A DNA stretch of 64,000 nt from Variovorax sp. HW608 (GTDB lineage: Bacteria > Pseudomonadota > Gammaproteobacteria > Burkholderiales > Burkholderiaceae_C). Positions 1-64,000 of the stretch are shown piece after piece. The position numbers were made by a program, and so were the translations under genes. Position 1 is the first letter of the stretch; each line of letters starts with the position of its first letter. The stretch covers positions 5,172,229 to 5,236,228 of the forward strand of contig NZ_LT607803.1 of assembly GCF_900090195.1 (NCBI RefSeq), written 5' to 3'. The notes under the pieces were generated by a model, which was given only the letters and a program-made list of their open reading frames with translations, was not told the origin of the DNA and did no database searches.

Positions 1-43
1 GTCCCAAGTCCGCCGCCCCTCGACCCATCATCCGGAGAGACAA

Positions 44-1456
44 ATGAGCAACCCCCAGGACTCGGAACCGAAAGGCCGACACCAATCCAAGAAGGCGGCC
101 GCCAGCGGCTGGATCGGCTCGGCATTGGAGTACTACGATTTCTTCATCTACGCGACGGCCGCGTCGCTGATCTTTCCCCAGATCTTCTTCCCCAAGGGCG
201 ATCCCACGATCGCCATCGTCGCCTCGCTGGCGACCTACGGTGTCGGCTATATCGCGCGTCCCATCGGCGCCTTCGTGCTCGGCCACTGGGGCGACACCAA
301 GGGGCGCAAGCACATGCTGCTGGTGTGCATGTTCCTCATGGGCTTCTCGACCATCGCGGTCGGCCTGCTGCCGACCTATGACCAGGTCGGCCTGCTCGCG
401 CCCGTGCTGCTCGTGATCCTGCGCCTCGTCCAGGGCTTTGCAGTGGCCGGCGAAATCTCCGGCGCCAGCTCGATGATCCTCGAGCACGCGCCCTTCGGCC
501 GGCGCGGCTTCTTCGCCAGCTTCACGCTGCAGGGCGTGCAGGCCGGCCAGATCCTGGCCGCCGCGGTGTTCCTGCCGCTCGCGCACTACATGCCCGACGA
601 CGCCTTCCTGAGCTGGGGCTGGCGCATTCCGTTCCTCCTGAGCTTCGTCGTGATCGTGGCCGGCTACATCATCCGCCGCGAAGTCGACGAGACGCCCGCC
701 TTCACCGAGGAAGTCGGCGAGGGTCAAGCTGCGCCGAAGGCTCCGGTGATCGAGGCCCTGACGCAGAACTGGAAGGACATGATCCGCGTGGTCTGTGCTT
801 CGCTCATGAACGTGATCCCGGTCGTCGCCACCGTGTTCGGTGCCGCCTACGCAGTGCAGCCGGCCTACGGCATCGGCTTCCAGAAGGACATCTACCTGTG
901 GATTCCGGTGCTCGGCAACATCATCGCGGTGATCGTCATCCCGATGGTCGGCAACCTCTCGGACAAGGTCGGCCGCAGGTTTCCGATGGTGCTCGGTTCG
1001 CTCGGCGCGGGGCTGCTGTCCTTCGGCTACCTCTATGCGATCAGCATCCACAACGTACCGCTGGCGATCGTGATGTCGCTCCTGATGTGGGGCATCGTGT
1101 ACCAGGGCTACAACGCAGTCTTCCCGAGCTTCTACCCGGAACTGTTCCCGACCCGCACCCGCTGCTCGGCCATGGCGATCTCGCAGAACGTCGGCACCGC
1201 CATCACCGCCATGCTGCCGGCGCTCTTCGTCGCCGTCGCGCCTCCCGGTGCGGCCAACATCCCGATGATCATCGGCGCGCTGACCCTCGGGATCACCGCC
1301 ATCGCCGCCATCGCCGTGGCGAGTGCCCGCGAAACCTACCGCACCCACCTCAACGATCTCGGCAAGCCGAATGCGGTGCCGGTTCCGAAGGATGAATACG
1401 ACCGCCTGCGCGCCCAGACGCTGGCCGAAGCCTCGCTGGCCAAGGCGGCCGCCTGA
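44..1456 (+). CDS. MHS-family MFS transporter, shikimate/aromatic acid type
   Basis: Inner-membrane major facilitator of the metabolite:H+ symporter group (ShiA/PcaT/ProP relatives), 470 aa, about 12 hydrophobic segments. The N-terminus has the family's GSALEYYDFFIYATAA stretch, and the loop after TM2 reads GHWGDTKGRKHML, the classic MFS motif. The ATG has a GGAGAG ribosome site just upstream. It lies convergent to an IclR regulator and next to shikimate/protocatechuate catabolic genes, so a shikimate, quinate or protocatechuate substrate is inferred. The sequence alone fixes the family, not the substrate. Confidence 0.85.
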   Translation: MSNPQDSEPKGRHQSKKAAASGWIGSALEYYDFFIYATAASLIFPQIFFPKGDPTIAIVASLATYGVGYIARPIGAFVLGHWGDTKGRKHMLLVCMFLMGFSTIAVGLLPTYDQVGLLAPVLLVILRLVQGFAVAGEISGASSMILEHAPFGRRGFFASFTLQGVQAGQILAAAVFLPLAHYMPDDAFLSWGWRIPFLLSFVVIVAGYIIRREVDETPAFTEEVGEGQAAPKAPVIEALTQNWKDMIRVVCASLMNVIPVVATVFGAAYAVQPAYGIGFQKDIYLWIPVLGNIIAVIVIPMVGNLSDKVGRRFPMVLGSLGAGLLSFGYLYAISIHNVPLAIVMSLLMWGIVYQGYNAVFPSFYPELFPTRTRCSAMAISQNVGTAITAMLPALFVAVAPPGAANIPMIIGALTLGITAIAAIAVASARETYRTHLNDLGKPNAVPVPKDEYDRLRAQTLAEASLAKAAA

Positions 1457-1463
1457 GGCGCGA

Positions 1464-2249
1464 CTAGATCAGGTTCCTCATCGCTTGCGCGGTCTCGCGC
1501 AACACAGGGAGGACGCGGGCGACCGCGTCCTCGCTGCTTTCATGGCCCATGGGCATGGTCACGTTGAGCGCCCCGACCAGTTCCCCGTGATGGTCCCGCA
1601 GCGGCACCGCGATGCCGCGCGAATTCAGGTCCAGCTGCTGCTCCGACAGCGCCCATCCCTGGGCGCGAATGCGCGCCAGCTCCAGCTTCATGCGCTCCTT
1701 GCTCGCGATGGTGTGCGACGTGAACACCGCCAGCTCGTGCGTTTCCAGCCAGGCGCTGCGCTCCTCGTCGCTGCGCATCGCGAGCATCAGCATCCCCGAC
1801 GCCGTCACCTGCGCCGGCACCCGTGCGCCGAGCACGTAGCCGGTGCTCATGCTGCGGTTCGGGCCGTTGCGCGCGATGTAGACCACCTCGTTGCCGTCCA
1901 TCACGCTGAGATAGGCGATCTCGTGCGTGCCGGCCGCCACACGCTGGAGAAAGGGCTGCACGATGCGCGGCAGCCGCGCCGATTCGAGGTAGGACTGCCC
2001 GAGCCTGAGCACGCGCGGCGTGAGCCAGAAGAGCTTGCCGTCGCTCGCCACATAGCCCATGTGCTGCAGGGTGAGCAGGTAGCGGCGCGCCGCGGTGCGC
2101 GTCATGCCGGTGCGCTGGCCGGCCTCGCTGGCAGTCATGCGCGGATGCGCGTCGTCGAAGGATTCGATGATGGAGACGCCGCGCTCAAGGCCGGCGATCC
2201 AGTCGCGCTTGTCGAGGCCGGGCGGGGCGGGGGATGTCTCGTTGTCCAT
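1464..2249 (-). CDS. IclR-family regulator, PcaU/PobR/PcaR type
   Basis: Transcription factor of 261 aa with an N-terminal winged helix (about residues 18-75) and a C-terminal IclR effector-binding domain (about 90-255). The recognition-helix region reads MTRTAARRYLLTLQHMGYV, typical of the subgroup that controls p-hydroxybenzoate and protocatechuate genes. It is divergent from the shikimate/pca operon, and the intergenic region carries TCGAT-N-ATCGA palindromes resembling the boxes bound by PcaR/PcaU/PobR. The inferred role is control of the operon starting at 2420, probably with protocatechuate or a pathway intermediate as effector. Family assignment is firm; the effector is not. Confidence 0.88.
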   Translation of the reverse strand: MDNETSPAPPGLDKRDWIAGLERGVSIIESFDDAHPRMTASEAGQRTGMTRTAARRYLLTLQHMGYVASDGKLFWLTPRVLRLGQSYLESARLPRIVQPFLQRVAAGTHEIAYLSVMDGNEVVYIARNGPNRSMSTGYVLGARVPAQVTASGMLMLAMRSDEERSAWLETHELAVFTSHTIASKERMKLELARIRAQGWALSEQQLDLNSRGIAVPLRDHHGELVGALNVTMPMGHESSEDAVARVLPVLRETAQAMRNLI

Positions 2250-2278
2250 GGCGTTTGTGGGACAAACCCTGAAATCGT

Positions 2279-2311
2279 TCGATGATCGATCAGTGTAGTT
2301 CGATAATCGAA
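2279..2311. promoter_or_regulatory. Tandem IclR-type palindromic boxes
   Basis: The divergent intergenic region holds TCGATGATCGA (2279-2289) and TTCGATAATCGAA (2299-2311), two palindromes on a 1-nt centre, 21 bp apart centre to centre. The second is enclosed by GTGTAG (2293-2298) and CTACAC (2315-2320). A looser copy, TCGATAGTCGA, is at 2384-2394 just before the start of the first operon gene. The core closely resembles the GTTCGATAATCG box known, from memory, for PcaR/PcaU regulators. Likely operators for the adjacent IclR protein. Confidence 0.6.
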
Positions 2312-2419
2312 TTTCTACACTTTCGATTGCGACGGCCGACGCACATGCACCGCTACATTAGCGGCGCCTCCTCGGTGATTCGGTCGATAGTCGAACAACT
2401 TGAAGCGAGACACATCCGT

Positions 2420-3343
2420 ATGTTCCCTTCCATCGTCGGCAGCACCTCTCTCTACCTCCTCCCGGGCGACCCGGTCACGAACGTGCGCCTGCCGCGCATG
2501 TTCAACGCGGTGTTCGAGCGCTGCGGCATCGATGCGGTGATGGTCCCGGTGCAGGTCGGACGGCGCGATCTCGCCGTCTTCGTCAAGGCGGCCTTCCTCG
2601 CCAGGAACGTGCGCGGCATGGTGATCGCACCGCCGCACAAGCCGTCGCTGGTGGACCTGCTGGACGGCTGCGGCCTCTTCGGCCGGGTCGCGGGTTCGGC
2701 CAACGTGGTGCGCCGCATCGAGAACGGCGAGCTCGAAGGCGACCTGTTCGACGGCGAAGGGCTGATCGGCGCGCTCGACCGCTACAACATCCCGTTCCGC
2801 GGCAAGCGTGTGCTGATCCTCGGCGCGGGCGTGAGCGCGGCGGCCATCGGCGTCGCGCTGGCCGAGGGCGGCACGGTCAACGGGGCCGAGCACATCGCCT
2901 TCTACGACACTGCGGCGGGCAAGGCGGCGGGCGTCGCGGCCAAGCTCGATGCCTTCTTCGATGCGACCACGGTCGCGGTGGACAGCAACGATCCCGCCGG
3001 TTACGACCTCGTCATCAACGCCACCTCGCTGGGCCTCAAGCCCGAGGACCCGCTGCCGGTGGACGTCGTGCGCATGGAGTCGCACGCGGCGCTGTTCGAC
3101 ATCCTCCTGCGCGGCCAGCCCACGCCGATCGTGCGCGCGGCGCGCGAGCGCGGCCTCAATGCGCAGGCCGGCTTCGAGATGCTGATCCAGCAGATGCCGC
3201 ACTACCTCGACTTCTTCGGCCACAAGGACGCCGCCAACGCGGTGCGCCACGACGCGAACTTCCTGCGCGAGCTGATCTACCCGGCCTCGATGGCCGGCGA
3301 GATCCACGCGCCATTGCGCTATCACTCCGCCAACGTGGCCTGA
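2420..3343 (+). CDS. Shikimate/quinate dehydrogenase-like protein 1
   Basis: Shikimate dehydrogenase family, 307 aa. The catalytic Lys sits in PPHK (about residues 77-80) and the substrate Asp in GDLFDGEG, followed by a Rossmann GAGVSAAAIG loop for NAD(P). The ATG at 2420 gives the expected domain start (MFPSIVGSTS) and follows a GAAGCGAGA ribosome site; an in-frame ATG at 2282 would add 46 residues running through the operator boxes and is disfavoured. First gene of the catabolic operon, so it probably oxidises shikimate or quinate rather than making aromatic amino acids. It has PPHK where the paralogue at 9038 has MPHK. Confidence 0.82.
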   Translation: MFPSIVGSTSLYLLPGDPVTNVRLPRMFNAVFERCGIDAVMVPVQVGRRDLAVFVKAAFLARNVRGMVIAPPHKPSLVDLLDGCGLFGRVAGSANVVRRIENGELEGDLFDGEGLIGALDRYNIPFRGKRVLILGAGVSAAAIGVALAEGGTVNGAEHIAFYDTAAGKAAGVAAKLDAFFDATTVAVDSNDPAGYDLVINATSLGLKPEDPLPVDVVRMESHAALFDILLRGQPTPIVRAARERGLNAQAGFEMLIQQMPHYLDFFGHKDAANAVRHDANFLRELIYPASMAGEIHAPLRYHSANVA

Positions 3344-3381
3344 GGCGCAGCCCGCCCATCTTCCAACGACCAGAGACTCCC

Positions 3382-4263
3382 ATGGCCATCGCCCTCGACC
3401 GCTTCGGCTTCAACACCGTCACCATGGGCGGGGAACTCGGCCACAAGCTCGCGTGCATGAAGGCGGCGGGCTTCTCGGGCGTCGAGCTCTGGGCGCGCGA
3501 TCTCATCAACCACCCGGCAGGTGTCGACAAGGCGGCCGAGCTCGTGAAGCAAAGCGGCCTCAAGGTCACCGACTTCCAGCCGCTGCGCGACTTCGAGTGC
3601 GCGCCCGACGCGATGCGCCCGCACCGGCTCGAAATGGCGCGCGAGCAATTGCGCCAGATGGCGCTGGTCGGCACCGACCTGCTGCTGTGCTGCTCGACCA
3701 CCTCGCCGCTCGCGATCGACGATCCCGACCGCGCGGCCGAAGACTTGCGCACGCTCGCCACGCTCGCGACGCCGCTGGGCATCCGCATCTGCTACGAGGC
3801 GCTGTCGTGGGGCCGGCACACCAACCGCTGGTACCAGGCGTGGGACATCGTGCGCCGCTGCGACCGCGAGAACGTCGGCCTCAACCTCGATTCCTTCCAC
3901 ATGTCGGTGCACGGCGACGACACGCCCGAGACGCTCAGGCAGTTGGCCGAGGTGCCGGTGGAGAAGATCTTCCTCGTGCAACTCGCCGACTACTTCTTCG
4001 AATACAGCGACCGCCAGTCCGACATGATCGAGCTCGCGCGCCACCAGCGCCTGTTCCCGGGCGAGGGCCTGCACGACGTGCGCGACCTCGTGCAACTGCT
4101 GGAGGACAAGGGCTACCGCGGCCACTACACCTTCGAGGTGTTCAACGACGACTACGTCAACTCCGACCCGATGGTGGTCGGACAGCGCGCGATGAAGAGC
4201 GCGCGCTGGCTCAGCGAGTCGCATGTCGCGGGCGGCGAGACGGCCCGCGCGCCGCAGGCCTGA
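3382..4263 (+). CDS. TIM-barrel 3-dehydroshikimate dehydratase-like enzyme
   Basis: Sugar phosphate isomerase/epimerase (AP-endonuclease 2) fold protein, 293 aa. Four putative metal ligands are visible: E139 (CYEAL), D170 (LNLDSFH), Q200 (LVQLAD) and E252 (TFEVF). Their order and spacing match the N-terminal half of QuiC-type 3-dehydroshikimate dehydratases, which convert 3-dehydroshikimate to protocatechuate. It lacks the C-terminal hydroxyphenylpyruvate-dioxygenase-like half found in fused QuiC proteins. Position between shikimate dehydrogenase and pca genes supports this role; a generic isomerase remains the alternative. Confidence 0.78.
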   Translation: MAIALDRFGFNTVTMGGELGHKLACMKAAGFSGVELWARDLINHPAGVDKAAELVKQSGLKVTDFQPLRDFECAPDAMRPHRLEMAREQLRQMALVGTDLLLCCSTTSPLAIDDPDRAAEDLRTLATLATPLGIRICYEALSWGRHTNRWYQAWDIVRRCDRENVGLNLDSFHMSVHGDDTPETLRQLAEVPVEKIFLVQLADYFFEYSDRQSDMIELARHQRLFPGEGLHDVRDLVQLLEDKGYRGHYTFEVFNDDYVNSDPMVVGQRAMKSARWLSESHVAGGETARAPQA

Positions 4264-4308
4264 GTCGCGCAACAAGAAATCAATCAACTAGCAAAGAGGA
4301 GACTTCGA

Positions 4309-5472
4309 ATGACCATTCTTCAACCTCGCCGGTTCGCGATCCGTCTGGCCGCGGCGTGTGCGCTGGCCGCCTGCGCGGGCGGCGCCTTCGCCCAGGACAC
4401 CATCAAGGTGGCCAACATCCAGGAACTGTCCGGCACGGGTGCCACGGCGGGCACGAACTTCAGGAATGGCGTCGAACTGGCGATCAAGGAAATCAACGCC
4501 TCGGGCGGCATCCTCGGCAAGAAGATCGAAAGCGCGATCAGCGATACCCAGTCGAACCCCGGCGTCGCCAAGGCCATGGCCGCCAAGGCGGTCGACAACG
4601 GCGTGATCGCGGTGTTCGGGCCGGGCTTCTCGGGCTCGATGATCGTCAGCATGGCCGAGACGCGCCGCGGCGAAACGCCGAACTTCACCGGCGCCGAGGC
4701 GACCCCGATCACCGCGCAGGGCAACCCCTTCGTCTTCCGCACGAGCTTCTCGCAGGTCAATGCGATGCCGAAGCTCGCGCGCTACGTGGCCGCCAACCTC
4801 AAGGCCAAGACCATCGCGGTGATCTTCGTCAACAACGACTTCGGCAAGGGCGGGCGCGACGCGTTCATGAAGTCCGCCGAAGCGAACGGCATCAAGATCG
4901 TGGCCGACATCTCGACCGAGCCGGGGCAGGTCGACTGGTCGGCGCCGGTGCTCAAGGCCAAGCAGAGCAATCCGGACGCGGTGTTCGTCTACACCAACGA
5001 GGAAGAGTCGGCGCGTGCGCTGCGCGAGCTGCGCAAGCAGGGCTGGAGCAAGCCGATCCTCGGCGAGACGGTGCTGCCGAGCCAGAAGGTGATCGAGCTC
5101 GCGGGGGAATCCGCCAACGGCATCCTGGCCCACGTGGGCCTCACGGTGGACGCGCCGATCCCGACGATGCGCGCCTTCCGCGCGAAGTTCGAGAAGGAAT
5201 ACAAGTACATCCCGGACCACAACGGCATCAAGGGCTACACCAGCGTCTACATGTTCAAGGCCGGTGTCGAGAAGGCCGGCAAGCTCGACCGCATCGCGAT
5301 CGCCAAGGCGCTGCACGGCCTGACGATCCCGGTCGCGAAGGAGCCCGGCGTGCTGATGGACGTGACCATCGACGAGAAGGGCGATCTCGACCGCGAGAGC
5401 TTCATCGTCGAGGTGAAGAACGGCAAGCAGGAGGTGAAGGAAATCCTGCCTGCACTGGGCAAGAAGCAGTAG
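4309..5472 (+). CDS. ABC transporter substrate-binding protein, HAAT/LivJ type
   Basis: Periplasmic binding protein of 387 aa with a Sec signal peptide ending at AFA-QD (about residue 29), followed by a type I periplasmic-binding fold. Preceded by AAAGAGGAGAC, a good ribosome site. It heads a set of two permease and two ATPase genes of the branched-chain-amino-acid (HAAT) class. In betaproteobacteria this class often imports aromatic acids, and the flanking shikimate genes suggest a shikimate- or protocatechuate-like ligand. Ligand is inference only. Confidence 0.88.
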   Translation: MTILQPRRFAIRLAAACALAACAGGAFAQDTIKVANIQELSGTGATAGTNFRNGVELAIKEINASGGILGKKIESAISDTQSNPGVAKAMAAKAVDNGVIAVFGPGFSGSMIVSMAETRRGETPNFTGAEATPITAQGNPFVFRTSFSQVNAMPKLARYVAANLKAKTIAVIFVNNDFGKGGRDAFMKSAEANGIKIVADISTEPGQVDWSAPVLKAKQSNPDAVFVYTNEEESARALRELRKQGWSKPILGETVLPSQKVIELAGESANGILAHVGLTVDAPIPTMRAFRAKFEKEYKYIPDHNGIKGYTSVYMFKAGVEKAGKLDRIAIAKALHGLTIPVAKEPGVLMDVTIDEKGDLDRESFIVEVKNGKQEVKEILPALGKKQ

Positions 5473-5494
5473 GCGCGAGGGCGAGCAAGGTCCC

Positions 5495-6370
5495 ATGACC
5501 GACTTCCTGCAACTCTTCTTCTCCGGGCTCGCCACCGGCTCGATCTACGCGCTGGCGGCGCTCGGCTTCACGCTGCTCTGGCAGGCAAGCGGCACCATCA
5601 ACTTCGCCCAGGGCGAGTTCGTGATGCTGCCGGCTTTCGCCATGCTGGCGTTCATGTCCTTCGGCGCGCCGCTGGCGCTGGGCTTCGTGCTCACCATCGC
5701 GGTGGCGGTGGTGGTGCTCGGCTGGGCCTTCAAGCGCGGCGTGGTCGATCCGCTCCTCAAGTACGGGATGATGCCGATCGTGGTCGCGAGCATCGGCCTG
5801 TCGATCGCGATGCGCAACGGCGTGCGCGCGGCCTACAGCGCCGAGGCGCAGCCCTTTCCGAGCCTGTTTGCGGACAAGCTCTTCAACGTCGCCGGCGTGA
5901 CGATCACGATGGCCGACCTCGGCACCTTCGCGCTCGCGGTGGCGATCGTGCTGGCGACCCAGGCCTTCCTCGCCAGGACCGTGACCGGCCGCGCGATGCA
6001 GGCGGTGGCGCAGAACACCGAGAGCGCGAGCGTGCTGGGCATCAACGTGCCACGCATGGTGTTCTATACCTTCGCGATCAATGCCGCGCTCGCGGTGGCG
6101 GCCGCTCTCCTGATCACGCCGACCTACCTGGCCAAGTTCGACATGGGCGAAAGCCTGGGCAGCAAGGCCTTCTTCGCGGCCATCATCGGCGGCTTCAACA
6201 ACTCGCGCGGCGCGCTGGTGGGCGGGCTGATCGTCGGCGTGGCGGAGAACCTCGCGGCGGCCTACATCTCGCCGGCCTACAAGGACGCGGTGGCACTGGT
6301 GATCTTCATGGTCGTGATCCTGTTCAAGCCGCAGGGCCTGCTCGGAAAGAAGGAGGAGCGGAAGGTATGA
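5495..6370 (+). CDS. ABC transporter permease, LivH type
   Basis: Inner-membrane permease of 291 aa with about eight hydrophobic segments and the family start GSIYALAALGFTLLWQASG followed by INFAQGEFVML. It forms the translocation pore with the LivM-type product of the next gene. Its stop overlaps that gene's start by 4 nt (ATGA), so the two are translationally coupled. Part of the HAAT importer embedded in the shikimate/pca operon. Confidence 0.9.
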   Translation: MTDFLQLFFSGLATGSIYALAALGFTLLWQASGTINFAQGEFVMLPAFAMLAFMSFGAPLALGFVLTIAVAVVVLGWAFKRGVVDPLLKYGMMPIVVASIGLSIAMRNGVRAAYSAEAQPFPSLFADKLFNVAGVTITMADLGTFALAVAIVLATQAFLARTVTGRAMQAVAQNTESASVLGINVPRMVFYTFAINAALAVAAALLITPTYLAKFDMGESLGSKAFFAAIIGGFNNSRGALVGGLIVGVAENLAAAYISPAYKDAVALVIFMVVILFKPQGLLGKKEERKV

Positions 6371-7362
6371 AAAAGCTCCACCTCTTCTTCATCGCCGCCG
6401 CGCTGGCCGCGATGCTCGTCCTGCCGCAGTTCCTGAAGAACTACGGGGTGTACCTGCTGAGCTACTGGCTGATCTTCATCATCGCGACGATGGGGCTCAA
6501 CCTCACGGTCGGCTATGCCGGGCAGAAGTCGCTCGGCCATGCGGCCTTTCTCGGCATCGGCGCCTACACCATGGCGCTGATGCTCAAGGCCGGGTTCAGC
6601 TTCTGGCTCGGGCTGCCGCTCGCGGCGGTGCTGTGCTTCGCGGTCGGGCTGGCGCTCGGGTTCCCGGCGCTGCGGGTGCAGACCATCTACCTCGCCTTCG
6701 CCACGCTGGGCTTCAACACCGCGATCTGGCTCGTGATGCGCAACGAGGAATGGCTCACCGGCGGCACCTTCGGCATCAACAACGTGGCGCGCCCGTCGCT
6801 CTTCGGCCTCTCGCTGGAGGGCAACCGGCCGTACTACTACCTCGTGCTGGCGGTGGCGGTGCTGCTCGCGCTCGCGCTCTGGGGCCTGTTGCGCTCGCCC
6901 TGGGGCAAGGCCTTCACCGCGCTGCGCGACAACCCGATCCGCGCCGAGAGCCTGGGCATCAGCGTGCGCAGCTACACGCTGCTGAGCTTCGCGATCGGCG
7001 CCGCCTACGCGGGCGTGGCGGGCGGCCTGTTCGCCTCGCTGGTGCAGTTCATCGAGCCGGCGCCGTTCACGGTGGCGGCCTCGATCATGATGTACCTGAT
7101 GGTCGTGGTCGGCGGCCCCGGCTACTTCTGGGGCCCGGTGCTGGGTGCGGCAGTTGGCGTGGTGCTGCCGGAATGGCTGCGCGACGTGCCGGGCGTGTCC
7201 GATTGGTATCTGCCGCTCTTCGGTGCCGCCGTGGTGCTGCTGATGGTGTGGCTGCCCGACGGGCTGCTCTCGATTCCCGATCGCATCCGGGCGCGCCGCG
7301 AATCGCGCGAAGCGTCGCAGGCCCGCGCGGCGATGGCGCAGAAGGTGGGGGTGGCGCAATGA
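6367..7362 (+). CDS. ABC transporter permease, LivM type
   Basis: Second HAAT permease, 331 aa, about ten membrane segments, with the conserved GLNLTVGYAGQKSLGHAAF stretch near residues 40-60 and the EAA-like region ALRDNPIRAESLGI. Start and stop are both overlapped (ATGA) with the neighbouring livH- and livG-like genes, showing a tight operon. The C-terminal tail (RARRESREASQARAAMAQK) is basic and cytoplasmic. Confidence 0.9.
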   Translation: MKKLHLFFIAAALAAMLVLPQFLKNYGVYLLSYWLIFIIATMGLNLTVGYAGQKSLGHAAFLGIGAYTMALMLKAGFSFWLGLPLAAVLCFAVGLALGFPALRVQTIYLAFATLGFNTAIWLVMRNEEWLTGGTFGINNVARPSLFGLSLEGNRPYYYLVLAVAVLLALALWGLLRSPWGKAFTALRDNPIRAESLGISVRSYTLLSFAIGAAYAGVAGGLFASLVQFIEPAPFTVAASIMMYLMVVVGGPGYFWGPVLGAAVGVVLPEWLRDVPGVSDWYLPLFGAAVVLLMVWLPDGLLSIPDRIRARRESREASQARAAMAQKVGVAQ

Positions 7363-8105
7363 GTGCACCTGTGTTGCGCGTGACCGACCTGCGCAAGTCC
7401 TACGGCGCGATCCAGGCCGTCGGCGGCGTGAGCTTCGAGGTCCGGCCCGGCGAGATCTTCGGCGTGATCGGCCCCAACGGCTCCGGCAAGACCACGCTGT
7501 TCAACTGCATGCTCGGGCAGATCGCGCCCGATGCGGGCCGCATCGAGCTCAACGGCGACGACGTCACCAAGCTCGGGCCGCTCGAGCTCAACCGGCGCGG
7601 CGTCGGCCGCACCTTCCAGACCCTGCAGGTGTTCGGCAAGATGACCGTGCGCGAGAACCTCATCGTCGCCGCGCAGGAGCACCAGGGCACGATGTGGAGC
7701 CGCATGTTCGCTCCCGGCGATTCGGGCCTCGGGCCCAAGGCCGATGCGCTGATCGACCAGTTCCGCATCCGCCATGTCGCCGACAAGAAGGCCGGCCTGC
7801 TCTCCTACGGCCAGCAGAAGCTGGTGGACATCGGCATGGCCTTCATGAGCGAGCCGGACCTGGTGCTGCTCGATGAGCCCTGCGCCGGCGTCAACCCGAG
7901 CCTGGTGAGCGGCCTCTCGTCGCTCTTGAAGGACCTCAACCGCACGCGCCGCGGCAGCTTCGTCGTGATCGAGCACAACATGGACTTCGTGATGGACCTG
8001 TGCCACCGCATCATGGTGATGGTCGAGGGCAAGGTGATGGCCATCGGCACGCCGGCGGAGATCCGCGCCAACAAGCAGGTGCTCGACGCCTACCTTGGAA
8101 ATTAG
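7359..8105 (+). CDS. ABC transporter ATPase, LivG type
   Basis: ATP-binding subunit, 248 aa. Walker A GPNGSGKT at residues 38-45, a signature motif in the LivG-style form LLSYGQQK, Walker B LVLLDEP and the switch His in VIEHNMD. The start overlaps the preceding permease stop (ATGA). The stop codon TAG is immediately followed by the ATG of a 53-codon mini-ORF inside a palindromic repeat, which separates it from its partner ATPase gene. Confidence 0.92.
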   Translation: MSAPVLRVTDLRKSYGAIQAVGGVSFEVRPGEIFGVIGPNGSGKTTLFNCMLGQIAPDAGRIELNGDDVTKLGPLELNRRGVGRTFQTLQVFGKMTVRENLIVAAQEHQGTMWSRMFAPGDSGLGPKADALIDQFRIRHVADKKAGLLSYGQQKLVDIGMAFMSEPDLVLLDEPCAGVNPSLVSGLSSLLKDLNRTRRGSFVVIEHNMDFVMDLCHRIMVMVEGKVMAIGTPAEIRANKQVLDAYLGN

Positions 8106-8267
8106 ATGCGCCCCCAGTCTTCGCGCACTTCGTGTCGCTTCGCCAACCCCCGGCCGGGGGCAATACCAGCGGCCCGGCAAAGCCGGTTCCGCGGTATTCC
8201 TGGGCTTGGGCCTTGGTGGATTCATAGGTCGCGAGTCGCGTTGAGCAAAGTGGAGCAACTAGGATGA
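8106..8267 (+). CDS. Bridging mini-ORF (53 aa) inside a REP-like element
   Basis: An open frame starts directly after the livG-type stop (TAGATG) and ends with a TGA at 8265-8267 that overlaps the livF-type ATG at 8264. The 53-residue product is Arg/Ser/Pro-rich and has no recognisable domain. Its length and frame let ribosomes pass from one ATPase gene to the next across an inserted repeat. Whether the peptide itself matters is unknown. Compare the shorter bridging frames at 30759, 42106 and 62542. Confidence 0.4.
   Translation: MRPQSSRTSCRFANPRPGAIPAARQSRFRGIPGLGPWWIHRSRVALSKVEQLG
8147..8198. repeat. REP-like palindromic element between ATPase genes
   Basis: The livG-livF gap contains a 14-bp perfect palindrome CCCCCGGCCGGGGG (8147-8160). 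It is followed by a 37-nt imperfect hairpin from AATACC (8162-8167) to GGTATT (8193-8198), with CCGGC-AAA-GCCGG at its tip. The style is that of dispersed intergenic repeats in Variovorax-type genomes, recalled rather than searched. It may stabilise mRNA or tune expression within the operon. Only one clear copy is visible here. Confidence 0.6.
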
Positions 8268-9016
8268 ATGTGATCGACGACACCTGCATCGAGTTCGACA
8301 ACGTGGTCGCGGGCTACAAGGATTTCATGATCCTCAACAACCTGTCGTTCAAGGCGAAGCGCGGCAGGATCACGCTGCTGCTCGGGCCCAACGGCGCGGG
8401 CAAGTCCACGGTGCTGAAGACGATGTTCGGGCTGCTCAAGGTGCGCCAGGGCGCGATCCGCCTCGACGGGCAGGACATCACCGGCGCCAGCGCGCGCGAC
8501 CTGCTGGTCAAGCACGGCGTCGCCTTCGTCCCGCAGGGGCGCAACCTGTTCGGCCAGCTCACCGCGTTCGAGAACCTGGAGCTCGGCGGCATCACGCTGG
8601 GCATGAAGACCACGCACGAGCGCATTCCCGAAGTGCTGGAGTTCTTCCCGCGCGTCAAGGAGCGCATGCACAGCGCCGCGGCCTCGCTCTCGGGCGGCGA
8701 GCAGAAGCAGCTCGAGGTCGGCCGCGCCTTGCTGCTCCGGCCCAAGGTGATCCTGATCGACGAGCCCTCCATTGGCCTGTCGCCGATCCTGGTGCAGGAC
8801 GTCTTCAAGCTGCTGCGCCGGCTGGCCGACGGCGGCACCACGGTGCTCATGGTCGAGCAGAACGTGAAGAGCGCGCTGCGCATGGCCGACGAGGCGATCG
8901 CCCTCGAATCCGGCCGCCTCGTGTTGCACAAGCGGGCCGACGAGCTCTTGGCCGACCCGAACATCGAGCGGCTTTTCCTCGGCGGCGCCCATGCCGCGGC
9001 AGCCGCCGCGGCGTGA
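8264..9016 (+). CDS. ABC transporter ATPase, LivF type
   Basis: Second ATP-binding subunit of the HAAT importer, 250 aa, with Walker A GPNGAGKS, signature LSGGEQKQLEVGRALL, Walker B VILIDEPS and a conserved VEQNV switch. The ATG overlaps the TGA of the preceding mini-ORF, so translation is probably coupled. The C-terminus is alanine-rich. Confidence 0.9.
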   Translation: MNVIDDTCIEFDNVVAGYKDFMILNNLSFKAKRGRITLLLGPNGAGKSTVLKTMFGLLKVRQGAIRLDGQDITGASARDLLVKHGVAFVPQGRNLFGQLTAFENLELGGITLGMKTTHERIPEVLEFFPRVKERMHSAAASLSGGEQKQLEVGRALLLRPKVILIDEPSIGLSPILVQDVFKLLRRLADGGTTVLMVEQNVKSALRMADEAIALESGRLVLHKRADELLADPNIERLFLGGAHAAAAAAA

Positions 9017-9037
9017 TTCATCCATAGGACCACTGCA

Positions 9038-9871
9038 ATGATTTCCGGCAAGACCACCCTCATCGCCCATCTGGGCTACCCGACGGAGAGCTTCAAGGCT
9101 CCCATGATCTACAACCCCTGGTTCGACAAGCAGGGCATCGACGCGGTCGTCATCCCGATGGGCGTGAAGGCCGAGGACTATCCCGGGGTGTTCGCGTCGG
9201 TCTTCAAGTTCACCAACATCCGCGGCGCGCTCGTAACCATGCCGCACAAGATCACGACCATGTCGCTGGTCGACGAAGTCACGCCCACCGCGAAGATCGC
9301 GGGCGCCTGCAACGCGGTGCTCAAGCGCGCCGACGGCCGGCTCGTCGGCGACCAGTTCGACGGCGCGGGCTTCGTGCGCGGCGTGCGGCGCAAGGGGCGG
9401 TCGCTCGACGGCACGCGCGTGCTGGTGTCGGGCAGCGGCGGCGTGGGCTCGGCGATCGCCGCGTCGCTCGCCGCGGCGAACGTCGCGGAAATGGCGCTCT
9501 TCGACACGAACGCCGCGTCGGCCGAAGCGCTCGCCGAGCGGCTGCGCACCCACTATCCGAAGCTCGAGGTCACGACCGGCTCCAACGATCCGGCCGGCTT
9601 CGAGCTCGTGGTCAACGCCACGCCGCTCGGCATGAAGGAAGGCGATCCGCTGCCCTTCGACATCGACCGCATCGCGCCCACCACCTTCGTCGGCGAAGTG
9701 GTGATGAAGAGCGAATACACGCCGCTGCTGCGCGCGGCCAAGGAAAAGGGCTGTTCGGTGCAGGTCGGCACCGACATGCTGTTCGAGATGATCCCGGCCT
9801 ACCTCGAATTCTTCGGCTACGGCACCGCCACCGCCGAGGAACTGCGCGCCGTCGCCACGCTCGCCTACTGA
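9038..9871 (+). CDS. Shikimate dehydrogenase-like protein 2
   Basis: Second shikimate dehydrogenase family enzyme, 277 aa, with MPHK catalytic Lys (about residue 70), the Asp-containing GDQFDGAGF motif (about 107) and a Rossmann loop GSGGVGSA (about 131). It is only moderately similar to the paralogue at 2420. The two may split shikimate and quinate, or NAD and NADP, between them. Its place between the ABC importer and pcaB argues for a catabolic role rather than AroE. Confidence 0.85.
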   Translation: MISGKTTLIAHLGYPTESFKAPMIYNPWFDKQGIDAVVIPMGVKAEDYPGVFASVFKFTNIRGALVTMPHKITTMSLVDEVTPTAKIAGACNAVLKRADGRLVGDQFDGAGFVRGVRRKGRSLDGTRVLVSGSGGVGSAIAASLAAANVAEMALFDTNAASAEALAERLRTHYPKLEVTTGSNDPAGFELVVNATPLGMKEGDPLPFDIDRIAPTTFVGEVVMKSEYTPLLRAAKEKGCSVQVGTDMLFEMIPAYLEFFGYGTATAEELRAVATLAY

Positions 9872-9883
9872 ACGCCGAATGCC

Positions 9884-11095
9884 ATGAGCATCTTCGAGGG
9901 GTTCCTGTCCACCTCCGAAACGCTGGCCGCCTTCAGCGACCACAACTTCGTCGACGCGATGCTGCGCTTCGAGGCCGCGCTGGCGCGCGCGCAGGCGCAG
10001 ATCGGGCTGGTTCCCGAATCGGCCGCGCATTCGATCGTCGGCAGCTGCAAGGTCGAGCTATTCGACGTGGCGAAGATCGTGCGCGGCAGCGGCCGTGCCG
10101 GCAGCGTCGCGATCCCGCTCGTCAAGAGCCTCAAGGAAGCCGTGGGGCTCTTCAACCCCGACGCGGTGCGCTACGTGCACTTCGGCAGCACCAGCCAGGA
10201 CGTGATCGACACCGCGATGGCACTGGTCACGCGCGAGGCGGTGTCGCTGGTCGAGGCCGACCTCGCCAAGGCCGCGCAGGTGCTGCTGCGGCATGCCGAG
10301 ACGCATGCGGCCACCCCCATCCTCGCGCGCACGCTGATGCAGCCGGCCTCGGTTACCAGCTTCGGCCTCAAGTGCGTCGGCTGGGCCGCGCCGCTGGTGC
10401 GCAGCCGCGATCGGATTTCCGAGGCCGCGCGCCGTGCGCTGAATGTGCAACTCGGCGGCGCCGTCGGCACGCTGGCGCAAATGAAGGGGCAGGGGCCGCA
10501 GGTGCGCCGCCTCATGTCCGAAGCGCTGGGGCTCGGCGATCCGGGCGCGGCCTGGCATACGCAGCGCGACGAATGGGTGGCGCTTGGCTGCGAGCTCGGC
10601 ATCATGGTCGGCAGCCTCGGCAAGATCGCGAAGGACATCTCGCTCATGGGCCAGTACGAGGTCGGCGAGCTCGCCGAACCCAGCGAGCCGGGTCGCGGTG
10701 CTTCGTCGGCGATGCCGCACAAGCGCAACCCGGTGGCCTCGATGGTCGCGCTCGCCGCCGCCGAACGCGCACCGCAGCGCGTCGCCGCCTTGCTGCAGGC
10801 CATGCCGCAGGAACACGAGCGCGCACTCGGCGCCTGGCAGGCCGAACTCGGCGAGTGGCCGCAACTGCTGATGTCCGCGCACGGCAGCGTGCGTGCGCTT
10901 GCAGGGGCTTTGCCCGGCCTGCAGGTGGACGCGGCGCGGATGCGGTCCAATATCGACCGGGTGCGCGCCGAGCTGCCCCGCGATGCCGCCGACGAATGGT
11001 TCGATCCGGCGCTGGCGGGGGCGGCCGGCGAGATGGCACTGGCGCAGGCGCTGGTGCTGCAGGCCCGGCTCCATCCACCCCAGATCGCCAAATGA
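9884..11095 (+). CDS. pcaB: 3-carboxy-cis,cis-muconate cycloisomerase
   Basis: Fumarase/aspartase superfamily enzyme, 403 aa. The superfamily signature GASSAMPHKRNPV is near residues 271-283, and the N-terminal HFGSTSQDVIDT region is typical of PcaB. It converts the protocatechuate ring-cleavage product 3-carboxymuconate to 4-carboxymuconolactone in the beta-ketoadipate pathway. Its stop overlaps the pcaC start (ATGA). The order pcaB-pcaC-pcaD supports the assignment over adenylosuccinate or argininosuccinate lyase. Confidence 0.92.
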   Translation: MSIFEGFLSTSETLAAFSDHNFVDAMLRFEAALARAQAQIGLVPESAAHSIVGSCKVELFDVAKIVRGSGRAGSVAIPLVKSLKEAVGLFNPDAVRYVHFGSTSQDVIDTAMALVTREAVSLVEADLAKAAQVLLRHAETHAATPILARTLMQPASVTSFGLKCVGWAAPLVRSRDRISEAARRALNVQLGGAVGTLAQMKGQGPQVRRLMSEALGLGDPGAAWHTQRDEWVALGCELGIMVGSLGKIAKDISLMGQYEVGELAEPSEPGRGASSAMPHKRNPVASMVALAAAERAPQRVAALLQAMPQEHERALGAWQAELGEWPQLLMSAHGSVRALAGALPGLQVDAARMRSNIDRVRAELPRDAADEWFDPALAGAAGEMALAQALVLQARLHPPQIAK

Positions 11096-11526
11096 CTTCC
11101 GCTTCCACGCCGCAGGACGAATTCGAGAACTCGTACGAAAGCGGCCTCGCGAATCGCCGCCGTGTGCTCGGCGATGCCTGGGTCGAGCGATCGCTCGCCG
11201 ACCGCAACGCCTTCAACAGCGAATTCCAGGAACTCATCACGCGCCACGCCTGGAACGACATCTGGGGCCGGCCGGCACTCGGCGACAAGACGCGCCGCTT
11301 CATGGTGCTGTCGATGCTGCTCGGCATCCGCGCCTACGAGGAGTTCGCGCTGCACGTGCGCGCGGCGCTCGACGGCCCGCCGGAATCGCGCCTCGCGCCC
11401 GACGAGATCAAGGAAGTGATCATGATGGCCGCCATCTATTGCGGCGTGCCGGTCGCCAACCATGCCTTCGGCATCGCCACGGGCATCCTGCGCGAAAAGG
11501 GCCTGCTCGCGGACGCGCCCCAGTGA
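11092..11526 (+). CDS. pcaC: 4-carboxymuconolactone decarboxylase
   Basis: Small all-helical CMD-family protein, 144 aa. Contains RRRVLGDAWVERS, the TRHAWNDIWGRPAL segment and a C-terminal IYCGVPVANHAFGIA motif typical of PcaC. It decarboxylates 4-carboxymuconolactone to 3-oxoadipate enol-lactone, the step before PcaD. Start overlaps the pcaB stop by 4 nt. Stand-alone form, not fused to PcaD as in PcaL proteins. Confidence 0.93.
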   Translation: MTSASTPQDEFENSYESGLANRRRVLGDAWVERSLADRNAFNSEFQELITRHAWNDIWGRPALGDKTRRFMVLSMLLGIRAYEEFALHVRAALDGPPESRLAPDEIKEVIMMAAIYCGVPVANHAFGIATGILREKGLLADAPQ

Positions 11527-11559
11527 GCGGGCCGGCCGCGCGCAACGAAAGGAAAGACC

Positions 11560-12324
11560 ATGACCCGTCTGAATGTCGTCCGCGAAGGCAACGGCCCGAT
11601 CGTCGTGCTGAGCCACGCACTGGGCTGCGACCTGCACATGTGGGACGGTGTGGCCGAGCAGCTGGCTCGCGCGCACACGGTGATTCGGTACGACCACCGT
11701 AGTCACGGCAAGTCCGAAGCCGCGGCTGGTCCGCTCTCGATAGAGACGCTGGCCGACGACGCCGCCGCGCTGATTGCGCGCGAGGCGGGCGGCGAGCCTG
11801 TCCATTTCGTCGGCCTGTCGATGGGCGGCATGACCGCGCAGGCGCTGGCGGCGAAGCATCCCGAGCTGCTCCGCAGCCTGGTGATCGCGAACTCGTCCGC
11901 GCACTATCCCGACCAGGCACCCTGGCGCACGCGCATCGAGACGGTCGAGGCCGAGGGCGTTGCGGCCATCGCGCCGGGCGCCGTCGGGCGCTGGCTCACG
12001 CCCGAGTACGTTTCGACGCCCGAAGGCGCCGAGGAGGCCCGCAAGCTCGCCGCCACCCTGGTGGGCACCGACGCCTCCAGCTACATCGCGACTTGCAATG
12101 CAATCGCCGCGATCGATTTCCGCGACAGCAATCGCGCCATCCCGGTGCCCACGCTGGTGATCGCCGGCGCACGCGACGAAGCGACGCCGCCCGCCATGGC
12201 GGAAGCCATCGCGGCGGCGATCCGGGGTTCGCGCCTGGCGATCATCGACGCAGCGCACCTGAGCGCGGTGGAGCGTCCCGTCGAGTTCAGCCAGCTGCTG
12301 ATGGATTTCTGGCGCAGCCTGTAA
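11560..12324 (+). CDS. pcaD: 3-oxoadipate enol-lactonase
   Basis: Alpha/beta hydrolase, 254 aa. Nucleophile elbow GLSMGG with S87, acidic residue in GARDEATPP and His in DAAHLSAVERP. It hydrolyses 3-oxoadipate enol-lactone to 3-oxoadipate. The upstream sequence AACGAAAGGAAAGACC provides a ribosome site. Last gene of the catabolic operon; it ends 8 bp from the convergent urate operon. No pcaIJ/pcaF thiolase genes follow in this window. Confidence 0.92.
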   Translation: MTRLNVVREGNGPIVVLSHALGCDLHMWDGVAEQLARAHTVIRYDHRSHGKSEAAAGPLSIETLADDAAALIAREAGGEPVHFVGLSMGGMTAQALAAKHPELLRSLVIANSSAHYPDQAPWRTRIETVEAEGVAAIAPGAVGRWLTPEYVSTPEGAEEARKLAATLVGTDASSYIATCNAIAAIDFRDSNRAIPVPTLVIAGARDEATPPAMAEAIAAAIRGSRLAIIDAAHLSAVERPVEFSQLLMDFWRSL

Positions 12325-12331
12325 AAGAGCC

Positions 12332-12685
12332 CTAGCTTCCCCGGTATGTCGAGCAGCTCCACGGTGTGCACAGCATCGGCACGTGGTAGTGCTGCTGCGC
12401 ATCGAAGATCGCGAAGCGCACCGGCACCGTGTCGAGAAAGGGCGGATCGCTCTCTGCGCCCGGCTGCCGGCGGAAGTAGTCGCCGACGTGGAACAGCAAC
12501 TCGTACTGCCCGACCTTCGCCGCATCGGGCGCGAGCACCGGCTGGTCGGTGCGGCCGTCGGCGTTGGTGGTCACGGTCTTCACGAGCTTCCAGCCGTCGC
12601 CGTCGCGCACCGAGAAATCGATGCGCATGCCGGCGCCGGGGCGGCCGGTGCCGCTGTTGAGGACGTGGGTGGAAATGCCTGCCAT
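12332..12685 (-). CDS. uraH: 5-hydroxyisourate hydrolase
   Basis: Transthyretin-like protein, 117 aa, with the family's N-terminal STHVLNSGTGRPGAGM, the central GRTDQPVL and the C-terminal YRGS tetrapeptide that is diagnostic for HIU hydrolases. It opens 5-hydroxyisourate to OHCU in urate breakdown. No signal peptide, so cytoplasmic. Last gene of the minus-strand urate operon, directly after a second, exported paralogue. Confidence 0.92.
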   Translation of the reverse strand: MAGISTHVLNSGTGRPGAGMRIDFSVRDGDGWKLVKTVTTNADGRTDQPVLAPDAAKVGQYELLFHVGDYFRRQPGAESDPPFLDTVPVRFAIFDAQQHYHVPMLCTPWSCSTYRGS

Positions 12686-12712
12686 GTTTGTCGTCTCCGT
12701 GCGTCTTCGATC

Positions 12713-13201
12713 TCAACTACCGCGGTAGTAGGAGTAGCCCCAAGGGGTGAACAGGATCGCGAGGTGGATGCGTTCCGACGGGTTGGTGATGCGGAAGCGC
12801 ACCGGCACCTGCGAGAGGAAGTTCGGCTTCGGCAACTGCGTGCCGCGTGCGGCGAAGTAATCCTCGAACTGCAGCAGCAGCTCGTAGCGGCCCGGCTGAT
12901 AGCTCTGGTCCACCAGCAAGGGCTCGTCGGTGCGGCCCCCCTTGTTGGTCTCGAAGCGGCGCAGCAGGCGCAGGTCGTCGCGATCGTATTTCGACAGCTG
13001 CACCTTCATGCCCGCGCCGGGCGAGCCGTTGTGCGTGTCGATCGCATGCATGGTGAGGCGCGGGCTCAGGTTGAGCTGCGACACCGGCGCGGTGGTCAGC
13101 GGCGCCGGTGCGGTCTGGGCGACTGCGGTGCCGGCCGCGATGCTGCCGAGCGCGAGTCCTGCAGGCAGGAAGGCGCGGCGGGTGAGGGTGGGCGTGGTCA
13201 T
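12713..13201 (-). CDS. Exported HIU hydrolase-like (transthyretin-like) protein
   Basis: Transthyretin-like protein, 162 aa, with about 30 extra N-terminal residues. These start with TLTRRAFLPAGLALGS, a twin-arginine/Sec type signal ending near AVAQ. The mature part has LTMHAIDTHNGSPGAGM, GRTDEPLL and terminal YYRGS, so HIU-hydrolase features are retained. Likely periplasmic. It lies between uraD and cytoplasmic uraH, giving two HIU hydrolases in different compartments. The start at 13201 was chosen for the clean signal peptide; further upstream ATGs run into uraD. Confidence 0.85.
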   Translation of the reverse strand: MTTPTLTRRAFLPAGLALGSIAAGTAVAQTAPAPLTTAPVSQLNLSPRLTMHAIDTHNGSPGAGMKVQLSKYDRDDLRLLRRFETNKGGRTDEPLLVDQSYQPGRYELLLQFEDYFAARGTQLPKPNFLSQVPVRFRITNPSERIHLAILFTPWGYSYYRGS

Positions 13202-13214
13202 GGGGTCGCTCCGG

Positions 13215-13745
13215 TCAGTGGGCCAGCAACCTGCCGAGGCGCAGGCGGGTGATGATCGAGATCTGCTCGATCGCAGCATCGAGTTCGATATCGGTGTCGC
13301 GTTGAATGCGCGTGCGCAGCGCTGCGAAGATCTGCGTGCGTGTGTTTTTCAGCACCGCGATGATGAAAGGGAAGCCGTGCTTCGCCGCGTACTCCGCGTT
13401 GAGCCGGCGCAGGGTCAGAAGCTCGTCGCGGGTCAGCGCATTGAGGCCGGCCTGCTCGGCGGTCGAGTGGTCGGTCATCGTGCCGGCCTGCGCTTCCTTG
13501 CCGGCGAGCTCCGGGTGCATGCGCAGGAAGTCGATGCGCACCTCGCGGGACGTCGATCGCACCACGCCGATCATCGCGCGGTGCAGCTGGTCGATGCTCG
13601 CGAAAGGCCGCTCGGCCCACACCTGCGTCGCGACCCAGGGCGAGTGCTCGAACACGCCGCCCAGAGCGGCCACGAAGCGCACGCGGTCGAGCCGGTTGAT
13701 GCCGGCGAGCGTCAGCGCTTCGCTCGTGGCGAGTAGCGCGCTCAT
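13215..13745 (-). CDS. uraD: OHCU decarboxylase
   Basis: 176 aa enzyme of the 2-oxo-4-hydroxy-4-carboxy-5-ureidoimidazoline decarboxylase family. The catalytic-His segment is MHPELAGKEA, followed by TAEQAGLNALT and KHGFPFIIAV. It yields S-allantoin after UraH action. Its ATG shares one base with the upstream transporter stop (TGATG), indicating coupling. No allantoinase or urate oxidase gene is visible in the window. Confidence 0.92.
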   Translation of the reverse strand: MSALLATSEALTLAGINRLDRVRFVAALGGVFEHSPWVATQVWAERPFASIDQLHRAMIGVVRSTSREVRIDFLRMHPELAGKEAQAGTMTDHSTAEQAGLNALTRDELLTLRRLNAEYAAKHGFPFIIAVLKNTRTQIFAALRTRIQRDTDIELDAAIEQISIITRLRLGRLLAH

Positions 13746-15082
13746 CACTTCACCGCCTTTCTTGCAAAGCGCGGAATGAAGGCAACGATGAGCACCGTCG
13801 CGAGCACCTCGATCGCCGCCACGATGAAGAGGCCCGGCGATAGCAGCCCGGTCGAGGTCTTGATCGCGCCGAGCATGAACGGCGCGCCGAAGCCCGCGAG
13901 GTTGGCGATCGAGTTGATCAGCGCCACGCCGCCCGCGGCCGCCGCACCGGCGAGGAAGCGGCCCGGCAGTTGCCAGAAGACCGGAATCGCGCTCATCGTG
14001 CCGACGATGGCCAGCGTCTGCGCGGCCAGCGCGATCATCGGGCTGTGCTTCATGAAGACGGCGGTGAGCGCAAGGCCGGCGGCGCCGAGCGCTGCAGCGA
14101 TGGCGCAATGCAGGCGGCTTTCCTGGTGACGGTCGGAGCGCAGGCCGTTGTAGACCATGCCGATCGCGCCGCAGAGGTACGAGAAGGCCATGATCCAGCC
14201 GACCGTCGCGGGATTGGTGAAACCCACTTCCTTGACCACCGACGGGCCGAAGAAGGTCAGCGACGAGTTGGCCGCGATGATGCAGAAGTAGATCAGGATC
14301 AAGAGCCAGATGCGGCCGTCCTTCAGCGAGGCGAGCAGGCTCTCTTCGCGATGGCCGAGCGACCGGGCGTCGCGCACCATGTCCTCGTGCACGAGGCGGC
14401 GCTGTTCGGCGCTGAGCCACCTGGCCTGCTCGGGGCGGTCGGTCAGGTAGAACCAGGTCACCAGGCCGGCGATCACCGATGGCACGCCCTCGATCAGGAA
14501 CACCCACTGCCAGCCCGACCAGCCGTTCACGCCATGCAGGTTGTTCATGATCGTGCCGGCCAGCGGACCGCCGATCACGCCCGCGATCGCCGAGGCCGAC
14601 ATGAACATGCCGAAGGCCTTGGCACGCCGCTCGCTCGGATACCAGTAGGTGAGGTAGAGGATGATGCCGGGGTAGAAGCCGGCCTCGAAGACCCCCATCA
14701 GGAAGCGCAGGAAATAGAACATCCCGGCCGTCTTCACGAACATCGTCGCGATGCAGACCAGGCCCCAGCCGATCGTGATGCGCATGAGGGTCTTCTTCGC
14801 GCCGATCTTCTGCAACAGCAGGTTCGAGGGCACCTCGAAGAAGAAATAGCCGAGGAAGAAGATGCCGGCGCCGAGGCCGTAGATCGCTTCGCTCCAGCCG
14901 AGCTCGTCGAGCATGGTGAGCTTGACGAAGCCGACGTTGACGCGGTCGACCCAGGCCAGCACCCAGAGCACGAAGATGAACGGAATGATGCGCCACGTGA
15001 TGCGGCTGTAGGCCGCATCGAGCGCGCTGGCCGGCAGCGCTTCGGGGGCGACGGCTGTTTGAGGGACTTCCAGGCTGGCCAT
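13745..15082 (-). CDS. MFS transporter, anion:cation symporter (ACS) family
   Basis: About 12-TM inner-membrane transporter, 445 aa. TM1 reads IPFIFVLWVLAWVDRVNVGF, typical of ACS-family carriers of organic anions. The start at 15082 (MASLEV) has AAGGAG nine bases upstream; an in-frame ATG at 15106 lies ahead of this site and is disfavoured. First gene of the urate operon, so uptake of urate, a ureide or allantoin is inferred. Confidence 0.87.
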   Translation of the reverse strand: MASLEVPQTAVAPEALPASALDAAYSRITWRIIPFIFVLWVLAWVDRVNVGFVKLTMLDELGWSEAIYGLGAGIFFLGYFFFEVPSNLLLQKIGAKKTLMRITIGWGLVCIATMFVKTAGMFYFLRFLMGVFEAGFYPGIILYLTYWYPSERRAKAFGMFMSASAIAGVIGGPLAGTIMNNLHGVNGWSGWQWVFLIEGVPSVIAGLVTWFYLTDRPEQARWLSAEQRRLVHEDMVRDARSLGHREESLLASLKDGRIWLLILIYFCIIAANSSLTFFGPSVVKEVGFTNPATVGWIMAFSYLCGAIGMVYNGLRSDRHQESRLHCAIAAALGAAGLALTAVFMKHSPMIALAAQTLAIVGTMSAIPVFWQLPGRFLAGAAAAGGVALINSIANLAGFGAPFMLGAIKTSTGLLSPGLFIVAAIEVLATVLIVAFIPRFARKAVK

Positions 15083-15180
15083 GCAACAAACTCCTTGGCG
15101 TTTCACGAGGGTGTCATCGAAAGGGTTGTCGGATTGGGCCAGCCGAGCCCCCGCGCTGTCGATACCGGCGCGGCATGTGA

Positions 15181-15210
15181 ATCGCTATAGACTGCATCGG
15201 GCATAGCGAT
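15181..15210. promoter_or_regulatory. Inverted repeat, candidate LysR operator
   Basis: Perfect 8-bp dyad ATCGCTAT (15181-15188) and ATAGCGAT (15203-15210) with a 14-bp spacer, in the 156-bp gap between the divergent ACS transporter and LysR genes. Size, spacing and position fit a LysR-type recognition site controlling both directions. The box sequence itself is not one recognised from known regulators. Confidence 0.55.
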
Positions 15211-15238
15211 AGGACTAGGGTTAACACCAAAAGACACC

Positions 15239-16177
15239 ATGCAACGTGGCGCCGATCTGCTCGACGGACACCTGCTGCGCGTGCTCGCGACCTTGGTGGA
15301 GGAGCGCAGCGTCTCGCGCGCCGCGGCACGCCTGCGGCAGACTCAGCCCGCGGTGAGCGGCTCTCTCAAGCGGCTGCGCGAGATCTTCGGCGACGCGCTG
15401 CTGGTGCGCGACGGCGCGGCCATGGTGCCCACCGCGCGCGCCGCCGGCCTCGCGCTGCAGGCGCGGCGCGCGCTCGGCGAGATCGAGGCGCTGCTCGTCG
15501 AGCCCGAGGCCTTCGTCGCCGCGAAGGCCGAGCAGCGCTTTCGCATCGCGTCGCCCGACTACATCGCACCGTCATGGATCGCGCGGCTCGCACAGCATGT
15601 GAGCATCGAGGCGCCGCGCTGCCGCATCGAACTGCGCGCGCTCGGGCCCACCTTCGACTTCGAGCGCGCGCTGGCCGATGACGAGCTCGACCTCGTCATC
15701 GGCAACTGGCCTTCGCCGCCCGAGCACCTGCACATCTCGCTGCTGCTGGAGGACGAACTGGTCTGCGTGATGGCGCGCAACCATGCGCTCGCACAAGAGG
15801 GCGCGACGCAGGTCAGCGAGGCGGACTACCTCGCCGCCGGGCATGTGGTGCCGGTGCCCTATGCGATGGGCCAGCGCGGCGTGGTCGAAACCTATCTGGG
15901 CGAACGCCGGCTCGCGCGCGATGCGCGGATCGAGGTGCCGTACTTCGGGCTCGCGCCGTCGATTGCCGCCAGCACGGAACTGATCTTCACGACCGCAAGG
16001 CACTTTGCCGACTACCACGCCGGTCTGCTGCCGCTGGCGGTGCTCAAGGCCCCCGCGGGCTTTCCGCGCATGCGCTTCTACCAGCTGTGGCACGACCGGG
16101 TGCACCATTCGGCCGCCCATCGCTGGCTGCGCGGGCTGGTCGCGCAGTTCGGGCGCGGGCTGGTCGAGCCGCGATGA
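15239..16177 (+). CDS. LysR-family transcriptional regulator
   Basis: 312 aa. N-terminal winged helix (about residues 8-67: LLRVLATLVEERSVSRAAA, then TQPAVSGSLKRLREIFGD) and a C-terminal LysR substrate-binding domain. It is divergent from the urate operon, with a dyad between the two, so it is the probable regulator of that operon. Effector unknown; urate or a breakdown intermediate is the natural guess. No strong ribosome site precedes the ATG. Confidence 0.87.
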   Translation: MQRGADLLDGHLLRVLATLVEERSVSRAAARLRQTQPAVSGSLKRLREIFGDALLVRDGAAMVPTARAAGLALQARRALGEIEALLVEPEAFVAAKAEQRFRIASPDYIAPSWIARLAQHVSIEAPRCRIELRALGPTFDFERALADDELDLVIGNWPSPPEHLHISLLLEDELVCVMARNHALAQEGATQVSEADYLAAGHVVPVPYAMGQRGVVETYLGERRLARDARIEVPYFGLAPSIAASTELIFTTARHFADYHAGLLPLAVLKAPAGFPRMRFYQLWHDRVHHSAAHRWLRGLVAQFGRGLVEPR

Positions 16178-16235
16178 CGTAGCAACCCGTGGGGTGATCG
16201 GTCCCCCACCGGTTGAAAGATCCGCGCGCGGCCCC

Positions 16236-16922
16236 ATGATGCGAACCATGCCTACCCGACTCCACATCGATTTCGTGTCCGACGTCTCGTGCCCCTGGTG
16301 CGCCGTCGGTCTTGGCTCGCTCGAAGCCGCGTTGAAGAAGCTCGCGCCGGAGATCACCGCCGAGCTTCGCTTCCAGCCTTTCGAGCTGAACCCGGCCATG
16401 CCGCCCGAAGGCCAGGACGCCTTCGAGCACCTGAACCAGAAGTACGGCAGCACGCGCGAGCAGCAGGCGCAGGCCCGCGAAGCCATCCGCGCACGCGGCG
16501 CTTCGGTCGGCTTCGAGTTCCGTCGCGAAGGGCGCTCGCGCGTCTACAACACCTTCGACGCCCACCGCTTGCTGCACTGGGCCGAGCGTGAAGACCTGGC
16601 CAAGCAGGTCGCGTTGAAGAAGGCGCTGCTCAAGGCCTGCCACACCGATGGCGAGAACCCGTCGGACCACGGGGTGCTGGTGCGCCTCGCGACCGAAGCG
16701 GGGCTCGATCCGCAGCGCGCCCGCGCGATCCTCGAGAGCAACGAGTTCGCCGCCGAGACCCGGGCGCGCGAACGGCTCTACACCGAAGCCGGCATCCATT
16801 CGGTGCCGGCCATCATCATCGACAACAAGCACCTGATCTCGGGCGGGCAGCCGGTCGAAGTGTTCGAGCGTGCGCTGCGGCAGATCGCCGGCGCGGCGCC
16901 GCCGAGCGTGGCGGTGGCCTGA
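16236..16922 (+). CDS. DsbA-family oxidoreductase, FrnE-like
   Basis: Thioredoxin-fold protein of about 228 aa with CPWC redox motif (SDVSCPWCAVGLGSL) near the N-terminus, a helical insertion and the conserved cis-Pro region GIHSVPAIIIDNKHLISGGQP. No signal peptide, so a cytoplasmic FrnE-like dithiol oxidoreductase or isomerase. Starts at 16236, 16239 and 16248 are all possible because none has a clear ribosome site; the domain begins only a few residues after 16248. Confidence 0.85.
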   Translation: MMRTMPTRLHIDFVSDVSCPWCAVGLGSLEAALKKLAPEITAELRFQPFELNPAMPPEGQDAFEHLNQKYGSTREQQAQAREAIRARGASVGFEFRREGRSRVYNTFDAHRLLHWAEREDLAKQVALKKALLKACHTDGENPSDHGVLVRLATEAGLDPQRARAILESNEFAAETRARERLYTEAGIHSVPAIIIDNKHLISGGQPVEVFERALRQIAGAAPPSVAVA

Positions 16923-16945
16923 GCCGAACCTCGTGTAAAGACCGT

Positions 16946-16971
16946 CAACCGGCACAGGCGCTGGCCGGTTG
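16946..16971. other. Stem-loop between dsbA-like and DUF1800 genes
   Basis: Perfect 8-bp stem CAACCGGC (16946-16953) and GCCGGTTG (16964-16971), 10-nt loop, 23 bases after the DsbA-family stop. There is no U-tract on either strand, so it is a weak terminator candidate or an mRNA 3'-end stabiliser. Confidence 0.4.
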
Positions 16972-17014
16972 AGTGGGGCAGTCCCGGCGGTGCTCCGGGG
17001 CCGAGGAAGACCCG

Positions 17015-18577
17015 ATGAGAACCCCACCTCGCGCTGCGGTGTCCGGACTCCTGCTTGCCTCGTCGCTGCTGCTCGGCGCCTGTGCGGCATCGGCGGGCCA
17101 GGGATCGCGCCCGAAGGTCGCCGCAGCTGACGAAACCACTCAGCTTCGCTGGCTCGAACGGGTCACCTGGGGCGCCGACGCCGGCAGCACGCAGGATCTG
17201 AAGCGCCTCGGCCTGCCCGAATGGCTGCGCGAGCAGTTGCACCCCCGGCCCGCCGCGCTGCCCCCCGCGGCGCAGGCGCAGATCGACGCCATGACCATTT
17301 CGCGCACTCCCGTGGAAACGATCGTGATGGAGCTGCGCGCGCAGCGGCGCGCCATGAACGAAGTGGCCGACGAAGAGCAGAAGAAGGAGGCGAGAAAGAC
17401 CCTCCAGCAGGACCTGACTCGCCTCACGCGCGAGGCGCAGCAGCGCTTCGTTCTGCGCGCGCTCTATTCGCCCAACCAGCTCGAGGAGCAGATGACGTGG
17501 TTCTGGACCAACCACTTCAACGTCAACGCGCGCAAGGCCAACCTGCGCGCGCTGGTCGGCGACTACGAGGAAAGCGCGGTCCGTCCGCATGCACTGGGCC
17601 GGTTCCGCGACTTGCTCGGCGCCACGCTGCATCACCCGGCGATGCTGCTGTACCTGGACAACGCACAGAACGCCGCCGACCGGGTCAACGAGAACTACGC
17701 GCGCGAACTGATGGAGCTCCACACCCTGGGCGTCGGCGGCGGCTATTCGCAGGCCGACGTGCAGGAGCTGGCCCGGGTGCTCACGGGCGTGGGCATCCGG
17801 GTGCGGGGGGCCGATGCGGCGCCGCCGCGCCTGCCGCCGGAGCTCCGCGGCGACTACGTGCAGCAGGGCCTGTTCGAATTCAATCCGAACCGCCATGACT
17901 ACGGCCCGAAGACGCTGGTGGGCCAAGCCATGACGCAGCGCGGCCTCGCCGAGGTGGACGAGGCGCTGGACCGCCTGGCCCGCGCACCGGCGACGGCGCG
18001 GTTCATCTCGCGCAAGCTCGCGGTGTATTTCGTCGCCGACGATCCACCGCCCGCACTGGTGGGCCGCATGGCCGAGACCTTCCGCCAATCCGACGGCGAC
18101 ATTGCCGCGACGCTGCAGACGATGTTCGAGTCGCGCGAATTCGCCGCCTCGCTCGGCCGCAAGTTCCGCGACCCGGTGCACTACGTGATCGCGAGCGTCC
18201 GGCTCGCCGACGACGGCCGCATCGTCAGCAACCTGAATCCGATGCTGCAGTGGATGTATCGCATGGGCGAGCCGCTCTACGGCCATGAGACGCCCGATGG
18301 CTATCCGATGACAGAGGATGCCTGGGCCAGCGCCGGACAGATGACGACCCGCTTCGAGATCGCCCGGGCCATCGGGGCGAACGGCGGCGTGCTGCTGCGC
18401 CGCGACGATGGTGTTGCGGGCGAGCGGCCGGCCCCGCCCGCGCTTGCCGAGTCGCCCGTCGTGCGGCAGAGCCTGTCGTCGATGAGTGTGGAAACGCGCG
18501 AGGCGCTGGCAGAGGCCAGGTCGCCGCAGGACTGGAACACCTTCCTGCTCGCGTCGCCCGAGCGGATGCACCGTTGA
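17015..18577 (+). CDS. DUF1800 family lipoprotein
   Basis: 520 aa protein with a lipoprotein signal (LLLASSLLLGAC; lipidated Cys near residue 22), then a DUF1800 region including QLRWLERVTWGA, MTWFWTNHFNVN and NENYARELMELHTLGV. Function is not established for the family. The start at 17015 follows GAGGAAGA. It is followed after 10 bp by a DUF1501 gene, the usual partner, suggesting the two work together at or beyond the inner membrane. Confidence 0.85.
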   Translation: MRTPPRAAVSGLLLASSLLLGACAASAGQGSRPKVAAADETTQLRWLERVTWGADAGSTQDLKRLGLPEWLREQLHPRPAALPPAAQAQIDAMTISRTPVETIVMELRAQRRAMNEVADEEQKKEARKTLQQDLTRLTREAQQRFVLRALYSPNQLEEQMTWFWTNHFNVNARKANLRALVGDYEESAVRPHALGRFRDLLGATLHHPAMLLYLDNAQNAADRVNENYARELMELHTLGVGGGYSQADVQELARVLTGVGIRVRGADAAPPRLPPELRGDYVQQGLFEFNPNRHDYGPKTLVGQAMTQRGLAEVDEALDRLARAPATARFISRKLAVYFVADDPPPALVGRMAETFRQSDGDIAATLQTMFESREFAASLGRKFRDPVHYVIASVRLADDGRIVSNLNPMLQWMYRMGEPLYGHETPDGYPMTEDAWASAGQMTTRFEIARAIGANGGVLLRRDDGVAGERPAPPALAESPVVRQSLSSMSVETREALAEARSPQDWNTFLLASPERMHR

Positions 18578-18587
18578 AGGAACTGCC

Positions 18588-19799
18588 ATGCAACGACGCG
18601 ATGTGCTCAGATTCCTCGGCGCAAGCGCCGCTTCCGGGGCGGCCGGCCAGCTTGTTGCCGCGCCGGCGGCGGGTGGCGCCAGGCTGCTGGTGGTGTTCCT
18701 GCGCGGCGCCTACGACTGCGCAAACGTGCTCGTGCCGACGTCGAGCGATTTCTACTACGCGGCACGGCCCAACATCGCCATCGCGCGACCCGGCGAGACG
18801 GACGGCGCGCTGGCGCTCGACGGGCCATGGGGCCTGCACCCCGTGCTCGCGCCGAGCGTGATGCCGCTGTTCCAGAAGCGGCAGGCCGCCTTCATCGCCT
18901 TCGCGGGCACGGACGACCTCACGCGCAGCCACTTCGAGACGCAGGATTCGATCGAGCTCGGCCAGGCGCTCGACAGGCGGCGCGACTACCGATCGGGTTT
19001 CCTCAACCGGCTCGCCATGGTGCTGGGCACAGGGCCGCGCGCGGACGTGTCGCCCATCGCGTTCACGAACCAGTTGCCGGTCGCGCTGCGCGGCGAGGCC
19101 AAGGCGGCCAACATGGCGCTCGCCGGTGTCGGGCGCCCCGGCATCGACGAGCGGCAGAGCCGTGTGATCCAGTCCATGTACCGCAACACCACGCTGGCGC
19201 AGCCGGTGGCGGAGGGCTTCCAGGTCCGCGACGATGTGATGCGCTCGATGCAGGCCGAGATGGAGGCCGCGAGTCGCGATGCGATGAGCGCCAAGGGCTT
19301 CGAGCTCGTCGCGCGCCGCATGGCGCGGCTCATGCGCGAGCGCTTCGACCTGGGCTTCGTCGACATCGGCGGCTGGGACACGCACGTGGGGCAGGGCGGG
19401 GCGACCGGCTACCTCGCGAACCGGCTCGACGAACTCGGGCGCGGCCTCTCGGGCTTCGCCTCGGAGATCGGCGACGACAGCTGGCGCAGGACTGTCGTCA
19501 TGGTGATCAGCGAATTCGGCCGCACCTTCCGCGAGAACGGCAACCGCGGCACCGACCACGGCCATGGCACGGTCTACTGGGTGCTCGGCGGCGGCCTTGC
19601 GGCCCAGGCCGGCGGGCGGGTGGTCGGCGAGCAGGTGGCGGTCACACAGGAGCGTCTGTTCCAGAACCGCGACTACCCGGTGCTCAACGAGTACCGGGCC
19701 GTGTTCGGGGGGCTGTTCAGGCGCATGTACGGGCTCTCGCCGGCGCAGCTCGGCCGCGTCTTCGAGGGCGTGGCGCCGAAGGACCTCGGGCTGATCTGA
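18588..19799 (+). CDS. DUF1501 family protein with Tat-like signal
   Basis: 403 aa. N-terminus QRRDVLRFLGASAASGAAG resembles a twin-arginine signal. The body is the alkaline-phosphatase-like DUF1501 fold, with GGWDTHVGQGG and MVISEFGRTFRENG followed by a THGHGT-like GTDHGHGTVYW metal region. Function unknown. Short spacing to the preceding DUF1800 gene supports an operon. The ATG is preceded by GAAGGA. Confidence 0.86.
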   Translation: MQRRDVLRFLGASAASGAAGQLVAAPAAGGARLLVVFLRGAYDCANVLVPTSSDFYYAARPNIAIARPGETDGALALDGPWGLHPVLAPSVMPLFQKRQAAFIAFAGTDDLTRSHFETQDSIELGQALDRRRDYRSGFLNRLAMVLGTGPRADVSPIAFTNQLPVALRGEAKAANMALAGVGRPGIDERQSRVIQSMYRNTTLAQPVAEGFQVRDDVMRSMQAEMEAASRDAMSAKGFELVARRMARLMRERFDLGFVDIGGWDTHVGQGGATGYLANRLDELGRGLSGFASEIGDDSWRRTVVMVISEFGRTFRENGNRGTDHGHGTVYWVLGGGLAAQAGGRVVGEQVAVTQERLFQNRDYPVLNEYRAVFGGLFRRMYGLSPAQLGRVFEGVAPKDLGLI

Positions 19800-19816
19800 A
19801 CCGTGACGGGCAGAAC

Positions 19817-20314
19817 CTAGGCCGCGAGTTCGACCTCGCCCTCGATCTCCACCGGGATGTCGAAGGGCAGTTCGGCCACACCGATCGCGCTGCGGGCATG
19901 TGCGCCGGCGTCAGGGCCGTAGAGCTGGAGGATCAGGTCCGAGAAGCCGTTGATGACGGCCGGCGTGCGGTTGAATCCCGGCGCGACGTTCACCATGCCG
20001 AACACGCGCACCCACGCGGTGATGCGGTCCAGATCGCCAATGGCGCGTTGCAGGCTCGCGAGGATGCCCAAGGCGGTGAGCCGCGCGGCCTCGTAGCCTT
20101 GTTCGACCGTGAGTTCCCGCCCCACCTTGCCGAGCGGCTGCGCGATGCTGCCGTCGGCCGCCTGCGGCCCGTGGCCCGAGATCAGCGCGCGCCGGCCGAC
20201 CACGCGCACCCAGGGAAACGGGAGCACGACGCCGGGCGGCATCGCGAGCTGCGACGGCAGCACGAGGCCGAGGGATTGGAGCTTGCTTTCGATGCGTGAC
20301 ATGGGCGTGGTCAT
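19817..20314 (-). CDS. RidA/YjgF-family protein
   Basis: 165 aa single-domain Rid protein with the family core (RRALISGHGPQAADGS, then GILASLQRAIGDLDRITAWVRV, then ARSAIGVAELPFD). The conserved Arg near the C-terminal ARSAIGV segment is present. Members deaminate reactive imines or act on small enol substrates. Start overlaps the stop of the upstream NADH dehydrogenase gene (ATGA); a second ATG lies 12 bases downstream. Confidence 0.85.
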   Translation of the reverse strand: MTTPMSRIESKLQSLGLVLPSQLAMPPGVVLPFPWVRVVGRRALISGHGPQAADGSIAQPLGKVGRELTVEQGYEAARLTALGILASLQRAIGDLDRITAWVRVFGMVNVAPGFNRTPAVINGFSDLILQLYGPDAGAHARSAIGVAELPFDIPVEIEGEVELAA

Positions 20315-21663
20315 GGGCTGGGGCCCCCTTTGGCCCTGACGTCGACGACCACGCGCGCATAGCGCTGGAAGCTCCAGTACGCGCTGGCCCAGTCCAGCAG
20401 CACCACGAAGCGGTTGCGGAAGCCGATCAGGAAGTACACGTGCGCGAACAGCCAGAACAGCCACGCCGCCTTCCCCGAGAAGCGCAGCGGACCGAGCGGC
20501 GTGCCGAGGTCGACCACCGCCGAATTGCGGCCGATCGTCGCCAGGTTGCCGTAGTCGCGGTAGCGAAAGGGCTCCGTCGCCTGGCCCGCGATGCGGCGCA
20601 GGATGTTCGCGGCGGCGGCGCGGCCCATCTGCTTGGCGCCGGGCGAAACGCCGGGCACGGGCTTGGGCTCGTGGCCCGGGCGGTGGCTCATCGCGGCCGC
20701 GAGATCGCCCACCACGCTGATGTTCGGATGGTCCGGAAGGCTCAGGTCGGGCAGCACCTTCACGCGGCCCGCTCGGTCGGTCTCGGCGCCGGTCACCGCG
20801 GCCAGCATCCTGCCCAGCGGCGATGCGGCGACACCGGCCGCCCAGACCACGCAGTTGCACGGGATGTGGTGGCTGCCGACGCCGGCCCCGCCGTCGCTGA
20901 ACGGCGATTCGATCTGCAGTCCGTGCGGCTCGACCGCCGTCACGCGCGCGTTGAGCCGCACCTGCACGCCGAGCTTCTGCAGCTGCTCCAGCGCGCGCTG
21001 GCTGAGCGACTCGGGCATCGCCTGCAACACCCGCGGGCCGCCCTCGATCAGCAGCACCTCGGCACTGGCCGGGTCGATGCGCCGGAATTCGCCCGAGAGC
21101 GTATGGCGCGCGATTTCCGCCATGGTGCCGGCCATCTCGACCCCGGTCGGCCCGGCGCCGATCACCGCGAAGGTCAGCAGCGCGCGGCGCTTCTCGGGGT
21201 CGGTCTCGACTTCGGCCTGCTCGAAGCTCAGCAGCACGCGGCGGCGGATCTCGAAGGCATCCGCCAGCGTCTTGAGCCCCGGCGCGGCCTGCGCCCACTG
21301 GTCGTTGCCGAAATAGCTGTGCGTGGCGCCGGCCGCGACGATCAGGTGATCCCAGGCGATGAGGGTGCCGTCGGCCAGCCGCACCTGCTGCGCCTTCGGA
21401 TCGATGTTGGTGACTTCGCCGAGCAGCGTCGTGATGCTGGGCCGGCCCCGGAACAGCACCCGCACCGGCGCCGCGATGGCCGGCGCCGCCAGCCCGGCGG
21501 TCGCCACCTGGTAGAGCAGGGGCTGGAAGAGATGGTGGTTGGTCTTGTCGATGACCGTGACGTCGACGTCGGCGCTCTGCAGCTTGCGCGCCGCTTCGAG
21601 GCCGCCGAAACCGCAGCCGATGATGACGATGTGCGGGCGGCCGGAAGAGGGGGGCGTGCTCAT
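20311..21663 (-). CDS. NAD(P)/FAD-dependent oxidoreductase, type II NADH dehydrogenase
   Basis: 450 aa flavoprotein. FAD-binding GCGFGGLEAARKL at the N-terminus, a second dinucleotide motif VIGAGPTGVEMAG for NADH, and the C-terminal part KAAWLFWLFAHVYFLIGF that anchors NDH-2 enzymes at the membrane. It transfers electrons from NADH to quinone without proton pumping. The start at 21663 (MSTPPSSGRPH) sets the FAD motif close to the N-terminus as usual. Confidence 0.87.
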   Translation of the reverse strand: MSTPPSSGRPHIVIIGCGFGGLEAARKLQSADVDVTVIDKTNHHLFQPLLYQVATAGLAAPAIAAPVRVLFRGRPSITTLLGEVTNIDPKAQQVRLADGTLIAWDHLIVAAGATHSYFGNDQWAQAAPGLKTLADAFEIRRRVLLSFEQAEVETDPEKRRALLTFAVIGAGPTGVEMAGTMAEIARHTLSGEFRRIDPASAEVLLIEGGPRVLQAMPESLSQRALEQLQKLGVQVRLNARVTAVEPHGLQIESPFSDGGAGVGSHHIPCNCVVWAAGVAASPLGRMLAAVTGAETDRAGRVKVLPDLSLPDHPNISVVGDLAAAMSHRPGHEPKPVPGVSPGAKQMGRAAAANILRRIAGQATEPFRYRDYGNLATIGRNSAVVDLGTPLGPLRFSGKAAWLFWLFAHVYFLIGFRNRFVVLLDWASAYWSFQRYARVVVDVRAKGGPSP

Positions 21664-21745
21664 TCGCCGGATGATACGCAGGGTCATGGCAGCCGCCTGC
21701 GACTTGTGCGAAAGTGCCACGTTCCGCTGCGCCGGCGTTCCGGTT

Positions 21746-21769
21746 GCCCCGCCCCTCCCCGGGCGGGGC
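21746..21769. other. GC stem-loop upstream of egtB
   Basis: Perfect 9-bp stem GCCCCGCCC (21746-21754) and GGGCGGGGC (21761-21769) with a 6-nt loop, in the 171-bp divergent gap between the NADH dehydrogenase and egtB genes. There is no T-run. It may be part of an intergenic repeat or an upstream regulatory structure; no regulator is encoded nearby. Confidence 0.35.
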
Positions 21770-21834
21770 CTTGTCCTACGGCGTCCCGTTGCGTGCATGG
21801 GCTAAAAAACCACCAACCAAACACTGGAGACCCC

Positions 21835-23082
21835 ATGAAGCTGATCCGGCCGGCCGCGCCTGCGGCGCAGGCGCTGCGCGAGCGTTTTCAGGCAGTGCGC
21901 GCCCACACCCTCGAGCTGGCGGCGCCGCTTTCGGCCGAGGACCAGTGCATCCAGTCGATGCCCGACGCCAGCCCGACCAAGTGGCACCTGGCGCACACCA
22001 CCTGGTTCTTCGAAACCGTGTTGCTCCAGCCGCACGCCAGTGGTTACCGCTTGTTCGACGAACGCTTTCCGTATCTCTTCAATTCCTACTACGAGGCGCT
22101 GGGCCCGCGCCATCCGCGCCCGCAGCGCGGGCTGCTCACGCGCCCTTCGCTCGATGAAGTGCGCGCCTATCGCCGGCATGTGGACGGGGCGGTGCTCGCA
22201 TGGCTCGGCACCGCGGGCGACGCCGACTGGCCGGCGGTCGAACCCGTCTTCACGCTGGGCCTGAACCACGAGCAGCAGCACCAGGAACTGATCCTCACCG
22301 ACATCCTGCATGCGCTGTCGTGCAATCCCGTGCTGCCGGCCTACCGCCCCGCGTCGGGTCCGGCGCTGCGCCTCGCGTCGGTCGCACCGCCGATGCAGTG
22401 GATCGAGCGTCCCGGCGGCGTCATGGAAGCCGGCCACGCAGGCCCCGGCTTCGCGTTCGACAACGAGACGCCGCGCCACGTGACGCTGCTGCATCCCCAC
22501 GCGATCGCGGACCGGCTCGTGAACTGCGGCGAGTACGCGCAGTTCATCGCCGATGGCGGCTACCAGCGTCCCGACCTGTGGTTGTCCGACGGCTGGGCCA
22601 CGGTGCAGGCGCAGGGCTGGCGCTGCCCGCCGTACTGGCTCGCGCCCGACGATCCGCGGCTGGCGCACCACGGCGCGGCGGGCGGCTGGCAGGTCTTCGG
22701 CCTGCATGGCGTGCGGCCCATGGAGCCCGAGGCGCCCGTCGCGCACCTGAGCTTCTACGAAGCCGCCGCCTACGCCGAGTGGGCCGGCGCCAGGCTTCCC
22801 ACCGAGTTCGAATGGGAGGCCGCGCACGACGCGCCCGGCATCTCGGAGATGCACGGGCACCTGTGGCAATGGACGCGCTCGTCCTACGACCCGTACCCGG
22901 GCTTCCGCCCGCTCGCGGGCATCGCCGCCGAATACAACGGCAAGTTCATGGTCGGCCAGATCGTGCTGCGCGGCAGCAGCGTCGCGACGCCCGAAGGGCA
23001 CGCGCGGGCGAGCTACCGCAACTTCTTCCCGCCGGCGGCGCGCTGGCAGTTCTCGGGGCTGCGGCTCGCAAAGGATCTCTGA
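21835..23082 (+). CDS. egtB: Ergothioneine biosynthesis sulfoxide synthase EgtB
   Basis: 415 aa non-haem iron enzyme with an N-terminal DinB-like domain and a C-terminal FGE-sulfatase-type domain. The three iron His are visible at H51 (WHLAHTTW), H145 and H149 (NHEQQHQE). The C-terminal region has RLPTEFEWEAA, HGHLWQWT and YRNFFPP. It joins hercynine to a Cys-containing donor using O2. ATG is preceded by CTGGAGACCCC. Stop shares one base with the egtD start (TGATG). Confidence 0.93.
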   Translation: MKLIRPAAPAAQALRERFQAVRAHTLELAAPLSAEDQCIQSMPDASPTKWHLAHTTWFFETVLLQPHASGYRLFDERFPYLFNSYYEALGPRHPRPQRGLLTRPSLDEVRAYRRHVDGAVLAWLGTAGDADWPAVEPVFTLGLNHEQQHQELILTDILHALSCNPVLPAYRPASGPALRLASVAPPMQWIERPGGVMEAGHAGPGFAFDNETPRHVTLLHPHAIADRLVNCGEYAQFIADGGYQRPDLWLSDGWATVQAQGWRCPPYWLAPDDPRLAHHGAAGGWQVFGLHGVRPMEPEAPVAHLSFYEAAAYAEWAGARLPTEFEWEAAHDAPGISEMHGHLWQWTRSSYDPYPGFRPLAGIAAEYNGKFMVGQIVLRGSSVATPEGHARASYRNFFPPAARWQFSGLRLAKDL

Positions 23083-24062
23083 TGCAAACGCATGCTTTCA
23101 ACGTCCACGCCTTTCGCGCGGCGCAGCGCGCGGCGCCGCTGTCCGATTTCGCGCGCGAGCTCCATGCGGGCCTTTCCCAGCCGCAGCGCTGCATCTCGCC
23201 GAAGTTCTTCTACGACGCCGCGGGCTCGGCGCTGTTCGACCGCATCTGCGAGCTGCCCGAGTACTACCCCACGCGCACCGAGGTGCGCATCCTCACCGAA
23301 TGCGCGCCCGAGATCGCGGCGCAGATCGGGCCGCATGCCGAGATCGTCGAGTTCGGCGCGGGCTCGCTCACCAAGGTGCGGCTGCTGCTCGATGCGCTCG
23401 ATTCGCCCCGGCGTTACGTGCCGATCGACATCTCCGGCGAACACCTCGAAGCGGCCGTCGAACGCCTGCGCACCGACTATCCGCAACTCGCGGTGCAGCC
23501 GATGGTGGCCGACTACACCATGCCGCTGGTGCTGCCTTCGCGCGAGAAGGCGGCAGGGCAGCGCGTCGGTTTCTTCCCGGGTTCCACGCTGGGCAACTTC
23601 AGCCCCGAGGAGGCGCTCGCCTTCCTCCAGCTTGCGTGCCGGCTGCTGCGCGGTGGCGGCCTGCTGCTGGGGGTCGATCTGGTCAAGGACCCGGCATTGC
23701 TGCACGCCGCATACAACGACGCGCAGGGCGTGACGGCGGCGTTCAACCTCAACCTGCTGCGGCGCGCCAACCGTGAGCTCGACACCGACTTCGAGCCCGA
23801 CGGCTTCACGCATGCGGCCTTCTACAACGCGCCGCTGAACCGGATCGAGATGCATCTGGTGAGCCGCCGTGCGCAGACCGTCATGCTCGACGGTCAGCGC
23901 TTCGTCTTCGCGGAAGGCGAGACGATCCATACCGAGAACTCGTACAAGTTCACCGGCGAAAGCCTGCGCGCGCTGGCAATCGAGGCGGGCTTCCGGCCCG
24001 CGGCGGTGTGGACCGATCCGGATCGCCTTTTCAGCGTGCACTGGCTCCAGGCGAGGGATTGA
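23082..24062 (+). CDS. egtD: L-histidine N-alpha-methyltransferase EgtD
   Basis: 326 aa SAM-dependent methyltransferase that trimethylates histidine to hercynine, the first step of ergothioneine synthesis. Family motifs: KFFYDAAGSALFDRICELPE, the SAM-binding region EIVEFGAGSLTKVRLL and FFPGSTLGNFSPEEA. Coupled to egtB. No egtA, egtC or egtE is adjacent, so the thiol donor and the C-S lyase are encoded elsewhere or the two-gene variant is used. Confidence 0.93.
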   Translation: MQTHAFNVHAFRAAQRAAPLSDFARELHAGLSQPQRCISPKFFYDAAGSALFDRICELPEYYPTRTEVRILTECAPEIAAQIGPHAEIVEFGAGSLTKVRLLLDALDSPRRYVPIDISGEHLEAAVERLRTDYPQLAVQPMVADYTMPLVLPSREKAAGQRVGFFPGSTLGNFSPEEALAFLQLACRLLRGGGLLLGVDLVKDPALLHAAYNDAQGVTAAFNLNLLRRANRELDTDFEPDGFTHAAFYNAPLNRIEMHLVSRRAQTVMLDGQRFVFAEGETIHTENSYKFTGESLRALAIEAGFRPAAVWTDPDRLFSVHWLQARD

Positions 24063-24156
24063 GGCGGGCGCTTGCGCTGGCGGGCCAAGCGCGCGAGCAT
24101 GCGGACCGCGATGCCTGCCTTCGGCAAGAAGGCAGGGGTCGATCCAGGAGACCGCC

Positions 24157-25692
24157 ATGCGTCCTTCGGCTCGCCGGTTTACGCGCTTGCTCGTCGTCCT
24201 TCTCTGCCTGTGCCTGCCGGCGCTGGCGGTGGCGCAGCAGTCGGCCCCGGCGTCCTTCAGCCGCGAGCAGGTCGACCAGATGATGGCGCCGATCGCGCTC
24301 TATCCCGATTCGCTGCTGTCGCAGGTGCTGATGGCATCGACCTACCCCGCCGACGTGGCTGACGCCGCGAAGTGGTCCAGGTCCCATCCCGACCAGAGCG
24401 GCGATGCCGCGGCCCGGGCGGTGCAGAACCAGCCCTGGGACCCGAGCGTGCAGTCGCTGGTTGCCTTCCCGCAGGTGATCCAGATGATGGGCGAGCAGCC
24501 CGACTGGGTGCAGAACCTCGGCGATGCCTTCCTCGCGTCGTCGAAGGACGTGCTCGATTCCGCGCAGCGCCTGCGCGGCAAGGCGCAGCAGCAGGGCAGC
24601 CTCAAGAGCAACGAGCAGCAGCATGTGATCGTCGAGCAGGAGCCGCAGACGCAGCAGAGCGTGATCCGCATCGAGCCGACGAATCCCGAGGTGGTCTACG
24701 TGCCGACCTACGACCCGTCCGTGGTGTACGGCACCTGGCCCTATCCGGCGTACCCGCCCTACTACTACCCGCCGGTGGGGTACTACGGCGCCTGGTATCC
24801 GGGCTGGTACCCCGGCGCGGCGCTCGCCACCGGCGTCGCGTTCGGCATCGGCGTGGCGGCGGTGGGCGCGCTCTGGGGCAATTGCAACTGGGGTGGCGGC
24901 AACGTCAATATCAACGCCAACCGCTACAACAGCATCAACACCAATCGCCAGATCGGGGCGAACCAGGGCAACTGGCAGCACAACGCGGCCAACCGGCGCG
25001 GCGTGCCGTACCGCGACCAGCGCAGCCAGCAGCAGTTCGGACGCAACGTGCCCGGTGCCGAGAACCGCGCCGATTTCCGCGGCCGGGACAACGCCGGGCG
25101 CAACGCGGAGCGCCAGCGCGCGCAAGCCGCATTGCAGCAGCGCGGCATGGACCCGGCGCAGGGCCGGCAGAACCTGCGCAACGACCCCGCGACACGCCAG
25201 CGCGCCCAGCAGGCGGCGGGCAACCTGGACCGGGGGGGTCGCGCCGGGGACCAGGCCGGCTTGCGTGCAGGCGACCGGGCGGCGGGCCAGACGCGGGCGG
25301 GCGACCGCGGCGGCCAGTTCGCGGGCGGCGATCGCGGCGGCCAGTTCGGCGCCGGCAACCGCAGCCAGGGCCTGGAACGGGTGCAGAGCCGGCCGTCCGC
25401 CGACAACGCGTTCAGGGGCGCGGGCGGCGCCGCGCAGACGCGACAGCAGGTGGACCGCGGCGCGGCCAGCCGGCAATCGATGGCCAACTACGGCGGCGCG
25501 CGCAGCAGCGCGAACCGGAGCCGGCCCTCCGCCAGCTACGGCGCGAGCCGCTCCTCGGGCGGATTCAGCGGCGGCCGCAGCGCCGGATCCAGCGGCGCCG
25601 GCCGCAGCGGCGGCTTCTCCGGCGGTGGCGGTGGGCGCGGTGGTGGAGGTGGTGGCGGCGGTGGCGGGCGCGGCGGCGGCGGACGCCGCTAG
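24157..25692 (+). CDS. DUF3300 protein with glycine-rich tail
   Basis: 511 aa exported protein: Sec signal (LLVVLLCLCLPALAVAQQ), DUF3300 domain to about residue 190 including MAPIALYPDSLLSQVLMAST and NPEVVYVPTYDPSVVYG. A Tyr/Pro/Gly segment with one hydrophobic stretch follows, then a long Asn/Gln/Arg-rich region and a C-terminal Gly/Ser/Arg tail of low complexity. Function is unknown; the architecture suggests an envelope protein with a flexible nucleic-acid-like or polymer-binding tail. ATG preceded by CCAGGAG. Confidence 0.82.
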   Translation: MRPSARRFTRLLVVLLCLCLPALAVAQQSAPASFSREQVDQMMAPIALYPDSLLSQVLMASTYPADVADAAKWSRSHPDQSGDAAARAVQNQPWDPSVQSLVAFPQVIQMMGEQPDWVQNLGDAFLASSKDVLDSAQRLRGKAQQQGSLKSNEQQHVIVEQEPQTQQSVIRIEPTNPEVVYVPTYDPSVVYGTWPYPAYPPYYYPPVGYYGAWYPGWYPGAALATGVAFGIGVAAVGALWGNCNWGGGNVNINANRYNSINTNRQIGANQGNWQHNAANRRGVPYRDQRSQQQFGRNVPGAENRADFRGRDNAGRNAERQRAQAALQQRGMDPAQGRQNLRNDPATRQRAQQAAGNLDRGGRAGDQAGLRAGDRAAGQTRAGDRGGQFAGGDRGGQFGAGNRSQGLERVQSRPSADNAFRGAGGAAQTRQQVDRGAASRQSMANYGGARSSANRSRPSASYGASRSSGGFSGGRSAGSSGAGRSGGFSGGGGGRGGGGGGGGGGRGGGGRR

Positions 25693-25851
25693 TGCGGGCG
25701 ACCCCGGCATTGCCCGAAGGTGCAATGTTCGCCGCCGGGCCGCTTGTCAATAATGAAAGGTGGATGGAGGCCGACATGAACGCTTCGATCGTGCAGCGGG
25801 CCGGGTCACGTGCGCCCGCCTTGTCTTCGGTGCCCGCGGGGGACGCGCCAC

Positions 25852-26949
25852 ATGCGTCGCCTTGACGTCCTCGAGCTGCGCGACGAGAAGTCGCAGGCTG
25901 CGGGCCATCTGACGCGGGGCGCGACGCTGACGGGCTACGACGCCCTGGCCCGCTCGGTCGGGCTCGATCCCGTGCACATGATGAAGGCGGCCGGCCTGCC
26001 GCCGGCCGTGCTTTGCAACAAGGACACGCTGATCAGCGTCGATTCGGTCGCGACGCTCTTCGAGGCGTCGGCGCGCGCATCGGGGCAGGAGGCCTTCGGC
26101 CTGCTGCTCGCCGAGACACGCAGGATCAGCAACCTGGGCGTGCTCGCCGCAGTGCTGCGCGAAGAGCCGACGCTGCGCGCCGCACTGCAATCCCTGAGAC
26201 GCTACATGTGCGTGCAGAACGCCGGCCTGGGCCTGAAGCTCGAGGACATGGGCCAGTTCACGATGGCCTTCCTCGAGCTCAAGCTTCAGAAGCCGGGCGA
26301 CTCGCGCCAGGGGATCGAGATGGCGGCCGGCGTCACGCTACGCACGCTGCGCGCGCTCGCGCACGAGGACTTCCATCCCGTCAGCATCTGCTTCCGTCAT
26401 GGGAAGCCTCGCAGCCTCGAGGTTCACAAGCGCGTGCTCGGCGCGACGATCGACTTCTCGCAGCCCTTCGACGCGATCGTCTGCCGCAGCCGGGACCTCG
26501 ACCTGGCGATTCCCCTGGCCGACCCCGAACTCGGCCACGCGCTCAAGCAGTGGCTGGACCAGCAGCTCACGGCGTCGAGCGATGAACCGCTCGACCAGGT
26601 GCGCCAGGTGGCGAGGGTGCTGATCCCGAGCGGAAGCTGCTCGGTCGAGCGGGTCGCCGAGCAACTGGGCACGCACCGGCGCACGCTCAACCGCAAGCTC
26701 GCGGTCGCCGGCCAGAGCGTCTCGACGGTCATCGACGGCGTGCGCGCGGAGATGGCCGAAACCTACCTGGCCGGCGGTGGGCGAACCTTCTACGAGGTGG
26801 GCTACCTGCTCGGATTCGCCTCGGGCGCCGACTTCTCGCGCTGGTTCCGCGGCCACTTCGGCATGACGGCCTCGCAGTGGTTGGCGCGTCGAGGGATGGG
26901 CCGCCCGGGGCGGCCGATCCGCGAACACTCCGAACTCGACGCGATGTGA
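25852..26949 (+). CDS. AraC-family regulator with arabinose-binding-type sensor
   Basis: 365 aa. The N-terminal two thirds is the Arabinose_bd-type domain found in OruR/ArgR-like regulators (LTGYDALARSVGLDP near residue 25). The C-terminus is a two-HTH AraC domain with VERVAEQLGTHRRTLNRKL and EVGYLLGFASGADFSRWF. It sits directly before the porin/decarboxylase/arc genes on the same strand. Two direct repeats in the intervening gap are likely its binding sites. Arginine or ornithine is the inferred effector. The ATG at 25852 was preferred to an upstream GTG at 25810 because of the GGGGGAC ribosome site. Confidence 0.85.
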   Translation: MRRLDVLELRDEKSQAAGHLTRGATLTGYDALARSVGLDPVHMMKAAGLPPAVLCNKDTLISVDSVATLFEASARASGQEAFGLLLAETRRISNLGVLAAVLREEPTLRAALQSLRRYMCVQNAGLGLKLEDMGQFTMAFLELKLQKPGDSRQGIEMAAGVTLRTLRALAHEDFHPVSICFRHGKPRSLEVHKRVLGATIDFSQPFDAIVCRSRDLDLAIPLADPELGHALKQWLDQQLTASSDEPLDQVRQVARVLIPSGSCSVERVAEQLGTHRRTLNRKLAVAGQSVSTVIDGVRAEMAETYLAGGGRTFYEVGYLLGFASGADFSRWFRGHFGMTASQWLARRGMGRPGRPIREHSELDAM

Positions 26950-26987
26950 GGGCGCTGCGGGTCGGTGGGGTTAGCGAGAGGGGTGCC

Positions 26988-27024
26988 TGTCCCAAACTGC
27001 AAACAAATTGTCCCGCCCTGCAAA
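26988..27024 (+). promoter_or_regulatory. Direct repeats, candidate AraC operator of the porin promoter
   Basis: Two copies of TGTCCC-N3-CTGCAAA, at 26988-27003 and 27009-27024, repeat with a 21-bp period, the two-helical-turn spacing typical for AraC proteins. A -10-like TAAGAT lies at 27046-27051. With a 17-bp spacer the -35 position would abut the second repeat, the layout of an AraC-activated promoter lacking a good -35. It would drive the porin gene at 27109 and probably the genes beyond. Confidence 0.6.
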
Positions 27025-27108
27025 TGACTGCCGGGCAGTGACTCCTAAGATCGCACCCCGCGAGCGTTGGTCGATGGCGAACTGTCAACCCACACCAGAG
27101 GGGGTGTC

Positions 27109-28488
27109 ATGAGGAAATCGCTTTGGACTCTTGCGATCGTCACAAGCGTGCTGGCCGTGCCCATGGCCCACGCCGCCGACCCGCAGGTGGATGAACTCAA
27201 GGCCCAGCTTCAGCAGGCCTTGAAGACGATCGAGGACATGCAGCGGCGTGTCGAGACGCTGGAGCGGCAGCAGCAGGCGCAGCAGCCTGCACCAGCTGCC
27301 GCGCAGGCGCCCGCGGGCGCGCCGGCTGGTGCGCCGGCCGGTGCGCTCGTGATCGCACCCCGCTCGGTCGCCGACGAGAACGCACCGGACAAGGACAAGG
27401 CGCATGTCGAGTTCTACGGCCAGGTGATGATCGACGCGATCTACGACGCCAAGCGCATGAACCCGCAGTGGGCCGCGACGCTGCGGCCCTCGCAGATCCC
27501 GGTCAACTGCCCGGGCGATGCGGGCTGCGGCAAGGACGGCGCCACCACCTTCAGCGTGCGGCAGTCGAGCCTCGGCTTCAAGTCGTTCATCCCGACCACC
27601 TACGGCCAGATCAAGACCGACGTGAGCTTCGATCTCTTCGGCTCCGATGGCGGCACCCACGTCCACTGGCTCAACGTGTGGGGCGAGCTCGGCGCGTTCG
27701 GCGTCGGGCAGTACTACTCGAACTTCATGGACATCGACGTGTTCCCGAACACGATCGACTACTGGGGACCGAGCGGCATGATGTTCCTGCGCAACCCGCA
27801 GCTGCGCTACACGCCGCTCGACCGCGACGGCATGAAGGTCGCGCTGTCGCTCGAAGCGCCGAATTCCGCGATCGACACCGGCAAGCTCACGCAAGTGGAC
27901 CCGGCCTTCGGCACCGGCATCCAGCCGTGGAACCGCACGCCGGACGCGATCGCGTCGTTCCGGCTCGAAGGCGACTGGGGCCATGCGCGCGCGGCCGGCA
28001 TGGTGCGCGAGGTGGGCTACCAGTTCGTGAACACGCCGGGCGCCAATCCGTCGGGCCACAAGACCGGCTACGGGGTGAACCTCTCGGGCGCCTTCAAGTT
28101 CTTCGGCGGCAAGGATTCGATGACCTGGCAGGCCGCCTACGGCCATGCGATCGCAAGCTATGCGAACGACGGCGGCGTGGACCTCGCGCCGGGCGCCACC
28201 CTGCGTGCCGAGACGGTGCCTTCAGCCGCCTGGCTGCTCTACTACAACCACGCCTGGAGCGCGCAATGGTCCAGCGCGATCGGCTACAGCGAGCACCGCC
28301 AGAGCAACACGGACGGCCAGTTCGGCAGCGCCTTCCACAAGGGCAGCTACGCGTCGGCGAACGTCCTCTTCTACCCGACGAAGAACATCACGACCGGCCT
28401 CGAATACCTCTGGGGCCGGCGCGAGAACAAGGACGGCGCCTCGGAACCCGATTCGCGGCTGCAGTTCTCGACCAAGGTCACTTTCTAA
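27109..28488 (+). CDS. DcaP-like outer-membrane porin
   Basis: 459 aa. Signal peptide ending AHA-AD (residue 23), a short coiled-coil segment (VDELKAQLQQALKTIEDMQ and following), an Ala/Pro/Gly linker, then a beta-barrel region beginning HVEFYGQVMIDAIYDA and ending in LQFSTKVTF with the C-terminal Phe of outer-membrane proteins. The coiled coil plus barrel is characteristic of DcaP-family porins for dicarboxylic acids. Here it opens an arginine/ornithine gene set, so an amino-acid or polyamine permeant is possible. Confidence 0.85.
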   Translation: MRKSLWTLAIVTSVLAVPMAHAADPQVDELKAQLQQALKTIEDMQRRVETLERQQQAQQPAPAAAQAPAGAPAGAPAGALVIAPRSVADENAPDKDKAHVEFYGQVMIDAIYDAKRMNPQWAATLRPSQIPVNCPGDAGCGKDGATTFSVRQSSLGFKSFIPTTYGQIKTDVSFDLFGSDGGTHVHWLNVWGELGAFGVGQYYSNFMDIDVFPNTIDYWGPSGMMFLRNPQLRYTPLDRDGMKVALSLEAPNSAIDTGKLTQVDPAFGTGIQPWNRTPDAIASFRLEGDWGHARAAGMVREVGYQFVNTPGANPSGHKTGYGVNLSGAFKFFGGKDSMTWQAAYGHAIASYANDGGVDLAPGATLRAETVPSAAWLLYYNHAWSAQWSSAIGYSEHRQSNTDGQFGSAFHKGSYASANVLFYPTKNITTGLEYLWGRRENKDGASEPDSRLQFSTKVTF

Positions 28489-28492
28489 GACC

Positions 28493-30754
28493 ATGCAGTT
28501 CCAGTCCAGCTTCCCGATCCTCATCGCGCATCGCGACGTCGGCGCCCCCTCGGTCGCGGGCGTGCGCATCCGCCAGATCCAGGACGAGCTCGAACGCAAC
28601 GGGTGGAAGACGATCGCCGTCGCCGGGCAGTCCGATGCCGGCATCGTCGCCGGCGCGCATCGCGGGCTGTCCGCCATCGTGCTGAGCGCCGAGCCCGCGC
28701 GCGGCGATGCGGAGATGCTCAAGCGCCTGGTCGAGGAAATGCACAAGGTGCACGAGCGCGCGCCGCTGTTGCCGATCATCGCGCTCGGCGAATCGGCCGC
28801 GCTGGAGAAGGGCTCGGCGGCGGTGGTCGAGGCGCTGCGCCACCTGCACAGCGTCATCTACCTGTACGAGGACACGGTGCCCTTCCTGGCGCGGCAGATC
28901 ATGCGCGCCGCATCGGAATACCTGGAGAACCTGCTGCCGCCGTTCTTCAAGGCCCTCGCGCACCACGCGGAGCGCTCGGCCTATTCGTGGCACACGCCGG
29001 GCCATGCGGGCGGCATCGGCTTCACCAAGTCGCCGGTGGGCTTCGCGCTGCACGAGTTCTTCGGCGAGAACACGCTGCGCTCGGACCTCTCGGTCTCGGT
29101 GCCGGAACTCGGCTCGCTGCTCGACCACACCGGGCCGGTGAAGGAGGCCGAAGCCTACGCTGCGAGCGTGTTCGGCGCCGACCACACCTATTTCGTCACC
29201 AACGGCACTTCGACCGCCAACAAGATCGTCTGGCATTCGATGGCGGGGCGCGGCGACCTCGTGGCGGTGGACCGCAATTGCCACAAGTCGCTCCTGCACT
29301 CGCTCGTCATGACCGGCGCGACGCCGGTGTACTTCATGCCGTCGCGCAACGACTACGGGATCATCGGGCCGATCGGCCTGGATCAGTTCTCGCCCGAGGC
29401 CATGCGAAGGCGCATCGCGGCGAGCCCGATCGCGCGCGGCCACAAGGGGCAGGTCCGCATCGCGGTGATCACCAACTCCACCTACGACGGCCTTTGCTAC
29501 AACGCCGAGATGATCAAGGCGAAGGTGACCGACCAGGTCGACGCCCTGCATTTCGACGAGGCCTGGTACGCCTACGCGGCCTTCCACGAGTTCTATTCGG
29601 GCCGGCACGCGATGGGCGTGCCGCGCGGCCATCCGCGCGCGGACCACACGCTGGTCTTCGCGACGCAATCGACGCACAAGCTGCTCGCCGCCTTCTCGCA
29701 GGCCTCGATGATCCACATCCAGGAGTCCGAGAAGCGCAAGATCGACACGACCCGCTTCAACGATGCCTTCATGATGCACGGGTCGACATCGCCCCACTAC
29801 GGGATCATCGCGTCGCTCGACGTCAGCGCCGCGATGATGGACGGCCCGGCTGGCCGCTCGATCGTCCAGGAGACGCATGACGAGGCGATGAACTTCCGCC
29901 ATGCGCTGGCGGCGGTGGGCGAGGGCTTCAGGCGCGGCTGGTGGTTCCAGGTCTGGCAGCCCGAGAAGCTCGACCTGAAGAAGCCGCCGAAGACCTCCGA
30001 CTGGGTGCTGGCGCCGAACGCGGCCTGGCACGGCTTCGGCAAGGTGGCGAGCGACTACGTGATGCTCGACCCGATCAAGGTCACGCTGCTCACGCCGGGC
30101 CTGGGCAGCGGGGGGAAGCTCGGCAAGACGGGCATCCCCGCATCGATCGTCACCAAGTACCTCTGGGAGCGCGGCCTCGTGGTCGAGAAGACCGGCCTGT
30201 ACAGCTTCCTGATCCTGTTCTCGCTCGGCATCACGCGCGGCAAGTGGACCACGATGGTCGATGCGCTGGTCGATTTCAAGACCGACTACGAGGGCAACGC
30301 GCCCCTGTCGAGAGTGCTCCCCAGTGTGGTCGCGGCCGGCGGCGCCACCTACAAGCGCATGGGCCTGCGCGACCTCTGCGAGGCGCTGCATGCCTGCTTG
30401 CGGGACAACGACTCCGCGCGCGCGATGAACGCGATGTACACCGAGTTGCCCGAGCCCGCGATGATCCCCGCCGAAGCCTACGACCGGCTGGTGCACGGGC
30501 ATGTGGAACCGGTGCCGATCGAGGCGCTCAAGGGCCGCGTCGCGGCGGTGATGCTGGTGCCGTATCCGCCGGGCATTCCGCTGATCATGCCCGGCGAGCG
30601 CTTCGGCACGGATTCGATCATCGAATACCTGAAGTTCGCGCGCGATTCGGACGACCGGTTCCCGGGCTTCGAATCGGACATCCACGGTCTCAGGTTCGAG
30701 GTCGACCGCAACGGGGGGAGGCACTGGCAGGTCGATTGCGTCAAGGAGGGCTAG
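28493..30754 (+). CDS. Orn/Lys/Arg decarboxylase, arginine/lysine type
   Basis: 753 aa fold-type I PLP decarboxylase: N-terminal receiver-like wing domain (about 1-130), PLP domain with the Schiff-base Lys near residue 396 in QSTHKLLAAFSQASM, substrate motif TPGHAGG and HFDEAWYAY, then the C-terminal domain with PYPPGIPLIMPGE. The STHK-type lysine region resembles arginine and lysine decarboxylases (AdiA/LdcC), so agmatine or cadaverine is the likely product. It starts 5 bp after the porin gene with no visible ribosome site, so it depends on upstream translation. Confidence 0.85.
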   Translation: MQFQSSFPILIAHRDVGAPSVAGVRIRQIQDELERNGWKTIAVAGQSDAGIVAGAHRGLSAIVLSAEPARGDAEMLKRLVEEMHKVHERAPLLPIIALGESAALEKGSAAVVEALRHLHSVIYLYEDTVPFLARQIMRAASEYLENLLPPFFKALAHHAERSAYSWHTPGHAGGIGFTKSPVGFALHEFFGENTLRSDLSVSVPELGSLLDHTGPVKEAEAYAASVFGADHTYFVTNGTSTANKIVWHSMAGRGDLVAVDRNCHKSLLHSLVMTGATPVYFMPSRNDYGIIGPIGLDQFSPEAMRRRIAASPIARGHKGQVRIAVITNSTYDGLCYNAEMIKAKVTDQVDALHFDEAWYAYAAFHEFYSGRHAMGVPRGHPRADHTLVFATQSTHKLLAAFSQASMIHIQESEKRKIDTTRFNDAFMMHGSTSPHYGIIASLDVSAAMMDGPAGRSIVQETHDEAMNFRHALAAVGEGFRRGWWFQVWQPEKLDLKKPPKTSDWVLAPNAAWHGFGKVASDYVMLDPIKVTLLTPGLGSGGKLGKTGIPASIVTKYLWERGLVVEKTGLYSFLILFSLGITRGKWTTMVDALVDFKTDYEGNAPLSRVLPSVVAAGGATYKRMGLRDLCEALHACLRDNDSARAMNAMYTELPEPAMIPAEAYDRLVHGHVEPVPIEALKGRVAAVMLVPYPPGIPLIMPGERFGTDSIIEYLKFARDSDDRFPGFESDIHGLRFEVDRNGGRHWQVDCVKEG

Positions 30755-30757
30755 CCT

Positions 30758-30811
30758 CATGAGCCGCCGGGCCGCCCCAAGGCGAATACCGCAGCGCTGC
30801 TGCGCGGAGGT
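30758..30811 (+). repeat. 54-bp repeat, copy 1
   Basis: A 54-bp sequence identical to 42105-42158. It contains a 6-bp hairpin (CGCAGC at 30790-30795, GCTGCG at 30799-30804, loop GCT) placed immediately before a GGAGGT ribosome site. It lies between two decarboxylase genes and supplies the start of a bridging mini-ORF. Perfect identity across 11 kb, between unrelated gene pairs, indicates a mobile or conserved dispersed element. Confidence 0.85.
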
Positions 30812-30821
30812 TGACCAATGA
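30759..30821 (+). CDS. Bridging mini-ORF (20 aa), copy 1
   Basis: A 21-codon frame that begins 4 bases after the first decarboxylase stop and ends with TGA at 30819-30821, overlapping the next decarboxylase ATG at 30818. The product starts MSRRAAPRRIPQRCC and is Arg/Cys-rich. Its final codons carry the GGAGGT ribosome site for the downstream gene. It probably mediates translational coupling; a peptide function cannot be excluded. Confidence 0.45.
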   Translation: MSRRAAPRRIPQRCCAEVDQ

Positions 30822-33193
30822 GCCGTTACGCGAGTTATTCGCTGCAGCCGCAGGCGATTCCGATTCCGCTGCACAAGTACCTGAAGGTGGTCGCCATCGT
30901 CGATGCCGACAACCCGCAGACGAAGGAGCTGCTGGCCCGCCTCGCGGCGAACGGCCTGGAGCTCGAAGTGTCGGGCCGCTTCGAACGCGACCTGGCCGAA
31001 GACGCCGGCGTGGGCGCGTACATCCTCTGGATCGACGGCGACATGCTCGCCAAGGCGCGCGCGCTGATGCGCGAGCTGCGCGGCGTGGGCTTTCGCACGC
31101 CGGTGTGGATCCTCGCGGACTCGCAGCGCATTTCCGACGTGCCGGTGGTGAGCGGCCTCGGCGAGGTCGAGGGCTACGTCTACCTCGGCCAGCAATCGCC
31201 CGAGTTCTATGCCAAGCAGATCGGCGCGAGCCTCGTGAAGTACGGCATGTCGCTCCTGCCGCCGTTCTTCGGCAAGCTCATGGCCTACGACGGCAAGGCG
31301 ACCATCGCCTTCGACTGCCCGGGCCACCAGGGCGGGCAGTTCTACCGCAAGTCGCCCGCGGGGCAGCTCTTCTTCAAGCACTTCGGCGAGAGCATCTTCC
31401 GCAACGACCTGTGCAACGCCGATGTCGAGCTCGGCGACCTCTTGATCCACGAGGGCGCGGCCGACGAGGCCCAGCGCCACGCGGCGCAGGTGTTCGGCGC
31501 CGACCGGACCTACTTCGTGCTCAACGGCACCAGCACCTCGAACAAGATCGTCGCCAATGCGCTGCTTCGGCGCGGCGACCTCGTGCTGTTCGACCGCAAC
31601 AACCACAAGTCGGTGCACCAGGGCGCGCTGGTGCAGGCCGGCGCGGTGCCGGTCTTCCTGCCGACCGCGCGCAACGCCTTCGGGATGATCGGCGCGGTCG
31701 ACTGGGACGCCTGGGACGAGGCCTCGCTGCGCGAGCGCATCCGCGCCCATCCGCTCATCGAGGACAAATCGCGCGCCGACCTGCCGCGCCCGTTCCGCCT
31801 CGCCTGCATCCAGCTCGCGACCTACGACGGCACCGTCTACAACGTGCGCAAGGTGCTGGAGCGCATCGGCCAGCTGTGCGACTACGTGCTGTGGGACGAG
31901 GCATGGATCGGCTACAACGCCTTCCACCCGCTGTTCGCCGACCACAGTCCGATGCGGCTCGGCGAGCTCGGTGCGGATGCGCCGGGGCTCTTTTCGACGC
32001 AGTCGGTGCACAAGCAGGGCGCGGGCTTCTCGCAGGCCAGCCAGATCCACAAGCGCGACGACCACCTGATCGGGCAGCCGCGCTACGTCAACCACCAGCG
32101 CTTCAACGAGTCGTTCCTGATGAACGCCTCGACCTCGCCGTTCTATCCGCTGTTCGCATCGCTCGACGTGAACGCGAAGGTGCACGAAGGCAAGGCCGGC
32201 GAGATGCTGTGGGACCGCTGCATCGAGCTCGGGATCGAGACGCGCAAGAAGTTCCGCGAGTTCGGCCGCCATTTCGCGCAGACCGGGCGCAATGCGGCCG
32301 AACAGTGGTTCTTCGATCCCTTCGTGCCAGACCGGGTGACGATCAAGGGCTCGCCGTTCATGGAGGACGTGAGCGACGTGCCGTGGGAAAGCCTCGCCAC
32401 CGACGTGATCAAGCGCGAGCAGCAGTGCTGGAACTTCGACCCCAGAGCGCGCTGGCACGGCTACGCCGGCTACGTGGACGGCTACGCCATGGTCGACCCG
32501 AACAAGCTGATGCTGCTGACACCGGGCATCGACCGTGCCACCGGCGAGTACCTCGATTTCGGCGTGCCGGCGACCGTGGTCGCGAACTACCTGCGCGAGC
32601 AGCGCATCGTGCCCGAGAAGTGCGATCTCAACAGCATCCTCTTCCTGATGACGCCGGCGGAGGACGAAAGCAAGCTCAACAGCCTGATCGCCAAGCTCGT
32701 GAAGTTCAAGAACCTGTGGGACGAGGACGCGATGCTGCAGGACGTGCTGCCGTCGCTCTACGCCGCCAACGCCGAGCGCTATGCCGGCTACACCCTGCGG
32801 CAGGTCTGCAACGAGATGCATGCGTTCTACCGCGACGCCAACGTCAAGGGCCTGCAGGGCCGGTGCTTCCGCGCCGACAGCTTCCCCGAGCTCGCGATGC
32901 TGCCGCAGGACGCCTACCGCGCGCTGGTCGGCAACCAGGTGGACTACGTGCCGCTCACCGAGGCCGAGGGGCGCATCTCGGCGACCTTGGCGCTGATCTA
33001 TCCGCCGGGCATCGGCATCGTGGTGCCGGGCGAGCGATGGGACGAGCGCGCCAAGCCGATGCGGGACTACTTCTGCGCCTTCGAGGAGTCGTTCGGCCGG
33101 TTCCCGGGCTTCAACTACGAAGTGCAGGGGGTGTACCAGGAGCGAGGAAGCGACGGGCGCATCCGCTTCCACACCTACGTGGTGCGCGAATAA
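30818..33193 (+). CDS. Ornithine decarboxylase-like (Orn/Lys/Arg family) enzyme
   Basis: 791 aa PLP enzyme with N-terminal wing domain, PLP Lys near residue 399 in TQSVHKQGAGFSQASQIHK, FDCPGHQGGQF and LWDEAWIGYNAFHPL, and a C-terminal PPGIGIVVPGERW segment. The SVHKQ-A-SQ-SQIHK pattern is that of bacterial SpeC/SpeF ornithine decarboxylases, unlike the STHK form of the preceding paralogue. The product would be putrescine. It is followed by potE, the ornithine/putrescine antiporter, as in speF-potE operons. Confidence 0.87.
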   Translation: MSRYASYSLQPQAIPIPLHKYLKVVAIVDADNPQTKELLARLAANGLELEVSGRFERDLAEDAGVGAYILWIDGDMLAKARALMRELRGVGFRTPVWILADSQRISDVPVVSGLGEVEGYVYLGQQSPEFYAKQIGASLVKYGMSLLPPFFGKLMAYDGKATIAFDCPGHQGGQFYRKSPAGQLFFKHFGESIFRNDLCNADVELGDLLIHEGAADEAQRHAAQVFGADRTYFVLNGTSTSNKIVANALLRRGDLVLFDRNNHKSVHQGALVQAGAVPVFLPTARNAFGMIGAVDWDAWDEASLRERIRAHPLIEDKSRADLPRPFRLACIQLATYDGTVYNVRKVLERIGQLCDYVLWDEAWIGYNAFHPLFADHSPMRLGELGADAPGLFSTQSVHKQGAGFSQASQIHKRDDHLIGQPRYVNHQRFNESFLMNASTSPFYPLFASLDVNAKVHEGKAGEMLWDRCIELGIETRKKFREFGRHFAQTGRNAAEQWFFDPFVPDRVTIKGSPFMEDVSDVPWESLATDVIKREQQCWNFDPRARWHGYAGYVDGYAMVDPNKLMLLTPGIDRATGEYLDFGVPATVVANYLREQRIVPEKCDLNSILFLMTPAEDESKLNSLIAKLVKFKNLWDEDAMLQDVLPSLYAANAERYAGYTLRQVCNEMHAFYRDANVKGLQGRCFRADSFPELAMLPQDAYRALVGNQVDYVPLTEAEGRISATLALIYPPGIGIVVPGERWDERAKPMRDYFCAFEESFGRFPGFNYEVQGVYQERGSDGRIRFHTYVVRE

Positions 33194-33242
33194 CGCGCCG
33201 CAGGTGGAGCGGGCCCAGCGGACAGCAACCAAGGAGACGACG

Positions 33243-34574
33243 ATGGCAGCCGTTCAGGAAAAGAAGATGGGTGTGATGCAGTTGACCTTCATCGTGACGG
33301 TCAACATGATGGGCTCCGGGATCATCATGCTGCCCGCCAATATGGCGCAGGTCGGCGCGATCTCGCTGCTTTCATGGGTTGTGACCGCGATCGGTTCGCT
33401 CGCGATCGCCTACAGCTTCGCGCAGGCCGGGGTGTTCAACCAGCGCTCGGGCGGCATGGCCGCCTACGCGGAGGATGCCTACGGGAAGGACGGGTACTTC
33501 CTCGTCTTCTTCCTTTACTTCCTGTCGCTTGCGATCGCCAACGTGGCGGTGGCGAGTTCGGCGCTCGGCTATCTCGCGGCGTTCTTCCCCGTCCTCACCG
33601 CCTCCGCCATCTCGACCTGCGCCGGCGTCATCGCGCTGCTGTGGATCACCACGGTCGCCAACTTCGGCGGGCCCAAGCTCACCGGGCGCATCGGCTCGAT
33701 CACGGTGTGGGGCGTGATCCTGCCGGTGGGCTTCATCTCGGTGGCGGGATGGATCTGGTTCAACGGCCACACCTTCGAGGAAGCCTGGAACCCCAAGGGC
33801 GTCAGCCTGTTCGAGGGCATGGGTTCGAGCATCTCGCTGACGCTGTGGGCCTTCCTCGGCATGGAATCGGCGTCGCAGAACGCCTCGGCGGTCGAGAACC
33901 CCAAGCGGGACGTGCCGCTCGCCTGCATGTTCGGCACGCTCGGCGCGGCGGTGATCTACATCCTCTCGACCACCGTGATCCAGGGCATCGTTCCGAATGC
34001 CGAGCTGGCCAAGTCCACCGGCCCGTTCGGGCTCGCCTACACGCAGATGTTCAACCCGGCGGTCGGCCAGACCGTGATGGCGCTGGCGGCGATGGCCTGC
34101 GTCGGCTCGCTGCTGGGCTGGCAGTTCACGCTCGCGCAGACCGCCAAGGACGCCGCCGACACCCACATGTTCCCGGCCATCTTCGGCAAGGCCAGCGCGG
34201 CCGGCGCGCCGATCGCGGGCATGGTGATCATGGGTGTCGTGCAGTCGGTCATGGCCCTGTCCACGATCTCGCCGGACCTGAGCAAGCAGTTCGCGGCGCT
34301 GGTCAACCTCGCGGTGGTGACCAACGTGGTGCCCTACATCGTCTCGCTCTCGGCGCTGTTCGTGATCATGCGCAACGCGGGCGTCGAGCCCGGCGTCTAC
34401 AAGCGCAACGCGGTCATCGCGGTGATCGCGATGCTGTATTCGGTGTACGCGCTCTACGCCTCGGGCAAGGACGCGGTGCTCGGCGGCATGCTGGTGATGG
34501 CGATCGGCTTCGTCATCTACGGCTTCATCGCGCCGCGCTTCGTGACCCGGACGGCGGCCGCCCGCGCGGCGTAA
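33243..34574 (+). CDS. potE: Putrescine-ornithine antiporter
   Basis: 443 aa APC-superfamily carrier with about 12 TM segments. Stretches such as [21 protein letters not shown] and [11 protein letters not shown] align closely with remembered E. coli PotE, including the start region and overall length. It exchanges extracellular ornithine for intracellular putrescine, or takes up putrescine with protons. ATG at 33243 is preceded by AAGGAGACGACG. It directly follows the ornithine decarboxylase gene. Confidence 0.93.
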
Positions 34575-34589
34575 GAGGAGGGCCAGACC

Positions 34590-35495
34590 ATGCGATCCAT
34601 CCAATTCCGAAGCGCCGTCCTCGCGCTGATCGGCGCCGCGCTGCTGCATGCGGGTGCCGCATTCGCTGCCGGCACGCTCGACAAGCTGCGCGAATCCGGC
34701 AAGTTCGTCGTCGGCTACGTCGCAGACGGCTCGTCGCTCACGCAGAAGGACGCGACCGGCAAGATCACCGGCTATGCGATTGCGCTGTGCACCAAGGTCG
34801 GCGAAGCGGCCAAACAAGAACTGAAGTTGTCGGCACTCGCCGTCGAGCTTGTCCAGGTGTCGATGGAAGAACGCTTCAGCGCCGTCTCACAGGGCAAGAT
34901 CGACATGCTGTGCGGCGCGGTGCCGACGCTGGAGCGCCGGGCCGAGGTCAGCTTCTCGATCCCGGTCGGCTTCGTCGGCGTCAATGCGGTCATCCGTTCC
35001 GACGCGCCGGTGCGCCTCGCGCAGGTGCTGACCGGGCGGGAACCCCCCGCGCCGGTGATCTGGCGCGGCACCAACGCGCCGGAGCGGCGCGTGCTCGCGG
35101 TGGTCGGCGGTTCGACGGTGGAACGTGCGCTGGCCGACAAGCTCGCCGAACGGCGCATCGCGATCGACGTGGTCTCGGTCAAGGACACCACCGAAGGCGT
35201 GCAGGCGGTGGTCGACCGCCGCGCCGATGCCTTCTTCGACGGGCGGCCGCTGCTGCTCGACGCGGTGGCGCGCAGCCCGGCCAAGTCGAACCTCGTGGTG
35301 CTCGACCGCCTCTTCAGGCGCGAGCTGCTCGCGTTGGCGATCCGGCGCAACGACGACGACTTCCGCCTCACGGTGGATCGCGCGCTGAGCCGCGTCTACC
35401 GCTCGCCCGAACTGCCCACCATCTACCGGACCTATCTGAAGGAGCCGGACCGGGAGGCGCTCGAATTCTTCGAGCTCATGGCCCTGCCCGAATAG
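34590..35495 (+). CDS. Amino-acid ABC transporter substrate-binding protein (family 3)
   Basis: 301 aa periplasmic protein: signal peptide ending AFA-AG (about residue 27), then a bacterial extracellular solute-binding family 3 fold ([42 protein letters not shown]). No permease or ATPase gene is adjacent, so it is an orphan receptor that serves a transporter elsewhere or acts in sensing. Arginine, ornithine or glutamate are plausible ligands given its neighbours. Confidence 0.85.
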
Positions 35496-35527
35496 ACATC
35501 CACGCACCAGCACGAAGGAGGCACGAT

Positions 35528-36751
35528 ATGCAAAAGCTTGGAGTGCACAGCGAAGTCGGCAAGCTCAGGACCGTGATGGTCTGCCGGCCGGGACTCGCCC
35601 ATCAGCGCCTGACGCCGGGCAACGCGGCGGAGCTGCTGTTCGACGACGTCCTGTGGGTTCAGGAAGCGCAGAAGGACCACTACGACTTCGTGCTCAAGAT
35701 GCGCGAGCGCGGCGCCGAGGTGCTCGACCTGCATGAACTGCTCGCCGAAACCTTGAAGGACACCGAGGCGCGCGCATTCGTGCTCGACCGCCGCATCACG
35801 GTCAACGACGTGGGGCTCGGTGTGAAGCACCTTCGCGCCTGGCTGGACCAGATGCCGGCCGAGAAACTGGCCGAGCACCTGATCGGCGGCATCGCGATCC
35901 TCGACGTGCCCAAGAGCGAGTGGTCGACCCTGCTCGAGGACGCGATGGGCGGCACCGACTTCCTGCTGCCGCCGATCCCGAACACGCTGTTCCAGCGCGA
36001 CCCCTCGTGCTGGATCTACAACGGCGTGACCTGCAACCCGATGTACTGGCCGGCGCGCAAGCCCGAGACGCTGCTGCAGCGTGCGGTCTACAAGTTCCAT
36101 CCGCGGTTCAAGGGGGCGGACTTCAAGATCTGGTGGGGCGATTCGGACGAGAACTTTGGCGCATCGACCATGGAAGGCGGCGACGTGATGCCGGTCGGCA
36201 AGGGCGTGGTGCTGATCGGCATGGGCGAGCGCACGACGCGGCAGGCGGTGTTCCAGGTCGCGCAGCAGTTGTTCGCGCACAAGGCTGCCGAACGCGTGAT
36301 CGGCTGCCTGATGCCCAAGAGCCGTGCGGCGATGCACCTGGACACGGTGTTCAGCTTCTGCGACCGCGAGGTCGTGACCGCATTCCGCGAGGTGTCCGAC
36401 CAGGTGCGCTGCTACAGCGTGCGGCCGGGCAAGGGCGAGGCGCTCGACATCCGGGCCGACAAGGGGCATCTGTTCGACGTCGTGAGGGAGGCCCTGGGCA
36501 TCCCCAAGATGCGCGTGGTCGACACCGGCGGCAACGCCTGGCAGGCCCAGCGCGAGCAATGGGACGACGGCAACAACGTCGTCGCGCTCGAACCCGGCGT
36601 GGTGGTGGCCTACGACCGCAACACGCATACCAACACGCTGCTGCGCAAGGCGGGCATCGAAGTGATCACGGTGCGCGGCGCGGAACTCGGACGCGGGCGT
36701 GGGGGCGGTCATTGCATGACCTGTCCCATCTCGCGCGATCCAGCCTACTGA
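35528..36751 (+). CDS. arcA: Arginine deiminase
   Basis: 407 aa guanidino-modifying enzyme converting arginine to citrulline and ammonia. The nucleophilic Cys is C396 in [12 protein letters not shown] near the C-terminus, with [12 protein letters not shown] and [23 protein letters not shown] also family-specific. The ATG follows GAAGGAGG. First gene of arcABC; it comes after potE and the binding protein rather than an arcD antiporter. Confidence 0.95.
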
Positions 36752-36763
36752 CAGGAGAGTTAC

Positions 36764-37768
36764 ATGAGCTTCAATCTGCGCAACCGCTCCCTGCTGACCG
36801 TGCAGGACTACACCCAGCGCGAGTTCCGCTACCTGCTCGACCTCGCGCGGGACCTCAAGCGCGCCAAGTACGCGCGCACCGAGCAGCGCCATCTGCTGGG
36901 CAAGCAGATCTGCCTGATCTTCGAGAAGACCTCCACGCGCACCCGCTGCTCGTTCGAGGTGGCCTGCCATGACCAGGGCGCGCACGTGACCTACCTGGAC
37001 CCCGCGGGCTCGCAGATCGGCCACAAGGAATCGTTCAAGGACACGGCGCGCGTGCTGGGCCGCATGTACGACGCGATCGAGTACCGCGGCTCCAGCCAGA
37101 CCGGCGTCGAGACCCTCGCGAAGTACGCGGGCGTGCCGGTCTTCAACGGGCTCACCGACGAATACCACCCGACACAGATGCTCGCCGACGTGATGACCAT
37201 GCGCGAGCACAGCGACCGGCCGATCCACGAGATCAAGTACGCCTTCCTCGGCGACACCCGCAACAACATGGGCCATTCGCTGATGATCGTCGGCTGCCTC
37301 ATGGGCATGGACGTGCGCATCTGCGGACCGAAGTCGCTCTGGCCCGCCGAGGACTACCTGAAGATCGCGCGCGGCCTGGAAAAGCGCTACGGCGGCAAGC
37401 TCACCGTCACCGACGACCCCAAGGCGGCGGTCAAGGGCGTGGACTTCATCCACACCGACGTCTGGGTCTCGATGGGCGAGCCGAAGGAAGTCTGGAAGGA
37501 GCGCATCGACCTGCTCAAGGCCTACCAGGTCAACGCGGAGCTGATGAAGGCCAGCGGCAACCCGCAGGTCAGGTTCATGCACTGCCTGCCCGCGTTCCAT
37601 GACAGCGAGACGGTGCTGGGCAAGCAGATCGCCGAGACCTACGGCATCAGCAACGGCCTCGAAGTCTCCGACGAGGTGTTCGAGTCCGAATCCAACATCG
37701 CCTTCGAGCAGGCCGAGAACCGCATGCACACGATCAAGGCGATCCTGGTCGCGACGATGGGAGACTGA
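36764..37768 (+). CDS. arcB: Ornithine carbamoyltransferase, catabolic
   Basis: 334 aa. Carbamoyl-phosphate motif STRTR at residues 57-61, HPTQ in [11 protein letters not shown] and the ornithine-binding HCLPAF near residue 270. In this arc cluster it phosphorolyses citrulline to ornithine and carbamoyl phosphate. ATG preceded by CAGGAGAG. The anabolic argF would be a separate gene. Confidence 0.95.
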
Positions 37769-37769
37769 C

Positions 37770-38708
37770 ATGCTCATCGTCACCGCGCTCGGCGGAAATG
37801 CGCTGCTGCGACGCGGGCAGCCCATGACCTCGGAGAACCAGCGAGAAAACATCCGTATCGCCGCCAGGGCGCTCGCGCCGGTCGCACGCCAGCACGACAT
37901 GGTGGTCGGCCACGGCAACGGGCCGCAGGTCGGCCTGCTCGCGCTCCAGGGGGCGGCCTACACCGACGTGGAGACCTATCCGCTCGACGTGCTCGACGCC
38001 GAGACCGAAGGGATGATCGGCTACATGATCGAGCAGGAGCTGGGCAACCTGCTGCCTTTCGAGCGGCCCTTCGCGACGCTCCTGACCATGATCGAGGTCG
38101 ACCCGAAGGACCCGGCCTTCGCGAACCCGACCAAGTTCATCGGCCCGGTCTACAGCAAGGAAACCGCCGACCGGCTGGCGGCCGAGAAGGCGTGGGTCTT
38201 CAGGCAGGACGGCGACAAGTGGCGGCGCGTGGTTGCCTCGCCCGAGCCCAGGCGCATCTTCGAGCTGCGGCCGATCAAGTGGCTGCTCGAACAGAACACC
38301 ATCGTGATCGCGGCGGGCGGCGGCGGCATTCCGGCGGCCTACGAGCCCGGCGCTCAGCGCAAGCTGGGCGGCGTCGAATGCGTGATCGACAAGGACCTCG
38401 CCACCGAGCTGCTCGCGCGCGAACTCAAGGCCGACCTGTACGTGATGCTCACCGACGCCGATGCGGTGTACGTGGACTGGGGCAAGCCGATGCAACGCGC
38501 GATCCGCCGCGCATCGCCCGACGCGCTTTCGGCCATGACCTTCGCCGCCGGCTCGATGGGGCCGAAGGTGGCGGCGGCCTGCCGCTTCGCCAAGGCGACC
38601 GGCAAGACCGCCGCGATCGGCGCGCTCGGGGACCTGGAACGCATCATTGCGGGCGAAGCAGGAACCACGGTATCTTCGGCGGCGTCCGGCATCGTGCTGG
38701 CCAGGTAG
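37770..38708 (+). CDS. arcC: Carbamate kinase
   Basis: 312 aa amino-acid kinase family enzyme with [13 protein letters not shown] at the N-terminus, [16 protein letters not shown], and [12 protein letters not shown] around the active site. It makes ATP from carbamoyl phosphate, completing the arginine deiminase pathway. It starts one base after the arcB stop, indicating coupling. Confidence 0.95.
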
Positions 38709-38748
38709 GCTGCCCGCGGGGAGGGACCCGACGGGAGGAGGAGTCCAG

Positions 38749-39390
38749 ATGGAAAACCGTGTTCTCGACCCGATCGACCGCAATTCCGAGATTCTCTTCG
38801 GCCTGTTCATGGTCCTGAGTTTCACCGGCACCTTGAGCGTGGCCACCGCGGGCCAGAAGGAGGTGCGCGAGATGCTCGTCGCGGCGATCGGCTGCAACAT
38901 CGCGTGGGGCTTCGTCGACGGCGTGATGTACGTACTGCGCAACCTCGTCGTGCGGGCGCGCCAGGCCAGGCTCTGGCGCGAGGTGATCGCGGGGGGCGCG
39001 CCCGAGCCGGCCCATGGCCTGATCGCGCAGGAACTCGGCCCGCTCGCGAGCGCCCTCGGGCCCTCCGAGCTGGAGCGCACGCGGCAGTGGATGGTCGCCC
39101 AGCCCGCGCATGTGGCGCCGGTCGCGGCGCTCACGCGACAGGATCTGGTGGGCGGCCTCGGCGTCTTTCTGCTGGTCTTCGCCTCGACCTTTCCGCCGGT
39201 GCTGCCTTTCTTCTTCTTCAGCGAGGTGCGCCCCGCGATGCGCGTGTCGGCCGCCATCGGCATCGCGATCATGTTCCTGTGCGGCTACGAATGGGGGCGC
39301 TACGCGGGCCTGAAGCCATGGCGCGCGGCGTTCGTGATGGCGGCGCTCGGGGCCGGCATCCAGGCCGTGATCATCGCGCTGGGCGGTTGA
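38749..39390 (+). CDS. VIT1/CCC1-like membrane protein
   Basis: 213 aa with about five hydrophobic segments. The N-terminal DRNSEILFGLFMVLSFTGTL and NIAWGFVDGVMYVLRNL resemble VIT1/CCC1 iron/manganese transporters, though divergent. A cytoplasmic loop separates TM2 and TM3. The start at 38749 has a strong GGGAGGAGG site. Neighbouring arcC and AI-2E genes do not clarify the role. Confidence 0.65.
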   Translation: MENRVLDPIDRNSEILFGLFMVLSFTGTLSVATAGQKEVREMLVAAIGCNIAWGFVDGVMYVLRNLVVRARQARLWREVIAGGAPEPAHGLIAQELGPLASALGPSELERTRQWMVAQPAHVAPVAALTRQDLVGGLGVFLLVFASTFPPVLPFFFFSEVRPAMRVSAAIGIAIMFLCGYEWGRYAGLKPWRAAFVMAALGAGIQAVIIALGG

Positions 39391-39411
39391 CGCAACTAAC
39401 CGGAGACGAGC

Positions 39412-40542
39412 ATGCAGATGCCTCAAGAATCCAACGGCGAACGGGTCTCGCTTGGCGCGTCCGCCCTCATGGACGTGCTGATCCGCGCCGGCCTCGTGAT
39501 CGTGCTCGCGCTGCTGTGCTATCGCGTGTTCTCGCCCTTCCTGACCCTGATCGCGTGGTCGCTGATCCTCGCGGTCACGCTCTATCCGGCCCAGCGGTCG
39601 CTCGCGCGCCGCGTGGGCGGCCGCCAGTGGCTCGCGGCCACGCTGCTGGTGCTCGCGGGCATCGTGCTGATCATCGTGCCGACGGCGGTGCTCTTGAGCT
39701 CGGTCGGCGATTCGGTGCGGCAACTGATCGCCGACGTGCAGAACAACTCGCTGCGCCTGCCCGCGCCGCGCGACAGCGTCGCGAAATGGCCGATCGTCGG
39801 CGAAAGGATCTTCGGGATCTGGTCGCAGGCCTACAACGACCTGCCGGCGCTGGTGCAGAGCCTGCAGCCGAAGATCGGCAACCTCGCGCGCACGGCGCTC
39901 AGCGCGGTCGCGGGCATCGGCGGCGCGCTCCTGATGTTCGTCGCGGCGATCATCGTCGCGGGCATCGTGATGGCCTTCGGCGAGGCCGGCAGCGGGGCCA
40001 TCCGCGCGATCTTCGTGCGCATCATCGGGCCGGCGCGCGGCGTCGAGTTCGCGGACCTCTCCACAGCCACGATCCGCGCGGTGGCGCAGGGCGTGATCGG
40101 CGTCGCCTTCATCCAGGCGATCATCGTCGGCGTGTGCCTGCTGATCGCGGGCATCCCGTGGGCCGGGGTGCTCTCGCTGATCGTGCTGGTGCTCGGCATC
40201 GCGCAGGTGCCGGCGATCATCGTGACCATCCCCGCGATCGCCTGGCTCTGGACGCGTGGCGACCAAAGCACCGGCGCCGCGGTCGCCTACACCGTGCTGC
40301 TGCTGGTCGCGGGCATGGCCGACAACGTGCTCAAGCCGCTGATGCTCGGCCGCGGGGTCGATGCGCCGATGCCCGTGATCCTGATCGGCGCGCTCGGCGG
40401 CATGGCGACCGCGGGCATCCTCGGCATGTTCGTCGGCGCCACCTTGCTCGCGCTCGGCTACCAGATCTTCATGGGCTGGGTCCATACCGGTCCGGCATCG
40501 GGCACGGCGGCGCCGAAAAGCGACCTGCCGGCCGCCGACTGA
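39412..40542 (+). CDS. AI-2E family transporter
   Basis: 376 aa integral membrane protein of the AI-2 exporter (TqsA/YdiK) superfamily with about eight TM segments, including IPWAGVLSLIVLVLGIAQVPAIIV and VLKPLMLGRGVDAPMPVILIGALGGM regions. Members export small molecules or exchange ions. It is followed at 4 bp by an outer-membrane efflux gene, so it may be part of the same transcript. Confidence 0.87.
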   Translation: MQMPQESNGERVSLGASALMDVLIRAGLVIVLALLCYRVFSPFLTLIAWSLILAVTLYPAQRSLARRVGGRQWLAATLLVLAGIVLIIVPTAVLLSSVGDSVRQLIADVQNNSLRLPAPRDSVAKWPIVGERIFGIWSQAYNDLPALVQSLQPKIGNLARTALSAVAGIGGALLMFVAAIIVAGIVMAFGEAGSGAIRAIFVRIIGPARGVEFADLSTATIRAVAQGVIGVAFIQAIIVGVCLLIAGIPWAGVLSLIVLVLGIAQVPAIIVTIPAIAWLWTRGDQSTGAAVAYTVLLLVAGMADNVLKPLMLGRGVDAPMPVILIGALGGMATAGILGMFVGATLLALGYQIFMGWVHTGPASGTAAPKSDLPAAD

Positions 40543-40546
40543 AGGC

Positions 40547-42109
40547 ATGCCGGCCGCGATCCCGCGTTGGCGCACTGCGACCCTGCTCTGGTCCGCATGC
40601 CTGGCGCTGGGCGGCTGCACCATGCTCGGGCCGGACTTCGCGCGGCCCGTGGTGCCCTGGGCGCAGGACTGGTCCGGCAACGCCGGGCGCACGCTCTCCG
40701 CGGATGCTCTGCCGCGCGCGCGGGTCGTGGCCGATGACTGGTGGCGCAGCTTCGACGACCCCGTGCTCGACGATCTCGTGGCCGAGGCCCAGCGCCTCAA
40801 TCCCGGCGTGCGCCTCGCGGCGATGCGCATCCTCGAATCGCGCGCGCAGCTCGGCATCGCGGGCAGCGGCCTCTATCCGCAGGTGCAGCAGGTGAGCGCC
40901 AATGCGCTGCGCGCCGGCCAGCGGCAGTCGCGCGGCGCGAGCACCGCCTTCTGGAGCGCCAGCGCGGGCTTCAACATCGCCTGGGAGATGGACTTCTGGG
41001 GCAAGTACCGCCGCGGCATCGAGTCGGCCGACGCGGGCTACTTCGCGACCATCGCGCAGTACGACGACGTGCAGGTGCTGGTCGCGGCGCAGGCGGCGAG
41101 CCTCTACGGCAGCATCCGAACGACCGAGCTGCGCCTTCGCATCGCGCACGAGAACGCCGAGATCCAGAAGCGCAGCCTCCAGATCACCGAGCGGCTGTTC
41201 AAGAGCGGCAACGAATCCGAGCTCGACGTGCAGCAGGCCCGTTCGCTGTATCTGGGCACGCTGGCGACCATCCCCGAGTTCGAGGGCGTGTTGCGCCAGT
41301 CGCAGAACGCGCTCGCTGTGCTGCTCGGCCGGCCGCCCGGCCCCTTGCCCGAGATGGCGGCCGGGCAGGGCCGCATCCCGCGCGCGGAGCTCGGGCTGAT
41401 CGTCGACGTGCCCGCGGACCTGTTGCGGCGCCGGCCCGACGTGCGCACGGCAGAGATGCAGCTCGCTGCGCAGTCGGCGCTGATCGGGATCAGCGAGGCG
41501 GCGCTCTATCCCTCGATCGCGCTCGGCGGCACGCTCGGCCTGTCGGCCACCTCGATCGCGGGTTCGCCCTCTACGGCGAGCTGGGCGATCGGTCCGGCGC
41601 TGGTGTGGAACGTGTTCGACCACGGCAACCTCAGGAACCAGGTGCTGGTGCAGGACGCGCGCTTCCGCGAGCTGCAGGAGCAGTACCAGAACACGGTGCT
41701 GACCGCCGCGCGCGAGATGGACGATGCCGCGGCCGGCTTCGCGAGCAACCGGGCGCAGATCGATCTGCTCGAAGGCGCGGTGCAGGCCGCGCGCCGCTCG
41801 CTCGACATCGCGACGATCCAGTATCGCGAAGGCCTGGTCGACTTCCAGCGCGTGCTCGATTCGCAGCGCACGCTGTTCAGCCAGCAGGAGCAGCTCGTGA
41901 GCACGCAAGGCAGCGTGGTGCAAAGCCTCGTGGCCCTCTACAAGGCCCTGGGTGGCGGCTGGCAGGCAGCGCGCGAGCGGCCGCTGCCGATCGACGAGGA
42001 AACACGCCGCGCGATGGCCGAACGCAGCGACTGGAAGCCCCTTTTGAACGATCCATTGCCGCCCCCGGGGGCGCAGCCGCCTTCGCGGCAACGGAGCGAA
42101 ATGCCATGA
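40547..42109 (+). CDS. Outer-membrane efflux lipoprotein, OprM/NodT family
   Basis: 520 aa outer-membrane factor. Lipobox LALGGC gives a lipidated Cys at residue 24, then two OEP repeats with long helices (for instance DLLRRRPDVRTAEMQLAAQS). It forms the outer-membrane duct for the HlyD-type adaptor and DUF2955 pump encoded next. Its TGA at 42107-42109 overlaps the ATG of the following mini-ORF. Confidence 0.9.
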   Translation: MPAAIPRWRTATLLWSACLALGGCTMLGPDFARPVVPWAQDWSGNAGRTLSADALPRARVVADDWWRSFDDPVLDDLVAEAQRLNPGVRLAAMRILESRAQLGIAGSGLYPQVQQVSANALRAGQRQSRGASTAFWSASAGFNIAWEMDFWGKYRRGIESADAGYFATIAQYDDVQVLVAAQAASLYGSIRTTELRLRIAHENAEIQKRSLQITERLFKSGNESELDVQQARSLYLGTLATIPEFEGVLRQSQNALAVLLGRPPGPLPEMAAGQGRIPRAELGLIVDVPADLLRRRPDVRTAEMQLAAQSALIGISEAALYPSIALGGTLGLSATSIAGSPSTASWAIGPALVWNVFDHGNLRNQVLVQDARFRELQEQYQNTVLTAAREMDDAAAGFASNRAQIDLLEGAVQAARRSLDIATIQYREGLVDFQRVLDSQRTLFSQQEQLVSTQGSVVQSLVALYKALGGGWQAARERPLPIDEETRRAMAERSDWKPLLNDPLPPPGAQPPSRQRSEMP

Positions 42110-42158
42110 GCCGCCGGGCCGCCCCAAGGCGAATACCGCAGCGCTGCTGCGCGGAGGT
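42105..42158 (+). repeat. 54-bp repeat, copy 2
   Basis: Identical over 54 bases to 30758-30811, including the CGCAGC-GCT-GCTGCG hairpin and the GGAGGT ribosome site. Here it joins the outer-membrane factor gene to the HlyD gene. Just upstream, still inside the preceding gene, is a GC-rich palindromic stretch (GCCCCCGGGGGC at 42060-42071), which makes the C-terminus of that protein look repeat-derived. Confidence 0.85.
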
Positions 42159-42168
42159 CCCCCAATGA
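42106..42168 (+). CDS. Bridging mini-ORF (20 aa), copy 2
   Basis: A 21-codon frame whose ATG overlaps the upstream stop (ATGA at 42106-42109). Its TGA (42166-42168) overlaps the ATG of the HlyD gene at 42165. Product begins MSRRAAPRRIPQRCC as in copy 1, with two different residues near the end. The overlaps on both sides show a fully coupled chain of three frames. Confidence 0.45.
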   Translation: MSRRAAPRRIPQRCCAEVPQ

Positions 42169-43310
42169 GCGATCAAACCGCCACCCCGCCACCTGATCCC
42201 GATGTGCCGCCCGAGGCGCCGGCGCCGGCGCCGAAAGCCGGCGCCGGCACGCGCATCGGCGCGCTGGTGCTGACCGTCCTCATCGTCGGCAGCCTGGTCA
42301 TCTACTTCGTCGGCGACCGCCTCACGCCGAGCACCTCGCAGGCGCGCGTCCAGGCTTTCGTGGTGCCGGTGGCGGCCGAGGTCGGGGGCAAGGTGCTGGC
42401 GGTGCACGTGCGCGACAACGACGAGGTGCAGCCGGGACAGCCCTTGCTCGACATCGATCCCGAGCCCTTCCGCATCGCGCTGCGCCGTTCGCAAGCCGAC
42501 TTCGAATCGGTGCGGCGTTCCGTGCAGGGCTCGGTCGCCGGCGTGGACGCGGCGCGCGCCGCATTGAGCGTCGCCCAGGCCGGCCGCGAGATGGCCGAGC
42601 GCGATGCCAGCCGTCAGGAAAGGCTGCACGACGAAGACCCGGGTGCGATCTCGGTGCGGCGCCTGGAGATCGCGCAGTCCACGCGCGACCAGGCGCGCAG
42701 CCAAGCCAAGCGCGCCGAGGCGGACCTGCGCAAGGCAGAGGAGGCGGCCGGCGACAGCGGGGAGGGCAACGCACAGCTGCAAAGCGCGCGGGCCGCGATG
42801 GAGAAGGCCGAGCTCGACCTCGCGCGCACCCGGGTGCTCGCGCCCGCGCGCGGCAGGGTCACCGACCTGACGACCGACGTGGGCCTGTTCGCGCAGCCCG
42901 GCGCGCCGCTGATGACGCTGATCGCGATGCACGACCTCTGGATCAGCGCCGAGATGACCGAGAACAACCTGGGCAACATCCAACCCGGCAACGAAGCGGC
43001 CATCGCCCTCGACCTGCTGCCGGGGCAGGTGCTCAAGGGGCGCGTGCGCAGCGTGGGCCGCGGCGTGAGCAGCGGCAAGCAAGGCTCGCCCGGGGCCCTG
43101 CCCACGGTCGAGAACAGCCGCGACTGGCTGCGCCAGGCCCAGCGCTTCCCGGTGGTGGTGGAGTTCGACCCGTCCGAACTCGGCCGGCTGCGCGGCGTGC
43201 AGGTGGGCGGCCAGGCGGATGTGCTGGTCTTCACCGGCGACCACCCGGTGATGAACGCCCTCGGCGCGCTCTACATCCGCGTCGTGAGCTGGCTGTCGTA
43301 CCTCTACTGA
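42165..43310 (+). CDS. HlyD-family membrane fusion protein
   Basis: 381 aa adaptor: Pro/Ala-rich cytoplasmic start, one TM segment (IGALVLTVLIVGSLVIYFVG), then a barrel-sandwich domain (VPVAAEVGGKVLAVHVRDN), a long coiled-coil hairpin (about 95-220) and the second lipoyl half (ARTRVLAPARGRVTDL). It resembles EmrA/AaeA-type periplasmic adaptors. It links the outer-membrane factor before it to the DUF2955 membrane pump after it. Confidence 0.9.
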   Translation: MSDQTATPPPDPDVPPEAPAPAPKAGAGTRIGALVLTVLIVGSLVIYFVGDRLTPSTSQARVQAFVVPVAAEVGGKVLAVHVRDNDEVQPGQPLLDIDPEPFRIALRRSQADFESVRRSVQGSVAGVDAARAALSVAQAGREMAERDASRQERLHDEDPGAISVRRLEIAQSTRDQARSQAKRAEADLRKAEEAAGDSGEGNAQLQSARAAMEKAELDLARTRVLAPARGRVTDLTTDVGLFAQPGAPLMTLIAMHDLWISAEMTENNLGNIQPGNEAAIALDLLPGQVLKGRVRSVGRGVSSGKQGSPGALPTVENSRDWLRQAQRFPVVVEFDPSELGRLRGVQVGGQADVLVFTGDHPVMNALGALYIRVVSWLSYLY

Positions 43311-43325
43311 GCACTGGAGCCCTCC

Positions 43326-44366
43326 ATGACGCGCGGTGACAAGGCCAGCCTGCGCCTGACCCTCGGACTGGGCCTGGCAACCGCGCTGGCCTACGGGCTC
43401 GCGCTGAAGCTGCCGTTCGTGGTCTGCGTGATGGCGGTGCTGGTGCTGTGCAAGCCCGGCCCGCCGATGCCGCTGGTGAAGGGCATCGTCGTCGCGCTCG
43501 TTCTCGCAGGGCTGGTGGCGGCCGGCGTCCTGATGGTTCCACTGCTCGAGCACTACGCGTTCGCCGGCGTGCTGCTGACGGCCGTGGTGCTCCATGCGGT
43601 GTTCCGCGCCGGGCAGGCCCGCGGTGGCGCAGTGACCATCCTGCTGGTGATTTCCTTCGCGATGATGCCCGTGGCGGGCGTGGCGGAGCAATCGCTCGTC
43701 GCCGTGCTCAGCGGCACGCTGGCCGTCGGCCTGGGCGTCGGCACGCTGGTGAGCGCCATGTCCAGCGCGCTGTTCCCCGATCCGCCGCAGCCGGCGAGGG
43801 CGCCCGTGCAGCGCGCCGGCGCCGCTTCGGCCAACTGGATCGCGCTGCGCGGGACGATCATCGTCATGCCGGTCTTCGTGCTCGCGCTGACCAACCCTTC
43901 GTTCTATCTCGCCGCCATCATGAAGACGGCAACGCTGGCGCAACAGGCCGGCGAGGCGCAGGCGGGCGCGGCGAGCCGCGAGCTCGTGGGCTCGACCCTC
44001 ATGGGTGCCTTCATCGGCATGGGCGTGTGGATGGGCCTGTCGCTGTGGCCGAGCCTGTGGATGCTGAGCTTGTGGCTGATGGCCGCGGCGCTGTGGACGG
44101 GCTCGGCCATGTTCGGCGTGCGGCGCACGCGCTTTCGCCCCTCGTTCTGGAGCAATGCGCTGGTGACCGCGCTGATCCTGCTCGGCCCCGCGATCGAGGA
44201 CAGCGCAAGCGGCAAGAGCGTGCTCGAAGGCTCGGTCATGCGCACCTGCCTGTTCGTGGGCGTGGCGTTCTACGCCTCGGCCACGGTGTGGATCCTCGAA
44301 CGCTGGAGACGCCGTACACCGAAGCCGGCCCCTCCACCCGATGTCAACCGAGCGAGTGCCAAATGA
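43326..44366 (+). CDS. DUF2955 family membrane protein (FUSC-like efflux component)
   Basis: 346 aa with about ten predicted TM segments, arranged in two halves separated by a loop with PDPPQPARAPVQ. The family is typically found with HlyD adaptors and resembles the membrane half of fusaric-acid/aromatic-acid exporters such as AaeB. It probably exports small acids with the preceding adaptor and outer-membrane factor. Substrate unknown. Stop overlaps the following channel gene (ATGA). Confidence 0.8.
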   Translation: MTRGDKASLRLTLGLGLATALAYGLALKLPFVVCVMAVLVLCKPGPPMPLVKGIVVALVLAGLVAAGVLMVPLLEHYAFAGVLLTAVVLHAVFRAGQARGGAVTILLVISFAMMPVAGVAEQSLVAVLSGTLAVGLGVGTLVSAMSSALFPDPPQPARAPVQRAGAASANWIALRGTIIVMPVFVLALTNPSFYLAAIMKTATLAQQAGEAQAGAASRELVGSTLMGAFIGMGVWMGLSLWPSLWMLSLWLMAAALWTGSAMFGVRRTRFRPSFWSNALVTALILLGPAIEDSASGKSVLEGSVMRTCLFVGVAFYASATVWILERWRRRTPKPAPPPDVNRASAK

Positions 44367-44695
44367 AAGCTTCCAGGATCATCAGACGCCGCTTCTTCCA
44401 CGAGCTTTGGCGCGGGCTGGCCATCATCTGGCCCGTGTTGTCGGGGCTGCTGGTGCTGATGGCGCTGATCGGGCTGCTCGTCGCGAAGGTGGAAGGCTGG
44501 CCGCTGAGCGACGGGCTGTACTTCTCCTTCGTCACCGGGCTGACGGTCGGTTATGGCGACCTCGTGCCCAAGGCAGGGCTCTCGCGCGTGCTGGCCATGT
44601 CGATCGGGCTGTGCGGGATCGTCCTGACCGGCCTCGTGGTGGCCATCGCCGTGGAGGCGCTGCGTGCGGCCCTGAGCAGCGAGGATCGCGGATGA
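44363..44695 (+). CDS. Small two-TM potassium channel
   Basis: 110 aa protein with two TM helices flanking a pore loop. The selectivity filter TVGYGD is at residues 61-66. No RCK or other regulatory domain follows, so it is a minimal KcsA-like channel protein. It is coupled to the DUF2955 efflux gene by a 4-nt overlap, an unusual pairing that may balance charge during transport. Confidence 0.88.
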   Translation: MKASRIIRRRFFHELWRGLAIIWPVLSGLLVLMALIGLLVAKVEGWPLSDGLYFSFVTGLTVGYGDLVPKAGLSRVLAMSIGLCGIVLTGLVVAIAVEALRAALSSEDRG

Positions 44696-44822
44696 GCTGC
44701 CTGCAACGAGCTGCAGTTCCCGCCACCTAAAGTCGCCTGGCTTTACGTGACGTTCATCAGAATGCCATTCGGCAAGGCCATCATGCATGGCTCGAACGAG
44801 AAACAGAACGAGAGCAAACGCC

Positions 44823-45287
44823 ATGGCACATCCTCCGTCGCAATCGATCGCCAACGCTCGAACGACTGCTGAGCTCGGCTCGGACACGGCCATTCCGATC
44901 CTCGTGGCCGAGGTCTTCGAGGAGGCGCCGCCCGGCGAGCGCTGCAGTCTCGTCGAGGCGCTGATGCGGCCGCTGGGCGTGCTGTCGCTGGTGGCCATCG
45001 CCAACGGCATCTTCGCCAGGATCCGGTTCCGCAACGCCGGCCAGGAGCCGAAGGTCCGCTTCGAGGACATCCAGAACGTCCATGCCGCCGACGTGGTCGC
45101 GCTGGTCCGGCACGCGCAACAGGTCAGCGTCGAGACCGTCGACGGTCTGGCTCAGCTGCTGGTCTCGTCGGCAGGCCTGGCGGGCTCAGCCGCCGCGACA
45201 CTGCTGATCGCGCTGCTCGTGCAACGGGCGCGATCGCGAGGCGGATTGCGATCGGCTTCTGCCAGCCACTTGGCTGATCCTTTCTGA
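44823..45287 (+). CDS. Hypothetical protein with C-terminal TM segment
   Basis: About 154 aa from the ATG at 44823; an in-frame ATG at 44787 would add 12 residues. No family recognised. It contains a moderately hydrophobic stretch near MRPLGVLSLVAIANGIF and a clear C-terminal membrane segment (LAGSAAATLLIALLVQ) followed by positive residues. Coding potential is supported by length and GC-biased third positions; function cannot be named. Confidence 0.55.
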   Translation: MAHPPSQSIANARTTAELGSDTAIPILVAEVFEEAPPGERCSLVEALMRPLGVLSLVAIANGIFARIRFRNAGQEPKVRFEDIQNVHAADVVALVRHAQQVSVETVDGLAQLLVSSAGLAGSAAATLLIALLVQRARSRGGLRSASASHLADPF

Positions 45288-45377
45288 AGGTCTGCGCGCC
45301 TGCACGCGCCGCTCAGCCGGCGGCGACCTGTGTCCCGTTCACGATGCCAGTCTTGGGAAGGACAGCCATGGTCGCGG

Positions 45378-45692
45378 CTATGCCAGCGGCAGTTCACGCA
45401 GAAGATTGCTCCGCACCCACGTGAACGCACCCGCCTGCACATTCGCAGCCTGCCATTTCCTGAACTCCGGGTCGGCCGAAAGCGGGTCGGTGACCTTGGC
45501 GTATTCGCTTGCATTGTCGAAGCGCAGTTCGAGCACGTAGTTGCCGATCTCGCCCGCGGCAACGACCCACAGCCGCGCGTTGGTGGCGCCGTGGCGCTTC
45601 CAGAGCGCCGCACCGTTCTTTATCGCCTCCATGACGGCGCCGAGGTCGGCGCCCGGATTCGGTCTGAAGACATATCGCGCCTCGTAGGCCAT
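45378..45692 (-). CDS. NIPSNAP-family protein
   Basis: 104 aa ferredoxin-like-fold (dimeric alpha-beta barrel) protein: YEARYVFRPNPGADLGAVMEA, GNYVLELRFDNASEYAKVTDP. The start at 45692 has AAGGAGG seven bases upstream; a longer frame upstream lacks such a site. Family members are small cytoplasmic proteins of unclear function. Confidence 0.75.
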   Translation of the reverse strand: MAYEARYVFRPNPGADLGAVMEAIKNGAALWKRHGATNARLWVVAAGEIGNYVLELRFDNASEYAKVTDPLSADPEFRKWQAANVQAGAFTWVRSNLLRELPLA

Positions 45693-45880
45693 GGCATCCT
45701 CCTTTCGTGGTGAAGGGGAAGGGCCGCTATTCAAGCACCATGCGGGCCAGGTGGCAATCGGATTCGGAGTAGGCGTTTTCCGGCAGAGAATTTCGGCGCT
45801 CGCTGAACGCCCGACCCGGTGGGACGGGTTAATTTGCCGCCACGGACTCGGCAAGACCCCAAAAGTAATCCGGGACCGCG

Positions 45881-45918
45881 AAGGCCCTCCGATCGGACGC
45901 GAGTCGTCGGAGGGCCTT
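45881..45918 (-). terminator. Hairpin after small TM protein gene
   Basis: Perfect 12-bp stem AAGGCCCTCCGA (45881-45892) and TCGGAGGGCCTT (45907-45918) with a 14-nt loop, starting 14 bases beyond the stop of the minus-strand gene ending at 45932. U-tracts are short (TTT on the plus side), so it is a likely but not textbook intrinsic terminator and could act in both directions. Confidence 0.6.
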
Positions 45919-45931
45919 TGTCAATGCTTTG

Positions 45932-46180
45932 TCAGTGGAGCGTCTCGTGATTCGATGAATGAAGCACCCGCATGGCGTACATCATCAGGGCTGCGCCGCC
46001 TGCTGCCGCGATCAGCGTCGCGCGCACCGGCTGCTGCGCGATGTTCGCCTTGGTGCGCGCTGCGCAAACATCCAGTGTGCGTCTCAAGCCGTGCGGCGGG
46101 CTCTCGCCCGGTGTCAGCGGCGTGGTGGCCTCGAGCGCAGCGACGTCGGCGTCCGTCAACGGGGGTATGTTGGGTTGCAT
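45932..46180 (-). CDS. Small membrane-anchored protein
   Basis: 82 aa. Starts MQPNIPPLTDADVAALEA, with AGGAGA about a dozen bases upstream of the ATG at 46180. The C-terminal region IAQQPVRATLIAAAGGAALMMYAMR is a single membrane helix, reminiscent of the ribosome-associated ElaB/YqjD (DUF883) anchors but too short to assign. It could tether to the inner membrane. Function unknown. Confidence 0.6.
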   Translation of the reverse strand: MQPNIPPLTDADVAALEATTPLTPGESPPHGLRRTLDVCAARTKANIAQQPVRATLIAAAGGAALMMYAMRVLHSSNHETLH

Positions 46181-46332
46181 GTCCAAATTGCTCTCCTGAT
46201 GCCGTACAAAAAAGCATCTCAGCAGGACGGCCGGCCCCGGTGTCATCGTCTTGTCGAGTTTGCTGTAGGAGGAGCACGGGGGCATGATTCGCGCCCGCAC
46301 CCCTTGACCCCATTCCTTGTCATGAATGGAGA

Positions 46333-46818
46333 ATGAAATTGGTCAGCAAGAACACCATCTGTCTCTGGTACGACGGCACCGCCCTGGAGGCCGCACAGTT
46401 TTACGCCAAGACCTTTCCGGACAGCGCCGTGAAGGCCGTGCACCATGCGCCCGGCGACTATCCCGCCGGCAAGGAGGGCAATGTGTTGACGGTCGAGTTC
46501 ACCGTCATGGGCATCCCGTGCCTGGGGCTGAACGGCGGCCCGGCGTTCAAGCACAACGAGGCCTTCTCGTTCCAGGTCGCGACCGACGACCAGGCGGAAA
46601 CCGATCGACTGTGGAGCGCGATCGTCGGCAACGGCGGCGAGGAAAGCGCGTGCGGCTGGTGCAAGGACAAGTGGGGCCTGTCGTGGCAGATCACGCCCCG
46701 GGCGCTCACGGACGCGATCGCCGACCCGGACCGCGCGGCGGCCAAGCGCGCGTTCGAGGCGATGATGCAGATGAGAAAGATCGATATCGCGACCATCGAG
46801 GCGGCGCGGCGAGGCTGA
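46333..46818 (+). CDS. VOC superfamily protein, PhnB-like
   Basis: 161 aa glyoxalase/bleomycin-resistance fold protein of the 3-demethylubiquinone methyltransferase-like (PhnB) group: NTICLWYDGTALEAAQFYA, then GLNGGPAFKHNEAFSFQVA and WCKDKWGLSWQITP. Such proteins bind a metal in a paired beta-alpha-beta cup; the substrate is not known. The start at 46333 places the first strand at the N-terminus. Confidence 0.82.
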   Translation: MKLVSKNTICLWYDGTALEAAQFYAKTFPDSAVKAVHHAPGDYPAGKEGNVLTVEFTVMGIPCLGLNGGPAFKHNEAFSFQVATDDQAETDRLWSAIVGNGGEESACGWCKDKWGLSWQITPRALTDAIADPDRAAAKRAFEAMMQMRKIDIATIEAARRG

Positions 46819-46900
46819 GTCGCGTTGCCCCGAAGTGACCGGCCGCGATGTGCTACTTTCGTGCATGTGAGTGGCGCGCATCGCGCCTTGGAGTCACGAA

Positions 46901-47182
46901 ATGAAAGCAACCTGGAACGGCGTCACCCTCGCCGAGAGCGACGACACCGTGCTCGTCGAAGGCAATCACTACTTTCCCGCCGCATCGCTCAACCGCGAGT
47001 ATGTGAGCTTCAGCAACCACAGGACGACCTGCCCCTGGAAGGGCGCCGCGAGCTACTACTCGCTGCTGGTCAACGGCGAACTCAATCCCGACGCGGTGTG
47101 GTACTACGCCGACCCGAAGCCCGAAGCCGAGATGGTGCGCGACCGCGTCGCCTTCTGGAAGGGCGTGAAGGTGGGCGCGTGA
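46901..47182 (+). CDS. DUF427 family protein
   Basis: 93 aa with the family pattern ATWNGVTLAESDDTVLVEGNHYFP, then CPWKGAASYYSL and VWYYADPKPEA. A small beta-rich cytoplasmic domain of unknown activity. Stop overlaps the GTG start of the next gene (GTGA), so the pair is translationally coupled. Confidence 0.85.
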   Translation: MKATWNGVTLAESDDTVLVEGNHYFPAASLNREYVSFSNHRTTCPWKGAASYYSLLVNGELNPDAVWYYADPKPEAEMVRDRVAFWKGVKVGA

Positions 47183-47919
47183 GCGCGGCCTTCAGCCCAC
47201 CATTCACACCGCCCGACCGGCTTGTTCCCACGCTGCGCCAGGACGGCTATGCCGTGCTGAGTCCGGAGGGCGTGTCCGAATGGCTCGGCGTGCCGATCTC
47301 GGAGCTCGATACGCTGCATGCCGACTGGTTCCACCTGCCGCCTGACGACTACCTGAAGGACGGCGGACGCTATCGCACGCGGCGGCATGCCTGCTTCACG
47401 GTCGACGGCGCCGAGCTCGTGCAGGTGCCGCATCGCGCGCACTGGCAGCCGGTCGAGTACAACGCGCTGCACGGCGGCATGCAGCGCTGGTTCGCGCCGA
47501 TGCAGGAAGCCACGGTGGCGCTGCCCGTCTGGCAGCGGCTGATGCATGCGCTCGCCGATGCGGCGAGCGGGCTGCGCGGCGTGCAGCGCTGGTACGTGGA
47601 GGCGCACCAGTTCCGCATCGACACCGCCGACGGCATCGGACGCCCGACGCCCGAGGGTGCGCATCGCGATGGCGTGGACCTGGTGGCGGTCGCGCTCGTC
47701 GGCCGGCACAACATCAAGGGCGGCGAGACGCGCGTCTTCGAGGCCGCGGGCCGGCGCGGCGAGCGCTTCACGCTGACGGAGCCGTGGTCGCTGCTCCTGC
47801 TCGACGACGCGCGCGTGATCCACGAATCGACGCCGATCCAGCCGCTCATCGAAGGCGAAGCCGGCTGGCGCGACACGCTGGTCGTGACCTGCCGCGCAGG
47901 CGAATTCCAGGGTGACTGA
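47179..47919 (+). CDS. 2OG-Fe(II) dioxygenase family protein
   Basis: 246 aa, starting at GTG 47179 that overlaps the DUF427 stop. Carries an HxD facial-triad motif in GAHRDGVDLV (about residue 160), a distal His in RVIHEST and a following Arg-rich strand, matching the bacterial 2OG-Fe dioxygenase family. Likely hydroxylates an amino acid or similar small molecule. Coupling to DUF427 suggests a joint function. Confidence 0.8.
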   Translation: MSAAFSPPFTPPDRLVPTLRQDGYAVLSPEGVSEWLGVPISELDTLHADWFHLPPDDYLKDGGRYRTRRHACFTVDGAELVQVPHRAHWQPVEYNALHGGMQRWFAPMQEATVALPVWQRLMHALADAASGLRGVQRWYVEAHQFRIDTADGIGRPTPEGAHRDGVDLVAVALVGRHNIKGGETRVFEAAGRRGERFTLTEPWSLLLLDDARVIHESTPIQPLIEGEAGWRDTLVVTCRAGEFQGD

Positions 47920-48031
47920 ACCTCGCCGCGGACCGTAGAGTCCTACATCCGCAGGCCACGCCTTGGATGTACATTCGGGGCCGGTTCGCCCGCGAACCAG
48001 GAATCTGTTCTCTTCGATCAAGAGGTCTGCC

Positions 48032-48475
48032 ATGTTCAATCACATCCTGGTGCCCATCGACGGTTCCGAAACCTCGATGCTGGCGGTCAGCAAGGCCAGC
48101 GGGCTGGCGCTTGCTTTCGGCAGTCGCATCACGCTCATCCACGTGGTGGACAACTACCCCTTCATCGGCGTGGGCGCGGACTACGCGCTCGGCCAGAACG
48201 AATACCTGGCCGCCGCCACCAGCAGCGCCAATGCCGCACTCGCGCGCGGCGTCGCGGCGCTTGCGGCCGAGGGCCTGCACAGCGACCAGCGCGTGATCGA
48301 CGGCCACGTGGTGCACGAAGGCATCGTCGACACCGCGATCGCCATCGGCGCCGACCTGATCGTGATGGGCTCGCACGGCCGCACCGGCATCGAGAAGCTG
48401 CTGCTCGGCAGCGTGACGCAGCGCGTGCTGCAGGACGCGAAGTGCCCGGTGCTCGTCGTGAAGGGTGCGTTCTAG
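48032..48475 (+). CDS. Universal stress protein
   Basis: 147 aa UspA-fold protein: NHILVPIDGSETSMLAVSKA at the N-terminus and the ATP-binding type motif VMGSHGRTGIEKLLLGSVTQRVL near the C-terminus, indicating a nucleotide-binding Usp. ATG preceded by AAGAGGTC. Expressed singly; a small 6-7 bp dyad (GGTTCGC/GCGAACC, 47983-47998) lies in its leader. Confidence 0.9.
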   Translation: MFNHILVPIDGSETSMLAVSKASGLALAFGSRITLIHVVDNYPFIGVGADYALGQNEYLAAATSSANAALARGVAALAAEGLHSDQRVIDGHVVHEGIVDTAIAIGADLIVMGSHGRTGIEKLLLGSVTQRVLQDAKCPVLVVKGAF

Positions 48476-48484
48476 GGTCAGGCC

Positions 48485-49123
48485 CTAGACGAAGGGCGGC
48501 GCACTCTCGAAGCGACACGCGCGTCCATCGGCCGGATGCGCGAACTCGAGCATCGTCGCGTGCAGCAGCAGCCGTGGCGCGCGTTGGCGGATGGCTTCGC
48601 TGCCGTAGAGCGCATCGCCGAGGATCGGGTGGCCGATCGACAGCAGATGCACCCGCAGCTGATGGCTGCGGCCGGTGAGCGGTTCCAGCCACACGTGCGT
48701 GGCGTTGCGCTCGGGCAGCAGTTCCTTCACGCGCCAGCGCGTCCGGCTCGGTTTGCCGGCGGCGTCGATCTTCTGCAGCGGGCGACGCGGCCAGTCGGCC
48801 ATCAGCGGGGCGTCGATCAGCGACCACTCGTCGCGCACGGGCATCAAGCCATCCACGATGGCCTCGTAGCGCTTCTCCACTTGCCGGCTGGCGAATAGAT
48901 CGCCGAGCGCACGCTGCATCTCGAGGCTGCGCGCCATCAGCACGAGGCCGCTGGTCGCCATGTCGAGGCGGTGCACGACAAGCGCATCGGGCCAGCGCCG
49001 CTGGGCTCGTGCGCTCAGGCAGTCCTGCTTGTCTTCGCCGCGCCCCGGCACGCACAGCAGGCCGGCGGGCTTGTCGAGCACGAGCAGGTGAGGGTCCTCG
49101 TGGACCACTTGCAGGTCATTCAT
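48485..49123 (-). CDS. RluA-family RNA pseudouridine synthase
   Basis: 212 aa, catalytic Asp D54 in HRLDMATSG (residues 51-59), with VLDKPAGLLCVPG before and LTGRSHQLRVHLLSIGHPILGD after, both RluA hallmarks. No S4 domain, so it is a short RluA-type enzyme modifying 23S rRNA and/or tRNA. Convergent to the universal stress gene. Confidence 0.92.
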   Translation of the reverse strand: MNDLQVVHEDPHLLVLDKPAGLLCVPGRGEDKQDCLSARAQRRWPDALVVHRLDMATSGLVLMARSLEMQRALGDLFASRQVEKRYEAIVDGLMPVRDEWSLIDAPLMADWPRRPLQKIDAAGKPSRTRWRVKELLPERNATHVWLEPLTGRSHQLRVHLLSIGHPILGDALYGSEAIRQRAPRLLLHATMLEFAHPADGRACRFESAPPFV

Positions 49124-49167
49124 CGGGTGCCGAGTCTAGAAGAGCTTGCTCGGCTATCCTCGACCCG

Positions 49168-50409
49168 ATGTCCGTCGCCGCCGCTCCCGATCGAAGTTCC
49201 AGCTTTTCAGACCTGACGCGCGAGCGGCCCTTCATGCGACTGTGGTCCGCGCGCCTGTGCGGCACGGCGGCGAGCCAGATGCTGCTGGTCGCGATCGGCT
49301 GGCACATGTACGAGCTCACGCACAGCGCGTGGGACCTCGGCCTCGTCGGGCTCTACCAGTTCGTGCCGGCGCTGCTGCTCGCGCTGTGGGCCGGGCACGT
49401 GGTCGACCGCCACCATCGCGGGCGCATCGTCGCGGCGTGTTTCGCGGTGCAGGGCGCGGTCGCGCTCGTGCTTCTCCTTTCGGTGTACGGCGGCAAGGAT
49501 TCGCGCGCGCTGCTGCTGGGGCTTTCGCTGGTGCTCGGCGCGGTGCGCGCGTTCCAGATGCCGGCGCAGCAGGCGCTGACGCCGCTCCTGGTGTCGCCGA
49601 TGATGCTGCCGCGCGCGATGGCCTTCAGCTCCGCCGGCATGCAGGGCGCGATCATCGGCGGCCCGGCCCTCGGCGGCATGCTGTTCGTGGCCGGCATGGG
49701 CGTGGTGTACGGCGCGGCGTTGCTGTTCTTCGTGCTCGCTTCCGCGCTGGTGGTGCAACTGAAGTACGGCCACACGGCCATGCCGCGCGAGCCCGTGACC
49801 GCGAAGACGCTCCTGGCCGGCGTCGAGTTCATCTGGAAGCGCAAGCCGGTGCTGGGCGCGGTGTCGCTCGATCTGTTCGCGGTGCTGCTCGGCGGCGCGG
49901 TGGCGCTGCTGCCGATCTATGCCAAGGACATCCTCCACACCGGGCCGTGGGGCCTCGGGCTGCTGCGCGGCGCGCCGGCGGTGGGTGCGCTGGTGATGTC
50001 GATCTACCTCACGCGCCACCCGGTGGAGCGCGGCATCGGGCGCATGCTGCTGCTGGCCGTGGCGCTGTTCGGCCTGTGCATGATCGTCTTTGGCGTCTCG
50101 CGCAACTTCGTCGTCTCGCTGGTCGCGCTGGCGGTCTCGGGCGGCGCGGACATGGTCAACGTGGTGATCCGGCAGACGCTGGTGCAGCTCGAAACGCCCG
50201 ATGCGATGCGCGGCCGGGTGAGCGCGGTGAATTCGATCTTCATCGGCGCCAGCAATCAGCTGGGCGAATTCGAATCGGGCGCGACCGCGGCGCTGCTCGG
50301 GCCGGTCGGCTCGGTGGTGGCCGGCGGCATCGGCACGGTGCTGGTGGCGGCCTGCTGGTTCCGGCTCTTCCCGTCGCTGGCGCAGCGCGACCGGCTCGCC
50401 AGGGGCTAG
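49168..50409 (+). CDS. MFS transporter, EntS/MFS_3-like
   Basis: 413 aa, about 12 TM segments: begins with RERPFMRLWSARLCGTAASQ and has the FQMPAQQALTPLLVSPMMLPRAM region typical of enterobactin-exporter-like MFS_3 proteins. Probably exports a drug or siderophore-like compound. Its stop overlaps the end of the convergent ferredoxin gene by 4 nt. Start at 49168 chosen as the first ATG after a promoter-like gap. Confidence 0.85.
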   Translation: MSVAAAPDRSSSFSDLTRERPFMRLWSARLCGTAASQMLLVAIGWHMYELTHSAWDLGLVGLYQFVPALLLALWAGHVVDRHHRGRIVAACFAVQGAVALVLLLSVYGGKDSRALLLGLSLVLGAVRAFQMPAQQALTPLLVSPMMLPRAMAFSSAGMQGAIIGGPALGGMLFVAGMGVVYGAALLFFVLASALVVQLKYGHTAMPREPVTAKTLLAGVEFIWKRKPVLGAVSLDLFAVLLGGAVALLPIYAKDILHTGPWGLGLLRGAPAVGALVMSIYLTRHPVERGIGRMLLLAVALFGLCMIVFGVSRNFVVSLVALAVSGGADMVNVVIRQTLVQLETPDAMRGRVSAVNSIFIGASNQLGEFESGATAALLGPVGSVVAGGIGTVLVAACWFRLFPSLAQRDRLARG

Positions 50410-50687
50410 AAGACGGCGAATGCGTAGGGCACGTCCAGCGTGACGTCGCCTTCCGGCTCGGCGACGCAGGGCAGGATCCAGCCCTCGGCCTTTTCCTCGG
50501 CGCTCACGCCGGGCCATTCGATGCGGTAGCGGATCCGGCCCGCGACCAGCTTGCACAGGCAGGTGCGGCAGGTGCCGTTGCGGCAGGAACTCGGCAGCTC
50601 GATGCCGCCGGCTTCCGCGGCTTCCAGGAGTGTGCGGTCGGCTTCGAGGTCGAAGTGGAAGCCGCCGGGTTGAACGATCGCTTTCAT
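50406..50687 (-). CDS. [2Fe-2S] plant-type ferredoxin
   Basis: 93 aa. Cluster Cys at 35, 40, 43 and 74 (CRNGTCRTCLC plus ILPCVAEP), the CX4CX2C...C plant-type pattern. A soluble electron carrier, partner unknown. The start at 50687 is typical for the family; an ATG at 50699 adds four residues. Divergent from a GNAT gene with a 44-bp gap. Confidence 0.88.
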   Translation of the reverse strand: MKAIVQPGGFHFDLEADRTLLEAAEAGGIELPSSCRNGTCRTCLCKLVAGRIRYRIEWPGVSAEEKAEGWILPCVAEPEGDVTLDVPYAFAVF

Positions 50688-50731
50688 CGGCAGCGACAAT
50701 ACGCCCCTTTACCGATCGTTTCCCTGCATTC

Positions 50732-51247
50732 ATGTCCGATTTCGAAGTTCGCCCCGCCACCCTGCGCGACGCCAAGGCCGTCGCCGAAGTCCATGCCGCC
50801 GCCGCACGGGCCGCCTACGAGGGCCTCCTCCCCGAAGACCAGCTGCGCGCACTGACGCCCGCCACGCGCGAGGCCAAGTGGCGCGAGGCGATCGAGTACG
50901 CCGAACCGCAGGTGCATGTGGTCGAGCTCGGCGGCGAAGTCGTCGGTTTCGTCGGCTTCGACCGTTCGCGCGATCCGAAGACGCCGTCGACCACCGGCGA
51001 GATCTGGTCCCTCTACGTCAAGCCCGAGCACTGGGACAAGGGCCTGGGCGTCGCGCTGTGGGACGCCGCGCGCGAAGGCCTCGAGGAAGAGGGCTGCACC
51101 GTCGTGACCATCTGGGTGCCGCTGCGCAACGACCGCGCGATCCGTTTCTGCGAACTCGCCGGCTTCAAGCGCGAGATGAAGACCGCCAAGACCACCGCGA
51201 TCGGCACCGTGAAGATCGAGGAAATCCGCCTCAAGCGAAACGTCTGA
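50732..51247 (+). CDS. GNAT-family N-acetyltransferase
   Basis: 171 aa. Core acetyl-CoA-binding segment IWSLYVKPEHWDKGLGVALWDAA and the following beta strand TVVTIWVPLRNDRAIRFCELAGF are characteristic. Acceptor unknown. The ATG at 50732 starts the domain directly; upstream in-frame codons overlap the divergent ferredoxin gene and are rejected. Confidence 0.88.
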   Translation: MSDFEVRPATLRDAKAVAEVHAAAARAAYEGLLPEDQLRALTPATREAKWREAIEYAEPQVHVVELGGEVVGFVGFDRSRDPKTPSTTGEIWSLYVKPEHWDKGLGVALWDAAREGLEEEGCTVVTIWVPLRNDRAIRFCELAGFKREMKTAKTTAIGTVKIEEIRLKRNV

Positions 51248-51265
51248 CCCTCCGAGCACCCACCG

Positions 51266-52147
51266 ATGGCCACCAGCCTGCTGCTGCTTCTCGATGACAT
51301 CGCGACGGTGCTCGACGATGTGTCCTTGCTCACCAAGGTCGCGGCCAAGAAGACGGCGGGCGTGCTCGGCGACGACCTGGCGCTGAACGCGCAGCAGGTC
51401 GCGGGCGTGCGGGCCAGCCGCGAGCTGCCGGTGGTCTGGGCGGTGTGCAAGGGGTCGTTCGTCAACAAGGCGATCCTGGTGCCGGCGGCGCTCCTGATCG
51501 GCACCTGGCTGCCCTGGCTGGTCACGCCGCTCCTGATGATCGGCGGCGCGTTCCTGTGCTTCGAGGGCGCGGAAAAGCTCGCGCACCGGTTCCTGCACAA
51601 GGCCGAGCACGCGATCGAGACGCAGCAGCACGAGCAGGCCGTCGCCAACACGGCGATCGACCTGGTCGCGGCCGAGAAGGCCAAGGTCAAGGGGGCGGTG
51701 CGCACCGATTTCATCCTCTCGGCCGAGATCATCGCGATCACGCTCGGCACGGTGCAGGGCCAGCCTTTCCTGACGCAGCTCAGCGTGCTGGTGGGCATCG
51801 CGATCGTGATGACCATCGGCGTCTACGGGCTGGTCGCCGGCATCGTGCGGCTGGACGACATGGGCTACTACCTCAGCCAGCGCGGCAACGCCGCCGTGCA
51901 GGCGGTGGGCCGCGTGCTGGTCGGCGCGGCGCCCTGGCTCATGAAGGCGCTTTCCGTCCTCGGCACGGTCGCGATGTTCCTCGTCGGCGGGGGCATCCTC
52001 GTGCATGGCCTGCCGGCCCTCGGGCACGCGATCCAGGCCTGGGGCGCGCTGGCCTCGCTGCTCGGCAACGCGGCCTTTGGCGTGATCGCCGGCGCGATCG
52101 TGCTGGCGGCGGTCGAGGGCGTGAAGCGGCTTCGCGCACCGCGCTGA
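51266..52147 (+). CDS. DUF808 (YedI-like) membrane protein
   Basis: 293 aa inner-membrane protein, with the invariant start LLLLLDDIATVLDDVSLLTKVAAKKTAGVLGDDLA split over the first 40 residues and several TM segments after residue 70. The family is widespread and uncharacterised. Located 18 bp after the GNAT gene, so likely cotranscribed. Confidence 0.88.
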   Translation: MATSLLLLLDDIATVLDDVSLLTKVAAKKTAGVLGDDLALNAQQVAGVRASRELPVVWAVCKGSFVNKAILVPAALLIGTWLPWLVTPLLMIGGAFLCFEGAEKLAHRFLHKAEHAIETQQHEQAVANTAIDLVAAEKAKVKGAVRTDFILSAEIIAITLGTVQGQPFLTQLSVLVGIAIVMTIGVYGLVAGIVRLDDMGYYLSQRGNAAVQAVGRVLVGAAPWLMKALSVLGTVAMFLVGGGILVHGLPALGHAIQAWGALASLLGNAAFGVIAGAIVLAAVEGVKRLRAPR

Positions 52148-52305
52148 GGCGCCGCCAGATTCGGCGCCGCCCGCGAGGCGGCGGGCACCAATCCGGGGCG
52201 ACGGGCGTCGCCAAAACGCGCCTTGCACCGCCCAATAACCCAAGTTTTGTAACTATTTTGTTGCATATCTGCGACTGCGCACCGTTTATGTGACTTTCTC
52301 CCAAC

Positions 52306-52348
52306 GAAAATGAATACCTCGGCATTACAGTCGTAAGTATTCGTTTTC
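52306..52348. promoter_or_regulatory. AT-rich leader with inverted repeat upstream of autotransporter
   Basis: The 233-bp gap after DUF808 is markedly AT-rich for this genome. It contains a 12-bp inverted repeat with one mismatch, GAAAATGAATAC (52306-52317) and GTATTCGTTTTC (52337-52348), 19-bp spacer. It sits 33 bases before the GTG start and may be an operator or a leader hairpin controlling the autotransporter gene. Confidence 0.5.
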
Positions 52349-52380
52349 AGTCCCGAGTCGGTGGAAGGGAGAGCAAGCTC

Positions 52381-55173
52381 GTGAATCGTGTTTTCAGGGT
52401 CGTATGGAATTCATCGCTACAAACCTGGTCCGTTGCTTGCGAACTTGCCGCCACTGCGGGTAAATCGACCTCCTGCAGGGCGGTCTCCACCGCCTCGGCG
52501 CTTCTTGTCCTGTCCGGCGCCGCATCGGCCGCCTGCACATTGAACGGGATCGGCACCGCCTACGTCTGCACGAGCGCCGGCGGGCCCCAGACCACCACGG
52601 TCGGAGCGGGCTACGGCGCCATCCCGGGGACCACGGTCGACGTGCAGCAGAACGCGGTCATCAGCACCGGGGAGCAGACGGCGATCAGCATCCTGAGCAA
52701 CGGCAGCATCACCCTGCGCAGCGGCGCGACGGTCGAGAACAATGCCCTCGGCCTGACCCAGGGGCTGTTCGGCACCGGCGCGAACACGGTGGAGTTCCTG
52801 AGCAACAACACGATGACGATCGCGCAGGGCGCGCAGGTGCTCTCGAAGGGCATCGCCGGCGACGCCGAGGCGATCAATCCGATCGGCACCGGCAACACGA
52901 TCATCAACAACGGCACCATCGACTCGCAGGCCGGCGGTGCCGCGATCTGGTTCGAAGCGAAAAGCGGCAGCAACACCGTGGTCAACGGCGAGACCGGCGT
53001 GATCCGCTACGGGGACGGCACGGCCAGCATCATCGCGGTCGCCGGCACCATGGCGATCAACTTCACGAACAAGGGCCAGGTGCTCGGTTCGCTGAACTTC
53101 GCCGCCGGCGACGACACGCTCAACCTCTATGAGAACGGCACGATCTCCGGCGCCATCGACGGCGGCGGCGGCCGGAACCTGCTGACGCTCAACGGCACCG
53201 GCACGGGCACCTTCAACCACCCGATCTCGAACTTCCAGTCGCTGGTGAAGAACGACAGCGGCACCTGGAACCTCGCCATCTCGCTGCAGGACTCGGGCTT
53301 CACGAGCGCGCGCGTAGCCGGCGGCACGCTGGTGCTCGTGGCGGACGCCAGCAACTACGCCGGCAGCATGACGGTGGACCCGGCCGGTACGCTGCAGACC
53401 CCTGCCGAGTTCGCGCCGCTGGCGGTCACCGACAACGGCCTCGTGCGCTTCGCGCAGCCCAACGATGCGACCTACAGCGGGCTGCTCAGCGGCAGCGGCG
53501 GCATCGAGAAGACCGGCGCAGGCACGCTGACGCTCGCGAAGGCACAGGCGATCACCGGCACCACCACGGTCAGCGCGGGCACGCTCAAGGCCGGCGCGGC
53601 CGAGACCTTCAGCGCCGGCTCGGCGCATGTGGTCGCGGCGGGCGCGACGCTCGACACCGGCGGCTTCAGCCAGACCGTCGCGTCGCTGCAGAACGCGGGC
53701 ACGGTGAGCCTGCTGAGCGCGGTCCCGGGTGGCACGCTGACGGTCAACGGCGCCTACGTCGGCCACAACGGCGTGCTGAACCTCGGCACGGTGCTGGGCG
53801 ACAGCAGCAGCGTGAGCGACCGGCTGGTGCTGAACGGCCCGACGGCGAGCGCGAGCGGCAGCACCACGATCCGCATCACCAATCTCGGCGGGCTCGGCGC
53901 CCAGACCACCGGCAACGGCATCGAGGTGGTGAGTGCGCAGGGCGGCGCGACCACCACCGCGCAGACCACGAAGAGCGCCTTCACGCTGGCCAACGGCCAC
54001 GTCGATGCGGGCGCCTTCGAGTACCGACTGTATGCAGCGGATGCCCACGGTGCGGGCGAGAACTGGTATTTGCGCACCGATGTGCCGGTCACGCCGCCGG
54101 CCACGCAGCCCGTGCAGCCCGACGCCACGCCGGATGCCACCCAGGGCAGTTCGCCCGAGGCGATCACCAAGTCGCCGACGGCTACGGCGCCCGCCGCGAC
54201 GGTGACGGCCTACCGCCAGGAAGTGCCGCTCTTTGCCGCATTGCCGGCGCGACTGCGCCAGGCGGACATCGCGATGCTCGGCAACCTGCACCGCCGGGTG
54301 GGCGATGAAGCCGCGCCGGGGACCGCGGTCGCGGGCTCGGGCGATGCGGGCCGCGAGGCCTGGGCGCGCGCGGTCTACACCGATCTCGACATCCACCAGG
54401 ACGGCGTGGCCGACGCCGGCAGCAAGGGCCACATGAGCGGCCTGCAGGCGGGCACGGATCTGTTCGCGGCGGGCCACTGGCGTGCCGGTGTCTACGTCGG
54501 CTATCTCGACGGCGGCGTGGACGTGAGCGGCAATGCGCGCGGCACCAGCGGCCGCGTGGGCAGCAACGACCTGCAGTCGCGCTACCTCGGCGGCTACGCG
54601 ACCTGGATGGACGGCAGCGGCTGGTACGCGGATGCGGTGCTGCAAGGCGGCAGCCATCGCTACACGGTGCGCCCGGACCTGAACCTGAGCGCTTCCGGCA
54701 AGGCCGAGAGCCTCACGGCCTCGATCGAGACCGGCAAGGCTCTTGCGCTTGCCGGGAACTGGACCCTCGAGCCGCAAGCCCAGCTCGCGTGGCAGCGCAG
54801 CCGCTTCGACGACGTGCTCATCAGCGGCGCCGCGGTGCGCCAGGATGCCGCGAGCGGCTGGATCGTCCGTCTCGGCGTTCGCGTCAAGGGCGACTTCGCG
54901 ACCGGCGCCGGCCGCCTGCAGCCCTACGGCCGCGTGAATCTCTATCGTGCGAGTTCCGGCACCGACGTGGCGACCTTCGTCGGTCCCGCCGCGAGCACGC
55001 CGATCGCGAGCGCCACCGGCTACAGCTCGGCCGAAATGGCGGGCGGCGCGACGCTGGCCCTGTCGTCGTCGACCACGCTGTACGGTGAAGTCGGGCACGT
55101 CTTCGACGTCGGCGGCGATGCGCGCGTGAAATCGTCGGTGCAGGGCTCGGTTGGCGTACGGGTGACCTGGTAA
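52381..55173 (+). CDS. Autotransporter with ESPR signal and outer-membrane beta-barrel
   Basis: 930 aa from a GTG start preceded by GGAAGGGAGAG. The first 25 residues (MNRVFRVVWNSSLQTWSV) are the extended signal peptide region of type V secretion proteins, followed by a Sec signal ending at ASA. The passenger (about 50-600) is a Gly/Thr/Asn-rich beta-helix with autotransporter-associated repeats (GGIEKTGAGTLTLAKAQAIT). A Pro/Thr linker leads to the C-terminal 12-strand barrel (about 650-930), ending in VGVRVTW. The passenger is probably an adhesin or a surface structural protein; no protease motif seen. Confidence 0.9.
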   Translation: MNRVFRVVWNSSLQTWSVACELAATAGKSTSCRAVSTASALLVLSGAASAACTLNGIGTAYVCTSAGGPQTTTVGAGYGAIPGTTVDVQQNAVISTGEQTAISILSNGSITLRSGATVENNALGLTQGLFGTGANTVEFLSNNTMTIAQGAQVLSKGIAGDAEAINPIGTGNTIINNGTIDSQAGGAAIWFEAKSGSNTVVNGETGVIRYGDGTASIIAVAGTMAINFTNKGQVLGSLNFAAGDDTLNLYENGTISGAIDGGGGRNLLTLNGTGTGTFNHPISNFQSLVKNDSGTWNLAISLQDSGFTSARVAGGTLVLVADASNYAGSMTVDPAGTLQTPAEFAPLAVTDNGLVRFAQPNDATYSGLLSGSGGIEKTGAGTLTLAKAQAITGTTTVSAGTLKAGAAETFSAGSAHVVAAGATLDTGGFSQTVASLQNAGTVSLLSAVPGGTLTVNGAYVGHNGVLNLGTVLGDSSSVSDRLVLNGPTASASGSTTIRITNLGGLGAQTTGNGIEVVSAQGGATTTAQTTKSAFTLANGHVDAGAFEYRLYAADAHGAGENWYLRTDVPVTPPATQPVQPDATPDATQGSSPEAITKSPTATAPAATVTAYRQEVPLFAALPARLRQADIAMLGNLHRRVGDEAAPGTAVAGSGDAGREAWARAVYTDLDIHQDGVADAGSKGHMSGLQAGTDLFAAGHWRAGVYVGYLDGGVDVSGNARGTSGRVGSNDLQSRYLGGYATWMDGSGWYADAVLQGGSHRYTVRPDLNLSASGKAESLTASIETGKALALAGNWTLEPQAQLAWQRSRFDDVLISGAAVRQDAASGWIVRLGVRVKGDFATGAGRLQPYGRVNLYRASSGTDVATFVGPAASTPIASATGYSSAEMAGGATLALSSSTTLYGEVGHVFDVGGDARVKSSVQGSVGVRVTW

Positions 55174-55272
55174 ACGCTCGCCGGGCCGGGGCCGGCTTTC
55201 GGTTCAAATAGGGGTTGCCGCCGCCCGCGGGCGCGCGGCGCTTTCCACCCCGACGTCACACCCCGAAAGCCC

Positions 55273-55680
55273 ATGGAATTTGCCCGTCACCGCGTCCTTT
55301 CGCTCACCTCACGCGCGATCGCGCCGCTCTTGCTTGCCCTGTTCGCTTCCGGCGCGCTCGCCCAGGACGCGCGCGAGTTTCCCGGCGCGGCCATGCGCTT
55401 CCTGAACGTCGAGCTGCCGCAGATGGAAAACGCGATCAAGGAGCGCGATCGCGACTACTTCGAGGACGCGATGGGGCGCATGCTCGATTTCTCGGACCAG
55501 TGGGGTTTCAAGGTGCGCGACAACCCGCAGCTCGCGCGCTACCCGATGTGCACCGAGGCGGTGTCGGATTTCCTCGTGGTCGGCATGTGCCGCATCATGA
55601 CCACTGCAGATAGCTGTGTGCCGGGGATGCAGCAGCGCTTCAACACCAACCTGCAGAAGTGCAGGGAACTTGCCCAGTGA
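55273..55680 (+). CDS. Hypothetical exported protein
   Basis: 135 aa with a signal peptide ending ALA-QD (about residue 31). The mature part contains four Cys, MCTEA, MCRI, SCVPG and KCREL, so disulfide bonds are likely in the periplasm. Family not recognised. It lies 99 bp after the autotransporter and may or may not be linked to it. Confidence 0.7.
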   Translation: MEFARHRVLSLTSRAIAPLLLALFASGALAQDAREFPGAAMRFLNVELPQMENAIKERDRDYFEDAMGRMLDFSDQWGFKVRDNPQLARYPMCTEAVSDFLVVGMCRIMTTADSCVPGMQQRFNTNLQKCRELAQ

Positions 55681-55683
55681 GCC

Positions 55684-56781
55684 TCAGGCGCTCCTGAGGC
55701 CCTGCACCGTCTGCAGCAGCACCACGCGGGTCTGGCCGAGCACCATGCCCTTCCACTCGTCGTTGTCGCAGTAGAAGGCCTCGCGCAGCTCCCGGCGGAT
55801 GGTGCGCTGCTGCTTGGCCGGCGCCTCGGGATGCCGGCGCAGCCACGTGTCGGCGCGCAGGCGGGTCATGACTTCCTGGTCGGGCAGGGTGCCGAACTCC
55901 AGGCCCATCAGCGCGGCGCTGGCCTGCGGGCACTCGTCGTACACCGCCGACACCACCGGGCCGGACACATCGACCGAGGCCGATCGCCCCTCGAACGGCG
56001 CGAAGACGTCCAGGCCCCACCAGGCGCGCGCCTGCGCGAGATCGGCCGCGGCATTGCGGCCCGCGTAGATCTTTTCGCCATGGCCGTACGGGCCGAGCCC
56101 GGTATGGACGTCGATCCAGCCGATGTGCGTGGCGTTCGCACCGTACTTGCGCAGGATGCCGCGCATGGTGCGGTTGCTCCACGAGGGCGCCTTCCCGCCA
56201 TAGAACACGCCCTGCGGCGAGGTGTATTGGCCCGATGAGACAGCGGTGCGGAAGGCCCACATGCCGTGTTTCTCGATGTAGGCCGACATCGCCGTGAGAT
56301 CCACGGCGGTCGGCGGCCAGTGGGCGGGCAGCACGAAGGGCTCGACCTCGGAGTAGGCCGCGTTCACCGGCAGCGGCGCGTCGAAGTCGATGTGGTTGCG
56401 GTTGAGGTCGACGTTGTCCTCGTTCGTGCGGTGCAGGTGCGAGAAGCCGTGCGGGTTGACCGCGTGGATCAGCAGGAGCCCGATGCCGGCCTGATCGATG
56501 CGCGAGAGCAGGTCGGGGTCGTTCAGCGTCGCGATCTGGCAGCCCGAGCCGCAGAAGCCCTCGGGGCCGTGCGTGCCCGAGCTGACGATCAGCAGCCTGG
56601 CCGCGCCCGGCTTGCCGAGGCAGGCCACGTCGGTGGCCAGGGTTTCGCCGAGGGCGCCGCGATGCGCTTCGAGTTCGAAGCTTTCGACCGCCGCGCCGCA
56701 CTGGGCCGCGGCATCGAGGAACTTCTGCCGCGCCTCGGCATACGTGCCCGAGAAATGGCGGGTGGCTGCAGTGGTGTACAT
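55684..56781 (-). CDS. DUF2817 / M14-like zinc hydrolase
   Basis: 365 aa protein of the DUF2817 group, related to M14 carboxypeptidases. Zinc-site candidates are His and Glu in SGTHGPEGFCGSG and a later His in GWIDVHTGLGPYGHG. HAVNPHGFSHLHRTNEDN is also conserved. Activity (amidase or peptidase) is not established. The start at 56781 follows AAGGAC. Convergent with the exported protein gene at 55273. Confidence 0.8.
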   Translation of the reverse strand: MYTTAATRHFSGTYAEARQKFLDAAAQCGAAVESFELEAHRGALGETLATDVACLGKPGAARLLIVSSGTHGPEGFCGSGCQIATLNDPDLLSRIDQAGIGLLLIHAVNPHGFSHLHRTNEDNVDLNRNHIDFDAPLPVNAAYSEVEPFVLPAHWPPTAVDLTAMSAYIEKHGMWAFRTAVSSGQYTSPQGVFYGGKAPSWSNRTMRGILRKYGANATHIGWIDVHTGLGPYGHGEKIYAGRNAAADLAQARAWWGLDVFAPFEGRSASVDVSGPVVSAVYDECPQASAALMGLEFGTLPDQEVMTRLRADTWLRRHPEAPAKQQRTIRRELREAFYCDNDEWKGMVLGQTRVVLLQTVQGLRSA

Positions 56782-56957
56782 CGTGAGAGTCCTTGGAAAT
56801 CGGGTTCTTTGCAGTTTGATGGGCATCGGCCGCATCGATGTCCTCGCCGGCGAAGTCTCGCATCCACGGCAGGCCGGCAGCGAAACCGCGAGCAGATGCC
56901 ACGCCGAGTCCGGCGCGCCGCGCGCCGCGGCCCCCTTTCTGCGGTAACGTCGGGGCC

Positions 56958-57614
56958 ATGTCACTCCCACCCATCGAAATCGAAACCGGCCCGAATCCCA
57001 AAGCCGCGGTCATCCTCATGCACGGCCTCGGCGCCGACGGCAACGACTTCGTGCCGATCGCCAGCGAACTCGAGCTCTCGGCCGTGGGGCCGGTGCGCTT
57101 CGTGTTCCCGAACGCGCCGGTGATGCCGGTCACCATCAACGGCGGCTACCGCATGCCGGCGTGGTACGACATCCTCGGTCCGGGCAACCCGGAGGACGAA
57201 ATGGGGCTGCGGCGCTCGCAGGTCGCCGTCGAGGCGCTCATCGCCAACGAAAAAGCGCGCGGCATCCCGGCCCATCGCATCGTGATCGCCGGCTTTTCGC
57301 AGGGATGCGCGATGACCTTCATGACCGCCTTGCGGCATCCCGAGCGGCTCGCGGGCATCGTGGGCCTGTCGGGCTACCTGCCGCTGGCGCAGACCGTGGC
57401 CGCCGAGCGCCATCCCGCCAACCAGGCGACGCCGATCTTCCAGGCCCACGGCACGCGCGACGGCGTCATCCCGATCGCCCGGGCTTCCCAGAGCCGCGAT
57501 GCGCTGGCGGCGCTGGGCTACCAGGTCGAATGGCATCAATACCCGATGGAACATTCCGTCTGCATGGAGGAAATCGCCGATTTGAACCGCTATCTGCTGA
57601 AGGTTCTTGCCTAG
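56958..57614 (+). CDS. Carboxylesterase/phospholipase-family hydrolase
   Basis: 218 aa alpha/beta hydrolase of the carboxylesterase-2 group (EstB, acyl-protein thioesterase relatives): LMHGLGADGNDF, nucleophile elbow GFSQG with S114, acid in HGTRDGVIP and His in YPMEHSVC. Cytoplasmic. Natural substrate unknown; short-chain esters are typical for the family. Confidence 0.88.
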   Translation: MSLPPIEIETGPNPKAAVILMHGLGADGNDFVPIASELELSAVGPVRFVFPNAPVMPVTINGGYRMPAWYDILGPGNPEDEMGLRRSQVAVEALIANEKARGIPAHRIVIAGFSQGCAMTFMTALRHPERLAGIVGLSGYLPLAQTVAAERHPANQATPIFQAHGTRDGVIPIARASQSRDALAALGYQVEWHQYPMEHSVCMEEIADLNRYLLKVLA

Positions 57615-57745
57615 CGGCTGGCTGCGCGTTCATGCGGACGCCCACGGAATGAGCCGCCGGCGCCGGGGTCAACAGTCCTCGGCCAGCAGCAGTCTTTTTG
57701 GCGTGCTACCTTCCAGCCCCACGAAAACGGATGGGTTATATCCAC

Positions 57746-59326
57746 ATGAACAATTTGAAGGAGCGCCTTGAAGCGCTCTCGGCCGCGCGGCTGAGGGGCG
57801 TGCGGCGGGGGATCGAGAAGGAAAGCCTGCGCGCGCAGCCCGACGGCAAGCTCGCGCTGACGCCGCATCCGGGCGCCCTGGGGTCGGCGCTCACGCATCC
57901 GCACATCACGACCGATTTCAGCGAGTCGCAGGTCGAGCTCATCACCGGCGCGCACAAGGACGTCGAGACGGTGCTTCAGGAACTGGTGCAGATCCACCAG
58001 TTCACCTACCGCGTGCTGGACGAGGTCGGCGACGAGCGCCTCTGGGTGTCGAGCATGCCTTGCGGCCTGCCCACCGATGAAACCATCCCGATCGGGCTCT
58101 ACGGCTCGTCGAACGTGGGCCGCGCCAAGAGCGTCTACCGCATGGGCCTGAGCCACCGCTACGGCCGGCGCATGCAGACCATCTCGGGCATCCACTACAA
58201 CTGGTCGCTGCCGGAGGTGTCGAGCGAACAGTACTTCGCGCTGATCCGCAATTTCCGGCGCCAGGCCTTCCTGCTGTTGTACCTGTTCGGCGCTTCGCCG
58301 GCCCTGTGTTCGAGCTTCGTCGACGGCCGGCCGCACGAGCTGCTGCCGATCGGCGAGGGCAGCATGCACATGCCCCACGGCACGTCGCTGCGCATGGGGC
58401 GCCTGGGCTACCAGAGCGAGGCGCAGGCATCGCTGGCCGTGAGCTACAACAGCCTCGACGGCTATGCGGCGTCGCTGCAGGACGCCTTGACCCGCCCGTG
58501 GCCCGCCTACGAGGCCATTGGCATCCGCAACCTCGGCGGCGACTACAACCAGCTCGCCACCACGCTGCTGCAGATCGAGAACGAGTTCTACGGCACCATC
58601 CGCCCCAAGCGCGTGATCTACCCGGGAGAGCGTCCGCTGCATGCGCTGCGCGAGCGCGGCGTGGAATACGTCGAGGTGCGGCTCATGGACCTCGACCCCT
58701 TCGAGCCGGTCGGCATCAATGCCGAGACGATGCGTTTCCTCGACGTCTTCCTGCTGCACTGCCTGCTCACCGACAGCCCGCCCGATACCCGCGAGGAAAT
58801 CGCCGATCTCGGGCACAACCAGCATCTGACCGCTGCGCGCGGCCGCGAGCCCGGCCTGCAATTGCGGCGTGCCGGCAAGCCGGTGCTGCTTGCCGAGTGG
58901 GGCAGCGAGCTGCTGCGCGAATTCGAGCCCGTCGCCGCGGCGCTGGATGCGGCGCACGGGGGCTCGAAGCACGCCGAGGCGGTGCAGGCCGCCGCCGCCG
59001 CGCTGAAGGACCCGTCGATCCTGCCGTCCGCCCGCGTGCTGGCGGCGATGAAGGCGTCGTACAACGATTCCTTCGTGAGCTTCGTGCGCGCGCAGTCGGC
59101 GAAGACGCGCGAAACCCTGCTGGCGCTGCCGTTCTCGGCCGAACAGCGCGCCGAGTTCGAGCGCCTTTCGCGCGAATCGCTCGGCGAGCAGAAGCGCATC
59201 GAGGCCAGCGACACCATGCCGTTCGAGATCTACCGCGAGCAGTACGTGTCGCCCGCCCGGCTCGGCTTCAAGAACCATTGGCCGGAACTGGCGGACGGGC
59301 CGGTGAGCCAGAGCGCGGCACTTTGA
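57746..59326 (+). CDS. gshA: Glutamate-cysteine ligase
   Basis: 526 aa E. coli-type GshA: RRGIEKESLRAQ near the start, HPHITTDFSESQVELIT, ISGIHYNWSLPE and IGIRNLGGDYNQLATTLLQIENEFYG. It makes gamma-glutamylcysteine for glutathione. Start at 57746 matches the typical N-terminus; an ATG at 57731 adds five residues. Relevant to the window because gamma-Glu-Cys can be a thiol donor in ergothioneine synthesis, though the two loci are far apart. Confidence 0.93.
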   Translation: MNNLKERLEALSAARLRGVRRGIEKESLRAQPDGKLALTPHPGALGSALTHPHITTDFSESQVELITGAHKDVETVLQELVQIHQFTYRVLDEVGDERLWVSSMPCGLPTDETIPIGLYGSSNVGRAKSVYRMGLSHRYGRRMQTISGIHYNWSLPEVSSEQYFALIRNFRRQAFLLLYLFGASPALCSSFVDGRPHELLPIGEGSMHMPHGTSLRMGRLGYQSEAQASLAVSYNSLDGYAASLQDALTRPWPAYEAIGIRNLGGDYNQLATTLLQIENEFYGTIRPKRVIYPGERPLHALRERGVEYVEVRLMDLDPFEPVGINAETMRFLDVFLLHCLLTDSPPDTREEIADLGHNQHLTAARGREPGLQLRRAGKPVLLAEWGSELLREFEPVAAALDAAHGGSKHAEAVQAAAAALKDPSILPSARVLAAMKASYNDSFVSFVRAQSAKTRETLLALPFSAEQRAEFERLSRESLGEQKRIEASDTMPFEIYREQYVSPARLGFKNHWPELADGPVSQSAAL

Positions 59327-59339
59327 GCCGCGCGGCCCG

Positions 59340-59390
59340 GGCGGCCGACGATATGGCTGGGTAGGTTCCTGCCTACCCGAATTGGCCGCC
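59340..59390. other. Nested dyad after gshA
   Basis: Two inverted repeats, one inside the other: GGCGGCC (59340-59346) with GGCCGCC (59384-59390), and GGGTAGG (59359-59365) with CCTACCC (59372-59378, 6-nt loop). The structure begins 14 bases after the gshA stop and lies in the leader of the next gene. It may terminate gshA transcription (no U-run seen) or act as a regulatory element. Confidence 0.45.
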
Positions 59391-59471
59391 AAGGCTCACC
59401 CGGGTGCGGCCAGCCATGAGGAAAATGGGCATCAAGGTGGTCATACCGCCACCCCCTGCAACCGACTGCCC

Positions 59472-59861
59472 ATGCACGCCATGCCCTTCAAGACCTATCT
59501 GGTCGAAGACAACCCCGTCATCCGCGAGAACCTGACCGGGTTTCTCGAGGACATCGCCGACGCGGTCGTGGTCGCCCACGCGAGCGGCGAGGACGAGGCG
59601 GTCAACTGGCTCAAGGACCACCGCGACGCCTGGGACGTGGCCATCGTCGATCTGTTTCTCGACCAGGGCAACGGGCTTGGCGTGATCGACGCCTGCCGGC
59701 AACGGCGCGCGGACCAGAAGGTGGTGGTCTTGAGCAACTACGCCACGCCGGATATGCGCGCGCGCTCCAAGGCGCTGGGCGCCGACGCCTTCTTCGACAA
59801 GTCGGCCGAAATCGAACTGCTCTTGGATTACTGCGAGCGACTGAGTCACCCACACGACTGA
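59472..59861 (+). CDS. Stand-alone response-regulator receiver protein
   Basis: 129 aa single CheY-like receiver: acidic pair in YLVEDNPVIREN, phosphorylation Asp D60 in VAIVDLFLDQG, conserved VLSNYAT and Lys in AFFDKSAE. No output domain, and no histidine kinase next to it; the nearest kinase is 1 kb downstream. An alternative ATG at 59481 removes three residues. Confidence 0.85.
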   Translation: MHAMPFKTYLVEDNPVIRENLTGFLEDIADAVVVAHASGEDEAVNWLKDHRDAWDVAIVDLFLDQGNGLGVIDACRQRRADQKVVVLSNYATPDMRARSKALGADAFFDKSAEIELLLDYCERLSHPHD

Positions 59862-59944
59862 GCCGGGGATGTCACCGGCCCGGGGCATCTGCTTTCTGGG
59901 GTAAAACGCTGCGCGTCAACGACTCCAACGAAAGCCTTTCCAGC

Positions 59945-60862
59945 ATGAGCAATCTCGATTTCAAGGGCCGCGTCGCCATCGTCACGGGCGCGGGCAACGG
60001 CCTCGGCCGCCAGCATGCGCTCGCCCTCGCGGCGCGCGGCGCCAGGGTTCTGGTGAACGACCTCGGCGGTGCGCGCGACGGTTCCGGCGGCTCCGTGACC
60101 GCGGCGCAGGCGGTGGTCGACGAGATCCGGGCCGCCGGCGGCGAGGCGATCGCCAACGGCGCCTCGGTGACCGACTTCGACGCGGTCCAGGCCATGGTGC
60201 GCCAGGCGGTGGATGCCTGGGGCCGCGTCGACATCCTGGTGAACAACGCCGGCATCCTGCGCGACAAGAGCTTCGCCAAGATGGATCTCGCCGATTTCCG
60301 CCTCGTGATGGACGTCCACCTCATGGGCGCCGTGCATTGCACCAAGGCCGTCTGGCCCATCATGAACGAGCAGAAGTACGGCCGCATCGTGATGACGACG
60401 TCCTCCTCGGGCCTGTACGGCAATTTCGGCCAGAGCAACTACGGCGCCGCCAAGCTCGCGCTGGTGGGCCTGATGCAGACTCTGAGCCTCGAAGGCGCGA
60501 AGAACGACATCCGCGTGAACTGCCTCGCGCCGACCGCCGCCACGCGCATGACCGAGGACCTGATGCCGCAGGAGGTGCTCGACGCGCTGAAGCCCGAGGC
60601 GGTCGTGCCCGCGATGCTGGTGCTCGCGAGCCAGGACGCGCCGACCCGCGCCATCCTTTGCGCGGGCGCAGGCGCCTTCGAGGCCGCGCACATCACGCTC
60701 ACGCAGGGCGCGTGGATCGGCTTCGGCGCCGATGCGCCCGAACGCCTCGCAGCAAGTCTCGCCGAAGTCACCGACCGCAGCGGCGAGATCGTCCCGCAAA
60801 GCGGCGCGGCGCAGGGCAGCAACGAAGTCGGCAAGGCGATGGCGAACGCGCGCGGGCGCTGA
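59945..60862 (+). CDS. Short-chain dehydrogenase/reductase (MFE-2-like hydroxyacyl-CoA type)
   Basis: 305 aa SDR: TGAGNGLG cofactor loop, VLVNDLGGARDGSGGS insertion, NNAG, active-site Tyr Y166 and Lys K170 in YGAAK. The long insertion and the size resemble the 3-hydroxyacyl-CoA dehydrogenase domain of peroxisomal multifunctional enzyme type 2 and its bacterial relatives. Likely acts in fatty-acid or side-chain beta-oxidation. Confidence 0.88.
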   Translation: MSNLDFKGRVAIVTGAGNGLGRQHALALAARGARVLVNDLGGARDGSGGSVTAAQAVVDEIRAAGGEAIANGASVTDFDAVQAMVRQAVDAWGRVDILVNNAGILRDKSFAKMDLADFRLVMDVHLMGAVHCTKAVWPIMNEQKYGRIVMTTSSSGLYGNFGQSNYGAAKLALVGLMQTLSLEGAKNDIRVNCLAPTAATRMTEDLMPQEVLDALKPEAVVPAMLVLASQDAPTRAILCAGAGAFEAAHITLTQGAWIGFGADAPERLAASLAEVTDRSGEIVPQSGAAQGSNEVGKAMANARGR

Positions 60863-60931
60863 GCGCCGAACCTTGACGCTGGCCGCGTTGTCGCGGACCA
60901 TCCGCTGCAAAAGGGAGGGCCCTTCGACCGA

Positions 60932-62545
60932 TTGAGGGAGCCCGGCATCAAACTCGAGCAGCTTGTCACGCGGGTGTTGAAGCGGTCACCCTTCTCCGGG
61001 CTGGTGCAAAGGGTGGCGCGTGTTCGCGCCTCGGTCCACACCAAGCTGCTGCTCGCCTTCCTGATCATCACGCTGCTGTTCATCGCGATGGCGGTGGCGA
61101 GCCTGATGATGCTGGTCAACACCACCGAACAGAGCCGCCTGCTCGACGAGGCGCACGAGCGGGTCGACTGGTCGCAGCAGAGCCAGCATGTGCTGGACCG
61201 GCAGATGCACTTCACCGCGCTCGCGCTGCTGTCGAAGGACGAGGTCGCGATCGAGCGCATCCTGCGCGAAAACAACCGCTTCAATGAATCGCTGGCCAAG
61301 CTCGACACCGCGAGCGGCTTCGGACAAAAGGGCCTGATCGACCGCATCCGTGCGTCGCAGGACGATGCGATGGGCGTGGTGGCCGACATCGCGAACGCGA
61401 TTCGCGACGGCAACCTGGAGCGCATCACCTCCGATCTGCTGCAACGCCAGGAGCGGCTGGACGCGCAGATCGCGCTCTACATGGGCCAGCTCGTTGAGAT
61501 GGAGCAGAACCGCATGGCCCGCCTGCGCGACAGCGTGAGCGCGGCCAACCGCCGTTCGCTCGTCCTGACCTCGGCGTTCGCGGTGAGCGCGGTGCTGCTC
61601 GCGTGGCTGTGCGGGTTCGTGATCTCGTGGTCCTTCATCCTTCCGGTGCGCGCCGCGCATGTCTTTCTCGACGATGTCGCTGCCGGCAACTTCGGGCGCA
61701 AAATCTCGGTGCCCAACCGTGACGAGTTCGGTGCGCTCGCCGACCGGATGAATCACATGAGCCAGCAGCTGCAGCGCTTCGACCAGTCGCAGCGGCGGGC
61801 TGCCGCGGAGCTCGTCGATCTCAACGAGCAGCTGTCCGGCGCGAGCAAGGCGAAGTCGGAGTTCCTCGCGAACATGAGCCACGAACTGCGCACCCCGATG
61901 AACGCGATCCTCGGGTTCAGCGAGATGATGATGGACGGCCTCTACGGCGACGTGCCCGCCGAGCTGAAGGAGCCGCTCGGCGACATCCAGGTGAACGGAC
62001 GCAATCTGCTGCGGCTGATCAACGACGTGCTCGACCTGTCGAAGATCGAGGCCGGGCGCATGGAGCTCGCGCTCGAGGATTACGTGGTGAGCGACGTGGT
62101 CAACACGGTGCGCACCGCGCTGCGCTCGATCGCGGCCGAGAAGGGCCTGGCGTTCACCGCGCACGTTCCCGACGACCTGCCCATCGCCCGCGGCGACAGC
62201 GGCAGGCTCACGCAGTGCCTCACCAACCTCGTCGGCAACGCGCTCAAGTTCACGCGCAAGGGACGGGTGGAGATCGCGGTTGCGCTAGCGGGCGAAGAGC
62301 TGATCTACAGCGTCTCCGACACCGGCATCGGCATCGCCCAGGAGGAGCTCGAGAACATCTTCACCGAGTTCCGGCAGGTGGACACCACCATCACGCGCGA
62401 GTTCGGCGGCACCGGACTGGGCCTCAGCATTTCGAAGAAGTTCGTGGAGCGCCTCGGCGGCCGCATCTGGGTCGAGAGCGAACTGGGCAAGGGCTCCACC
62501 TTCAGGTTTTCCGTGCCCCTGCGCGCGGGCGGAGAATGTTCATGA
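60932..62545 (+). CDS. Membrane-bound sensor histidine kinase
   Basis: 537 aa from a TTG start preceded by GGGAGGG. TM1 about 38-62, periplasmic helical sensor about 63-205, TM2 about 208-235, HAMP domain, HisKA with phospho-His near residue 317 (NMSHELRTPMNAILGF), and HATPase motifs NLVGNALKFT, SDTGIGIA and FGGTGLGLSISK. No attached receiver. Its TGA overlaps the ATG of a bridging mini-ORF that leads to a receiver gene, so phosphotransfer to that receiver is likely. Confidence 0.88.
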   Translation: MREPGIKLEQLVTRVLKRSPFSGLVQRVARVRASVHTKLLLAFLIITLLFIAMAVASLMMLVNTTEQSRLLDEAHERVDWSQQSQHVLDRQMHFTALALLSKDEVAIERILRENNRFNESLAKLDTASGFGQKGLIDRIRASQDDAMGVVADIANAIRDGNLERITSDLLQRQERLDAQIALYMGQLVEMEQNRMARLRDSVSAANRRSLVLTSAFAVSAVLLAWLCGFVISWSFILPVRAAHVFLDDVAAGNFGRKISVPNRDEFGALADRMNHMSQQLQRFDQSQRRAAAELVDLNEQLSGASKAKSEFLANMSHELRTPMNAILGFSEMMMDGLYGDVPAELKEPLGDIQVNGRNLLRLINDVLDLSKIEAGRMELALEDYVVSDVVNTVRTALRSIAAEKGLAFTAHVPDDLPIARGDSGRLTQCLTNLVGNALKFTRKGRVEIAVALAGEELIYSVSDTGIGIAQEELENIFTEFRQVDTTITREFGGTGLGLSISKKFVERLGGRIWVESELGKGSTFRFSVPLRAGGECS

Positions 62546-62610
62546 GCTCCCGCCCGGCCGTTCCGAAGGGGGCTCGCACCGCAGTGCGAAGCACGGAGGT
62601 TTCCCAATGA
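62542..62610 (+). CDS. Bridging mini-ORF (22 aa), diverged copy
   Basis: A 23-codon frame overlapping the kinase stop (ATGA at 62542-62545) and ending with a TGA at 62608-62610 that overlaps the receiver ATG at 62607. Before the GGAGGT site it carries a 6-bp hairpin, TCGCAC (62574-62579) and GTGCGA (62584-62589), at the same place as the hairpin in the 54-bp repeats. Sequence has diverged but the architecture is the same. Confidence 0.4.
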   Translation: MSSRPAVPKGARTAVRSTEVSQ

Positions 62611-62981
62611 GCGAGCGCAAGATCCTCTACGTCGAGGACAACGCCTACAACCGCAAGATCGTCCGGCAACTGCTGAGCCGGTCGGCCTGCAAGCTCTTTG
62701 AGGCGGCGGACGGCGAGACCGGCGTCGCGCTGGCGCGCAGCGAATTGCCCGACCTGATCCTGATGGACGTGCAGCTGCCGAAGATGTCGGGCCTCGATGC
62801 GACGAAGCTGCTCACCACCGAGGCCGACACGCGTCACATCCCGGTGATCGTCATCACCTCGTATGCGCTGAGCGGCGACCGCGACAAGGCCATGCAGGCC
62901 GGTGCATCGAGCTACATCGCCAAGCCCTACAGCCCGAGCGAGCTGCTGAAGATGGTGAAGCAGTTTCTTCCCGACCTCTGA
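62607..62981 (+). CDS. Single-domain response regulator (DivK/CheY-like)
   Basis: 124 aa receiver with acidic pocket E10/D11, phosphorylation Asp D54 in LILMDVQLPKMSG, conserved T84 and Lys K106 in YIAKPYSP. No DNA-binding domain, so it relays phosphate or controls a partner protein. Coupled through a mini-ORF to the preceding histidine kinase. Confidence 0.9.
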   Translation: MSERKILYVEDNAYNRKIVRQLLSRSACKLFEAADGETGVALARSELPDLILMDVQLPKMSGLDATKLLTTEADTRHIPVIVITSYALSGDRDKAMQAGASSYIAKPYSPSELLKMVKQFLPDL

Positions 62982-63000
62982 TGGACGCGAGGAGGGTCAC

Positions 63001-63450
63001 ATGAGCAGGAATTCTTCGGATGCTGCCCGGCCGGTCGCGGCGGCGCTGGCCTTCGCGATGGGCCTTTGCATGGCCTTCGCCGCGCACGGCGAGGAAGACC
63101 AGGCGCAGCAGTTCACGCCCGAGTTCCGGGAACTGCACAAGGGCTTCGACGGCAAGCACACGCCGAAGATCACCGCGCCGGACAGCGTCAAGCGCGGCGC
63201 GTGGTTCAACGTGACCATCAGCATCGGCGCGGAGTCGCCTCATCCGTCGCTGCAGGAGCACTTCGTGCGCTACATCGCTCTCTACAAGGACACGGTGGAG
63301 ATCGCGCGCGCCTACCTGCATCCGGTCTACTCGTCGCCGACCGTGACCTTCACGGTGGCGCTGGACGAAGGCGGGTCGCTGCGCGCGATCGCCGAGCCGA
63401 CGCATTCGGCCGCCTGGGAGGCGTCGAAGAAGATCAACGTGGTTCCTTGA
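63001..63450 (+). CDS. Exported superoxide-reductase-like (desulfoferrodoxin fold) protein
   Basis: 149 aa: signal peptide ending near AAHG-EE (about residue 30), then an SOR-like immunoglobulin fold with KHTPKITAPDSVKRGAWFNV and HPSLQEHFVRYIALYKD. Candidate iron His are H53, H81, H87 and H135. The usual axial Cys of the CxxH motif is missing; aligned position 132 is Glu and the only Cys is in the signal peptide. The protein may bind another metal or act structurally. Superoxide reduction is not assured. Confidence 0.65.
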   Translation: MSRNSSDAARPVAAALAFAMGLCMAFAAHGEEDQAQQFTPEFRELHKGFDGKHTPKITAPDSVKRGAWFNVTISIGAESPHPSLQEHFVRYIALYKDTVEIARAYLHPVYSSPTVTFTVALDEGGSLRAIAEPTHSAAWEASKKINVVP

Positions 63451-63453
63451 GGA

Positions 63454-64000
63454 TCAGCGCATCCGCATCTCGACCTTGACCTCTCCCGGCTGCTGCTCGC
63501 CCACGGTGACGCTGGCCGGCATCGTGCCGAGCCGCTCGTGCCACACCTGCAGCCGGTACTGGCCCGGCGGCAGGTCGTCGAAGGCGAAGCCGCCGTCCGG
63601 CCCCGTGATCGCATAGAAGCGGTGCGCCGCGACCACCACCCATGCGGTCATCCACGAATGCAGGTCGCAGTTGATGCGGACGATCTCGGGCTGCGCGAAG
63701 CTGACCGGGATCGTGCGGCCCATCGGCTGCGTGCGGTTGAACGAGACGTTGTCCTTCGGCGTGGCGTGGATGTTGTGGAGCAGCCGGTCGCTGTTGAGGA
63801 AGTCCACCGTGCCGCCCGCCGGGACCACCACGACGCGGGGCACGAAGGTGCAGCCTTTCTGGTCGACCTCCACCTTCTGCGCGGCCGGGGCCGCCGCGCC
63901 GGGCGGCGCGTTCTCGATCCATACGACCGCATTGCGGATCTCGCGCGCGGAGGAGACCTGCAGGTCGTCCGCCGGCTTCTCCTGGCCGCACAGGTACTGG
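63454..64000 (-). CDS. Cupredoxin-domain protein, 5' end beyond the window
   Basis: Partial; the frame remains open to the right edge, so the N-terminus is missing. The visible part has a plastocyanin-like domain with RLLHNIHA and the type 1 copper motif CDLHSWM. A carboxypeptidase-regulatory-like beta domain follows (PDGGFAFDDLPPGQYRLQVW). Likely a periplasmic copper protein. It is convergent with the superoxide-reductase-like gene (3-bp gap). A GTG at 63873 would give a shorter internal start and is not preferred. Confidence 0.8.
   Translation of the reverse strand, partial: QYLCGQEKPADDLQVSSAREIRNAVVWIENAPPGAAAPAAQKVEVDQKGCTFVPRVVVVPAGGTVDFLNSDRLLHNIHATPKDNVSFNRTQPMGRTIPVSFAQPEIVRINCDLHSWMTAWVVVAAHRFYAITGPDGGFAFDDLPPGQYRLQVWHERLGTMPASVTVGEQQPGEVKVEMRMR

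Follow-up and report, generated by a model that had tools for sequence, protein, structure and literature searches.

Two gene junctions in the window, by which we mean the whole 64-kb stretch of Variovorax sp. HW608 DNA that was analysed (64,000 nucleotides), share a repeat that is identical over 54 bases (30758-30811 and 42105-42158). Sharing of such a 54-mer by chance within 64 kb is not credible. A preliminary description of this DNA had claimed that the repeat begins a 20-codon frame that carries GGAGGT and whose TGA overlaps the downstream ATG, and had placed one copy between two decarboxylases and the other between an outer-membrane factor and its HlyD partner. The coordinates were confirmed at both copies (downstream ATG at 30818 and 42165; both mini-ORFs are rich in Arg and Cys), and the flanking genes matched the corresponding Pfam families (Table 1). 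The ORF upstream of copy 1 ends in TAG, 4 nt 5′ of the element's ATG, and its true start is probably further in, since its domains begin at residue 139. A third, diverged copy lies between two ORFs that we take to be presumably histidine-kinase-like (by its motifs) and response-regulator-like.

Table 1. Features at the three copies of the element in the window.
Feature	Position	Strand	Remarks
Upstream ORF of copy 1, Orn/Lys/Arg decarboxylase (PF01276)	28145..30754	+	
Mini-ORF 1, 20 codons, MSRRAAPRRIPQRCCAEVDQ, then stop	30759..30821	+	From left-hand target ATGA to TGA overlapping downstream start
Inserted element, copy 1, 59 nt, GCCGCC...CCAATGA	30763..30821	+	Directly 3′ of target ATGA 30759-30762
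Copy 1, hairpin 1	30765..30784	+	Outer stem CGCC/GGCG, inner GGG/CCC
Copy 1, hairpin 2	30788..30811	+	GCGC/GCGC core; outer ACC pairs with GGT of Shine-Dalgarno; covariation
Copy 1, Shine-Dalgarno GGAGGT	30806-30811	+	
Downstream gene of copy 1, Orn/Lys/Arg decarboxylase (PF01276)	30818..33193	+	Start is the element's right-hand ATG
Upstream gene of copy 2, outer membrane efflux protein (PF02321)	40547..42109	+	Stop is TGA of left-hand ATGA
Mini-ORF 2, 20 codons, MSRRAAPRRIPQRCCAEVPQ, then stop	42106..42168	+	
Inserted element, copy 2, 59 nt	42110..42168	+	Directly 3′ of target ATGA 42106-42109
Copy 2, Shine-Dalgarno GGAGGT	42153..42158	+	
Downstream gene of copy 2, HlyD-type adaptor (PF13437/PF16576)	42165..43310	+	Start is right-hand ATG
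Upstream ORF of copy 3, presumably histidine-kinase-like	60932..62545	+	ORF call; stop is TGA of left-hand ATGA
Copy 3, 65-nt subtype, 22-codon mini-ORF, MSSRPAVPKGARTAVRSTEVSQ, then stop	62542..62610	+	R1 model match, 33.8 bits, E 1.1e-6
Copy 3, inserted DNA	62546-62610	+	
Copy 3, Shine-Dalgarno GGAGGT	62595-62600	+	
Downstream ORF of copy 3, presumably response-regulator-like	62607..62981	+	ORF call; start is right-hand ATG

A model search of the whole HW608 genome yielded 89 copies in 70 arrays, 16 of which consist of two or three tandem units (89 of 109 matches were used, at 29.5 bits or more; 20 weaker or partial ones were left out). Matches were present in 100 of 250 surveyed genomes of Burkholderiaceae (GTDB sense), where copy counts per genome are lower bounds and the loci that were classified, 29 from Variovorax and 40 from other genera, are some of all foreign matches. 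The DNA search also matched the element in three plasmid records. A tblastn search of plasmids with one fusion peptide returned none, and is regarded as insensitive because the DNA search found a fused copy. The consensus gave no match in phages, seven element loci gave none in Rfam up to an E value of 1, and among the matches listed from the open-licence PMC literature no description of the element was present. As for an autonomous parent, locus L041 carries the right half only, and no left-half motif was found within its 2.5 kb.

Nearly all element lengths fall into two classes: 2 mod 3 (mostly 59, 62 or 65 nt), whose mini-ORF terminates at the downstream start, and 0 mod 3 (mostly 60 or 63 nt), whose mini-ORF becomes an in-frame N-terminal extension. 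The classes 2, 0 and 1 mod 3 comprise 60, 27 and 2 of the 89 own copies and 71, 53 and 5 of the 129 best-scoring copies listed from other genomes, so that only 7 of these 218 are 1 mod 3; these tallies, like those of the Shine-Dalgarno motif below, count copies and not independent events. The half element L041 was entered as 65 nt, and L119 as left-only with 59 nt, its downstream start lying 3 nt further on (model edge).

Many of the junctions are empty in close relatives. For 35 junctions compared with one close Variovorax genome (G019), 24 were empty, 9 split and 2 contained 24-35 extra bases; in a second (G021), 30 of 35 were empty, none was split and 5 were without a match among those listed. 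At the level of single bases, the relative lacked exactly the element, with flanks unchanged, in 26 of 30 comparisons (23 sites), these being the best-scoring matches, among which contiguous (empty) ones are favoured. The copy 1 junction is empty in both relatives; that of copy 2 is empty in G021, G345 and others and occupied in G019; that of the third copy is empty in G021 and gives a split match in G019. Judged from these alignments, the element lies immediately 3′ of an NTGA, one that sister genomes possess without it, most commonly an ATGA in which the stop of one gene overlaps the start of the next. NTGA is found on both sides of the element, and its polarity follows from five sites, at which the first base on the left is that of the relative and the first base on the right differs. 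Two further sites are ambiguous; those that do not follow the polarity in a simple way are one site with GTGA in the relative and ATGA on both sides here, and one with GTGA on the left here and ATGA in the relative. The absence from relatives would reflect insertion in this genome rather than loss in the others.

The target is also apparent from the position of the gene ends. In 49 of the 70 arrays, the TGA of the left-hand NTGA is the upstream stop, compared with a 4-nt overlap at 18 of 85 annotated starts (Fisher p 9e-10), although this rate blends insertion preference with the purging of harmful insertions, and gene calls were, except for the plasmid, from GC-frame scoring and not from annotation. 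Within the window, 10 of 350 ATGA sites are left-anchored, element copies included. Both sides are anchored in 37 of 70 arrays (upstream stop on the left, downstream start on the right), the downstream start without the upstream stop in 15 (including window copy 1) and neither in 6, which leaves 64 anchored to a stop or a start of some gene. In other genomes, 45 of 69 loci are anchored on both sides and 3 on neither. The right side is anchored in 52 of 70 arrays, against 109 of the window's 350 ATGA sites and 16 of 39 ATGAGC sites; this is a weak measure because any in-frame internal Met passes. As the right end is part of the element itself, the comparison of right-hand starts was not taken as evidence of the target. 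The base 5′ of the target is C in 60 of 70 arrays and in 60 of 85 annotated starts, which is near background, and specificity for it is therefore not claimed. The 4-nt stop/start overlap of termination-reinitiation coupling is found on the upstream side in the 49 left-anchored arrays and on the downstream side in the 2 mod 3 class; window copy 1 lacks it upstream, and the 0 mod 3 class lacks it downstream.

The earlier view of the repeat as a portable cassette that enters between operon genes with ribosome flow intact is borne out as anatomy by the empty sites, the frame-preserving lengths and the left-hand anchoring. It also withstood a genome-wide check of the other copies for random frame or lack of overlap with the flanking genes. 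The family is broader than in that view, as it includes 0 mod 3 extensions and arrays that are right-only or unanchored.

One alternative is a REP/RAYT-type element, an extragenic palindrome moved by a REP-associated tyrosine transposase. Insertion 3′ of a fixed tetranucleotide resembles the chemistry of IS200/IS605. As with REP/REPIN, the element is a short, imperfect, hairpin-forming palindrome of high copy number that has no transposase gene of its own and whose positions vary between relatives. A Y1_Tnp match was found in 21 of 23 Variovorax genomes, usually one per genome, and the long Y1_Tnp protein of HW608 itself reached 73.5 bits with the NCBIfam model REP_Tyr_transpos, under its cut-off of 80. 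However, none of 13 Y1_Tnp loci (two of which cover the same gene, and one of which is an IS200-like gene) had a copy of the element within about 1.5-2 kb on each side, the best partial score being 13.3 bits, whereas RAYT genes are described as having two inverted REPs on their flanks in every case (PMC2817692). Nor did Y1_Tnp co-occur with the element: it was present in 71 of the 100 genomes that carry the element and in 116 of the 150 that do not (odds ratio 0.72, Fisher p 0.30). It was absent from 14 of 31 genomes with at least seven copies, where copy counts are lower bounds and earlier mobilisers could have disappeared. REPs are also described as having a GT(A/G)G head ahead of their palindrome (PMC2817692); on the element strand this motif is absent from 114 of 155 copies, and where present it is mostly located 3′ of hairpin 2, at a distance of 12 nt to the right end (28 occurrences). 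Unlike REPs, the element also sits on stop and start codons and carries a Shine-Dalgarno sequence and a start codon. With neither flanking copies at these 13 loci nor co-occurrence, RAYT was rejected as the mobiliser, and we consider a REP/RAYT origin unlikely.

Other small interspersed repeats are similarly only partly alike. Pneumococcal BOX, RUP and SPRITE and prokaryotic MITEs are also mobile, and BOX can provide stop or start codons (PMC3049150). The Variovorax element, in contrast, is junction-specific and without terminal inverted repeats: across 155 copies, its first 10 bases match the reverse complement of the last 10 at 0-5 positions, and in 112 of these copies at 2-3. With respect to the target-site duplication of MITEs, its flanking NTGA is probably target on the left and element-borne on the right. 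Rickettsia palindromic elements are described as about 150 bp long, nearly half of them inserted into ORFs (PMC10969869). Like them, the Variovorax element is a mobile palindrome that reading frames can accommodate, and its 60-nt class adds ~20 residues in frame. It is less than half their size, however, and is mainly found where genes end and begin; the 64 anchored arrays speak against an in-frame location inside ORFs, with L037 and L048, which may be located inside genes, as possible exceptions.

The hairpin that had been noted in the last codons is supported by covariation across genomes and not by single-copy folding, as the folding energy of four single copies was no better than that of shuffles (z 0.28, 0.71, -0.50 and 0.82). 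In an alignment of 48 of 66 single foreign copies and two window copies, tested with a structure drawn from one of its own sequences, the core of hairpin 2, immediately 5′ of the Shine-Dalgarno sequence, showed changes on both sides at all four pairs and was paired in 100% of cells across the 50 sequences. Support for hairpin 1 was weaker (92% of cells paired). The Shine-Dalgarno motif differs between length classes: in foreign copies (n=66), GGAGG occurs in 36 of 44 of the 2 mod 3 class and GAAGG in 16 of 20 of the 0 mod 3 class, and in own copies GGAGG occurs in 36 of 60 and 4 of 27, respectively. A covarying hairpin beside a Shine-Dalgarno sequence whose GGT can pair with the outer ACC, frame-preserving lengths and class-dependent Shine-Dalgarno strength might be expected of a regulatory module owned by the host, a leader of RNA hairpin and Shine-Dalgarno sequence retained for adjusting how much of each of two coupled genes is made relative to the other. 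The turnover of positions (24 and 30 of 35 sites empty in the two relatives), the unrelated functions joined by the window copies examined and the existence of tandem copies make this unlikely.

That the repeat may encode a conserved micropeptide, as had also been proposed, was not supported. A premature stop occurs in just 1 of 60 own 2 mod 3 copies, and 60-nt copies from several genera give similar peptides (MSPPGRPKGEYRSAQHEGTP type), but stops are rare in GC-rich sequence anyway, and peptides vary between subtypes. Two compensating one-base indels separate the 59-nt subtype of the window from the common 59-nt one; they alter the middle of the peptide and leave the total length as it is. 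Two element peptides tested had no match in NCBIfam, and a dispersed micropeptide gene is very improbable.

In our judgement, the repeat is probably a mobile element, non-autonomous and mostly 59-65 nt long, which has NTGA as its target and lets translation pass. Because the target keeps its NTGA on the left, the upstream gene would keep its stop codon; because the element supplies its own RTGA at the right end, the downstream gene would regain a start codon, now preceded by the Shine-Dalgarno sequence and hairpin that the element carries. With elements of 59, 62 or 65 nt (2 mod 3), a ribosome finishing the upstream gene would re-initiate at the left ATG, read the 20-22-codon mini-ORF, open the hairpin that partly masks GGAGGT, stop at the right-hand TGA and start once more at the ATG that overlaps it. 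With those of 60 or 63 nt (0 mod 3), reading from the left ATG would continue into the downstream gene and add 20-21 residues to the N-terminus of its protein. Both genes would stay translatable, and the element would therefore spread at low cost; its own survival is the most likely selective reason, and use by the host is possible.

Termination-reinitiation coupling at ATGA has the same 4-nt overlap, but here the coupling module is mobile and inserted between genes that already overlap. The element may be seen as a natural mobile counterpart of the synthetic bicistronic design, in which a short leader ORF with an embedded Shine-Dalgarno sequence has a stop that overlaps the next start; unlike that design, it is natural, mobile and hairpin-bearing, and has an in-frame fusion class. 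Predicted structure near the downstream start is also reported for several pairs of E. coli (PMC6728339). More tentatively, and with somewhat less than even confidence, the family might be a distinct kind of mobile element that recognises NTGA stop/start overlaps via a putative recombinase, carries a self-contained coupling module and has evolved two frame strategies, re-initiation and N-terminal fusion. If so, it would be nearly silent to selection while spreading through operons, and many Burkholderiaceae genes would owe it their start regions and N-termini.

Small bacterial repeats are usually seen as intergenic or gene-breaking. Here, insertion strikes an operon where it is most constrained, with both genes apparently still readable, and points to a putative site-specific mobilisation system. 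Since sister species differ in the presence of the insert at dozens of sites, they provide a replicated natural experiment on translational coupling. The element may also account for N-terminal extensions that recur among annotated proteins, such as that of PhnK. On a Variovorax SRS16 plasmid, which is independently annotated, phnJ and phnK share a 4-nt overlap at the left ATGA, and the annotated PhnK begins at the ATG of the element and includes MSRPAVPKANTAALLREGTP as an in-frame fusion.

Direct comparison bore out that the window carries two identical 54-base repeats, and the mini-ORFs, Shine-Dalgarno sequences, stop/start overlaps and flanking genes of both copies agreed with the preliminary description. 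The element itself, mostly 59–65 nt long, lies directly 3′ of an NTGA and has its own RTGA at the right end. A third, diverged copy is also present in the window.

Coordinates of the element copies and loci discussed (G000, own genome; G019, a close Variovorax genome)
Feature	Location	Character and context
54-base identity	window 30758-30811; 42105-42158	shared by copies 1 and 2
Copy 1	window 30763-30821	between two Orn/Lys/Arg decarboxylases
Copy 2	window 42110-42168	between outer membrane efflux protein and HlyD-type adaptor
Third copy	window 62542-62610	65-nt subtype; between histidine-kinase-like and response-regulator-like ORFs
L037	G000:C1:4378557	60-nt copy
L048	G000:C1:2170634	60-nt copy
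L041	G000:C1:4418093-4418160	half element at gene start
L204	G000:C1:4525614-4525904	RAYT-like gene
L206	G019:C12:974500-977000	full copy at OMF-HlyD junction

With an E limit of 1, a search model built from 29 copies gave 109 matches in the own genome (chromosome carrying the window, 7.73 Mb); the 89 scoring at least 29.5 bits were used and group into 70 arrays, 16 of them tandem. A 17-mer core pattern (≤1 mismatch) matched 73 times, its reversed control never. Second-tier copies, including the third copy of the window, have the same ends but a different hairpin 1, and are mostly 62 or 65 nt long.

According to gene calls by GC-frame scoring, 37 of the 70 arrays were anchored on both sides: the upstream gene stops with the TGA of the left NTGA, and the downstream gene begins at the start codon on the right. 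Another 12 were anchored only on the left and 15 only on the right. Left anchoring (49/70) clearly exceeded the frequency of 4-nt overlaps among annotated Variovorax plasmid genes (18/85; p 9e-10), and the window background, element copies included, was 10/350 for ATGA and 4/39 for ATGAGC sites. Right-hand anchoring is a weak measure, passed by the background at 109/350 and 16/39 of these sites, respectively. The left tetranucleotide was ATGA in 64 arrays, CTGA in four, GTGA in one and lost in one. Outside the own genome, 24/40 loci in other genera and 21/29 in other Variovorax were anchored on both sides, and 3/69 on neither. The proposed portability between genes also withstood a check for copies elsewhere with random frame and no gene overlap: neither side was anchored in 6/70 arrays, and lengths of 1 mod 3 occurred in 7/218 copies (own plus those listed from other genomes). 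L037 and L048 may sit in frame within genes, comparable to Rickettsia palindromic elements (RPE).

Own copies (n = 89) measured 59 (40), 60 (27), 62 (8), 65 (12), 55 (1) or 64 nt (1); the 129 copies of other genomes among the matches listed measured 59 (64), 60 (48), 62 (7), 63 (4) or other lengths (6). When the length is 2 mod 3, the TGA of the next start closes the mini-ORF; when it is 0 mod 3, the mini-ORF continues into the next gene. Among 66 single foreign copies, the former class carried GGAGG in 36/44 and GAAGG in 2/44, the latter GAAGG in 16/20 and GGAGG in 4/20. The own genome followed the same direction, albeit softer (2 mod 3, n = 60: GGAGG 36, GAGGG 11, GAAGG 5, other 8; 0 mod 3, n = 27: GGAGG 4, GAGGG 15, GAAGG 7, other 1); all these figures count copies, not independent events. 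On a Variovorax SRS16 plasmid, the annotated PhnJ end and PhnK start both fall at the left ATGA of the element, and the PhnK N-terminus comprises 20 element-coded residues. The suggestion of a conserved micropeptide was not supported: compared with the common 59-nt subtype, loop 1 of that in the window is one base shorter and loop 2 one longer, which alters the middle of the peptide at unchanged total length.

Orthologous junctions were sought by joined flanks across 81 Variovorax genomes. The copy 1 junction was empty in the close relatives G019 and G021 and lacked the element in the more distant G337; that of copy 2 was empty in G021, G345 and further genomes, and occupied in G019. At 35 junctions, G019 was empty at 24, split (presumed occupied) at nine and had 24 or 35 extra bases at two; G021 was empty at 30, split at none and without a match among those listed at five. 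Because most sites are empty in two close relatives and the positions are scattered, the underlying event would be insertion rather than loss. In 26 of 30 base-level comparisons (23 sites), flanking bases were neither gained nor lost; three showed offsets of 4–6 bases, and in one there were 35 extra bases resembling a remnant of the 65-nt subtype. Four sites carry ATGA in the relative but ATGA left and GTGA right in the own genome; a fifth carries CTGA in the relative but CTGA left and ATGA right in the own genome. Thus, the left NTGA appears to stem from the target and the right RTGA from the element, placing the insertion point directly after NTGA. Two sites were ambiguous (relative GTGA, own ATGA on both sides; relative ATGA, own GTGA left). 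At L206, a 15-nt remnant (CGCGGAGGTCACGCA) resembling another copy's right end precedes the full copy, as if insertions, or tandem losses, had recurred at this site.

These observations are consistent with a non-autonomous mobile element that would persist where both neighboring genes stay readable, presumably through translational coupling. RAYT as mobilizer was not supported by either of two tests (copies beside Y1_Tnp genes; co-occurrence); the RAYT-like L204 scores 73.5 bits against the NCBIfam cut-off of 80. As far as the excerpts of the cited accounts go (REP/RAYT, PMC2817692; RPE, PMC10969869), REP/RAYT, MITE, BOX/RUP and RPE share size, structure or reading-frame compatibility with the element, but it lacks at least one tested defining feature of each of REP/RAYT, MITE and RPE; BOX/RUP was compared by published description (excerpted from PMC3049150), as was termination-reinitiation coupling (PMC6728339).

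Covariation was assessed on 50 aligned sequences, including 48 of the 66 single foreign copies. The whole structure scored 0.195 (shuffles 0.065; slid versions ≤0.082), the sliding control being favorable to it since it was derived from one of the aligned sequences. All four core pairs of hairpin 2 formed in 50/50 sequences, with both-sided changes at each; hairpin 1 was weaker (92% of cells paired, one pair broken in 14/50). Pairing is also possible between the outer ACC and the Shine-Dalgarno GGT, in a helix with 94.7% of its cells paired. Folding of four single copies gave stabilities not above shuffles. With G-U in 2/200 cells, covariation of the hairpin 2 core is almost purely Watson-Crick, which resembles a palindrome in DNA more than the usual helix in RNA, so that a DNA-level mobility substrate is as possible as a role in RNA. 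A host regulatory role is possible but less likely than the mobile element reading.

In named genomes, a pattern scan brought up 21 stretches, 20 from Variovorax and one from Xenophilus, which places the source of the window in Variovorax or very near it. Of 36 other Variovorax genomes, 35 matched at E 0.01 or better, two only weakly (2.7e-4 and 0.0025); the exception is 62% complete. At 1e-5, 100/250 genomes and 75/141 genera of the same family matched. In other families, 4/24 genomes had matches, all marginal (8.5e-4 or worse), and a class-wide sample yielded 4/274: the own genome, two of the family and one of another (E 2.4e-6; 6% contamination). Plasmid matches comprised two Variovorax records and one Cupriavidus; a phage search with the element gave none. 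Of the element, L041 has just the right half, with hairpin 2, GGAGC and ATGA. Other palindromic repeats, at L130, L132 and the right flanks of L221, L231, L233, L235 and L242, have a GCCGGGCCGCYCC-type module in common with the element but lack its Shine-Dalgarno/ATGA ends; the element may be part of a larger repeat superfamily.
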